This document shows positions 1 to 25,117 of a stretch of 25,117 bases of DNA, piece by piece. This DNA is from a virus. Under the pieces are notes generated by a model. That model was not told the origin of the DNA, did no database searches, and saw only the letters and a program-made list of their open reading frames with translations. Positions within the stretch are counted from its first letter, which is position 1, and each line of letters begins with the position of its first letter. The stretch is taken from positions 1 to 25,117 of the IMG/VR virus record IMGVR_UViG_3300017714_002608; one strand, written 5' to 3'. Made by a program: the position numbers and the translations under genes.

Positions 1-297
1 AATTTCTCTAGTAGCAACTAAAGAACGAACGATATAAATCTTCTCGTAAGGTGTATTCTCATCAAGAACATCTCGCAAGGCGTTGTAAAAAGTAATAAAC
101 GTCTTACCAGTTCCAGCACAACCGTATGCTACAAGATTTTTATCATTACTATATGATTCATACAGTATTGCTTGATTATCTGTAAGTGGTTCGATGTCAA
201 GTAAAAAGTCCGTGTTAATTGGTTTCTTCCTTTTCATCTGCTTAGCAGTCATGCCAACACCAATTTGTTGCAGTTCAGTCTTTCTCTTTCTTGCCAT
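1..297 (-). CDS. phoH: PhoH-like ATPase, N-terminal part (runs off the left edge)
   Basis: This is the first 99 codons of a protein that stays open to the edge of the window. A basic start (MARKRKTELQQIG) is followed by a segment around LTDNQ (residues 38-42) and then a Walker A P-loop, GCAGTGKT, at residues 59-66. The spacing LTDNQ...LVAYGCAGTGKT is typical of the PhoH family of phosphate-starvation ATPases, which is nearly universal in T4-like cyanophages. In phages the role is unsettled; RNA or nucleotide metabolism has been suggested. The gene is the last visible member of a minus-strand group with thyX and small hypotheticals, 54 bases downstream of the preceding gene. The Walker B region and C-terminus lie outside the window. 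Family assignment is firm; function in this phage is not. Confidence 0.93.
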   Translation of the reverse strand, partial: MARKRKTELQQIGVGMTAKQMKRKKPINTDFLLDIEPLTDNQAILYESYSNDKNLVAYGCAGTGKTFITFYNALRDVLDENTPYEKIYIVRSLVATREI

Positions 298-351
298 AAA
301 ATTTAACTTTAAGATGAGTGAGAGTGGTGGGGATAATATTTATGATCGATG

Positions 352-600
352 TCAAAGTTTTTTAACTGTGGATCCAGGTGCTGTTTGTGCTTTAGCAAGA
401 ACCTCATTCCATTCGGGTCTTTGCTTGATCAGTCTGGTTTGCCAATCACTAATTTCAACTCCCAGACCAGGTGAATTATCAGGTGTAAAAAACCTTTCCC
501 AATCTGGATTGTCAATCTTCCACTGATCCCATTCATGAACACTCATCTTCACTTCTTTGGTCTCACCAGTCTCCTTATGCTTAATGGGGTACGTTGCCAT
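352..600 (-). CDS. Conserved small phage protein (FmdB/zinc-ribbon-like length, no cysteines)
   Basis: An 82-aa protein starting MATYPIKHKETGETKEV. I chose the ATG at 600 because it overlaps the thyX stop as TAATG, which suggests translational coupling; an in-frame ATG three codons earlier would extend into thyX. The opening, a short beta strand then KxTGE then a stretch ending in W-D-Q-W, recalls small proteins found beside thyX and phoH in other T4-like cyanophages. Those are sometimes annotated as zinc-ribbon or FmdB-like regulators, but this copy has no cysteine and so cannot form a zinc ribbon. It is acidic to neutral, soluble and has no signal peptide. Function unknown. Confidence 0.75.
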   Translation of the reverse strand: MATYPIKHKETGETKEVKMSVHEWDQWKIDNPDWERFFTPDNSPGLGVEISDWQTRLIKQRPEWNEVLAKAQTAPGSTVKKL

Positions 601-1235
601 TACTTCCACTCCAGTGCTTCTGATATGATCGGGAACTGCTCAATGAAGATGGCACGAATGTCTCCAGCAAGTTCCATGTGTTCTTTTTGTGTACCATTAG
701 CGGTACGCAAATCCAAATAATGTGCCCATGACCGAACATTTCCGCTCATGTAGAGTCTAGTTTGTGTGTTTTGTGGGAGCACAAAACGAGCACATTCCTT
801 TGCCACACCCTTGTCAAGCAGGGCATTATAGACTTCAAGACTCTGTTGAAAGTGATTCTCAATCATCGCTTCCAAGTATGCTTTATCGCGTGGATTAATA
901 TCATCAATAGAGTTTTGACGATTCTTTGTATCCTGACGACGAAGATCTGGAATGGGAATTTCTAATTGAAGTTCCTTACTATCAGCATAGCGTTGTGAAA
1001 ACTGTTGATATGTAAATGAACGGTGCCTCAGCACTTGAGTTGCCACTGCCAGTGATGTATTTAGTTCCACTGTCATGAACGCATGCTCAAAAATACTCCA
1101 ATGACGATGCTTAATACAATACTTTAGGAGTCCAGCAAAACTATCGTTATCCTGGTTCTTAGGGTTTGAAACACGGGCACAGTATGCAATTTGCTTCTCC
1201 GCATCGGGAGTAACACTGATAAGTTTTGCGCTCAT
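600..1235 (-). CDS. thyX: Flavin-dependent thymidylate synthase ThyX
   Basis: A 211-aa protein, normal for ThyX. It makes dTMP from dUMP using FAD, NADPH and methylene-tetrahydrofolate, supplying thymidine for phage DNA replication. The ThyX signature RHRX7S appears as RHRSFTYQQFS at residues 70-80, followed by QRY. The C-terminal substrate-binding region reads ARFVLP (149-154) and NVRSWAHYLDLR (166-177), then an acidic EHMELAGDIR helix. The ATG at 1235 lies immediately after the stop of the upstream gene, with no gap, and the stop overlaps the next gene as TAATG. All expected catalytic features are present. ThyX is a common auxiliary gene in marine cyanophages. Confidence 0.96.
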   Translation of the reverse strand: MSAKLISVTPDAEKQIAYCARVSNPKNQDNDSFAGLLKYCIKHRHWSIFEHAFMTVELNTSLAVATQVLRHRSFTYQQFSQRYADSKELQLEIPIPDLRRQDTKNRQNSIDDINPRDKAYLEAMIENHFQQSLEVYNALLDKGVAKECARFVLPQNTQTRLYMSGNVRSWAHYLDLRTANGTQKEHMELAGDIRAIFIEQFPIISEALEWK

Positions 1236-1811
1236 TTAATCCTCCAAATAATTTTTAAAAATTTCCAATGCACTATCCCAGTCAATAAATTGTTGTCTCT
1301 GATTTACTGGAACAAAACAGAGAGTCCATCTTCCAAATGGTGTTGGATTAGTTGTTCCATGAAGAACACCAACGTTTACTAAACTGGGACGATTTGTATT
1401 TACTTCGTACAGAAGTTCACAATCTTCTTCCTTTGCCCAAAGATTGTCATGATGTTCGGTGGTGTGTTCACCATACCCATCCATTTTTTTCCTGTAAGCT
1501 TTATCAGACTTCCACCATTGTATCATACCTTCTTCTGGACCCCAAGTAATATTAATCTTGGCATGATTTGTGTACATACCATGATCAGTATGAATTGGAA
1601 TCTTTGAGTATGGTGGTGTGTAAAAAACTTCTTTTAACATCAATATTAATCCCAGATCATCCATAAAATATTCCATTGGATAAAATGGATAGTCATTGAT
1701 ATAAAAATGCTTAACTTTATCACCCTGCTCCTTAAAGATAGGTAATGGGGCGATAGTAAATGGTAAATTTAAATACCTATGGTAACAATTAGTCTCAGTC
1801 TCCATCATCAT
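1236..1811 (-). CDS. Putative Fe(II)/2-oxoglutarate-type oxygenase (HxD...H...R)
   Basis: A protein of about 191 aa. The reading frame is open further upstream, but the upstream part overlaps another gene and looks like antisense-free filler. Three successive ATGs at 1811, 1808 and 1805 sit at the end of the preceding gene, so the start is uncertain by two codons. The core shows IPIHTDHG (metal His about 74 and Asp about 76) and later GVLHGTTNPTPFGRWTLCF (distal His about 151, 2-oxoglutarate-binding Arg about 161). This is the HxD...H...R arrangement of the double-stranded beta-helix dioxygenases. A Trp-rich insertion, IQWWKSD, lies between. The substrate cannot be told. It sits directly before thyX. 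The family call rests on motifs alone. Confidence 0.62.
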   Translation of the reverse strand: MMMETETNCYHRYLNLPFTIAPLPIFKEQGDKVKHFYINDYPFYPMEYFMDDLGLILMLKEVFYTPPYSKIPIHTDHGMYTNHAKINITWGPEEGMIQWWKSDKAYRKKMDGYGEHTTEHHDNLWAKEEDCELLYEVNTNRPSLVNVGVLHGTTNPTPFGRWTLCFVPVNQRQQFIDWDSALEIFKNYLED

Positions 1812-1980
1812 CGTTAAAAATTTCGTCGTAGTCTGAGATAAGTGCAGGATATGATGCAGGATCATCAAAGTTCTCCCGCTTATCTGTATATGCACTAATG
1901 TCAGAGTAAACTTCGGTCTCAATCTCTTCGACTAATTCTCTTAGTTTACAAACCAATTCCTTTAGTTTACCTCTATCCAT
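1795..1980 (-). CDS. Small acidic conserved phage protein
   Basis: A 61-aa protein: a predicted amphipathic helix (KLKELVCKLRELVEEIETEVYSD, residues 5-27, coiled-coil-like heptads) followed by a very acidic tail ending DEIFNDDDGD. I chose the ATG at 1980 rather than an upstream in-frame start because the upstream part would run through a terminator-like hairpin and promoter. There is no clear Shine-Dalgarno sequence. The inferred transcription start is only about 16 bases upstream. The 3' end overlaps the oxygenase gene. Similar short proteins with a DEIF-DDD tail occur in other T4-like cyanophages, from memory. Function unknown. Confidence 0.66.
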   Translation of the reverse strand: MDRGKLKELVCKLRELVEEIETEVYSDISAYTDKRENFDDPASYPALISDYDEIFNDDDGD

Positions 1981-2002
1981 ACAGATTAATAGTACTGCTT
2001 CT

Positions 2003-2031
2003 ATTATAGTACAAAAAAAGAGGGGTCGCAA
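2003..2031 (-). promoter_or_regulatory. Sigma70-like promoter inside and just after a hairpin
   Basis: On the minus strand TTGCGA (2031-2026) is followed by exactly 17 bases and TATAAT (2008-2003). The -35 box occupies the loop and adjoining stem bases of the hairpin at 2019-2038. It points at the gene starting at 1980 and so at the thyX/phoH group. The -10 is perfect; the -35 matches consensus at the first three positions and the last. Confidence 0.68.
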
Positions 2032-2038
2032 CCCCTCT
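2013..2038 (-). terminator. Rho-independent terminator
   Basis: On the minus strand AGAGGGGT, loop TGCG, ACCCCTCT form a perfect 8-bp GC-rich stem (2038-2019), followed directly by a T-run (2018-2013, seven Ts counting the last stem base). It lies about 20 bases after the stop of the 2058-2225 gene, where a terminator for that transcript would be expected. Confidence 0.86.
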
Positions 2039-2057
2039 CAATAAGTAAGTAAGTTAA

Positions 2058-2225
2058 TCACTTGCTATAGGTTTTACCACGATAGCAGAATGTGCCATGG
2101 GTTTCCTTCGAGTCCACACAACGTGTATCATACTCAACACCACGATATGTAGTGTGACTAATCTGTGCGTCGTGTAGTGCAGATGCTTTGTTGATCTGCT
2201 TACGAATCATGTTTAACGTGTTCAT
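2058..2225 (-). CDS. DUF4278-like small protein
   Basis: A 55-aa protein starting MNTLNMIRKQ with a strong AGGAG ribosome-binding site at 2238-2234. It carries two YRG motifs, TTYRGVEYDT (residues 25-34) and FCYRGKTYSK (46-55), spaced like the two YRG-x-x-Y blocks of DUF4278, a family of small proteins common in cyanobacteria and their phages. It is basic and soluble. It follows the 2267-2431 gene and is closed by the terminator at 2013-2038, so these two small genes probably form one short early transcript. Its function is unknown. The family call is by eye. Confidence 0.72.
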   Translation of the reverse strand: MNTLNMIRKQINKASALHDAQISHTTYRGVEYDTRCVDSKETHGTFCYRGKTYSK

Positions 2226-2266
2226 TTGTCAGTCTCCTGAAGTTAGGGTTTTTAATCCCCGTTCCT

Positions 2267-2431
2267 TCAGTCGTGTGCGTCCCATGGGTAGCATTCAGGT
2301 GTTGATTCCTTCATGACCTCAATCAATTCCACCTTGTATTCAGGAGGAATATTCTCATTTGCTCTCATCCGAATCATAATTGAATCGGCTTGTTGGCAGG
2401 TGAGTGATGAATAGAATAATAATTCTAACAT
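2267..2431 (-). CDS. Conserved small phage protein
   Basis: A 54-aa protein starting MLELLFYSSLTCQQADSI. The frame is open a further 26 codons upstream, but that extension covers the hairpins and repeat of the leader and reads unlike the conserved part. The ATG at 2431 is therefore preferred. Composition suggests two helices (residues 3-20 and 27-43) and an acidic WDAHD end. Short proteins of this type (MLEL...QAD...ANE...E-V-L-I-x-V-x-K-E) are common in T4-like cyanophages, from memory, and unnamed. It is the first gene after the promoter at 2496-2524. Function unknown. Confidence 0.7.
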   Translation of the reverse strand: MLELLFYSSLTCQQADSIMIRMRANENIPPEYKVELIEVMKESTPECYPWDAHD

Positions 2432-2436
2432 GGGAT

Positions 2437-2450
2437 GAACGGCTCCGTTC
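2437..2450 (-). promoter_or_regulatory. Leader hairpin over the ribosome-binding site
   Basis: On the minus strand GAACGG-AG-CCGTTC is a perfect inverted repeat that ends six bases before the ATG at 2431. The only Shine-Dalgarno-like sequence (GGAG) is inside it. A second hairpin (TCCCAC/GTGGGA, 2466-2480) precedes it in the same leader. This suggests structure-dependent translation, but that is an inference. Confidence 0.45.
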
Positions 2451-2495
2451 CGCGACTTACTTGCGTCCCACAGAGTGGGATGAACGACAGGTCTT

Positions 2496-2524
2496 ATTAT
2501 AGACCTCATACACTATTTAGTCAA
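2496..2524 (-). promoter_or_regulatory. Sigma70-like promoter
   Basis: On the minus strand TTGACT (2524-2519), a 17-base spacer and TATAAT (2501-2496). This is a five-of-six -35 and a perfect -10, pointing at the two small genes ending at 2058. The -10 lies inside an 18-base inverted repeat (AGGTCT-N6-AGACCT, 2489-2506), which could be an operator. Confidence 0.8.
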
Positions 2525-2543
2525 GTAAGTTAGTATACCGTGA

Positions 2544-2567
2544 CACAGTTTTACAGAAGTAACTGTG
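2544..2567 (-). terminator. Hairpin at the end of the SGNH-hydrolase-like gene
   Basis: On the minus strand CACAGTT and AACTGTG (7-bp arms, 10-base loop) straddle the stop region of the gene at 2551-3402. There is no T-run, so it is a weak terminator candidate or an RNA-stabilising end. Confidence 0.35.
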
Positions 2568-3402
2568 ATGATGGTACAATGGGATCACACATCATCAATT
2601 TTTTACACTCACGATAGAATTCTTTTCTTTTTTTAGTAGGAAAGTCATATGGATGAGTCCGTCTTTTTATATCACTATAAAATTCTAAGATTAATTTTTT
2701 AAATTGATGATGGGTATTCCGAACTGCAAGCGTTGTATCATTACAAAATTTATAATCAAATAATTTATTAACATACTCATAATGTTCCTCCACAGTTGGA
2801 TGCCCTTCATTATAGTACTTGTGGAGTTCTTTACAGTCTCGATCATACTTATTACTCATATCATCATTCCATATAAGATTATAAAAGTCAATCGATATTT
2901 TATTAACTACATCCTCATACATGAGACTTAATTTATTGTCATTAAATTCTTCATGACAAATTTTACTCATAGATAAAAAATGATATTGTGTTTTACTAGA
3001 CAACAAACTATCAATTAATTTTATATAAGACAGATCTCTCATTAAAAAGTGTGTTCGATCTGCAATTTCATTGACAAGTTTTTTACTGTAGTAAGAGTTG
3101 TTGTATATATTTCCACCCGTAAACCACCCATCACCTTTCCATCTATCTTCCCTACTAATGCTAGTCCAACAAACTATGACTAGATCATTACTATTAAATT
3201 TATAGACCTGATCTACCTGGGATATTACATTTGCAATGTAAGCATTACCAGCTCCAGATCTACCAAAATTATAGAACTCACATCCATGTAGCAATTGCAA
3301 TTCATATCCCAGTATGTTTGCCCAAGTTGCCCAATCATGCGAAGTAAAACTGCACCCAAAAGTAAATAACCTTTTAGGTACAGTTTCATATAGTCTTCTC
3401 AT
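2551..3402 (-). CDS. SGNH/GDSL-like hydrolase
   Basis: A 283-aa protein. I chose the ATG at 3402 because it follows the upstream stop by one base and places LFTFGCSFTSH near the N-terminus, where the nucleophile block of SGNH hydrolases lies (Ser about 18). A conserved-glycine block reads NFGRSGAGN (about 45-53). The C-terminal block EGHPTVEEH (about 199-207) matches the usual D-x-HP-S-x-x-GH region, with Glu where Asp is normal. The typical block III GxND is not obvious (a VCWTS segment lies there). SGNH enzymes remove acyl groups from sugars or lipids; phage members often act on glycans. It ends a group of small early genes. No signal peptide or membrane segment. Confidence 0.68.
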   Translation of the reverse strand: MRRLYETVPKRLFTFGCSFTSHDWATWANILGYELQLLHGCEFYNFGRSGAGNAYIANVISQVDQVYKFNSNDLVIVCWTSISREDRWKGDGWFTGGNIYNNSYYSKKLVNEIADRTHFLMRDLSYIKLIDSLLSSKTQYHFLSMSKICHEEFNDNKLSLMYEDVVNKISIDFYNLIWNDDMSNKYDRDCKELHKYYNEGHPTVEEHYEYVNKLFDYKFCNDTTLAVRNTHHQFKKLILEFYSDIKRRTHPYDFPTKKRKEFYRECKKLMMCDPIVPSSQLLL

Positions 3403-3403
3403 T

Positions 3404-3640
3404 TCAAACAAACATACCCTTGTCACTCATATAGTGCAATGTATCATGCATGTTACCAAGGTGTTTAGCACCAATAGAAACTTGCGGATATGTAGCTTCT
3501 TCTCCAAACTCTGCTTCAAATGCTCTTTGAGTAAAATGTTCGTTAAGTTTATACTCCAAGAATTCCCCACCCATCGACTTAAGTAGTGCAGCAATACGCT
3601 CACACTCTTGACTACCGTTAGAATAGATTACTGCTGTCAT
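3404..3640 (-). CDS. Glutaredoxin-like protein lacking the first active-site cysteine
   Basis: A 78-aa protein of normal phage glutaredoxin size. The thioredoxin-fold pattern is clear: first strand AVIYS, active-site position, helix, then TYPQV with the cis-proline (Pro52) and a final LGNMHD turn. The active site reads S-Q-E-C (residues 10-13) instead of CPYC, so the nucleophilic N-terminal cysteine is a serine and only the resolving-position cysteine remains. Ordinary dithiol or monothiol chemistry at the usual position looks impossible. The start overlaps the upstream stop as ATGA. Compare the intact CPYC paralogue at 8667-8900. It may bind rather than reduce a partner. Confidence 0.72.
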   Translation of the reverse strand: MTAVIYSNGSQECERIAALLKSMGGEFLEYKLNEHFTQRAFEAEFGEEATYPQVSIGAKHLGNMHDTLHYMSDKGMFV

Positions 3641-3849
3641 TTGTTTTTGTGATCGTATTCAATTACAATTTTTTGATGTTGAGTCTTTTTATCGGTGCAA
3701 ATATAATGAGTTGCTTCACCACCCAATATTCTGCATATATTATCTAGTTGTATCTGAAGTGCAAATTTAGAACTATCATCTACAAGGTTACTAGTAATTG
3801 CATTGTTAGTTTCTTCCCGTCGTTTTTCAGTCACGTTGTCTCCAGTCAT
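3637..3849 (-). CDS. Small hypothetical protein
   Basis: A protein of about 70 aa with a charged start (TEKRREETNNAIT) and a central helix (KFALQIQLDNICRILGG), then a short beta-rich end (HQKIVIEYDHKNK). The start is uncertain: an ATG at 3849 gives 70 aa, while a GTG at 3834 is preceded by a good GGAG and overlaps the upstream gene only slightly. The 3' end overlaps the glutaredoxin-like gene as ATGA, which argues that the frame is real. I recognise no family. Confidence 0.6.
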   Translation of the reverse strand: MTGDNVTEKRREETNNAITSNLVDDSSKFALQIQLDNICRILGGEATHYICTDKKTQHQKIVIEYDHKNK

Positions 3850-4141
3850 CTGGTTTGTCTCGTTGGAACCAATCTTTGATGTCATCAGCACTAGTGAACC
3901 CTGTTTTATGATTGGATGGATCGGGGTCACCTAAACCCATCCTATTCAGAAAATCATCGGTACTACCTTCCTCAATATCTTGAGCAGCTTGGCGTCGTGC
4001 TTGCTTCAACCAATCCCTAGCAAGTGTGTGTGCCTTTGCTAGTTTCTCTGCCCAGATCATATCATCTAGTTTTACTTCTTCCTTGTTAGCAATCTTCTTA
4101 CAGATAAATTCTAGTCTTAGTCTGTATTTCGTAGATAACAT
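3827..4141 (-). CDS. Conserved hypothetical phage protein
   Basis: A 104-aa protein with an N-terminal helical domain (MLSTKYRLRLEFICKKIANKEEVKLDDMIWAEKLA, residues 1-35, then KAHTLARDWLKQARRQAA to about 53) and an acidic, Gly/Asp-rich C-terminal half ending DDWRQRD. Proteins starting M-L-S-T-K-Y-R-L-R-L-E are common in T4-like cyanophages, from memory, and have no known function. The start lies one base after the stop of the upstream gene. It belongs to the group behind the promoter at 4364-4392. Confidence 0.77.
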   Translation of the reverse strand: MLSTKYRLRLEFICKKIANKEEVKLDDMIWAEKLAKAHTLARDWLKQARRQAAQDIEEGSTDDFLNRMGLGDPDPSNHKTGFTSADDIKDWFQRDKPDDWRQRD

Positions 4142-4142
4142 A

Positions 4143-4337
4143 TTACTCTCGTAGTTTTGATTCTAGATCAGAAAGTTTGGTAAACTCTTTATGTGCAGTC
4201 TCTTGACGTTCGCACACAATATTTAGAATATCATTCAAAATGACCTGGTTATCAATATCTTCATCCAGATACTTATCCAGTGCTTCTTTTAAATATCTAA
4301 ACCTATGCCACTCAGGACTGTAGGGTTTATATGTCAT
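4143..4337 (-). CDS. Conserved small helical phage protein
   Basis: A 64-aa protein, MTYKPYSPEWHRFRYLKEALDKYLDEDIDNQVI..., almost entirely helical by composition and ending in a coiled-coil-like EFTKLSDLESKLRE. The MTYKPYSPEWHR opening recurs in T4-like cyanophage genomes, from memory, with no assigned role. It is the first gene after the promoter at 4364-4392, with an inferred leader of only about 20 bases and no obvious Shine-Dalgarno sequence. Confidence 0.76.
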   Translation of the reverse strand: MTYKPYSPEWHRFRYLKEALDKYLDEDIDNQVILNDILNIVCERQETAHKEFTKLSDLESKLRE

Positions 4338-4363
4338 AATAAAAAAACATTTTCATACGGTAC

Positions 4364-4392
4364 ATTATAAACAAGTCAAAGAGCATTGTCAA
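4364..4392 (-). promoter_or_regulatory. Consensus sigma70 promoter with its -35 in a hairpin
   Basis: On the minus strand TTGACA (4392-4387), a 17-base spacer and TATAAT (4369-4364): twelve of twelve consensus positions. The -35 overlaps the stop codon of the gene at 4389-4526 and lies in the centre of the palindrome at 4381-4397. It points at the 4337-to-2551 gene group. Confidence 0.85.
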
Positions 4393-4397
4393 TGCTC
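4381..4397. other. Palindrome overlapping promoter and stop codon
   Basis: GAGCATTG-T-CAATGCTC is a perfect 17-base palindrome (8-bp arms about one base; a real hairpin would have about 6 bp and a 5-base loop). On the minus strand it lies at the end of the 45-aa gene and is followed by TTTG, so it is at best a weak terminator. Confidence 0.6.
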
Positions 4398-4526
4398 CTT
4401 ATACTTGTCAGGATTTTTCTCAACATCGTAAATATAGTACATAAAAGGAACTAATAGGAGACCCCCCATAATCGATCCAACTAAAGCAGGGTCAATAAAA
4501 ATGAAGAATTTATGTATTAGTAGCAT
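4389..4526 (-). CDS. Small single-pass membrane protein
   Basis: A 45-aa protein, MLLIHKFFIFIDPALVGSIM..., ending in DVEKNPDKYKEH. The first 32 residues are strongly hydrophobic (one membrane segment about 7-32 with a GxxxGG-like SIMGG) and the tail is charged, suggesting an inner-membrane protein with a cytoplasmic tail. The ATG at 4526 lies within the last codons of the upstream gene, with a GGAG seven bases before it. The frame overlaps that gene by 17 bases, and the rest fills what would otherwise be an empty stretch of more than 100 bases. Function unknown; small membrane proteins of this kind are frequent in cyanophages. Confidence 0.66.
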   Translation of the reverse strand: MLLIHKFFIFIDPALVGSIMGGLLLVPFMYYIYDVEKNPDKYKEH

Positions 4527-4722
4527 CTTCTTCTCCGCCGTAATTATCGAGCAAATCTTTAACACGAGTCTCAGTGCCAGAGAGATTTTTTATCTCATAC
4601 AGAGGAGACTTCATATACTTTTTGAGATGTTTATATTCTTTAATTAGTTTTTCGATTTCTTCTTTTTGAATAATAACTTTGGCTTTACCATCACCAACGC
4701 CTTGACCAAATCCATTTGACAT
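4510..4722 (-). CDS. Conserved hypothetical protein with a helical core
   Basis: A 70-aa protein starting MSNGFGQGVGDGKAKVIIQKEEIEKLIKEYKHLKKYM. A Gly-rich flexible start is followed by a charged helix with coiled-coil character (about 19-38). The ATG at 4722 has AGGTGA upstream overlapping the previous stop; a GTG three codons earlier is possible. It is the fourth gene of a run of small proteins transcribed right to left from 5984. I recognise no function. Confidence 0.68.
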   Translation of the reverse strand: MSNGFGQGVGDGKAKVIIQKEEIEKLIKEYKHLKKYMKSPLYEIKNLSGTETRVKDLLDNYGGEEDATNT

Positions 4723-4731
4723 GTTGATCAC

Positions 4732-4989
4732 CTACTTCTTTTTATCTGCTGGGTTGTTCCACAGTTTAGGACTAATTCTACCCTCAGTTTGAGTCATATT
4801 CAAAAGATCTTTACGATACTTATCATAGTATTCATCAAAGATATCTACACGCCCTGCAGCAGTGACAATATCAAATTTTGTTATACCGTCTTGAAGATAC
4901 TCAACCAAAAAAGCATTTGTTGGAAGTGTTTTGTCTTCAGCAGCAGTAGGATCACATTCCTTTTGGATAATTCTACAACCTTTTCCCAT
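4732..4989 (-). CDS. Conserved hypothetical phage protein
   Basis: An 85-aa protein starting MGKGCRIIQKECDP. The ATG at 4989 overlaps the stop of the upstream gene as TAATG, so the start is well supported and the two are probably translationally coupled. The central part (FLVEYLQDGITKFDIVTAAGRVDIFDEYYDKY) and the end (TEGRISPKLWNNP) form a pattern seen in other T4-like cyanophages next to the same upstream gene, from memory. Function unknown. Mixed alpha/beta, soluble, no membrane segment. Confidence 0.75.
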   Translation of the reverse strand: MGKGCRIIQKECDPTAAEDKTLPTNAFLVEYLQDGITKFDIVTAAGRVDIFDEYYDKYRKDLLNMTQTEGRISPKLWNNPADKKK

Positions 4990-5555
4990 TAAGATCTTCC
5001 TCCCCAATTAATATCTGAATATGCTTCAGCAATAGCAGCCCGTGTAATCTTATATTTGGTTTGCAATTTTTTATCTTTAACTAAAACCATGATCTCTGCT
5101 TCTCTAGGATGAAGTCCTTCAAGCATTTGAATGAACATGGTTTCTCTACGAAGACTAGTCAGAGAGGGATTACCACCCTGAAGATAATTATAAAAATTTT
5201 GCCACTCTTTACGAATGGAAGTTGCTCTTTGTCTAACAACCTCATTCATTTTAGACAATCCTTCGACAGTATTTAATTTTTCTAAAGATGCTGACAAAGA
5301 CTCGTTTGCTGCTGATTGTTCCTCTACTCTAGAATATGGTACTTCTCCAGGCGGGAGAGCAGAGATTGCGGTATCGTCAAAGTTCCAAATAAAGAGGGCA
5401 ACCAATCCCTCATTGCGATACTTTTGCAAAACTTCTACCTTTTTTGCAGTAGATCTTTGCTTGACTACTAATTCAAGAATCTCATGTTGAAATGGATTTG
5501 GTTGTAATTCAGGAATAGGGTTACTACTCTTCGTCGTCGTACTCTTCTGTGCCAT
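4989..5555 (-). CDS. DUF6433-like phage protein
   Basis: A 188-aa protein starting MAQKSTTTKSSNP at the ATG at 5555; a TTG four codons earlier is less likely. After a Ser/Thr-rich start comes a helical region, PFQHEILELVVKQRSTAKKVEVLQKYRN (about 22-49), the segment ALFIWNFDDTAISALPPGEVPY (about 54-75), and a C-terminal helical half with TMFIQMLEGLHPREAEIMVLVKDKKL (about 140-165). This matches what I know from memory as the DUF6433 family of T4-like phage proteins, whose role is unknown. The order with the small neighbours at 4732 and 5524 is conserved in related phages, again from memory. Confidence 0.75.
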   Translation of the reverse strand: MAQKSTTTKSSNPIPELQPNPFQHEILELVVKQRSTAKKVEVLQKYRNEGLVALFIWNFDDTAISALPPGEVPYSRVEEQSAANESLSASLEKLNTVEGLSKMNEVVRQRATSIRKEWQNFYNYLQGGNPSLTSLRRETMFIQMLEGLHPREAEIMVLVKDKKLQTKYKITRAAIAEAYSDINWGGRS

Positions 5556-5751
5556 CAGTGTGTTCAATCCTCAAAGCTAAAATTTCATCGGGAAGTATAT
5601 TCCCATTTTCGTCAAACATCTCTGGATGTGTGTAGACTATATTTGGAGCGCTTTCATATACGTAAGAACGTACAAACCATCCAACTAATCCACCCACAAT
5701 TAAAGAGATTATGCAAAACAAGGCGGAAAAAGTAAGTGCTATAGCTAACAT
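5524..5751 (-). CDS. Small membrane-anchored phage protein
   Basis: A 75-aa protein with an N-terminal membrane segment (about residues 3-27, LAIALTFSALFCIISLIVGGLVGWFV) and a soluble acidic tail containing HPEMFDENGNILPDEILALRIE. The tail motif HPEMFDENGN is familiar from T4-like cyanophage genomes. An AGGAG lies about ten bases before the ATG at 5751. The stop overlaps the start region of the following gene by 32 bases. It is probably inserted in the host inner membrane with the tail in the cytoplasm. Function unknown. Confidence 0.78.
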   Translation of the reverse strand: MLAIALTFSALFCIISLIVGGLVGWFVRSYVYESAPNIVYTHPEMFDENGNILPDEILALRIEHTDGTEEYDDEE

Positions 5752-5768
5752 TGGTCTAACTCCTGATA

Positions 5769-5984
5769 CTACCTTTTACTAATCGTAAAACTTAATTCAA
5801 AATTAAACTGTATCTCCCGCTTAAGAAGAGAGATAATCTTGCCAAACTTCAACCCAAATGTTTTAGGTTCTGGCACATCCCTCCTGCTGCGGTGCCGCAA
5901 CATTAACTCAAATCCTCTATTAATTTCAGAAGATTCTTCTGGTTTATTTAGATAACTTTTTCCTTCTTCCTGGTTTTTTGTCAT
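5769..5984 (-). CDS. Conserved small basic phage protein
   Basis: A 71-aa protein. I chose the ATG at 5984 because it has a good GGAG (CTTGGAGATACAGC) before it; it overlaps the upstream gene by 41 bases. The conserved part is NRGFELMLRHRSRRDVPEPKTFGLKFGKIISLLKREIQFNFELSF (from residue 22), with an Arg-rich stretch then alternating hydrophobic strands. Similar short proteins (RGFELMLR-R-S-R-R-x-V-P-E) occur in other cyanophages in this neighbourhood, from memory. Function unknown. Confidence 0.7.
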   Translation of the reverse strand: MTKNQEEGKSYLNKPEESSEINRGFELMLRHRSRRDVPEPKTFGLKFGKIISLLKREIQFNFELSFTISKR

Positions 5985-6324
5985 TGCTGTATCTCCAAGC
6001 GTCTTCAAGAATACCATAAAGATATTCTTTTATTTTTCTTGCTTGTGGTTTTGGAATGTGACCGTAACCTTCTCGCAATTGCTTGTGAGTATCGTCTTGA
6101 CCACCCTGAAGATATCCTTCAAGATCCAGAATCAACAAATTAATTTCTGCTGCCGTTTTACTTTCGATAAAATCATCAGCATGTCGGCGTTTTGCATTAT
6201 ATATTTTTAGATAGTCATACATTTTAAGTACAAACTTACCTTCAAAGGCAAAATCGATTGCTTTCTCTACGTCGTAGTAGAGTGTAACAAACTCAACGTC
6301 CTCTTCCATTAGTGCAGAAACCAT
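5944..6324 (-). CDS. Conserved helical hypothetical protein
   Basis: A 126-aa protein if the ATG at 6324 is used; a second ATG at 6309 (MEEDVEF) would give 121 aa. Composition is helical throughout: DVEKAIDFAFEGKFVLKMYDYLKIYNAKRRHADDF, then INLLILDLEGYLQGG, then KEYLYGILEDAWRYSNDK, and a basic end GRRKKLSK. It lies just downstream of the carbamoyltransferase at 6339 and overlaps the next gene. I recognise it as a recurrent cyanophage protein but no function is known to me. Confidence 0.68.
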   Translation of the reverse strand: MVSALMEEDVEFVTLYYDVEKAIDFAFEGKFVLKMYDYLKIYNAKRRHADDFIESKTAAEINLLILDLEGYLQGGQDDTHKQLREGYGHIPKPQARKIKEYLYGILEDAWRYSNDKKPGRRKKLSK

Positions 6325-6338
6325 TGTAAAATTATATA

Positions 6339-7994
6339 TCAAAGATTGGATTTAAACAACCTCTTATTCTCAAAAAACCATAAGTAATCGAGCAAAGAGG
6401 AGCATAATGTATTCAGAGCATCCTCTGGCGCTTCTACCAAAGGTTCACCTGCTAAATTAAAACTTGTGTTTAGTAAGATACCATGCCCTGTTATATTTTT
6501 AAACTCTAGGAGAAGGTCATGTAAGAAATGATCTGAATTTACGGTTTGAATTCTACAAGTACCATCAACATGAGTTACACCAGGAATTATATCAGATATC
6601 ACAGGAAAGCAAGATGTCATGTGTGGATTTGGAATTACATTGTCAAAGTATAAGTGAGCATCAGACTCTAGAACCATAGCAGCAAAGGGTCTATACCACT
6701 CCCTCTTCTTTATCTTGTTCACTATGTCCTTTGCCTCTGGATTAAGAGCATTGAATAGTATAGATCTATTTCCCAATGCCCTCTGACCCGCCTCTGCCTG
6801 CCCGTAGAAGACCGCTACAGATCGATTCTTAGATAAGAGTATAGCAACATCTTTTATCGATGCTCTAATGACTTTACAGTCTTTGTGTGCAACTGGGGCA
6901 TGATGAAGAACTCCATGATAACTCGTAGTTACTTCAGGATAAATCTTCATGTCTTTAGTTTTGCATCGATATGTATATAAGCAAGTACCAATTGACAAAT
7001 TGCTATCATCACATACAGGATCAAAATAAAAATTTATATCAGGATATTTTTGCAACAACTCATAATTGGTGATGATATTCATAGCATATCCACCACTGAT
7101 ACAAACATTTTTTATACCAGTAAGGGAGACATACTTATCAACAATGTCTATGACTTGCTCTTGACACTGGCGTTGAACTTCATGACAAAAATTAGCAAAT
7201 GGTTGATAATTATCCTCAGTCATTTGTAACATACTGGATGAATCATATGCCTCTGTAAACAGTTGTCTCAACAGTTTAGGATAGTCCTTAAAGTATTGTT
7301 TTATATTCTTATAAACATCCTCACCCCTCAAGTTAAAGTTTGGAATTGATTTACCATATGAAGACAGTCCCATTGCCTTGCCACAATTATCTGGGTCAGA
7401 TCCTATCGCTATTGCAGCACAATTATAAAGATTACCAATATCTATTAGTCCATGATAAATTTTATGCATCTCAAAATCAACATCCTGCTTCGTCTTCATG
7501 CATACACTAGTATTATCATCAAGTTTAGACATGTATCTTTTATATAATGGTTTAAATCTATGTGGATATGAAACCTCATAAACACTAGTGCATTCATATG
7601 CCTCTACGGGTTTATTATCCACACCTCTAAGAAAAGCTCCCGCAGAATCAATAGTTATCACTAAAGATTTTTTAAACCCACTAGCATAAAAAGCATGTGC
7701 TGCATGAAATAAATGATGATGACCTTCAGGTTCCACCATAGTACAACTTGGTGCATAACTCAGAAGTTCATAATCTTGTCTAATCTTTACCTCTTTAGAT
7801 TCACCATTAGAAAAAAGTAAGTAATCAAGATCATAAAATAAATTATTTTTCCTTGCTACCTCTATCAATACATCATAATTGTTGTCATGTTTTACTTTAG
7901 TATATCTCTCAGACTTAAAATAAGTATCAACCACACCATCCTTTACGACACATAGTGATGCATCATGGCTACTACTTATACTCATTATTTTCAT
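6339..7994 (-). CDS. Carbamoyltransferase (NodU/TobZ/CmcH family), full length
   Basis: A 551-aa protein with both domains. The Kae1-like N-terminal domain shows SHDASLC (9-15), SERYTKVKHD (28-37), the metal-binding HHxxHAA motif as HHLFHAA (93-99), ITIDSAG (113-119) and CISGGYAMN (298-306). The YrdC-like C-terminal domain shows GQAEAGQRALGNRSI (398-412), KREWYRPFA (430-438), HVDGTCRIQTV (475-485) and NTSFNLAGEPLV (509-520). Family members move a carbamoyl group from carbamoyl phosphate through carbamoyl-AMP to a sugar hydroxyl. It differs from the 16955 copy by Gln for Pro in GQRALG. It is not contiguous with the sugar cassette, being separated by a virion gene, and its 5' end abuts the divergent bilin reductase. 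Acceptor unknown. Confidence 0.93.
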   Translation of the reverse strand: MKIMSISSSHDASLCVVKDGVVDTYFKSERYTKVKHDNNYDVLIEVARKNNLFYDLDYLLFSNGESKEVKIRQDYELLSYAPSCTMVEPEGHHHLFHAAHAFYASGFKKSLVITIDSAGAFLRGVDNKPVEAYECTSVYEVSYPHRFKPLYKRYMSKLDDNTSVCMKTKQDVDFEMHKIYHGLIDIGNLYNCAAIAIGSDPDNCGKAMGLSSYGKSIPNFNLRGEDVYKNIKQYFKDYPKLLRQLFTEAYDSSSMLQMTEDNYQPFANFCHEVQRQCQEQVIDIVDKYVSLTGIKNVCISGGYAMNIITNYELLQKYPDINFYFDPVCDDSNLSIGTCLYTYRCKTKDMKIYPEVTTSYHGVLHHAPVAHKDCKVIRASIKDVAILLSKNRSVAVFYGQAEAGQRALGNRSILFNALNPEAKDIVNKIKKREWYRPFAAMVLESDAHLYFDNVIPNPHMTSCFPVISDIIPGVTHVDGTCRIQTVNSDHFLHDLLLEFKNITGHGILLNTSFNLAGEPLVEAPEDALNTLCSSLLDYLWFFENKRLFKSNL

Positions 7995-7995
7995 A

Positions 7996-8002
7996 CTAAA
8001 TA
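7996..8002 (+). promoter_or_regulatory. Possible late-type promoter box before the bilin reductase
   Basis: CTAAATA, one base from the T4-type late box NATAAATA, lies 20 bases before the ATG at 8023 in the short divergent gap. No convincing sigma70 promoter is visible on this strand. Weak call. Confidence 0.25.
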
Positions 8003-8022
8003 CCTATTATTGAATACTTGTG

Positions 8023-8670
8023 ATGGAAGTAAGGGATAAATTATTTGAGATATATGGTGACCTAACTCCTGTCGAACTTCCTAATTGGTTATCCCCTACC
8101 ATAGAAGATAAGAAATCTTGTATAAAATCATATGTATGGAGGACTGATCGTCTCCGCAGAATAAGACTTTGTGAGTTGCACATATCTGGAAAGTTTATTG
8201 CCGAGTCTCTTGTTATATATCCAGACTTCCAATATGAAGCGCCAATATTTGGAACGGAATATGTAAAATGTGGTAGCGTAAAATATTTTGGTACAATTGA
8301 TTTTCACCCACTAAAGGGTGGCAATAATTATCAAGAAAAGTATATCATACCATACCTAGGAGATCAACAAGATAGAATAAAAAATAAATCAAAAATTTAT
8401 GATTTAGATACATACTTCTCAAAAAAACTCTGGATCAAATCAGATCAACAAGATTTTTATGGAGAGTACATAGATAAATTAGATTTATATCTCACAAGAT
8501 ATAAAGAATGCATAAAAAAATGTGAGCAAAATCATACTGCTCACATCTTCCAAAAAGGTTATGATCACCACCTATCATACACAGATCCTGCATACGGAAT
8601 TATAAAGTCATACTATACAAAGGAATTTGCTAGAAAATATATCAACAACTTCTTATTTGACCTTGCCTAG
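8023..8670 (+). CDS. Ferredoxin-dependent bilin reductase (PebB/PebS/HY2 family)
   Basis: A 215-aa protein; cyanobacterial and phage bilin reductases are about 230-250 aa. It reduces a biliverdin-type tetrapyrrole using ferredoxin electrons to make a phycobilin. The family pattern is visible: SYVWRTDRLRRIRLCELH (36-53), YPDFQYEAPIFGTEYV (66-81), IDFHP (92-96) and the C-terminal YTDPAYGIIKSYYTKEFARKYINNFLF (from 186). Asp93 and Asp188 fall where the two catalytic aspartates of PebS lie, by memory alignment. The N-terminal half reads more like PebB/HY2 than PcyA, but the product cannot be fixed. It is one of only two plus-strand genes. There is no clear ribosome-binding site; a GTG one codon upstream is possible. 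The stop shares CTAG with the converging gene. Confidence 0.88.
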   Translation: MEVRDKLFEIYGDLTPVELPNWLSPTIEDKKSCIKSYVWRTDRLRRIRLCELHISGKFIAESLVIYPDFQYEAPIFGTEYVKCGSVKYFGTIDFHPLKGGNNYQEKYIIPYLGDQQDRIKNKSKIYDLDTYFSKKLWIKSDQQDFYGEYIDKLDLYLTRYKECIKKCEQNHTAHIFQKGYDHHLSYTDPAYGIIKSYYTKEFARKYINNFLFDLA

Positions 8671-8900
8671 ACAAGTTTTTGTTCTCGGAGATACTTTACA
8701 GTCTCAGTACATCCACCAATAGTCTTATCATCTACGAGAACTTGTGGGAACGTAGTTCCTCTACCAAACTTCTCGTAGAATTCTTGCCGATCATAATCAC
8801 GATCAAGTTTATATACAACATACTTTACTTCAGCAAGTTGCATGACTTGCTCGACCTTTGTGCAGTAAGGACAAAAGTCTTTGGAATAAACAGTGAACAT
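8667..8900 (-). CDS. Glutaredoxin (CPYC type)
   Basis: A 77-aa protein with the complete glutaredoxin pattern: MFTVYSKDFCPYC (Cys10 and Cys13), TTFPQV with the cis-proline (about 51-56), and GGCTET (glutathione-binding GG and following residues, about 63-68). It reduces disulfides with glutathione and may supply electrons to a phage ribonucleotide reductase. I chose the ATG at 8900 rather than an upstream in-frame start because that start lies inside the virion gene before it. It follows that gene by seven bases. Its stop codon and that of the converging bilin reductase overlap in one CTAG. Confidence 0.94.
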   Translation of the reverse strand: MFTVYSKDFCPYCTKVEQVMQLAEVKYVVYKLDRDYDRQEFYEKFGRGTTFPQVLVDDKTIGGCTETVKYLREQKLV

Positions 8901-8907
8901 AGTAAAA

Positions 8908-10488
8908 TTAGATTCCGAATACGATCCACCCGTTGGATGCATCAGTGTAAATTAATTCAAAAGATGCTCCTTCAGTCTCTACTGTGAGATCAGAAGCATC
9001 TCCCATAATATTACTACCATTTCTATTAACGGTCAAGGTATTGGCGTCAGCAGCCTTCTTATAATCAATAATCCTAACCTTATCTCCTTGAGTAGGAGAT
9101 GATGGCAAGGTTAAAGTCCAGGTTCCACCAGACATGTCAGCAAAAACTGTAGTGAATGAATCAATAGTTGTATTATTACTCAGTGTTCTGAAGTTTTTAT
9201 CAACACCAAGAGCAGGCATCCATCGGGTAAGAGATGAGTTCCATACCTCAAGGTCACCTGTTACGGTATTACCTCTAAGTTGAGGAGTTGTAACTGTACC
9301 AACACCAATTTGACCCTTAATAAGCAGATCACCATTCGCTGCAATGTTACCACCTGCCATAACAGCAGTGGTTGCTGCACCAATTATAACCTGAGTTTGA
9401 GTGGCTCCAGTACCCACACGACCGATGGTTGCAATACCACTAGTACCATTACTCAGATCAATTTGATTTCCTATAATAGTATCGGCGGAGTAAACGTATC
9501 TCCACTTCTTACCGTCTTGACCTAAATCAAATGAATTAGTTGTGCCAGGAGTAACGTTAGAGTTAACATTAGCATCAAGAACAACTGCGTTCTCAGTACC
9601 AACACCAGTGTTAACTGTACCACCTTGGAAGGTTACTGTACCTGTAAACGTAGATACCCCAATAACCCCAAGGTTCTGCTGAACAGTAAGGTCATCAGTT
9701 ATATTAACATCAGTAAGTTCTGTACTACCAACTACCTTCAGAGACTTGCCTGCAGGACTAGTAACACCAATAGATACTGCTCCCTTCACATAAGCATCTT
9801 GAGATTGCAGTGTCGCGCCAATGCCAACGTCTCCACTAAAGGCAGTAAAGTTCTCATAAAATCCGCTGAGAACAAAGTTTACCATCGGCTCAGAAGATCT
9901 GATGTAGATAACATCTCCACCAGATGCTCTTAAATCAACTCTAGAGTGAGTAGATCCCCGCTCTACAATGTAATTGTACTCAAGATAGTCTGTTGCAGTT
10001 GTTCCAAGACCAACTCTGACCTTAGTATCGAATGATCCTCTATTACAAACAAACAGATTACCTTTGAACTGCTTATAGTCTGTAGGAATAGTGAATAGTA
10101 AGGTACTGTTGTTGGCATTTGCCGCAGAGAATCCTTGTGCAAGGAATCCAGCATCCTCTCTATCCTCAGTCTCTGTGCCGAGAAGAGTAAACGTTACGCT
10201 AGTATGATCAGCACGTACAATTACACTCTCACCATCAGCAAAATATATAGTATCAGACTCAAAGTATTCATTAGGAGCAAGCATCCTATCAAATACAATA
10301 TACCCCTTAGTGACATCAAAGTCAGATGCAGTACCCGTAGAGAGTCCTACGCGAAACTTAATTTCACTACTGGTTTGATTCGTTATATATACTTTACTTT
10401 CAACCAACTTGCCAGCGGGAGCGGTGTACAATACTTCGTTTTTTCCCGCTAAGGATGGTGTTATTATTGCTAATGATCCAGAAGCCAT
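8908..10488 (-). CDS. Virion structural protein, probably fibre or baseplate-attached
   Basis: A 526-aa protein rich in Thr, Gly, Ser, Val and Asn. Two similar beta-rich units open it: VLYTAPAGKLVESKVYITN...KFRVGLSTG (about 19-105) and LLFTIPTDYKQFKGNLFVCN...KVRVGLGTT (about 130-210), an internal duplication. The middle (about 220-420) is a repetitive GIG/GVG/TGTVT beta region with VGIG-type turns and FDLGQDGKKWRYVYSADTI, typical of long phage fibres. The last about 75 residues (TLTLPSSPTQGDKVRIIDY...GDASDLTVETEG...NGWIVFGI) recur at the end of the protein at 24502. A late box precedes it at 10522. It very probably forms part of the particle; the exact position is not known. Confidence 0.82.
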   Translation of the reverse strand: MASGSLAIITPSLAGKNEVLYTAPAGKLVESKVYITNQTSSEIKFRVGLSTGTASDFDVTKGYIVFDRMLAPNEYFESDTIYFADGESVIVRADHTSVTFTLLGTETEDREDAGFLAQGFSAANANNSTLLFTIPTDYKQFKGNLFVCNRGSFDTKVRVGLGTTATDYLEYNYIVERGSTHSRVDLRASGGDVIYIRSSEPMVNFVLSGFYENFTAFSGDVGIGATLQSQDAYVKGAVSIGVTSPAGKSLKVVGSTELTDVNITDDLTVQQNLGVIGVSTFTGTVTFQGGTVNTGVGTENAVVLDANVNSNVTPGTTNSFDLGQDGKKWRYVYSADTIIGNQIDLSNGTSGIATIGRVGTGATQTQVIIGAATTAVMAGGNIAANGDLLIKGQIGVGTVTTPQLRGNTVTGDLEVWNSSLTRWMPALGVDKNFRTLSNNTTIDSFTTVFADMSGGTWTLTLPSSPTQGDKVRIIDYKKAADANTLTVNRNGSNIMGDASDLTVETEGASFELIYTDASNGWIVFGI

Positions 10489-10509
10489 CGCGTTATATCC
10501 TGAAAGTTA

Positions 10510-10538
10510 TTGCAGTAATATTATTTATTTGATATAAT
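10510..10538 (+). promoter_or_regulatory. Possible sigma70-like promoter for hldD
   Basis: TTGCAG (10510-10515), 17 bases and TATAAT (10533-10538), 15 bases before the ATG at 10554. The -10 is perfect; the -35 matches only in TTG. It interleaves with the late box on the other strand. Confidence 0.45.
10522..10529 (-). promoter_or_regulatory. T4-type late promoter box
   Basis: AATAAATA on the minus strand, 34 bases upstream of the virion gene starting at 10488. It fits the NATAAATA late-promoter form of T4-like cyanophages. Confidence 0.65.
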
Positions 10539-10553
10539 ATTAAACAAAAAGAC

Positions 10554-11357
10554 ATGATCATTTTAACTGGGTCCTCTGGATTCATTGGTAGACATTTTGC
10601 AGAGAGACTAAAAGATGATGTAATGTTAGTAGACCAAGAAGATGCTTGGAGACTATTTAGAGATTTTGACGAGTGGAATAAAGTAGATCTAGTTATTCAT
10701 CAAGGTGCAATATCTTCTACTACAGAAAAAGATTTACAAAAATTGTGGCACTTTAATGTAGGATTCTCATGTGCTCTCTTAAATAAAGCGATTGTATATG
10801 AGTTCCCAATTAAGTATGCATCGTCCGCATCAGTCTATGGGAATCAAAGCGTATATCAAAAATCTAAAACCTACAATCCTCTCAATCAATATGCAATCTC
10901 AAAGTTGCAGATAGATTATACTGTTATGGATAACATAGATCAGTTCTCCTTAGTTCAAGGATTCAGATACTTTAATGTGTATGGAAGTGGAGAAGAAGGT
11001 AAAGGCAATCAAGCAAGTCCAGTAAGTAAATTCACTAAAGAAGTTAAAGAAACTGGAGAATTAAATTTATTTAGTGGATCTAATAAATTCCTAAGAGATT
11101 TTATATGTGTAGATGATGTTGTAGATATTGTTCTGCACAACAATGCAGGTAGTGGCATTTATGATCTCGGCACTGGATCTCCAGTATCATTCCAGCACAT
11201 TGCAGAACTGGTAACAAAAAAAGAGGGTGGCAAAATTAATACCATCCCATTTCCTGATCACTTGAAGGGCAAATATCAGTCCTACACATGTGCAGATATG
11301 TCATGGGCAGGACAATATAAATTTAAGACTGTTGAGGAATATCTACAAGTAAATTAA
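10554..11357 (+). CDS. hldD: ADP-L-glycero-D-manno-heptose 6-epimerase (HldD-like)
   Basis: A 267-aa short-chain-type epimerase; cellular HldD is about 310 aa. HldD converts ADP-D-glycero-beta-D-manno-heptose to the L-glycero form, the donor used in LPS core synthesis. Visible are the nucleotide-binding GSSGFIG (6-12), SSASVYG (90-96), catalytic Y113xxxK117 (YAISK), RYFNVYG (138-144), GKGNQAS (149-155, where HldD has its second catalytic lysine), RDFICVDD (181-188) and the HldD-like IPFPDHLKGKYQSYTCAD (231-248). The last stretch separates HldD from general UDP-sugar epimerases. It is alone on the plus strand and converges on the sugar operon, overlapping its last gene by 35 bases. It is shortened mostly in loops before and after the Tyr-Lys pair. 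Confidence 0.86.
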   Translation: MIILTGSSGFIGRHFAERLKDDVMLVDQEDAWRLFRDFDEWNKVDLVIHQGAISSTTEKDLQKLWHFNVGFSCALLNKAIVYEFPIKYASSASVYGNQSVYQKSKTYNPLNQYAISKLQIDYTVMDNIDQFSLVQGFRYFNVYGSGEEGKGNQASPVSKFTKEVKETGELNLFSGSNKFLRDFICVDDVVDIVLHNNAGSGIYDLGTGSPVSFQHIAELVTKKEGGKINTIPFPDHLKGKYQSYTCADMSWAGQYKFKTVEEYLQVN

Positions 11358-11937
11358 AACTAACTGTTCTACGCTCTGAAATACATTTTTGTTTGACCAC
11401 CCAATGCATCAGTTTACTATCAAACAAAAATGTTTTACCATTAACTTGTTCTGGTCTGTGATGCTCATTGTTCCAAATAAATTCCAAAGAATGTAAATCA
11501 TACCAGTCAGATTCCTTTGGCAAATCTAAAATAGTAATCCCCGATATATGCCCTGCATGGTCATGTGGAGGGGTATAATTATTTTCATAGTATCTATTTA
11601 CCCAGGCATCAACAAATAAATCAGAAAACTGAGAGGTATTAAAGTATACTTGTGCGCTGTCAACATTATGTACTTTTAAATACTCTACCGCAGCACCAGC
11701 GATAAACTTTGTAAATCCAATATCATCCAGTTGTTGACCAGTCATGTATATAATTTCAAATCCTCTAGACAACAAGTCAGGAAAACCCTCAACCTTACTG
11801 TACTTGGAAGAGCAAATATCTTTAGTCTCCTGATTCATATCATCAACAAAAGTATTAAACTTCCTGAGAACATTATCAGGACACATGCATTCTAAAATGT
11901 ATGGACCAAAAGGTCTTGTCAAGTCAATATCGTACAT
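11323..11937 (-). CDS. Putative Fe(II)/2-oxoglutarate oxygenase
   Basis: A 204-aa protein. The metal-binding region reads YTPPHDHAGHISGITIL (121-137), with His125 and His127 where HxD/HxH is expected and the PPHxHxGxxSG form of the 2OG-FeII_Oxy_5 type. The distal His is in LFDSKLMHWV (His178) and the 2-oxoglutarate Arg is in ERRTVSFNLLV (Arg189 or 190). An HxH instead of HxD facial triad is unusual but occurs in this phage group. It is the last gene of the minus-strand sugar operon, starting as TAATG with the cupin gene, so it was probably recruited to hydroxylate or otherwise oxidise the product of that pathway. Substrate unknown. Confidence 0.72.
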   Translation of the reverse strand: MYDIDLTRPFGPYILECMCPDNVLRKFNTFVDDMNQETKDICSSKYSKVEGFPDLLSRGFEIIYMTGQQLDDIGFTKFIAGAAVEYLKVHNVDSAQVYFNTSQFSDLFVDAWVNRYYENNYTPPHDHAGHISGITILDLPKESDWYDLHSLEFIWNNEHHRPEQVNGKTFLFDSKLMHWVVKQKCISERRTVSFNLLVDIPQQS

Positions 11938-12290
11938 TAATCACCTTTAATAATTCTATAACTATCAGAATCAAAATGTTCAGTAGAGAATTCAAATAGT
12001 TCTGAATCTTCTAATGCAACCATTTGATGCTTCAATCCAACTGGGATATGAAATTTATCTCCAGGTTCTAAGACAAGTAGATCAGCAGTTGCTAGATCAT
12101 TATCCCATCCATGATACACAGATAACAATCCACTTTGAAGATAAAATGTTTCATCCTTCACTTTATGATAATGCCAAGAGCATCTAAAACCTTTCTTAAA
12201 GAATAAAAGTTTGCCACAATAATCTTCGGTATTACAAATCCACTTCTCATATCCCCAACCCTTAGGAACATATTTAATTGAAGAAGTCAT
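11937..12290 (-). CDS. Single-domain cupin (sugar-phosphate isomerase type)
   Basis: A 117-aa protein starting MTSSIKYVPKGWGYEKWI. The first cupin motif is WHYHKVKDETFYLQSG (39-54), with metal ligands His40, His42 and Glu47; the second is LEPGDKFHIPVGLKHQM (74-90), with His88. The PKGWGYE opening plus KDETFY is typical of small mannose-6-phosphate isomerase-like cupins found in capsule and LPS clusters. It could isomerise a sugar phosphate or bind a sugar nucleotide. The ATG at 12290 overlaps the end of the phosphatase gene by 17 bases. It forms TAATG with the next gene. Fold is firm; reaction is not. Confidence 0.8.
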   Translation of the reverse strand: MTSSIKYVPKGWGYEKWICNTEDYCGKLLFFKKGFRCSWHYHKVKDETFYLQSGLLSVYHGWDNDLATADLLVLEPGDKFHIPVGLKHQMVALEDSELFEFSTEHFDSDSYRIIKGD

Positions 12291-12621
12291 TAGAATTAAC
12301 CGCTTTATCATCTATGTAGTAATCAGCAGAGGGTTTACCCATAATAAGTTCGTGATACTTACATCCCCACATCTTTAACTGACACTTGGTAAGTTCTTCC
12401 CAACGATGACCAGCAAGAGTAGCATTTCCCTTGTATGTCCCCATACCTCTTGCAGTAAAGTATTTAATATAATGACCTTCATCATAAAGTTTATTTACTG
12501 CTTCAATATTTTTTGTGATTGGAGAAGATGCCTCATACTTACATGTCTTACATAGACTGTCCTGCTCAGCAATTACACCATCAATATCAACAACATATGT
12601 TTTAGATTCAAATACTGTCAT
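12274..12621 (-). CDS. HAD-type phosphatase, capsule-biosynthesis-like
   Basis: A 115-aa minimal HAD phosphatase. Motif I is VVDIDGVIA (Asp12 nucleophile, Asp14 acid), motif II is YFTAR (Thr56), motif III lysine is in MGKPSA (Lys96) and motif IV is YYIDDKA (Asp104, Asp105). PITKNIEAVNKLYDEGH is the usual helix between I and II. Small HADs of this type sit in polysaccharide and heptose clusters. It may supply the GmhB step (D-glycero-D-manno-heptose bisphosphate to 1-phosphate), but it is shorter than GmhB (about 190 aa) and lacks an obvious zinc site; Cys24 and Cys27 form one CxxC only. The start overlaps the upstream stop as ATGA. Confidence 0.8.
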   Translation of the reverse strand: MTVFESKTYVVDIDGVIAEQDSLCKTCKYEASSPITKNIEAVNKLYDEGHYIKYFTARGMGTYKGNATLAGHRWEELTKCQLKMWGCKYHELIMGKPSADYYIDDKAVNSNDFFN

Positions 12622-13715
12622 CTCTCTTTACCCAGGTATAAGGTTTTTAATTTATGTCTAGAAGTAGATTTAGTAGCAAAATAGTAATTTATTTTTGCCA
12701 ACCCTATGGACGTACCAGCATCTGTTGATATTGGTTCCACATATAGTTTAACACCCTTCGGTAAGATTTTCAAATACTCATAATTAGCAACACAATTCAA
12801 AGCACAACCACCAGTAAGAACTATGTTGGTCTCACCAGTCACTTCTAATGTTCTGAGAATTAAGTTTGACATATATCTTTCAAAATCTTTTTGAACTCTA
12901 TAAGCAAGGTTGGAGAACTTAACTTTAAGTTCATCATCAAGATCTATAAAGTTATTCACACCTCTCGGATATCTTACATATTCATATGGCAAAAACGTAA
13001 GTCCAAACCTATTTCTACAAAATAAATTAGTGTCTAAAGTAAAGTCATCATTAACAAAAGGTTTTATGTTTTCATCTTCCACACCATATGAAGATAACCC
13101 CATCAATTTACCAGAACCAAAGTCACCAAATCCAAAGTACTTTGATAGTGAATGATAAACCATACCAATACCAAAAGACAAATCATACTTATCAGCATCT
13201 AAGTATGTCGGAGTTAATCCAACACTATGCTTTTTGAATTGACTTGGATATGTACAAGAGAATATTGTCTCAACTTCTTGAACTTCTTTTTTATTTGGTA
13301 GAGGATTACCCATCCCATCGACAACTAAAACTGCTGCTCTAGCAAATCCAGAATTGTAAAACCCACAAGCAGCATGGAAGTCATGATGCAGTTCATAAAG
13401 CTCATATTGAATATCCTCAGAATCTCTTACGGATATTTCTTTTGCATATCTCTTTGATAATATACGAGTAAAAAACTCTGCATGATTTTTTAAATAATCT
13501 TTGTTATGTGGTTCATACAAACCAGATACTTGAATTTTCTTGTGTATATCTGGAGATATATCTATTTCCATGACTGATGTCAACGGATCAACGTCATGCT
13601 TGATTCCACTGTATCTCTCTTCCTCAATAAACCAATCAATCTCTCCACCAGTAACCTGACAAATAGATGCATCATGACTTACATGAGCACCAAGATAAGA
13701 GTACTTCTTCAACAT
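12618..13715 (-). CDS. Carbamoyltransferase with only the Kae1-like domain
   Basis: A 365-aa protein matching the N-terminal domain of the NodU/TobZ family: SHDASIC (13-19), EEERYSGIKHD (31-41), the HHxxHAA metal site as HHDFHAA (110-116), LVVDGMG (130-136), KLMGLSSYG (203-211) and LTGGCALNCVANY (300-312). It stops at LKTLYLGKER, the position equivalent to KLENLYTGLSYM in the full-length copy at 16955, that is, exactly at the domain border. The YrdC-like domain with GxxEAGxRALGNRSI, which makes carbamoyl-AMP, is absent. It is a clean gene with ATGTTGA and ATGA overlaps with both neighbours and a GGAG before its start, not a decaying fragment. It may depend on carbamoyl-AMP from a full-length partner. 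Confidence 0.84.
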   Translation of the reverse strand: MLKKYSYLGAHVSHDASICQVTGGEIDWFIEEERYSGIKHDVDPLTSVMEIDISPDIHKKIQVSGLYEPHNKDYLKNHAEFFTRILSKRYAKEISVRDSEDIQYELYELHHDFHAACGFYNSGFARAAVLVVDGMGNPLPNKKEVQEVETIFSCTYPSQFKKHSVGLTPTYLDADKYDLSFGIGMVYHSLSKYFGFGDFGSGKLMGLSSYGVEDENIKPFVNDDFTLDTNLFCRNRFGLTFLPYEYVRYPRGVNNFIDLDDELKVKFSNLAYRVQKDFERYMSNLILRTLEVTGETNIVLTGGCALNCVANYEYLKILPKGVKLYVEPISTDAGTSIGLAKINYYFATKSTSRHKLKTLYLGKER

Positions 13716-14488
13716 AAGATCATCTCCACATCATTATCTGTTAAGGTATAACAACCATAATTTTGCACTGCAATTGCAGATGCTCTATTTGCAATTCTAA
13801 TAGCAGTGGTGATGTCCTGATACTGTAAGAAAGAATATGCCAAAGCTGCTAAGAATGTATCCCCAGCACCAACAACATCAAATACCTTCACCTTCTCAGC
13901 AGGATATACATTTCCTTGATGCACCACACCATTCTCACCCAAAGTAACAATCAGTTGATTTTCATCAGGTTTCACTGTCAATTTATTATACTCCCTTTGA
14001 TTTATCTTAAAGAACACATTTGGATAAGTAAAGAGTTCTGTCTTCTTTGTATCAATAAAAACAGGACCATCAAAATTTTGACAAAAGACTTCTAAATCCT
14101 TTTTAGATAAGTATCCCTTATCATAGTCAGATATTACAACAGCATCATACTGCATATGAACGAATGCAGATTTAACTTCAGATACTTTAAGAGAATCTAT
14201 ATCCTCTTCTTCATCTATCCTCAATAGTTGTTGGTTACTACTACTATCAACAATTCTTCTTTTAATAATTTGTTTTTTATTTGTGATATGATTTACACTG
14301 ACACCAAAAGACTCTAGATTTGCCTTAACATTGGCAGACATGCCCTTTGAAGTTATTGTTTTACCATACTTCAATACAGGGATCGGTGCTTCTGGACTAA
14401 TTCTTTCTACATCACCGTAGACATACTCATCATTACACGTCTCCCCTAGTAATAATATCTTGAATTGTTTTTGTTGTTGCATAATCAT
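13709..14488 (-). CDS. hldA: D-glycero-beta-D-manno-heptose 7-phosphate kinase (PfkB family)
   Basis: A 259-aa protein corresponding to the N-terminal kinase half of bifunctional HldE (about 315 aa there). It phosphorylates heptose 7-phosphate at position 1. Visible are ILLLGETCNDEYVYGDVERISPEAPIPVLK (11-40), where RISPEAP is a strong HldE/RfaE signature, a modified GMSANVKANLESFG (49-62), QQLLRID (86-92), SDYDKG (120-125) and the PfkB GAGDTF (207-212, catalytic Asp210). About 20 residues seen in HldE between the NQRE segment and the last strands are missing. The start (ATG 14488 or 14482) overlaps the upstream adenylyltransferase gene by about 55 bases, the longest overlap in the operon. That could be the remnant of a split HldE fusion. 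Confidence 0.87.
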   Translation of the reverse strand: MIMQQQKQFKILLLGETCNDEYVYGDVERISPEAPIPVLKYGKTITSKGMSANVKANLESFGVSVNHITNKKQIIKRRIVDSSSNQQLLRIDEEEDIDSLKVSEVKSAFVHMQYDAVVISDYDKGYLSKKDLEVFCQNFDGPVFIDTKKTELFTYPNVFFKINQREYNKLTVKPDENQLIVTLGENGVVHQGNVYPAEKVKVFDVVGAGDTFLAALAYSFLQYQDITTAIRIANRASAIAVQNYGCYTLTDNDVEMILC

Positions 14489-14840
14489 TTATTCTACTAA
14501 AGAATACTAACTCAGAAACGTACATGGATCCAATAACAGACTTACCTCGCCAATCAGATCCAACAACCATTACATCGGGTTGAATAAAATTAATCAGTGC
14601 TTCTAATTCAAAATCAGAATCAAACAAATGTACTTTATGTACTGATTTTAAATTTTCCAAGAAGAACTTTCTTTCTTCTTGATTATATATCGGTCTAGAT
14701 GGTCCCTTCTTTTCAGACACCCTACGATCAGTATCTATGCCTACGTAAACTTTATCACCAAGAGACTTTGCAAAGTTTAAAAGTTCTAAATGTCCACGAT
14801 GAAGTAGATCAAATGTACCATTGACAAAAACTTTTCTCAT
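14433..14840 (-). CDS. hldC: Heptose 1-phosphate adenylyltransferase (HldC/HldE C-terminal type)
   Basis: A 135-aa cytidylyltransferase-fold enzyme. FVNGTFDLLHRGHLELL (5-21) contains the HxGH nucleotide-binding motif (His14, His17). KGPSRPIYNQEER (45-57), DVMVVGSDWRGKSVIGS (89-105) and YATTKTIQDI (120-129) correspond to the ISTxK-like end of RfaE-type proteins. It joins AMP from ATP to heptose 1-phosphate, giving ADP-heptose. In most bacteria it is fused behind the kinase; here it is a separate gene placed before the kinase. The start overlaps the upstream stop as TCATGA. A glycerol-3-phosphate cytidylyltransferase (TagD) is the main alternative, but the adjacent heptose kinase favours HldC. 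Confidence 0.87.
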   Translation of the reverse strand: MRKVFVNGTFDLLHRGHLELLNFAKSLGDKVYVGIDTDRRVSEKKGPSRPIYNQEERKFFLENLKSVHKVHLFDSDFELEALINFIQPDVMVVGSDWRGKSVIGSMYVSELVFFSRINDYATTKTIQDIITRGDV

Positions 14841-15457
14841 GAAAAAATTCTCTGCGTGTCGTGTTCAGATAACATAAAACTAAAGACCCATAAAATTCTA
14901 TTTGTTTTACCAATGATCTCATCAACCTGATGCTCTGCAGAAGATACAATATACATCAAAAGATCTGTATCATTAACTTCCCAGGGTTCACCATCAATAA
15001 TAGTGACACCACCAGATTCTGGTTTTTGAGTTATAAAGTTACAATGAACGGTATGAGTTTCTTCAAACCATACAGGATCTATATGTGGATGAACTGTTCC
15101 ACCCTCAAAACTAATCTCTGTAATTATACCATTCTTTCCAACAGGTGACAATCCAAAATTTCTAAAGTCAAAAGTTTCAACAATACTACTCTGTATCTCA
15201 TGAACCACATCTGGGTACTTAAAATTTGGATTAGATGATGCTGCGAAGTTGCCATGATCCTGATTCTCTATAAAGGGATTCATGTAATTCACCAGAGGAT
15301 TGGCAAACCTAGTTGTTAATTTTGTATCCCTAATAAAATTAGAATCCATTCTAGGATCCATAAAGTGATCACTCTTATAATTTTGTGTGGTCCACAAATT
15401 TAATTGATCCCTTTGATCCTCAGTGATAAAATCTTTGAATGCTTTTACTAATTTCAT
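14837..15457 (-). CDS. Putative Fe(II)/2-oxoglutarate oxygenase
   Basis: A 206-aa protein. ISFEGGTVHPHIDPVWFEETHTVHCNFI contains the facial triad HxD (His125, Asp127). GGVTIIDGEPWEVNDTDLLMYIVSSAEHQVDEI supplies the distal His176. TNRILWVFSF carries the 2-oxoglutarate Arg187. The layout resembles aspartyl/asparaginyl hydroxylase-like and phage 2OG oxygenases. It lies between the halogenase and heptose adenylyltransferase genes with ATGA overlaps on both sides, so it is almost certainly co-translated with them and probably acts in the same pathway. Which carbon it oxidises is unknown. Confidence 0.78.
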   Translation of the reverse strand: MKLVKAFKDFITEDQRDQLNLWTTQNYKSDHFMDPRMDSNFIRDTKLTTRFANPLVNYMNPFIENQDHGNFAASSNPNFKYPDVVHEIQSSIVETFDFRNFGLSPVGKNGIITEISFEGGTVHPHIDPVWFEETHTVHCNFITQKPESGGVTIIDGEPWEVNDTDLLMYIVSSAEHQVDEIIGKTNRILWVFSFMLSEHDTQRIFS

Positions 15458-16968
15458 TTTACACCATGACCAGAATAATAATCTATCCCCAAACTATCAC
15501 CCCTTTTTATTTTTATTAAGCACTGCTGAATCCACTCTCGATGTAGGATTGACTTCTTATGCTTTTCTATTTCCTCATTATAAAAATTTTCTACAAGAAT
15601 CCTTGCTTGATCAGTATCAACACCATCATTTTTTGGTTCAACTAATTCCTTATCTAAAAATTGAAGAATGAACATTGCCCAATTTTCTCCCTGGAACATA
15701 AAGTCACCCGAGACTGGAAGTGTATATGGATTATTCAAAGTCTCATTCTCATAAAACTTTTGAGTCTCTGACATTTTAAAAGTATCTTGAACATACTTCC
15801 AAAACTTTCCAGTCTCTCTCTTATTGTGAGAGTAATGCATACTTACAAAATCAATACAGTCTTCATAGAAATGAATCATCTTCATATTGAATAGTTCTGC
15901 ATCAAGATCATTATAGCAATGTCCCTTTACTGCTTCTACAATCTCAATTGCACCTGCACATATCAATGCAATCCCAGTGCTTTCTAATGGTTCAATAAAT
16001 CCACTAGACAATCCATTACAACAAACATTATCAACCCAAGAATTTTTATGGTAATAAGGTGTCCAATTTAAAACCTTTAGTGTATCCCTATTAACTCTAC
16101 CATCCCAATAGTCAACGAAGAAATCTTTAGCTTCATCAATATCTGTAACAGATTTATTAAATACTAGTCCTGTCCCAATTCTACTTTGATTTGGAGTCTT
16201 CCAAATCCAACCATGTTCTACAGCAGAGCATGTTGTATATGGTCTCATCTCAGAATCCATATCAATATACTGAACAGGACCAGCAATAGCAGTGTCGCAA
16301 AATAATCTACCAGTACAATCCACACTATCTGGTTCTGACCCCAATAGTCTTCTCCAACCAGTACAGTCAATAAACAAATCAGATTCAATTACCTGTCCAT
16401 CCTCAAGAGTGATAGAATTTAATCCCCCTTTTGAATTTCTATCAACATCTTTTACACCACATTTAACAAAACTAATTTTATTCGCAATCCTTTCCTTTAT
16501 ATAATTAACTAACTTGCCACAGTCAATATGATATGAATAGGTTGATATATTATCTGGATCAACTTTATTCTCTGTTACTCCTGGATTATATAATGCACAA
16601 GCATGAGTAAAATATTCAAGATCTTTATTCTTAGTCCAAAGATTTAAAAGATTAGTTTCAAGGAAATTAAATTCGGGGAAAGCAAATGGATGCCATAAGT
16701 TTTGACCTTCTTTTTGCCAGTCTTCAAAAAGAATACCACCTTTAAATGTAGCATCAATTTTACCTAACCAATCTTCAATTTCAAATCCACATCCCACCAT
16801 AAACTGTTTGAAGCTAAGAATCGTCGCTTCACCAACCCCCACTGCCTCACTCTCAGATTTATCAATGAGAACTATTTGTGTACGTTTTAATTTTGCCTGC
16901 AAAAAAGCAGCGGTCATCCATCCAGATGTACCGCCACCAACAACAACAATACGATTAATTGGTCTCAT
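15454..16968 (-). CDS. Flavin-dependent tryptophan-type halogenase
   Basis: A 504-aa protein, close to the usual about 530 aa. The FAD-binding GGGTSGWMTAA (11-21) and VGVGEATI (43-50) are intact. The catalytic lysine matches DATFKGG (Lys76, PrnA Lys79 equivalent). The WxWxIP motif that blocks monooxygenation is GWIWKTP (253-258), with Ile to Thr. The catalytic glutamate lies in EPLESTGIALI (Glu329). These enzymes add chlorine or bromine to indole or phenol rings using reduced flavin, so a flavin reductase must come from the host. None is in the window. It sits inside the sugar operon between carbamoyltransferase and oxygenase genes. Halogenase homologues are known in other cyanophages with unknown substrates. 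Activity as hydroxylase or on another aromatic group is possible. Confidence 0.93.
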   Translation of the reverse strand: MRPINRIVVVGGGTSGWMTAAFLQAKLKRTQIVLIDKSESEAVGVGEATILSFKQFMVGCGFEIEDWLGKIDATFKGGILFEDWQKEGQNLWHPFAFPEFNFLETNLLNLWTKNKDLEYFTHACALYNPGVTENKVDPDNISTYSYHIDCGKLVNYIKERIANKISFVKCGVKDVDRNSKGGLNSITLEDGQVIESDLFIDCTGWRRLLGSEPDSVDCTGRLFCDTAIAGPVQYIDMDSEMRPYTTCSAVEHGWIWKTPNQSRIGTGLVFNKSVTDIDEAKDFFVDYWDGRVNRDTLKVLNWTPYYHKNSWVDNVCCNGLSSGFIEPLESTGIALICAGAIEIVEAVKGHCYNDLDAELFNMKMIHFYEDCIDFVSMHYSHNKRETGKFWKYVQDTFKMSETQKFYENETLNNPYTLPVSGDFMFQGENWAMFILQFLDKELVEPKNDGVDTDQARILVENFYNEEIEKHKKSILHREWIQQCLIKIKRGDSLGIDYYSGHGVK

Positions 16969-18757
16969 TATTTTTAATGTTGATCATTTTACTGTACTCA
17001 GGTAAATATAAGTATTCAATTCCAGACTTTGCCAGAGTTCTACAAGCATCATCTAAAGTCTCAACTAACGGTTCTCCACCAAGATTAAAAGATGTATTAA
17101 AAATAATTGGACATCCAGTCTTCTTGTAGAAGGTTTCAATCAGATCATGATAATGTAAGTTTTGCTCTTTAGTTACCGTTTGAATTCTACAAGTGCCATC
17201 AACATGAATGATCGATGGAATCTTTTCTTCAATTCCATCTTGACATCTGACTGCATACATCATAAAAGGAGTCTCGTCCATACCACGGAGGTCAAACCAA
17301 TCATGAACATGTTCTTGAAGAATTGATCCTGCAAAGGGACGGAAGTATTCTCTTCTCTTAATCTCATTGACATGATCTTTACCATTGGGATCTCTAGGAT
17401 CATACAAAATAGATCTATTTCCAAGAGCACGGGGTCCCGCTTCAGACCTACCTTGGAACATTGCCACAATATTCTTATTGGTAATCAGTTCAACTACATC
17501 TTCATGAGTGGCGTCAGTTACAGAATCAGCATTATACTTATCTGCTGATCTTAAAATTTCGTCATCAGTGTACATATAAGAAAGTCCAGTATAAAGATTT
17601 TCAAGTTTTCCTCTAACATCCGTACTACCAGTTACCCTATGATATTGCAGAAGTGCAGCACCAATAGCAGTTCCAGCATCATTACTAACTGGTTCAACAA
17701 ACAAATTAATACCTTCATCTTTTAATTGATCAAGATACCAATAATTCGCAACACAATTCAGACCATAACCACCAGAGAGAACAACATTCTTATTGCCACT
17801 AATATCAACTGCCTTACGAATGAGATCTAAGACCATTTGCTGCGATTCAGTTTGAATAGCATATGCAAGGTCTCTGCGATTCTCAAGCAGAGTTAGATCA
17901 TCACAATCTGGTGGAGTGTAAAGGGATTCATATCTACCTTCATTTACAACTGCACCATTAGGATAAGTAGGAACAATAACATTTCTATCAGCAGTCTTCC
18001 ATGATCCACCACCACCATCAGTGTAGATTGTAGGGACATTCTCATTAGGTTTCCCATATGGGAAAAGACCCATGGTCTTACCAGCTTCAATGGGTTGCCA
18101 TCCACAATATTGTGTTACCGCTTCATATGCCTTGGTGATTCCAGCACTCTCATCAAGAATAAACTCATGAGTTCCTTCTTCACCTTCACTCGTACTATCC
18201 ATCTCTTCGATTCTAGCAGATCCCCATGGTCCTCGACCCGCTTGATGCTTATATAGTGTCTTAAACTCTGAGGGATAGTCACATGAGAAGATAGTCTCAA
18301 GCTCCCAAGTCATCTCCTGGTCCATACCAATATTCATCGGCACAAAAGTTCCTGCCCCATCAACAACAAGTCCAACAGCACTTTCAAAACCCGACCGATA
18401 AAATGCACAAGCAGCATGCAATTTATGATGAGTTCTACTTAAATCAATAACTTGAGGATGATCATGAGGATCGACATGCCTATCAATCAATCCCAACTTT
18501 CTTGCCAAACCAGTGTACATATCGTCACCAGTAAAATCAATTGACCCTGCCTGACCCAAAGGTTGGGTGTGTGCAATCACAAGATAATCTAAACGATCAG
18601 TATATTCAAGAATTTTTACCATGGACGCTAATGGTCCACCATCATATTTACTTCTAGATAGTCTCTCCTCCTCAATAGATAAAACTAATTCACCATTGTG
18701 AAGTAGACACACTCCAGAGTTATGTCCACGGGCAATTGCTGCAATCCATTCTGACAT
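16955..18757 (-). CDS. Carbamoyltransferase (NodU/TobZ/CmcH family), full length
   Basis: A 600-aa protein with both domains. The Kae1-like domain has RGHNSGVC (10-17), EEERLSRSKYDGG (29-41), the metal site HHKLHAA (110-116), LVVDGAG (130-136), GKTMGLFPYG (226-235) and LSGGYGLNCVANY (327-339). The YrdC-like domain has GRSEAGPRALGNRSI (436-450), KRREYFRPFA (467-476), HVDGTCRIQTV (518-528) and NTSFNLGGEPLV (554-565). It is predicted to make carbamoyl-AMP and carbamoylate a sugar hydroxyl. It is the second gene of the operon, ten bases after the glycosyltransferase, and its end overlaps the halogenase start. It is closer to the single-domain copy at 12618 than to the one at 6339 in the metal-site region. 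Confidence 0.94.
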   Translation of the reverse strand: MSEWIAAIARGHNSGVCLLHNGELVLSIEEERLSRSKYDGGPLASMVKILEYTDRLDYLVIAHTQPLGQAGSIDFTGDDMYTGLARKLGLIDRHVDPHDHPQVIDLSRTHHKLHAACAFYRSGFESAVGLVVDGAGTFVPMNIGMDQEMTWELETIFSCDYPSEFKTLYKHQAGRGPWGSARIEEMDSTSEGEEGTHEFILDESAGITKAYEAVTQYCGWQPIEAGKTMGLFPYGKPNENVPTIYTDGGGGSWKTADRNVIVPTYPNGAVVNEGRYESLYTPPDCDDLTLLENRRDLAYAIQTESQQMVLDLIRKAVDISGNKNVVLSGGYGLNCVANYWYLDQLKDEGINLFVEPVSNDAGTAIGAALLQYHRVTGSTDVRGKLENLYTGLSYMYTDDEILRSADKYNADSVTDATHEDVVELITNKNIVAMFQGRSEAGPRALGNRSILYDPRDPNGKDHVNEIKRREYFRPFAGSILQEHVHDWFDLRGMDETPFMMYAVRCQDGIEEKIPSIIHVDGTCRIQTVTKEQNLHYHDLIETFYKKTGCPIIFNTSFNLGGEPLVETLDDACRTLAKSGIEYLYLPEYSKMINIKNNETN

Positions 18758-18766
18758 ATTAAAACC

Positions 18767-19906
18767 TCACTTAAGTTTTTGAAGAATATCTACTGTGTTT
18801 GCTTTGGATTTACCAAAACCTTTGTTAGTTACATCAAATTTAGACGTATCTGCTGATCTTAAATCTAACTGCGGCAACTTACTAATTTCTTGTTGTTTGT
18901 TTCCAGGTGATGCTGAACAAGATGAATAATCTTGTTGTGGAATAGTATAATTTCCAGTATATCCAACGGATTTACCCATCCTATTTTTGACCGACTTGAC
19001 AACAGAATCAATCTGTTCTTCACTCATCTCCATTGCTTCATCGTTAAGTCTATCTTTAATCTCATCGATTGCAACTCTGATTGGAGAATAAACTCTTTTA
19101 CCCTCTCCAATGTCAATGATATCAAAGTCTTTATGGTCGGGATAAGAAATATTTACAGGGAATGTTGAACCTGTAACTACAGTAGCAGTCTTATCAAGTG
19201 CTCTTGCAATATGCTGACCCATACTATCACACCCAAGAAGATGGTCAGCAGCATTAATAACACCTGCCCAGATTCTCATGTCACTGATCTGAGGTCTAGC
19301 AACTTTATATCTTGCTTTATCTTCATTCTCTTCCAGAGGGAAGTGAATCTCACTCATGATAACGACAGCATATTCTTTCTTCAATTCATTAATGATATTG
19401 ACAATATTATTAACAGAAAAACTCCTAGAAGAAGTATCAATGATAAAGTCTTGTCCCACCTGCTCTATAGATCTACCAAACGGTTGAACTACTAAAACCT
19501 TATCTTTACCTGTCCCTGCTTTTACTTCCTCAACAATATTAAATCCTTGAACTATTTCTGCTTTGTTCAGAACTACAGTTGGTTTAGGAAGTTCTCTTGG
19601 TTCATCAAGTTCATTGATGAGAATATCAAATGCTTGTGCAAGACTACACTCTTGATTGTAATAATGCCAACATCTATAAGGTTCTGGACTAACACATTCT
19701 CTATGCTTAATCTCGTTTTCAAACAAACCCTTATGCCAATTATCAAAAACTTTTGTAGATAAAGTTGGATGACCTTTAAAGAAGTCGGTGCCTCCTTCGC
19801 ATACAATAACAAAATCGTCATGCGTTTCCGCATACTTTTCAAATGCGGGGATAGCACAAATTACTCGACCAGCTCCACCGTTGATGAAGAACGCTTTAGA
19901 CCTCAT
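18767..19906 (-). CDS. GT9-like (heptosyltransferase-type) glycosyltransferase
   Basis: A 379-aa protein. The two-domain GT-B pattern of family GT9 is recognisable: an N-terminal FINGGAGRVICAIPAFEKYAE (7-27, equivalent to the G-D-x-x-x-x-x-P loop of heptosyltransferases), LVVQPFGRS (138-146) and GCDSMGQHIARALDKTATVVTGST (225-248), which matches the D-S-x-x-x-H-x-A-x-A-L nucleotide-sugar site. GT9 enzymes transfer heptose from ADP-heptose, so it is the natural user of the pathway encoded downstream. A Ser/Gln-rich tail after about residue 325 is extra. It is the first gene of the sugar operon, 55 bases after the late box at 19961, with a GAGG before the start. The acceptor is unknown and a related GT-B family cannot be excluded. 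Confidence 0.7.
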   Translation of the reverse strand: MRSKAFFINGGAGRVICAIPAFEKYAETHDDFVIVCEGGTDFFKGHPTLSTKVFDNWHKGLFENEIKHRECVSPEPYRCWHYYNQECSLAQAFDILINELDEPRELPKPTVVLNKAEIVQGFNIVEEVKAGTGKDKVLVVQPFGRSIEQVGQDFIIDTSSRSFSVNNIVNIINELKKEYAVVIMSEIHFPLEENEDKARYKVARPQISDMRIWAGVINAADHLLGCDSMGQHIARALDKTATVVTGSTFPVNISYPDHKDFDIIDIGEGKRVYSPIRVAIDEIKDRLNDEAMEMSEEQIDSVVKSVKNRMGKSVGYTGNYTIPQQDYSSCSASPGNKQQEISKLPQLDLRSADTSKFDVTNKGFGKSKANTVDILQKLK

Positions 19907-19960
19907 TTTTTTTCAACCTCAGGGTACTAATATTGCTATGACAATAGCATGATTTGATTT

Positions 19961-19968
19961 TATTTATC
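19961..19968 (-). promoter_or_regulatory. T4-type late promoter box before the sugar operon
   Basis: GATAAATA on the minus strand, 55 bases upstream of the ATG at 19906. It lies inside an inverted repeat (TTTGATT/AATCAAA, 19953-19977). A second 6-bp hairpin (TGCTAT/ATAGCA, 19934-19949) lies between it and the gene. Late expression of the cassette is inferred. Confidence 0.6.
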
Positions 19969-19972
19969 CCAA

Positions 19973-20674
19973 TCAAAAAAACATTATTTGAGTGAGACGA
20001 TCATATTCCGTATACATACCAGGTTGCATGATAGCACCATGCACCACATTTGCATCATAGAGTATCGCTCTATTATACTTCATTGGGCACACATATTGCA
20101 ACTTTGGTTTAGGTTTTGGATTATCTTCCGTTGGGTTTTGAACTGTACAGAATCCAGTTCCTGGTACAGAATTCTCTTCACCATACTCTTCAGGAGTATT
20201 TAAAAATACTAAAGAAGCCCACTTATTATATGGTCCATCAACGTGGTATATGTCATCCCACCTACCAGAGTCAACAATCTCCTTGTCATTTGTAACATTA
20301 ACAACAAATCGCATTAACTTCCATTTATTTGTAAAGTGCTCTTCATCAAATTCAATATGCCAATCCTCATGATTACATAGTTGTTTGAATACCCCCGATA
20401 GTTGAAGATATAATTCATCTAGAATTTCAGGTTCCTCTCTCCATACTCTTCTACCTATTGCACCAGAAAGACGTTTTTTATCAGTATATAAAGGAGAATC
20501 CAATGCTAGTTGTCTAACTTCATCTGGATTTTTATAAAAATTATCTATCACAAATATGGGTTTACTTATAATCTCTCTTGTATCATAATACACTCTCCCA
20601 TCTTCTAAGGCATCCCATCGCATTTCTTTGATGTTGTCCTTCATCACTCCTAGGTCAGAATTAACTTCAAACAT
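19973..20674 (-). CDS. Fe(II)/2-oxoglutarate oxygenase-like protein (DUF6445-like)
   Basis: A 233-aa protein. PIFVIDNFYKNPDEVRQLAL (39-58) and the core DDIYHVDGPYNKWASLVFLNTPEE (140-163) give the metal pair His144 and Asp146. NRAILYDANVVHGA gives His212 and YDRLTQIMFF gives Arg226. The PDEVRxLAL opening and GTGF segment are typical of DUF6445 proteins, a 2OG-oxygenase-like family, as recalled from memory. The start forms TAATG with the upstream gene, another oxygenase, so the two are probably coupled. Substrate unknown. Confidence 0.76.
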   Translation of the reverse strand: MFEVNSDLGVMKDNIKEMRWDALEDGRVYYDTREIISKPIFVIDNFYKNPDEVRQLALDSPLYTDKKRLSGAIGRRVWREEPEILDELYLQLSGVFKQLCNHEDWHIEFDEEHFTNKWKLMRFVVNVTNDKEIVDSGRWDDIYHVDGPYNKWASLVFLNTPEEYGEENSVPGTGFCTVQNPTEDNPKPKPKLQYVCPMKYNRAILYDANVVHGAIMQPGMYTEYDRLTQIMFF

Positions 20675-21207
20675 TATAGCAAAGGTATAGCACCAAAATT
20701 TTTAGTAGGTAAAGTAGGAAGAGTATGATCTTCCCTAGACATAATATCAAATCCTAAAGTTATTCTTTTACCAGAATACTTTCTTAAATTTACAACTCTA
20801 TGTGCATGTTTACCAGGACCAAAATATATGTTACCACATTCATTATCAATAGTCCAATCCTCAAATTCGGTTGCAGTATCCTGAGGTTCTATGGATATGT
20901 AACCATGCCACAATGCCTTATGATTATGCCACCCAAGCACACCATCATAGTCTTGGTAGTTTAACCAAGACTGAATCCAGAGAATGCTTTCGGGCAATTG
21001 TTCTCTTACAATTTCCCTAACCTTTTCATAAATTCTATACATGTGTATAGAAGGAGAAGATACCCCAAAGATATTATAGTCAGTGTAAGCCCCCGTGGAA
21101 TCGGAAAGACCATTACTCACTATGTGATCATGGGATATCTTCAGTTCTGTTATTATTTCTTGTTGGTTCTCTTTAATATAATCAAAGTTATACAGAATAT
21201 AATTCAT
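20674..21207 (-). CDS. Putative Fe(II)/2-oxoglutarate oxygenase
   Basis: A 177-aa protein. WLNYQDYDGVLGWHNHKALWHGYISI (81-106) supplies His94 and His96 at the HxD position (HNH). GNIYFGPGKHAHRVVN supplies the distal histidine (His134 or His136), and YSGKRITLGFDIM supplies the 2-oxoglutarate Arg148. The pattern matches phage 2OG-FeII_Oxy-type proteins like the one at 11323, which also has HxH. It is the first gene after the gap at 21208-21244. The downstream gene is coupled through TAATG. Substrate unknown. Confidence 0.68.
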   Translation of the reverse strand: MNYILYNFDYIKENQQEIITELKISHDHIVSNGLSDSTGAYTDYNIFGVSSPSIHMYRIYEKVREIVREQLPESILWIQSWLNYQDYDGVLGWHNHKALWHGYISIEPQDTATEFEDWTIDNECGNIYFGPGKHAHRVVNLRKYSGKRITLGFDIMSREDHTLPTLPTKNFGAIPLL

Positions 21208-21210
21208 TCA

Positions 21211-21242
21211 CTATAATTCAATTGCTTAATTATATATTATAG
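21211..21242. repeat. Inverted repeat with TATAAT on both strands
   Basis: CTATAAT (21211-21217) and ATTATAG (21236-21242) are inverted copies 18 bases apart in the gap before the gene at 20674-21207. The minus-strand TATAAT at 21241-21236 could be a -10 box, but I see no matching -35. Confidence 0.4.
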
Positions 21243-21244
21243 CA

Positions 21245-21964
21245 CTATTCAGGATCGGGTTTGCCTGCCGCTGCGTCAGCGTACTTGGTCGCTGCACTTG
21301 GTTGAGTTGGGAACATGTGCGTAGCAATGTTAGGATCAATGCCTGCAAGATTTGTTGGCATATCTCTAAGTTTTTGTCTATACGCAGTCCATTCTGCTTT
21401 AAGTGCATCAGGAGCATCTGCAGGGAGATTGTTATCACTGGCATCAAGAGTTTTATCTCTTACCAGTTTAATATCCTCCCAGGTAACATCTCTCTCAGTT
21501 CCACAAATAGCTTCGCTTACAGATCTAGTTTTAACTACTATCTTACCAGTCTTAAGGTCCTTACTTACTTCTGAAGCCTCATAGATGTCGTTAGGTTTTG
21601 CTGGTGTCCAAACCATTAGACGGTCATATCCCTCGATAGCAGGGGATTGTGAATGAGGAGTAGAAGGTTCATCATACTCTACTTGTTTAGCGTCATCAAT
21701 TGGTCCTCTTAATTGACAGATAAGAGGGTCGGTAGAACAATCTACTTCAAACCACTCTGCAACGTCCTCAGGAACAGGTCTACCGTCCACAATATCTTCT
21801 TCGGTTAAAGGACCGTACTTCTCTTTACCATCTGCACCCAGTTGGAGCCAGATTTTATCTGGACCATGGTACGTAAATTTACGTGTTTTTCCTGCAGACT
21901 GAGAATGGTCTACTTGGTATTCATTGGGGAGACCCAGATCAAATTCTATAGAAACTTGTGCCAT
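21245..21964 (-). CDS. Putative tail fibre assembly or tail-associated protein
   Basis: A 239-aa protein. The C-terminal part, WEDIKLVRDKTLDASDNNLPADAPDALKAEWTAYRQKLRDMP (162-203), resembles the tail-fibre-assembly chaperone domain (R-D-x-x-L...W..YRQ.LRD-P) found at the ends of fibre-chaperone proteins of many phages. Here, unusually, a long N-terminal part with several short beta-rich segments precedes it (IEFDLGLPNEYQVD, DKIWLQLGADGKEKYGPLTEEDI). A CSTDPLIC segment (76-83) holds two cysteines. A late box, TATAAATA, lies 40 bases upstream. It sits at the end of the run of three Cys/Gly-rich adhesin-like genes, fitting a role in their assembly or attachment. Confidence 0.65.
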   Translation of the reverse strand: MAQVSIEFDLGLPNEYQVDHSQSAGKTRKFTYHGPDKIWLQLGADGKEKYGPLTEEDIVDGRPVPEDVAEWFEVDCSTDPLICQLRGPIDDAKQVEYDEPSTPHSQSPAIEGYDRLMVWTPAKPNDIYEASEVSKDLKTGKIVVKTRSVSEAICGTERDVTWEDIKLVRDKTLDASDNNLPADAPDALKAEWTAYRQKLRDMPTNLAGIDPNIATHMFPTQPSAATKYADAAAGKPDPE

Positions 21965-22003
21965 GGTTATTACTACTTAAAAAGGTTGACTTACTTTTAA
22001 TAA

Positions 22004-22011
22004 TATTTATA
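22004..22011 (-). promoter_or_regulatory. T4-type late promoter box
   Basis: TATAAATA on the minus strand, a perfect T4 late box, overlapping the stop codon of the 22007-22795 gene and 40 bases before the gene at 21964. Confidence 0.75.
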
Positions 22012-22795
22012 GGAAACTAATCTTAACTAATCCAGGACCGCCAGTGGCTCCCTTGGCGCAGCAGCTACTACCACCACAATAGGTAGTCATACCACCCTGT
22101 CCACCGTGTCCATATGGAGATGTCCAGCAACCACAACGCTGCCAACACTCATGGATTTGAGCTTGAACTTGTGTACCAATAAATGGTGCAGGAGTTGGAG
22201 CGTGTGCTTGACAATGGCAATGACACTCAGCGATGTGACCATTGAATGCACCTCTATGGTTACCCATTCCAAAGTCACCACCATGAGCATTAGGATCCAC
22301 ACAACAGCGACCCCAGTCAGAGTGGCAAGCAGTGTTCCAAGAACCATTAGCACAACCACCAGTGCCACCGAGAGCACAGAAGTTAGACAGTCCAGTACCA
22401 TTAACGTAAGATGAACATCCATCACACGCCACACATTCAACACTCTCGCATGGATAAGTACCACCAGCGCAAACTGTGTATGCATCGCCAGCAGTTACTG
22501 TAATAGTTTTGCTGTTATAGTATCCACCTTGAGCACCAGCAAAGTGCTGACATCTACCAGTAGAACATGCGCCATGTCCATTGCCACCTGCGCCCCACAT
22601 TTCAAAATGAACTTTTCTTACACCTGCAGGAATAGTCCAAAGACAGCAACATCCTGTTGAGCAACGATTAGGAGATCCAAAAATCCACTTGACACACCAA
22701 GTGTCAAACACTCCAGTAGCAACAGCAGATTGTGGGATACTGCCATCAACTATGGATGCTGTTAAGATTTTTTTATAGCTAGAGTAAGATGCCAT
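22007..22795 (-). CDS. Cys/Gly-rich adhesin-like virion protein (paralogue 1)
   Basis: A 262-aa protein with about 26 cysteines (10 percent), often in CCC, CxC or CC clusters. Order: MASYSSYKKIL... start, STGCCCLWTIPAGVRKVHFEMWGAGGNGHGAC (47-77), the glycine-rich fold opening seen in phage Gly-rich tip domains, then QHFAGAQGGYYNSKTI, ECVACDGCSSYVNG, GNHRGAF, HCHC, ECWQRCGCW and a C-terminal GGQGGMTTYCGGSSCC...GGPGLVKISFL. There is no signal peptide. It is one of three tandem paralogues, about 60 percent similar by eye, in the tail-gene region, so I infer a particle-surface adhesin. The many cysteines may form a disulfide or metal-bound network once outside the cell. A late box precedes it. 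Confidence 0.8.
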   Translation of the reverse strand: MASYSSYKKILTASIVDGSIPQSAVATGVFDTWCVKWIFGSPNRCSTGCCCLWTIPAGVRKVHFEMWGAGGNGHGACSTGRCQHFAGAQGGYYNSKTITVTAGDAYTVCAGGTYPCESVECVACDGCSSYVNGTGLSNFCALGGTGGCANGSWNTACHSDWGRCCVDPNAHGGDFGMGNHRGAFNGHIAECHCHCQAHAPTPAPFIGTQVQAQIHECWQRCGCWTSPYGHGGQGGMTTYCGGSSCCAKGATGGPGLVKISFL

Positions 22796-22821
22796 CTCTC
22801 GTTAAACCTCGTTATTAATAG

Positions 22822-22829
22822 TATTTATC
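22822..22829 (-). promoter_or_regulatory. T4-type late promoter box
   Basis: GATAAATA on the minus strand, 27 bases before the ATG at 22795, overlapping the end of the 22828-23628 gene. Confidence 0.65.
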
Positions 22830-23628
22830 AATAGTATGTAATTTTGACCAATCCTGGTCCGCCCATACCACCAGTACCACAACAGCTGCTGCCACCACAG
22901 TAAGATGTCATAGCACTCTGACCACCATGACCATATGGAACAGTCCAGCAACCACAACGCATCCAACAATAATTGATGGCCATTTGAACTTCAGTACCAA
23001 TTCTTGGTGCAGAAGTTGATCTTGTGGTAGTTTTCCTACAATGGCACTGTCCCTGACCGAACGTCCAGTCTGCAGCACCGAATGCACCTCTATGACTGAT
23101 AGTACCAAAGTCTCCGCCGTTGGCTCCTGCCTGTAAGCAGCAAGAATTTTCTGAGTGACATGCTGTTGACCAACTAGTGTTAGCACATCCACCAACACCA
23201 CCAACAGCACAGAAGTTGCTTAAATTTGCTCCATTGACATAAGATGCACAACCAACACATCCAGTACATTCTATTCTACAACAGTTACCATTTCCAGCAG
23301 AACAAACTGTATAAGTCGAACCACTAGTAGTAGTAATATACTTAGAGTTATATGCTCCACCTTGAGCACCAGCATAGTGATGACATCTACTAGTAGAACA
23401 TGCACCATTACCAGATCCACCAGCACCCCAAAGTTCAAAGAATAGATTAGTTACACCATCAGGAACAGTCCAAAGACAGCAACATCCTGCTGAACATGCG
23501 TTAGGAGATCCATAAACCCACTTGACACCAAAGGTCTTCCTAGCATCAGGATCTAGCTGAGTAGATCCAATAGATCCATCTGAGAACGATGATCCATTGA
23601 CCTTCTTATAACTTGCATACGATGCCAT
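22828..23628 (-). CDS. Cys/Gly-rich adhesin-like virion protein (paralogue 2)
   Basis: A 266-aa paralogue with about 25 cysteines in almost the same positions as its neighbours: CSAGCCCLWTVPDGVTNLFFELWGAGGSGNGAC, RCHHYAGAQGGAYNS, NCCRIECTGCVGCASYVNGANLSNFCAVGG, SCC, QCHC, YCWMRCGCWTVPYGHGGQSAM and SYCGGSSCC. It differs from paralogue 1 in a longer variable loop (residues about 186-205, AADWTFGQGQCHCRKTTTRSTSAP), the place where the three diverge most. The ribosome-binding site GGAG follows directly on the stop codon of the 23643 gene (TAAGGAG), so it is probably coupled to it. Target of binding unknown. Confidence 0.8.
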   Translation of the reverse strand: MASYASYKKVNGSSFSDGSIGSTQLDPDARKTFGVKWVYGSPNACSAGCCCLWTVPDGVTNLFFELWGAGGSGNGACSTSRCHHYAGAQGGAYNSKYITTTSGSTYTVCSAGNGNCCRIECTGCVGCASYVNGANLSNFCAVGGVGGCANTSWSTACHSENSCCLQAGANGGDFGTISHRGAFGAADWTFGQGQCHCRKTTTRSTSAPRIGTEVQMAINYCWMRCGCWTVPYGHGGQSAMTSYCGGSSCCGTGGMGGPGLVKITYY

Positions 23629-23642
23629 TTTTAGATGTCTCC

Positions 23643-24428
23643 TTAGAAATAAGTAATTTTAACAACACCAGAACCACCAGTAGTTCCTCTACCACAACAG
23701 TTAGATCCGCAATAAGTAGTCATACCACCTTGTCCACCAGATGTATAGGGAACGTTCTGACAACCACAACGCATCCAACACTCAGTGAGTTCACCACTAA
23801 CTCCCGAACTTCCGAAGAATGGTGCTCCAGAAGAACACTCGGTATGACGATAGCAGTGACAGTTAAATGAACCAGAGAATGAACCAGGGTGACCACCCAT
23901 TGCAAAGTCACTACTATAAGCAGTTGGGTTTACACAACAAGGACCCCAATCGGAGTTACACATCGTGTTCCAAGAACCGTTAGAACAACCTCCCTTTCCT
24001 CCAATAGCACAAAAGTTACTGAGGTTGCAACCATTTATATAAGATCCGCACCCGTTGCAGGCAAGGCACTCAACAGACTGACAAGGGTAAACGCCCCCAG
24101 CGCAAATAGTGTAGGTCCAAGCGTCTTGAACACTAATAGTTTTAGTTGTGTAGTAACCACCACCAGCGCCAGCATAGTGCTGACATCTGTTATTAACGCA
24201 CAATCCGTGACCATTGCCACCTGCGCCCCACAATTCAAAAGTAACTCTTCTGACACCAGTAGGAACCGTCCAAAGGCAACAGCAACCTGGTGCTTCTGGA
24301 CCTAAGCAACCACGAATCCATTTAACGGCATAATTTTTAAAGGCAGAGGGGTCAAGTTTAGCATCGGTGATAGCACCTGCTGGTAAACTTGCCCCACTTA
24401 CTTTTTTGTAACTTGCGTAGGTAGCCAT
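23643..24428 (-). CDS. Cys/Gly-rich adhesin-like virion protein (paralogue 3)
   Basis: A 261-aa paralogue with about 26 cysteines: PGCCCLWTVPTGVRRVTFELWGAGGNGHGLC, RCQHYAGAGGGYYTT, ECLACNGCGSYINGCNLSNFCAIGG, PCC, NCHC, ECWMRCGC and TYCGSNCCGRGTTGGSGVVKITYF. It is the first of the three in transcription order. The ECWMRCGC motif is followed by QNVPYTSGGQ where the others have W-[ST]-x-PYGHGG. An overlapping pair of late boxes lies 19-25 bases upstream. A terminator-like hairpin separates it from the fibre gene before it. The protein probably ends a fibre or forms a tip, as Gly-rich domains do. Confidence 0.8.
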   Translation of the reverse strand: MATYASYKKVSGASLPAGAITDAKLDPSAFKNYAVKWIRGCLGPEAPGCCCLWTVPTGVRRVTFELWGAGGNGHGLCVNNRCQHYAGAGGGYYTTKTISVQDAWTYTICAGGVYPCQSVECLACNGCGSYINGCNLSNFCAIGGKGGCSNGSWNTMCNSDWGPCCVNPTAYSSDFAMGGHPGSFSGSFNCHCYRHTECSSGAPFFGSSGVSGELTECWMRCGCQNVPYTSGGQGGMTTYCGSNCCGRGTTGGSGVVKITYF

Positions 24429-24446
24429 TTCTTAAACCACTGTTCG

Positions 24447-24460
24447 TATTTATATTTATG
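24447..24460 (-). promoter_or_regulatory. Two overlapping late promoter boxes
   Basis: On the minus strand CATAAATA (24460-24453) and TATAAATA (24454-24447) overlap by two bases upstream of the ATG at 24428. Either fits the NATAAATA late form. Confidence 0.75.
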
Positions 24461-24467
24461 GATAAAG

Positions 24468-24486
24468 GGGGGACATTACTGCCCCC
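24468..24486 (-). terminator. GC-rich hairpin after the fibre gene
   Basis: On the minus strand GGGGG, a 9-base interior that can add CA/TG pairs, CCCCC, then TTTATC. It lies 16 bases after the stop at 24502. The T-run is short, so it is moderate as a terminator. Confidence 0.55.
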
Positions 24487-24501
24487 TGAGTGTCTCTTCT
24501 A

Positions 24502-25117
24502 TTAGACGGTGAAGAGTCTCCAACCGTAAGTATCGTTGTAGAATACCAGATCGAATGCGGCACCTTCTGCAGCAACTGTCATATCTGAAGCGTCTCCCAT
24601 AATCAACTTACCATTTCTAGCAATGGTGAGGTTGTTAGAGTCAAACGTCTTAGCAACGTCGAAGAATCTAACGGTGTCACCCTTGTTAGGTGAACCAGGC
24701 AGGGTAACAGTGAATCCACCACCAGTGGTATTACACCACACTGCAGAGAATGCAGCGGCAGAAGTGTTGCTGTTAGCATCAACATGCTGGAGACCACCGA
24801 TGGGCACCCAAGCAGAACCATTGTATGCTTCATGAGTTCCGAGAGATGTGTTAAATCTCAGACCACCTTGAATTGGATTAGCAGGTCTTTGTGCAGTTGT
24901 TCCCTTAGGTGGAACCATCTGCTCAACACCCATGTTACCTCTAGTAACGAATCCGCGAACCGCGAATTCAGTTGGGGTTGCAGTGTTGGAGTTGCCACTC
25001 ATGGTCTCGTCAGAGGAGAATTCGTTGATCGCCTCACCAATCTGACCACCCAGTGAACCCAGTCTCAGTTCAGTCAAACCAGACAGGTTGAACGCAGAAG
25101 CGTCCAGGGTAGCAGCA
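24502..25117 (-). CDS. Virion fibre-like protein, C-terminal part (runs off the right edge)
   Basis: At least 204 codons, open to the window edge; no convincing internal start. It reads AATLDASAFNLSGLTELRLGS then GGQIGEAINEFS, VRGFVTRGNMG and GGLRFNTSLGTHEAYNGSAWVPIGG, a segment common near the ends of phage fibres. The last about 85 residues (FTVTLPGSPNKGDTVRFFDVAKTFDSNNLTIARNG...GDASDMTVAAEGAAFDLVFYNDTYGWRLFTV) are clearly homologous to the end of the 526-aa protein at 8908. Higher GC than the sugar operon. It belongs with the tail genes and is upstream of the adhesin triplet in transcription order. Confidence 0.83.
   Translation of the reverse strand, partial: AATLDASAFNLSGLTELRLGSLGGQIGEAINEFSSDETMSGNSNTATPTEFAVRGFVTRGNMGVEQMVPPKGTTAQRPANPIQGGLRFNTSLGTHEAYNGSAWVPIGGLQHVDANSNTSAAAFSAVWCNTTGGGFTVTLPGSPNKGDTVRFFDVAKTFDSNNLTIARNGKLIMGDASDMTVAAEGAAFDLVFYNDTYGWRLFTV

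Follow-up and report, generated by a model that had tools for sequence, protein, structure and literature searches.

The bacterial ADP-heptose pathway consists of GmhA, HldE (or the pair HldA and HldC), GmhB and HldD. ADP-D,D-heptose is used by TibC, which modifies adhesins, and in Pseudomonas there is precedent for a carbamoyltransferase that acts on heptose (WapO; PMC8005017). In cyanophages, the co-occurrence of linked genes of this kind was noted in 2010, when they were called LPS genes (PMC3037559), and the isolate cyanophage S-SSM7 carries nearly the same gene set as the virus analyzed here, with P-SSM2 and S-CAM1 carrying the core. The gene set itself is already known, and its novelty was accordingly overstated in an earlier note on this DNA. 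What looks new is the proposal that a cupin fills the gap left by GmhA.

The window (the whole stretch of DNA analyzed, 25,117 nucleotides of IMG/VR record IMGVR_UViG_3300017714_002608) contains a block at positions 10554-19906 in which ten genes on the minus strand run leftward from a GT9-like gene and are opposed by an HldD-like epimerase gene on the plus strand. When the longest open reading frames are taken, adjacent genes between 16968 and 11323 overlap at all eight junctions, in leftward order by 14, 4, 4, 56, 7, 4, 38 and 1 nt; relatives point to the second Met as the likely start of the cupin, which would reduce the overlap at that junction. The GT9-like gene and the full-length carbamoyltransferase gene that follows it are separated by 9 nt. 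The earlier note had described one co-translated unit with overlaps of 1-55 bases. Apart from that 9-nt gap the overlaps hold, at 1-56 nt, but the epimerase does not belong to such a unit because it lies on the opposite strand, where it converges with the end of a 2OG oxygenase gene and overlaps it by 35 nt. Thus, the conserved gene set is real but is more than a single operon. One gene order is common to 85 distinct viral loci including the window, so the expectation that the block would recur in other cyanophages and metagenome contigs is borne out, and the arrangement is far beyond chance. A megablast search for closely related DNA yielded a single 58-nt match to the block.

The heptose enzymes of the block all have their best NCBIfam matches in heptose families, although below the curated equivalog cut-offs. 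These are TIGR02198 (1.3e-45) for the HldA-like heptose 7-phosphate kinase of the PfkB family (T4-GC 305; 13709-14488, minus strand), TIGR02199 (3.2e-30) for the HldC-like heptose 1-phosphate adenylyltransferase (T4-GC 304; 14433-14840, minus), TIGR02197 (2.3e-63) for the HldD-like ADP-heptose 6-epimerase (T4-GC 308; 10554-11357, plus) and TIGR01689 (1.4e-9) for a small HAD phosphatase (T4-GC 306; 12274-12621, minus). The catalytic motifs are conserved, namely GAGD in 179 of 180 HldA relatives and HxGH in 171 of 174 HldC relatives, and the epimerase aligns with Escherichia coli HldD (1eq2, 9e-44) including the Tyr-x3-Lys pair. The small HAD protein, in which the HAD motifs are conserved among relatives, matches TIGR01689 rather than the GmhB models and is probably a heptose bisphosphate 7-phosphatase; its database name, phosphoheptose isomerase, is rejected because the HAD motifs are present and there is no SIS match. 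The kinase, adenylyltransferase, epimerase, phosphatase, cupin and flavin halogenase genes thus lie where they had been placed, and the possibility that HldA, HldC and HldD would resolve to other sugar pathways did not materialize. From these sequence matches, it is highly likely that an ADP-heptose-type pathway is encoded, and in cyanophages its genes are conserved as a block that also contains GT9-like and carbamoyltransferase genes.

The GT9-like gene (T4-GC 302/phrog_8954; 18767-19906, minus) has no match to the Pfam Glyco_transf_9 profile up to E 0.1, but its structure model (pLDDT 84) has the GT-B fold of the GT9 type and agrees with the original assignment: the best 30 Foldseek matches all belong to GT9, with WaaC, WaaF and TibC among them, and a DSxGQH motif is present in 126 of 127 relatives. 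On the strength of this model, the protein is likely to be a GT9-like heptosyltransferase. The NodU/TobZ-type carbamoyltransferase of T4-GC 303 (16955-18757, minus) follows directly in all 52 loci compared and contains both domains (Carbam_trans_N, 7.9e-26; Carbam_trans_C, 1.1e-60). Both of the carbamoyltransferases noted previously are present, but the short one (12618-13715, minus), which is 43% identical to its counterparts in S-SSM7 and Sf-FS3, contains Carbam_trans_N only and lacks the C-terminal domain, and a third, full-length, two-domain enzyme is encoded just outside the block (6339-7994, minus; PF16861, 1.8e-49). In many relatives, the counterpart of this third gene directly follows the epimerase. 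This conserved gene set, carried by many viruses of marine cyanobacteria, is very likely to produce an activated seven-carbon sugar, to transfer it and to finish it with a carbamate cap.

A T4-type late-promoter core, ATAAATA, is located at 19961-19967 on the minus strand, 55 nt before the GT9-like gene, and is probably the head of the operon. All seven matches to this motif in the window are on the minus strand, 19-55 nt before a gene start; the raw count is not enriched (7 vs 10.5 by chance), so that only the placement stands out. Among relatives, the motif precedes the GT9-like gene in 42 of 123 cases (6.4 expected from shuffles) and the next gene in none of 139. Sigma-70 promoter scans did no better than shuffles. 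The same late-promoter motif heads the neighboring fiber genes, which encode a tail-assembly-chaperone-like protein (PF16778, 1.5e-7) and three Gly/Cys-rich fiber-like proteins (21245-24428, minus), and relatives of these genes are found upstream of the GT9-like gene in 73-82 of 99 loci. We infer that the fiber-like proteins are candidate acceptors of the heptose, and we rate the chance that the acceptor is a virion protein at slightly below even.

The main alternative is that the module alters the host envelope, LPS or capsule, in the course of infection, for example against superinfection or adsorption to debris. The name under which these genes were first reported and the presence of the LPS heptosyltransferases WaaC and WaaF among the top structural matches favor this possibility, as does the location of the genes in S-SM2 and S-T4, in sugar clusters away from fiber genes. 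We nevertheless consider it rather unlikely given the late-promoter motif and the location between fiber and neck genes. Moreover, the LPS of Synechococcus WH8102, the host of Sf-FS3, and of CC9311 contains neither heptose nor Kdo and therefore does not offer the usual acceptor, and TibC demonstrates that adhesin proteins can be modified by a GT9 fold.

The earlier note correctly reported that no GmhA, the SIS-fold sedoheptulose 7-phosphate isomerase, is seen, but it missed the cupin (T4-GC 307; 11937-12311, minus), more than 500 relatives of which are encoded in viral contig stretches, as the likely answer. GmhA is absent from all 54 viral HldA loci and from 7 complete phage genomes, whereas HldC is present in 54 and the cupin in 53 of these loci, the exception being L227. 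With the cupin proposed in place of GmhA, the phage pathway would therefore be a variant that works like the ADP-heptose pathway. In Patescibacteria, the cupin and GmhA are mutually exclusive beside HldA (cupin without GmhA in 4 HldA-encoding genomes, GmhA without cupin in 10, the genomes not being phylogenetically independent), and HldA is fused to either of them, with a GmhA-HldA fusion seen in genome G287. A weak GmhA match accompanies only 1 of 10 cupin-HldA fusions, compared with 13 of 13 unfused cases, again not phylogenetically independent. Bacterial relatives of the cupin adjoin true GmhB. In five phage loci, the cupin is retained beside HddA and HddC of the GDP-heptose route; heptose 7-phosphate is all that the HddA kinase has in common with HldA, so the presence of the cupin beside both points to a phosphoheptose isomerase.

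The cupin contains no SIS domain and thus is not a member of the GmhA family, but it possesses the HxH...E...H metal site and the KxE motif of metal-dependent cupin sugar isomerases, with H47, H49, K52, E54 and H95 invariant in 66 aligned sequences; the equivalent Glu and Lys of D-lyxose isomerase have been proposed to be catalytic (PMC8378251). The structure model and profile comparison both place D-lyxose isomerases closest. The window cupin scores 13.4 bits against the gathering cut-off of 20.8 for Lyx_isomer (PF07385), 54 of 59 cupin relatives give weak matches to this family, and the cupin of locus L142 passes at 26.2 bits. Linkage, exclusion, fusion, the HddA/HddC pairing, invariant residues and fold together make it likely that the cupin is a non-orthologous phosphoheptose isomerase. 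No cupin-type GmhA was found in the open-licence literature, which is weak evidence. It is improbable, by comparison, that heptose 7-phosphate is supplied by the GmhA or a promiscuous isomerase of the host, or by a different phage enzyme, with the cupin acting later, for example as a sugar epimerase or dioxygenase. This alternative draws on the GmhA-like match in 37 of the 151 genomes of the presumed host family, on the database name of the cupin, cysteine dioxygenase, on SynMITS9220M01, where the cupin and a weak GmhA-like SIS protein occur together, and on the fold ranking by VIA, in which many cupins with different reactions fit equally well (Z 14-16), such that the fold alone picks no reaction. 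However, the other 114 genomes lack GmhA, and if the cupin acted late, there would be little reason for it to occur in place of GmhA, as a fusion with the kinase, or still in loci where HddA has taken over from HldA. The distribution of the cupin is not seamless: two Cyanobiaceae-type genomes of the presumed host family (G036 and G054) have HldA and neither GmhA nor the predicted cupin, and in a Woesearchaeota genome (L018) the cupin occurs without HldA.

The halogenase, the 2OG oxygenases and the extra carbamoyltransferases are variable inserts in the shared gene order, and 27 of the 85 viral loci have no halogenase or oxygenase at all. The halogenase (T4-GC 212; 15454-16968, minus) matches Trp_halogenase (PF04820, 1.3e-88, 298 bits), and its alignment with PrnA shows GGGTSGW, ATFKGG and IEPLESTG; by family, FAD motif and catalytic Lys and Glu, its sequence is that of a flavin-dependent (tryptophan-type) halogenase. 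Two 2OG oxygenases had been reported, and one of them is supported by Pfam (11323-11937, minus; PF13759, 5.3e-8; phrog_81, 1.6e-19), but the other (14837-15457, minus) has no Pfam support and is a putative 2OG oxygenase on account of an HxD...H pattern recognized by eye, with relatives at the same place in a few loci. Two more 2OG-oxygenase-like genes lie upstream of the GT9-like gene (19973-21207, minus; DUF6445 just above the cut-off, PF13759 weak), the first of which has a relative in 48 of the 52 carbamoyltransferase loci. That the genes make a diffusible natural product, a heptose bearing halogen and carbamate, is suggested by the aligned catalytic regions of the halogenase, the oxygenases and carbamoyltransferases, and the pairing of heptose-like sugar genes with a carbamoyltransferase in bleomycin-type clusters. 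It is very improbable, given that the scan of window proteins revealed no enzyme that would build a scaffold and that the halogenase and oxygenases are variable inserts. Of the two options raised originally, a natural-product or a decorated-glycan cluster, glycan or glycoprotein decoration fits better because of the late-promoter motif, the adjoining fiber genes and the GT9 structure.

A late-expressed heptose module is probably the best explanation of the block as a whole. The reactions, the order of steps and the acceptor are all inferred from the families, gene order, exclusion and fusion pattern, and fold matches that the comparison shows. The cupin would catalyze a metal-assisted aldose-ketose isomerization of sedoheptulose 7-phosphate, yielding D-glycero-D-manno-heptose 7-phosphate, in the way that cupin D-lyxose isomerases act on their sugars; HldA would phosphorylate O1, the small HAD protein would remove the 7-phosphate, HldC would add AMP, and HldD may epimerize C6. 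The GT9-like enzyme would then transfer the heptose, most likely to a virion adhesin or fiber protein made at the same time, and the adjacent carbamoyltransferase would O-carbamoylate it, with the halogenase, 2OG oxygenases and extra carbamoyltransferases providing variable tailoring. Tentatively, we suggest that the cupin phosphoheptose isomerase is a new enzyme family that takes the place of GmhA in phages and in part of the Patescibacteria, and that phages decorate their own fiber proteins with a heptose that is carbamoylated and in some cases halogenated, while the LPS of their hosts lacks heptose. If so, a gap in the pathway of many cyanophages would be closed, a second, unrelated phosphoheptose isomerase family would be named, and two database names, phosphoheptose isomerase for the HAD protein and cysteine dioxygenase for the cupin, would be corrected. 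Glycosylation of a phage adhesin by a sugar missing from the host LPS also becomes testable.

Compared with the bacterial ADP-heptose pathway, the phage HldA-, HldC- and HldD-like enzymes share the family motifs, but the cupin stands in the place of GmhA and the HAD protein is of the small EcbF/BcbF type, not GmhB. With the cupin D-lyxose/D-mannose isomerases of Thermofilum (TsLI, 7nzp) and Bacillus subtilis (2y0o) and the cupin phosphomannose isomerase 7zvy, the window cupin shares the fold, the metal ligands and a Lys that precedes the catalytic Glu by two residues, whereas identity is about 25%, the window protein is shorter and its context is heptose synthesis. The GT9-like protein has the fold of TibC and the bacterial autotransporter heptosyltransferases at about 10% identity. 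WapO, which acts in the LPS core, is likened to the phage enzyme by heptose carbamoylation. The cyanophage halogenase VirX1 (6qgm) belongs to the same enzyme family as the window halogenase (E 7e-48), with PrnA being the closer solved relative. The closest counterparts are the T4-GC 302-308 blocks of S-SSM7, Sf-FS3, P-SSM2, S-CAM1 and S-CAM3. The window differs from these in the third carbamoyltransferase nearby, in lacking the inserted denV and methyltransferase genes that S-SSM7 has and in being distant at the DNA level, but it shares with them the core genes, their order, the convergent epimerase and the place between fiber and neck genes, and with S-SSM7 also the halogenase, the short carbamoyltransferase and the oxygenases.

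In the window, which comprises the complete IMG/VR record (25,117 bases), a minus-strand row begins at the right with a GT9-like gene (18767-19906, -) and continues leftward with a full carbamoyltransferase, a flavin halogenase, a putative 2OG oxygenase, HldC, HldA, a carbamoyltransferase lacking the C-terminal domain, a small HAD phosphatase, a cupin and, leftmost, a 2OG oxygenase (11323-11937, -). The HldD-like epimerase (10554-11357, +) is head-on to these genes and therefore lies outside their transcript. Junctions on the minus strand overlap by 14, 4, 4, 56, 7, 4, 38 and 1 nt, with a 9-nt gap after the GT gene; the single co-translated unit proposed in the earlier note does not extend to the epimerase. 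The heptose assignment was borne out by profile search: the best NCBIfam matches of the HldA-, HldC- and HldD-like proteins are heptose families, although below the curated equivalog cut-offs. In TobZ, the C-terminal domain makes carbamoyl-adenylate, and the short carbamoyltransferase (12618-13715, -), which lacks this domain and has relatives of similar length in S-SSM7 and Sf-FS3, may depend on a partner. A third, full-length carbamoyltransferase (6339-7994, -), beyond the interval originally described, directly follows the epimerase in many relatives. The window also encodes a ferredoxin-dependent bilin reductase (8020-8670, +; PF05996, 5.5e-27; ~25% identity to known phage PcyA and PebS) and, by eye from minus-strand translations, ThyX-like (600-1235), SGNH-hydrolase-like (2551-3426) and glutaredoxin-like (3404-3640 and 8667-8942) proteins.

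Linkage, exclusion, fusion and a pathway swap point to the cupin as a second family of phosphoheptose isomerase, and this is the part of the set likely to surprise a specialist. Converting sedoheptulose 7-phosphate into D-glycero-D-manno-heptose 7-phosphate is the seven-carbon equivalent of turning fructose 6-phosphate into mannose 6-phosphate, a known activity of some cupins. The usual isomerase, GmhA, judged missing on first reading, was not found (TIGR00441) in seven complete cyanophage genomes, nor in any of 54 distinct HldA-centred viral loci with enough flank, where HldC (54), cupin (53), HAD (47) and HldD (47) are present. Of 50,697 annotated phage records, 35 contain the cupin; comparison of the two match lists shows that these include all 31 marine records with HldA. 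Among 151 genomes from the same family as a Prochlorococcus single-cell genome, used as a stand-in for the host family, GmhA (TIGR00441) is absent from 114, and 20 of the 22 genomes with HldA have a GmhA match; the other two (G036 and G054) also lack the cupin, contrary to prediction.

In Patescibacteria, 14 of 192 genomes encode HldA, four with the cupin and no real GmhA, and ten with GmhA and no cupin; weak GmhA matches in ORFs of ~600 aa (genomes G329 and G351) are read as GlmS. Among 353 genomes of one patescibacterial class, ten encode a full-length cupin-HldA fusion, with a GmhA match in only one (weak, on a separate contig), compared with 13 of 13 genomes with unfused HldA (E up to 1e-30). 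Fisher tests by hand give p of 1/1001 and about 1e-5 for these comparisons, values that overstate independence because the sampled genomes are mutually related. In one fusion, the kinase portion scores above the curated HldA cut-off (351 vs 345 bits). One genome (G173) shows the order cupin, HldA, GmhB, HldC; another (G287) encodes a GmhA-HldA fusion with GmhB and HldC behind it and, ahead of it, ORFs read as transketolase and transaldolase.

The GDP- and ADP-heptose routes have the isomerase and phosphatase steps in common and differ in kinase and nucleotidyltransferase. In phages Bellamy and SynMITS9220M01, the cupin is directly flanked by HddA and HddC of the GDP-heptose route, HddA being a GHMP kinase (NF049969, 7e-83 and 3e-85), and three further loci show this pairing. 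Hdd-type loci retain the cupin, and two (L076 and L099) also keep HAD, located between the kinase and the cupin. SynMITS9220M01 is exceptional in that, besides the cupin, a second, weaker HddA-like kinase adjoins a weak GmhA-like SIS protein (L315:12574-14024), perhaps a second heptose route.

The best Foldseek matches of the cupin model (pLDDT 93) are D-lyxose isomerases, and L-ribose and D-lyxose isomerases are close to the top of the profile search. Residues H47, H49, K52, E54 and H95 do not vary across 66 sequences. For the Thermofilum enzyme, the counterpart of this Glu has been proposed as the base, and the Lys two positions ahead of it as stabilising the intermediate (PMC8378251). In a tree, phage cupins group with every sampled HldA-linked bacterial cupin on a 99/99 branch, separate from generic cupins. 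Three loci on this branch (L018, L013 and L144) have no heptose genes seen nearby.

All of the first 30 Foldseek rows for the model of the GT9-like protein (GT302) are GT9 enzymes, including TibC, which transfers heptose from ADP-D,D-heptose onto adhesins (PMC4358343). A carbamoyltransferase immediately follows GT302 in 52 of 52 loci, and Pseudomonas core LPS is known to contain carbamoylated heptose (PMC8005017). Seven copies of the T4-type late-promoter core ATAAATA are present in the window, always on the minus strand and 19-55 nt ahead of a gene start, preceding GT302 and fibre or structural genes. Among relatives, 42 of 123 have it no more than 120 nt upstream of GT302 (shuffle expectation 6.4); within that distance it precedes cupin and HldC once each, and never CarbT303 (the full carbamoyltransferase), HAD or HldA. 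The window encodes three similar Gly- and Cys-rich, fibre-like proteins at 22007-24428 (-), one of which gave no match in a Pfam scan; related genes are located upstream of GT302 in about 80 of 99 loci. The promoter placement and fibre-like neighbours fit virion decoration, and we infer an acceptor on the virion; the genes may instead modify the host envelope. LPS of marine Synechococcus WH8102, the host of Sf-FS3, and CC9311 is without heptose (PMC4515613).

The gene order, for which the earlier note suggested comparison with other contigs, is conserved. The analysis drew on three collections of viral loci, each with up to 80 members, gathered via cupin, HldA and carbamoyltransferase. Together they contain 85 distinct loci extending from GT302 to HldD in which the shared genes keep one order, except for two with cupin and HAD inverted. 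Minimal loci (27 of 85) contain GT302, CarbT303, HldC, HldA, HAD, cupin and convergent HldD; in most others, halogenase, oxygenase or carbamoyltransferase genes are inserted. Four loci (L033, L034, L051 and L058) have a distant halogenase relative past the epimerase on the opposite strand, unlike the usual insert place. Phage-type heptose blocks in six contigs binned as Euryarchaeota, Planctomycetaceae, Rhodobacteraceae or Thaumarchaeota (L009, L010, L011, L012, L015 and L021) look like mis-binned phage DNA.

The gene set itself belongs to a block already known from cyanophages. Co-occurrence of T4-GCs 304, 305, 307 and 308 (HldC, HldA, cupin and HldD) was reported as 'LPS genes', with halogenase and carbamoyltransferase also listed and the word heptose absent from the text (Sullivan et al., 2010; PMC3037559), and a 2020 announcement mentions heptose genes of SynMITS9220M01. 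The isolates P-SSM2, S-CAM1, S-CAM3, S-SSM7 and Sf-FS3 have the same core genes as the window, located between fibre and neck genes; S-SSM7 additionally has the halogenase, short carbamoyltransferase and oxygenases.

Follow-up and report, generated by a model that had tools for sequence, protein, structure and literature searches.

Can a carbamoyltransferase that ends at its domain border still work, and what would supply it with carbamoyl-AMP? The question is raised by a gene in the 25,117-base virus record IMGVR_UViG_3300017714_002608 (the window, meaning the whole stretch of DNA that was analysed), whose encoded proteins are similar to those of T4-like marine cyanophages. The gene lies at 12618-13715 on the minus strand, starts with an ATG at 13715, stops at 12618-12620 and encodes 365 aa. 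It shares 4 nt (12618-12621, ATGA) with the next gene and 7 nt (13709-13715) with the preceding kinase gene, in agreement with the initial annotation, which had described it as intact, in frame and overlapped on both sides. We call such genes N-only, as they encode the N domain of the enzyme (PF02543) without the C domain (PF16861). The features of the window that bear on it are these.

6339..7994, minus strand: second, distant full-length carbamoyltransferase, 551 aa; PF02543 + PF16861; separate clade, with an N-only relative in L014
10554..11357, plus strand: NAD-dependent epimerase, closest to ADP-heptose 6-epimerase (HldD); PF01370; TIGR02197 214 bits, below the cut-off of 274.6
11323..11937, minus strand: 2OG-Fe(II) oxygenase-like; PF13759
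11937..12311, minus strand: cupin; PF07883 27.1 bits, just below the cut-off of 27.2; phrog_7851
12274..12621, minus strand: small HAD phosphatase-like protein; TIGR01689 (capsule biosynthesis phosphatase) 38 bits, below the cut-off of 162; PHROG label phosphoheptose isomerase
12618..13715, minus strand: N-only (Kae1-like, Carbam_trans_N) carbamoyltransferase, 365 aa; PF02543 only; AlphaFold2 pLDDT 90.9; invariant catalytic residues
13709..14488, minus strand: HldE/RfaE domain-I-like heptose-7-phosphate kinase (PfkB); PF00294; TIGR02198 155.9 bits, below the cut-off of 345
14433..14840, minus strand: HldE/RfaE domain-II-like heptose-1-phosphate nucleotidyltransferase; PF01467; TIGR02199 104.9 bits, below the cut-off of 181.5
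14837..15457, minus strand: cassette protein, putatively 2OG-oxygenase-like (HxD...H, by eye only); no Pfam or PHROG match
15454..16968, minus strand: tryptophan-halogenase-family flavoprotein; PF04820 298 bits
16955..18757, minus strand: full-length carbamoyltransferase, 600 aa, proposed carbamoyl-AMP maker; serving itself as well as the N-only protein; PF02543 + PF16861 (423-588)
18767..19906, minus strand: cassette protein phrog_8954, heptosyltransferase-like by eye only

The NCBIfam scores behind the heptose assignments are under the curated cut-offs, and the HAD protein (12274..12621) may have a GmhB-like role. A GT9 heptosyltransferase role, suspected from sequence for 18767-19906, found no Pfam, NCBIfam or PDB-sequence support and was dropped; Pfam and PDB-sequence searches confirmed no glycosyltransferase in the cassette. 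The tryptophan-halogenase-family gene recurs inside the heptose cassette of many relatives; L010, L013 and L022 are among those that have two ORFs of this family. The cassette sits among tail-fibre-related genes, and three tandem similar Gly/Cys-rich proteins of ~260 aa, the first of them phrog_4205, are encoded beside tail-fibre genes at 22007-24428 (minus strand). The 551-aa copy (6339-7994) was absent from the initial annotation; adjoining its gene at 8020-8670 (plus strand) is an auxiliary photosynthetic-pigment gene, a ferredoxin-dependent bilin reductase (PF05996, 95 bits). The gene at 600-1235 (minus strand) we take to encode a ThyX-like thymidylate synthase, from an RHRxxSxxxxSxR-like motif. 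No stand-alone C domain was found in the window.

The sole Pfam match in the 365-aa protein is PF02543 (residues 80-340, 72 bits, above the cut-off); PF16861, the YrdC-like C-terminal domain, was not found in it by Pfam search, and the protein therefore resembles the transferase half rather than a complete class III (TobZ-type) member. A profile of the lost domain, run against the six frames downstream of the gene in the window, gave a best E of 0.1, which is noise (control on the full-length gene, 5e-106), bearing out the earlier statement that no frameshifted C-terminal domain follows. When closed N-only genes were searched (52, counting those of split pairs), the lost domain was found within 1.2 kb downstream of two: a frame-broken full-length gene (L100) and the tandem split pair of phage S-SCSM1. 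The absence of a downstream remnant, in the window and at all but two of the closed N-only genes, rules out a frameshift or a cut gene as the cause of the short protein.

Structure prediction of the protein alone, which had been proposed with the initial annotation, gave a confident AlphaFold2 model (mean pLDDT 90.9, pTM 0.90) when built from an alignment of 31 N-only proteins. The model covers 0-370 of the 571-residue TobZ chain (Z 29.2, rmsd 2.9, 320 residues); ending at TobZ residue 370 and matching PF02543 only, the protein does stop at the domain border, as had been claimed. Scores against TobZ, NovN, GdmN and VtdB are Z 24-29, and against the stand-alone Kae1 5jmv_C Z 20.2 over 275 residues. 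Since the model aligns both to the N part of TobZ and to stand-alone Kae1, the predicted Kae1-like fold is complete. Identity in the structural alignments is 25% to TobZ and 12-17% to proteins of TsaD/Kae1 type; the closest solved sequences are TobZ-type, and TIGR00329 (TsaD/Kae1/Qri7 family) gave no match at E ≤ 0.01. A model of the 600-aa enzyme built by the same procedure covers TobZ 0-570.

The metal ligands of GdmN are reported to be H133, H137, D156 and D333 and its general base H27. In the full-length partner the base histidine is H12, and a PDB title describes the H14N variant of TobZ in crystals with the intermediate. The N-only equivalents of the GdmN residues by alignment are H110, H114, D133, D332 and the base H14, all invariant in the 31 aligned N-only proteins and in 32/32 N-only rows of the tree set; the HHDFHAA motif pointed out in the initial annotation occupies residues 110-116. 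The N-domains of full-length enzymes have 32 conserved positions, and N-only proteins keep 30 of these at ≥80%, which argues against a broad relaxation after the covalent partner domain was lost. The N-only proteins have 75 positions conserved at ≥93%; full-length enzymes reach a comparable frequency (≥80%) at only 45 of them, and this signature is largely common to full-length paralogs of the same gene slot. KxR and SxN are YrdC-type motifs (PMC9654439); as K467xR469 and S556xN558 they are invariant in 35/35 full-length rows, and they belong to the domain absent from the N-only protein.

Other single-domain members in phages, which the initial annotation had advised looking for, turned out to be many. 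Scanning viral contigs yielded 80 loci, and a phage collection contained 49 records with a match, 15 of which were fetched. N-only genes in a phage heptose cassette number 49 in 44 records, the window included; this count leaves out the split-pair records L008, L089, L091 and L098 and the frame-broken full-length L100_4141, and the weak N-type ORFs L057 and L083 (E about 1e-11 to 1e-12) are excluded from all counts. Named phages with an N-only gene are S-SSM7, S-SSM6a and Sf-FS3. Four records have several such genes (three in L039, two each in L014, L020 and L032), the second one of L020 being cut by the locus end, so that it may belong to a longer gene. The form persists among proteins 29-69% identical to that of the window. 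Across 14 hand-picked pairs of close relatives dN/dS was 0.13-0.53 in every pair, and by this measure the N-only genes show purifying selection in the pairs tested. The L064 contig carries its N-only gene in two pieces.

Candidate cellular N-only proteins were rejected, both strong matches in metagenome-assembled genomes (MAGs) being phage DNA: L099 is 83% identical over 100% to Sf-FS3, and L100 76% over 72% to S-SSM7. Both contigs had been filed under bacterial genomes (Rhodobacteraceae and Flavobacteriales) but are of cyanophage origin and probably misbinned. In the scan of cellular genomes 23 of 26 loci are full-length, and the other three are these two contigs and one ORF cut by a contig end. 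Titles and abstract openings in the literature yielded no earlier description of a single-domain or split carbamoyltransferase of such a kind; the S-SSM7 N-only gene is already public under the label Nol-like carbamoyltransferase. Sullivan et al. 2010 (PMC3037559) give one genome column with three carbamoyltransferase genes, of 1803, 1536 and 1575 bp. The column, by our own assignment, fits the three full-length genes of S-SSM7, so that the N-only gene is apparently not among the entries given there.

Domain content was traced on trees of the N-domain. From 174 rows, removal of near-identical sequences left 121, of which 103 went into a quick tree, and 67 of the 103 into a careful one; the 18 rows left out of the 121 were distant bacterial sequences, near-duplicates and the frame-broken L100_4141. 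On the careful tree the full-length and N-only states must have changed into one another four times or more, four of the changes being forced by starred branches; the bootstrap trees give four changes throughout their 5-95% range, and the quick tree also gives four. A single clean N-only clade is thus ruled out. The window gene falls in a clade made up of 19 N-only rows (100/97), whose sister clade mixes six full-length with four N-only rows; the N-only L039_2642 groups beside upstream full-length partners, and the N-only L014_10145 beside the 551-aa type. As the tree is unrooted, changes are counted and not losses; we infer that they were losses because the two-domain form is the bacterial one (23/26 loci).

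Gene order is in line with repeated change on the tree. In 42 loci the slot between the kinase and HAD genes holds an N-only gene (20 loci), a full-length gene (9) or no carbamoyltransferase (13). In nine of the 13 empty cases (L005, L023, L024, L025, L027, L030, L033, L040 and L044) an N-only gene stands ahead of the nucleotidyltransferase gene instead, where it follows a full-length gene wherever the contig reaches. In the phages P-SSM2, S-CAM1 and S-CAM3 the cassette contains just one full-length enzyme. The rarity of remnants, the dN/dS values, the invariant catalytic residues and the at least four changes of state together make it well supported that the domain loss is functional, as had been proposed, and that it is old and not a mutation or frameshift.

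Of the 44 N-only records, 39 have an ORF with the YrdC-like domain on the same strand, upstream of the first N-only gene and at ≤5.2 kb from it, and such an ORF is present in 34/34 records with at least 3.5 kb of upstream sequence. In the remaining five (L012, L015, L035, L040 and L066) the contig edge comes after 0 to 2,735 bases, and the L012 contig has a C domain elsewhere. For comparison, among loci fetched through a full-length gene (L057-L088 except L064 and L066, counting the fetched stretch only) a second C-bearing ORF occurs in 3 of 30 (L067, L068 and L087). Whole-record searches found PF16861 in 51 of 55 records, the four without it being short fragments. Across the whole S-SSM7 and Sf-FS3 records there is no separate C-only gene to serve the N-only protein, and the donor there, if phage-encoded, must therefore be a full-length protein. 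In G033 and G034 a C-only ORF and the N partner that belongs to it are present in addition to the cassette. Because the co-occurrence lies inside an inherited cassette, it supports dependence without proving it.

Separate C-only and N-only genes occur naturally in S-RIM44, Sf-FP1, the marine virus AG-345-D19 and S-SCSM1 (two pairs), with a ThyX-like gene just upstream of the split genes in all four. The tandem split enzymes of S-SCSM1 (L089 3395-6998) stand in the order C-N-C-N after the thymidylate synthase gene and are perhaps a DNA-modification version. If these genes are functional, such pairs imply that the halves can work as separate chains. Co-occurrence and split pairs support the suggestion of the initial annotation that the N-only protein may depend on the full-length copy; of its three options, shared carbamoyl-AMP, a heteromer or another substrate, the first two, which are compatible with each other, are favoured over the third.

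Our main reading, to which we give a probability of about two in three, is that the N-only protein is a transferase-only enzyme that is supplied in trans with carbamoyl-AMP by the full-length enzyme encoded in the same operon and uses a heptose-derived sugar as acceptor; we infer the activity, the trans supply and the acceptor. The YrdC-like domain of the 600-aa enzyme would make the carbamoyl-AMP, which the N-only protein would be unable to make, and pass it on in trans, probably by docking or else by diffusion over a short distance, similar to the way in which TsaD is supplied by TsaC. The Kae1-like domain of the N-only protein would bind carbamoyl-AMP and metal and move the carbamoyl group to an acceptor hydroxyl, most likely of a heptose-derived sugar from the cassette. 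A single activating domain could then suffice for carbamoylation at two or more positions, or of two or more sugars. Heptose carbamoylation by WapO of Pseudomonas is a chemical precedent (PMC8005017). Synechococcus WH8102 is listed as the host of Sf-FS3; its LPS is reported to contain neither heptose nor KDO (PMC4515613), and the sugar may therefore decorate the virion rather than the host. Against sharing the intermediate with a separate protein counts the report that in TobZ and HypF it passes an internal channel between the domains (PMC9654439). We hold more tentatively, at somewhat under even odds, the fuller arrangement in which one YrdC-like activator serves several Kae1-only transferases (in L039, as many as three for one full-length copy) by direct docking, yielding multiply carbamoylated virion heptoses.

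The N-only protein could instead be an obligate structural partner, a heteromer with the full-length enzyme whose acceptor site it shapes, its own turnover not being needed. The acceptor site of the GdmN homodimer reportedly uses a loop of the partner monomer, N-only and full-length genes are close together, and in L022-L025, L030-L033 and L042 the N-only frame, taken from stop to stop, shares bases with the end of the full-length frame. However, a purely structural partner would have no need of catalytic residues that are all invariant, and in L039 each full-length gene is accompanied by three different N-only genes; we judge this reading unlikely. Slightly more doubtful is a changed chemistry, independent of the phage full-length enzyme, with another donor, an ATP- or carbamoyl-phosphate-dependent reaction of its own, or host carbamoyl-AMP. 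It would suit the reported binding of ATP, AMP and carbamoyl-AMP by Kae1-like domains themselves and the N-only signature (of 75 positions at ≥93%, 45 as common in full-length enzymes), but that signature is largely shared with full-length paralogs of the slot, N-only forms arose several times, each in phages also holding the C domain, and the cellular scan gave full-length genes at 23/26 loci, the rest being two misbinned phage contigs and a cut ORF. Decay to an inactive leftover after domain loss is very improbable: the gene in two pieces on the L064 contig speaks for it, yet dN/dS is ≤0.53 in 14/14 pairs, the catalytic residues are invariant and the truncated form is kept among proteins 29-69% identical to that of the window.

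Cyanophage carbamoyltransferases are taken as pyrimidine-synthesis genes in PMC9146016 and PMC10436341, and the latter gives one of S-MS29 as pyrBI, aspartate carbamoyltransferase. S-MS29 (L094, 2983-4614) encodes a TobZ-type full-length carbamoyltransferase, and the pyrBI naming looks like a misassignment. Our analysis suggests that cyanophage carbamoyltransferases may belong to sugar modification, at least in heptose cassettes. Repeated loss of the donor domain beside a complete paralog makes the question of a leaky or sharable carbamoyl-AMP channel directly testable, bears on the interconversion of fused and split Kae1/YrdC forms, and is probably a simple case, in marine cyanophages, in which enzymes draw on an unstable intermediate made by a partner.

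Among known systems, the class III O-carbamoyltransferases TobZ, GdmN, NovN and VtdB (PF02543 + PF16861) have the same Kae1-like fold, metal ligands and base, but carry in the same chain the YrdC-like domain that the N-only protein is without. TsaD/Kae1 with TsaC/Sua5, in tRNA t6A synthesis, reportedly keeps transferase and adenylate-maker separate around an unstable intermediate, and the N-only protein has its fold in common (Z about 20); acceptor and acyl group differ, however, the N-only sequence is closer to TobZ, and its donor domain, unlike TsaC, is part of a complete paralog. The phage 5-hydroxymethylcytosine carbamoyltransferase found by MetaGPA (PMC8670742) is likewise of phage TobZ type and uses carbamoyl phosphate and ATP; as reported, it is a 63-kDa full-length enzyme that acts on DNA and is encoded beside thymidylate synthase, whereas the N-only gene lies in a heptose cassette. 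WapO, the Pseudomonas LPS heptose 7-O-carbamoyltransferase (PMC8005017), also puts a carbamoyl group on heptose but is the cell's own LPS core enzyme, and WH8102 LPS is described as lacking heptose (PMC4515613). The split Nol-like enzymes of S-RIM44, S-SCSM1 and Sf-FP1 likewise have the N domain as its own gene, but with an adjacent C-only gene of their own, near thyX, in contrast to the window's N-only gene, which has no C-only partner. The N-only family is a variant of the class III carbamoyltransferases, probably functional as the transferase half.

Follow-up and report, generated by a model that had tools for sequence, protein, structure and literature searches.

The likeliest role of the flavin-dependent halogenase (FDH) encoded in the window, by which we mean the whole 25,117-nucleotide stretch of viral DNA analysed here (IMG/VR record IMGVR_UViG_3300017714_002608), is, as we tentatively propose from gene context, halogenation of an aromatic residue in a tail adhesin or tail fibre. 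The gene encodes an FDH of the PrnA/VirX1 superfamily that is predicted from its sequence and modelled structure to be functional. It shares a gene run with a tail fibre gene and three genes for Cys-rich tail proteins, and FDHs of other phages are recurrently linked to genes with a Gly_rich_2 domain. Against an adhesin-related role stand phage Sf-FS3, which has a cassette of this type without an FDH, and some FDHs located elsewhere in phage genomes, in the company of hli, psbA, or talC. A bilin reductase gene (8020-8670) points to a cyanobacterial host, and the virus probably infects marine cyanobacteria. The genes around the halogenase are as follows.

24502..25116, minus strand: tail fibre protein, C-terminal part, truncated where the window stops (phrog_9851, 5e-29)
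23643..24428, minus strand: Cys-rich tail protein C with a Gly_rich_2 domain, candidate acceptor (PF21722, 5.1e-9)
22828..23628, minus strand: Cys-rich tail protein B, candidate acceptor (paralogue)
22007..22795, minus strand: Cys-rich tail protein A, candidate acceptor (paralogue of 23643-24428; phrog_4205)
21245..21964, minus strand: tail fibre assembly chaperone (PF16778; phrog_4912)
20674..21207, minus strand: 2OG oxygenase-like protein (phrog_2696, phrog_81)
19973..20674, minus strand: DUF6445-like, oxygenase-type protein (PF20043, 2.5e-5; phrog_1644)
18767..19906, minus strand: conserved 379-aa protein, perhaps a glycosyltransferase (phrog_8954 only)
16955..18757, minus strand: O-carbamoyltransferase, NodU/TobZ-like (PF16861, PF02543; TobZ and others in the PDB)
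15454..16968, minus strand: FDH, 504 aa (PF04820, phrog_2928, predicted structure)
14837..15457, minus strand: probable 2OG-type oxygenase (HxD...H pattern spotted by eye)
14433..14840, minus strand: nucleotidyltransferase half of a split HldE (PF01467; TIGR02199, 3.2e-30, below cut-off)
13709..14488, minus strand: PfkB kinase half of a split HldE (PF00294; TIGR02198, 1.3e-45, below cut-off)
12618..13715, minus strand: second carbamoyltransferase, N-terminal domain only (PF02543 without PF16861)
12274..12621, minus strand: HAD-type phosphatase (TIGR01689, 1.4e-9; phrog_1238)
11937..12311, minus strand: cupin (PF07883, 3.5e-6, slightly under cut-off; phrog_7851)
11323..11937, minus strand: 2OG-Fe(II) oxygenase (PF13759; phrog_81)
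10554..11357, plus strand: ADP-heptose 6-epimerase-like enzyme (PF01370; TIGR02197, 2.3e-63, below cut-off)

From the tail fibre to the 2OG oxygenase, the minus-strand genes are separated by gaps of at most 73 bp and many overlap. The O-carbamoyltransferase overlaps the FDH start by 14 bp, and the probable 2OG-type oxygenase (14837..15457), for which no Pfam family was matched, overlaps the FDH stop by 4 bp. The first-pass annotation of this DNA understated the setting, as the FDH belongs to a tightly packed gene run that begins with the tail fibre and Cys-rich tail genes. It was right that the neighbours include sugar enzymes: besides the O-carbamoyltransferases, the nearest NCBIfam models are ADP-glyceromanno-heptose 6-epimerase (2.3e-63), rfaE domain I (kinase), and rfaE domain II (nucleotidyltransferase), all below their cut-offs, and the sugar is therefore probably heptose-like. 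The 379-aa protein (18767-19906) had no match in Pfam, NCBIfam, or PDB profile searches, and its identity as a glycosyltransferase, unsupported by these, is a guess. The three tail paralogues (22007-24428) are Cys- and Trp-rich, and the structure model of a Cys-rich protein was poor (pLDDT 39.6). A DNA search of positions 8000-25117 against phages returned a single 58-base match, no RNA families were found in the window, and a scan for promoters and terminators gave counts close to shuffle level.

The FDH open reading frame opens with ATG and encodes 504 aa on the minus strand, the plus strand having many stops there. An FDH had been placed at 15454-16968 from the letters alone, without a strand; the coordinates are borne out, and the assignment is far beyond chance. 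The protein matches the Pfam family Trp_halogenase (PF04820, 1.3e-88, residues 6-431) and phrog_2928 (6e-105), and the best match in a PDB sequence search is PrnA (1e-63), with VirX1 lower (7e-48). An AlphaFold2 model built from 71 alignment rows (mean pLDDT 94.0) was compared over residues 1-485 with solved FDHs, giving Z scores of 41.9 for Xcc4156, 40.8 for PrnA, 38.9 for MibH, and 38.0 for VirX1; the predicted fold is that of a complete FDH. A search of a viral fold library gave just two FDH-like matches. Together with the family and the fold, the protein has the Lys/Glu pair of the class, and WxWxIP as a variant in which the exact Ile is missing. Lys76 lines up with the catalytic Lys of PrnA. 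The residues and motifs are placed as follows.

16921..16938, minus strand: flavin-binding GxGxxG-type motif, residues 11-16 (GGGTSG by translation; G11 and G13 invariant in 71 rows)
16741..16743, minus strand: catalytic Lys76 (invariant in 33 and 71 phage rows; aligns with FK of PrnA)
16684..16692, minus strand: Trp2-type HPF motif, residues 93-95 (alignment; motif class from the sections of PMC8269204 drawn on here)
16192..16209, minus strand: WIWKTP variant of WxWxIP, residues 254-259 (translation, PrnA alignment, ORF survey)
15982..15984, minus strand: catalytic Glu329, in PLEST (invariant in 7-row and 71-row alignments)

Lys76 and Glu329, noted at first pass as retained, are thus both invariant in the aligned phage FDHs, and of 141 full-length FDH ORFs, 140 have E where the window protein has Glu329. 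A dN/dS of 0.094 between the window FDH and a near relative (L001, 81% aa identity) indicates that the gene is maintained by purifying selection.

Translation and alignment with PrnA confirm that the WxWxIP position reads WIWKTP (GWIWKTP, W254-I-W-K-T-P259, against GWTWKIP in PrnA). The motif frame occurs in 138 of the 141 full-length FDH ORFs, with Ile (122), Thr (12), Gly (2), or Val (2) at the fifth position; a Syn10 ORF of VirX1 size has WVWNIP. The altered motif had been taken as a mark of unusual chemistry, a view without support here: 12 of the 138 related phage FDHs likewise have Thr, and the review PMC8407142, in the sections drawn on here, allows variants and describes WxWxIP or variants thereof as absent from a number of FDHs. 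The motif change was accordingly rejected as the main oddity of the gene after the ORF survey; judged by these alignments it is mild, shared with some other phage FDHs, and no mark of odd chemistry.

We mapped FDHs, phrog_863 proteins, 2OG oxygenases (phrog_81), and Gly_rich_2 domains (PF21722) in named genomes. From 66 FDH records, 21 genomes were hand-picked for linkage counts, one per phage; 24 records had been fetched, and one partial single-cell contig and two unannotated faecal clones were left out of the statistics. The phrog_863 cut-off (E < 1e-40) was chosen after viewing the list, phrog_81 rows were taken to 1e-10, and PF21722 matches had to exceed the curated cut-off. Gly_rich_2 is common to the window protein at 23643-24428 (5.1e-9) and to proteins of Syn10 (3e-10), P-TIM40 (5e-13), and the IMG/VR locus L047, where it lies in the adhesin (2.5e-10). 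Fourteen named genomes have both an FDH and a Gly_rich_2 gene; the closest such pair is at most 3 kb apart in 10 of them (null mean 1.1) and at most 10 kb apart in 12 (null mean 2.7), values reached by 0 of 10,000 random rotations. Similarly, an FDH lies within 3 kb of phrog_863 in 9 of 10 genomes (null 0.70, 0/20,000); in Syn10, a pair of phrog_863 tail proteins is followed, after one small gene, by the two FDH genes. Kinship among the genomes means that these linkage statistics overstate independence. Control genes in the same genomes lie within 10 kb of Gly_rich_2 in 0 of 12 cases (transaldolase) and 2 of 9 (carbamoyltransferase). The 2OG genes are enriched within 6 kb in the nine fibre-type records (22/57, null 5.7, 0/5000) and not enriched in the other twelve (9/64, null 5.6, 651/5000).

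Seven of the 21 FDH-bearing records have no Gly_rich_2 match over the cut-off. Among them, the FDH of S-SRM01 is flanked by a tail fibre and a gene with the annotation gp37-gp38 adhesin tip, that of DSL-LC01 follows collagen-annotated genes, and those of S-MbCM6, Syn1, and S-PM2 are surrounded by hli, psbA, or talC genes. In S-B64 and P-SSM2, FDH and Gly_rich_2 are both present, ~64 kb apart. The linkage could also stem from a cargo hot spot situated between the fibre genes and the neck genes.

A search with the Syn10 adhesin protein matched 20 of 50,697 phage records, and all 20 accessions are also in the FDH list, as established by reading both tables. In Cyanophage S-RIM44, the adhesin occurs together with three FDH places in five records, one of them a RefSeq copy and the other four isolates; a further four records lack the adhesin and show one FDH place. 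In KX349294 the fibre is followed by three Gly-rich proteins, one small protein, a pair of FDHs, and then seven genes that lead up to gp13; four of the seven genes belong to 2OG-related PHROGs and one is JmjC-like (by way of its Syn10 homologue). In KX349297 the order is fibre, a phrog_2415 protein, phrog_2504, one 2OG oxygenase, and gp13, and just the FDH near 168 kb is kept. The two fibres have 51-59% protein identity, and the two genomes are 96.6% identical in DNA from just before gp13 onward. By this comparison, adhesins, two FDHs, and oxygenases are swapped as one block within S-RIM44.

Phage Sf-FS3 carries a cassette of the window type, in which heptose genes and carbamoyltransferases accompany three Cys-rich genes, and an FDH is absent from its whole genome. 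Measured against the positions that 57 proteins from FDH-bearing loci conserve, the Cys-rich proteins of Sf-FS3 have lost no aromatic residue. The idea that an aromatic target residue disappears with the FDH was thus rejected, every conserved aromatic position being kept; it follows that the FDH is accessory to the cassette, and no target residue can be named.

The IMG/VR set comprises the best 80 of at least 594 relatives plus the earlier loci, which biases it towards the window clade; gene calls in the fetched contigs are ORFs, many stretches end early, and the locus types A-D in the tree are script labels. Of these 84 loci, 51 have two or more FDHs, 71 have a virion gene by clustering (with none in the stretch for 13), 25 have a Cys-rich or Gly-rich adhesin cluster, 45 have heptose genes, and 44 have oxygenase-type genes. 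Three layouts recur: the window type; a layout in which gp15-like and NUDIX genes precede one or two FDHs; and one in which four or five FDHs are intermingled with oxygenases, adjoining Gly_rich_2 proteins where complete. A FastTree tree of 107 rows resolved a VirX1 clade, a window clade, and a third clade, joined by weak branches; the window FDH is outside the VirX1 clade, in its own clade of 50 rows (support 100). FDH clades other than that of the window also adjoin Gly_rich_2 adhesins, with up to four or five copies per locus, and L044, L047, and L058 each have FDHs from all three clades. Bacterial relatives were found at 13 loci. Three of these, L115, L116, and L127, branch inside the clade of phage FDHs and could be phage contigs that were binned with MAGs; most of the rest are 27-31% identical.

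A cassette that makes a metabolite or decorates a capsule, as the sections of PMC7824862 drawn on here interpret the same cluster in S-SSM6a, seems to us a rather unlikely explanation. It fits the heptose-type and carbamoyltransferase genes that flank the window FDH and the heptose genes in 45 of the 84 loci of the IMG/VR set, biased as it is towards the window clade. However, neither a scaffold-forming enzyme nor a peptide precursor was found among the window proteins scanned (a set without small ORFs, from a record that is a fragment), Syn10-type FDHs adjoin adhesins and oxygenases with no heptose genes in the stretches examined, and the Sf-FS3 cassette manages without an FDH. Moreover, the sections of PMC4515613 drawn on here describe the LPS of two marine Synechococcus strains, WH8102 and CC9311, as lacking heptose, which makes host LPS an improbable acceptor should the host resemble these strains.

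We consider it unlikely that the FDH is an auxiliary metabolic enzyme acting on a host small molecule such as an indole, a phenol, a bilin, or free tryptophan, for example in antibiotic-like protection or signalling, with its proximity to tail genes reflecting a cargo hot spot. VirX1 takes many small aromatics in vitro (PMC8407142, in the part drawn on here), some FDHs sit in metabolic gene regions, and antibiotic protection is proposed in the corresponding part of PMC9964418. The motifs point elsewhere for one of these substrates. PMC8269204, in the sections drawn on here, lists motifs Trp1-Trp4, of which Trp4 is present in all members of groups A and B, regioselective for Trp, and is listed for none of group C (VirX1, MibH, BrvH, KrmI, and others). 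Trp4 was absent from all 181 phage FDH rows (some of them duplicates), the window FDH included, which therefore falls outside the free-tryptophan halogenases (PrnA/RebH/PyrH, groups A and B). Free tryptophan was rejected as the FDH substrate on this ground, and its improbability goes against the suggestion made in the part of PMC9964418 drawn on here. A small-molecule role is also at odds with the different placement of another auxiliary gene (the transaldolase count above) and with the joint exchange of FDHs and one adhesin type. A peptide-Trp monooxygenase or cross-linker of the QhpG/LodB sort, with the Cys- and Trp-rich tail proteins as its substrates, is very improbable: weak NCBIfam matches to GoxB, QhpG, and LodB (1.4e-5 to 9e-4, far below cut-offs) and the altered WxWxIP, a motif thought to prevent monooxygenation according to the part of PMC8407142 drawn on here, are set against the kept halogenase residues (Lys76 invariant, Glu329 almost so) and a motif change limited to Ile to Thr.

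Three acceptors had been suggested at first pass, namely an aromatic aglycone, a Trp or Tyr of a virion protein, and a host indole; the comparative context favours the virion protein, a preference that the FDH-less Sf-FS3 cassette weakens. The accompanying claim that no flavin reductase gene is present agrees with a search for the PF01613 family, which was found in 0 of 21 records (the window and 20 phage genomes) and detected in the control, Synechococcus elongatus.

For halogenation of an adhesin, we infer the following course. A host flavin reductase would supply FADH2, which with O2 and halide would give hypohalous acid at the flavin; this would pass to Lys76, with Glu329 assisting, and an electron-rich aromatic ring would be halogenated. 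The roles of hypohalous acid, Lys, and Glu are established for the FDH family. The route of hypohalous acid to the catalytic Lys is described in part in PMC8407142, in the sections drawn on here. The acceptor would be the aromatic ring of a Trp, Tyr, or His in a tail-tip adhesin or fibre, and its halogenation would be one of several modifications of the receptor-binding apparatus made by adhesin-clustered genes, alongside hydroxylation by oxygenases and, in the window, the addition of heptose and carbamoyl groups. The phage might gain in binding, stability, or serotype. Peptide-bound Trp has precedents as a substrate in this kind of fold. One is MibH, which by its PDB title acts on such a Trp; the other is QhpG, an FDH-like flavoprotein whose partner protein has a Trp that it dihydroxylates (PMC7876137, in the part drawn on here).

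A wider generalization is possible, if somewhat doubtful: marine T4-like phages may use FDH families and 2OG oxygenases to modify receptor-binding tail adhesins, so that virions would bear halogenated residues, FDH paralogues beside one adhesin set would differ in the sites they modify, and VirX1 would have a Gly-rich tail protein as its natural acceptor. For phage halogenases, among them the well-studied iodinating enzyme VirX1, the linkage points to a concrete natural acceptor, the tail-tip adhesins, in cultured phages, and the S-RIM44 isolates are a ready pair with and without adhesin-linked FDHs. If true, halogenation would join the means by which viruses tune receptor-binding proteins. 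No link between a phage halogenase and tail proteins was found in the open-access literature searched.

Phage FDHs are already known, in VirX1 of Syn10, and the cassette type has been published in outline; a table in PMC3037559 lists PrnA and LPS-type genes for such phages. Adhesin halogenation would be new. PrnA, RebH, and PyrH resemble the window FDH in sequence (best PDB match, 1e-63), fold (Z ~40), the Lys and Glu residues, and the HxF motif, but have the Trp4 motif for free tryptophan, which the window FDH lacks. MibH, a lanthipeptide tryptophan 5-halogenase (PDB: 5UAO), shares the fold (Z 38.9) and the lack of Trp4, yet is 23% identical in structural alignment, and its acceptor is a small peptide antibiotic. 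VirX1 (PDB: 6QGM) is likewise a phage FDH with the same fold (Z 38.0) and no Trp4, and its gene in cyanophage Syn10 directly follows tail adhesin genes and precedes oxygenases, as in the tail-gene context of the window; it differs in sequence (about 26-31% identity), tree clade, and motif (WVWNIP), and no sugar genes surround it in the stretch examined. The S-SSM6a/S-SSM7 cassette (PMC7824862) arranges its Cys-rich tail genes, a carbamoyltransferase, an FDH, and its heptose genes in the same order, although its FDH is 40% identical to that of the window and S-SSM7 has extra genes between carbamoyltransferase and FDH; the window has the S-SSM6a-type cluster of carbamoyltransferase, FDH, oxygenases, cupin, kinase, and nucleotidyltransferase.

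In four flavin-dependent halogenases (FDHs) encoded by phages, Gln replaces the catalytic Glu, and the sequence at this site reads EPLQATS in all of them:

L025:10004-11440, FDH of Syn1
L008:10013-11449, third FDH copy of S-RIM44
L032:5943-7397, second FDH copy of Sf-CH3
L033:6003-7400, second FDH copy of Sf-CH11

Judging from this substitution, the chemistry or the substrate of these enzymes may differ. Two further phage proteins are short, diverged and FDH-like, and both lack the WxWxxP motif:

L035:5250-6353, 367 aa, S-SSM7
L034:5735-6886, 383 aa, P-TIM40

The FDH reading frame of S-PM2 (NC_006820.1, 121319-122608) contains an in-frame TAA, despite which a halogenase is annotated at the same place in a second S-PM2 record (LN828717).

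Six loci (L044, L047, L048, L054, L055, and L058) each encode four or five FDHs of different clades amid 2OG oxygenases, and several of these loci are adjoined by three Gly-rich adhesin paralogues. The three paralogous tail proteins of the window (22007-24428) have about 26 Cys each, many of them invariant, and one possesses a Gly_rich_2 domain. Several FDHs are also found in the faecal "Bacteriophage sp." clones L028 and L029 (MT835646 and MT837902); these score up to 650 bits against PF04820, higher than every phage FDH, and the clones may originate from bacterial DNA.

Three proteins that bear the label DNA endonuclease V (phrog_274, denV) resemble 2OG-type oxygenases, as seen in phrog_81/61 cross-matches and weak PF13640 similarity:

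L009:16415-16933
L009:17538-18122
L006:11450-12004

This resemblance suggests that the denV label may be wrong in cyanophages.

On the strand opposite to the window FDH lies a gene that points to a cyanobacterium as the host:

8020-8670, (+), ferredoxin-dependent bilin reductase

The second carbamoyltransferase of the window (12618-13715) retains the N-terminal domain alone and may be inactive or work together with its full-length partner; the same N-terminal-only protein is encoded by the relatives L001 and S-SSM7.
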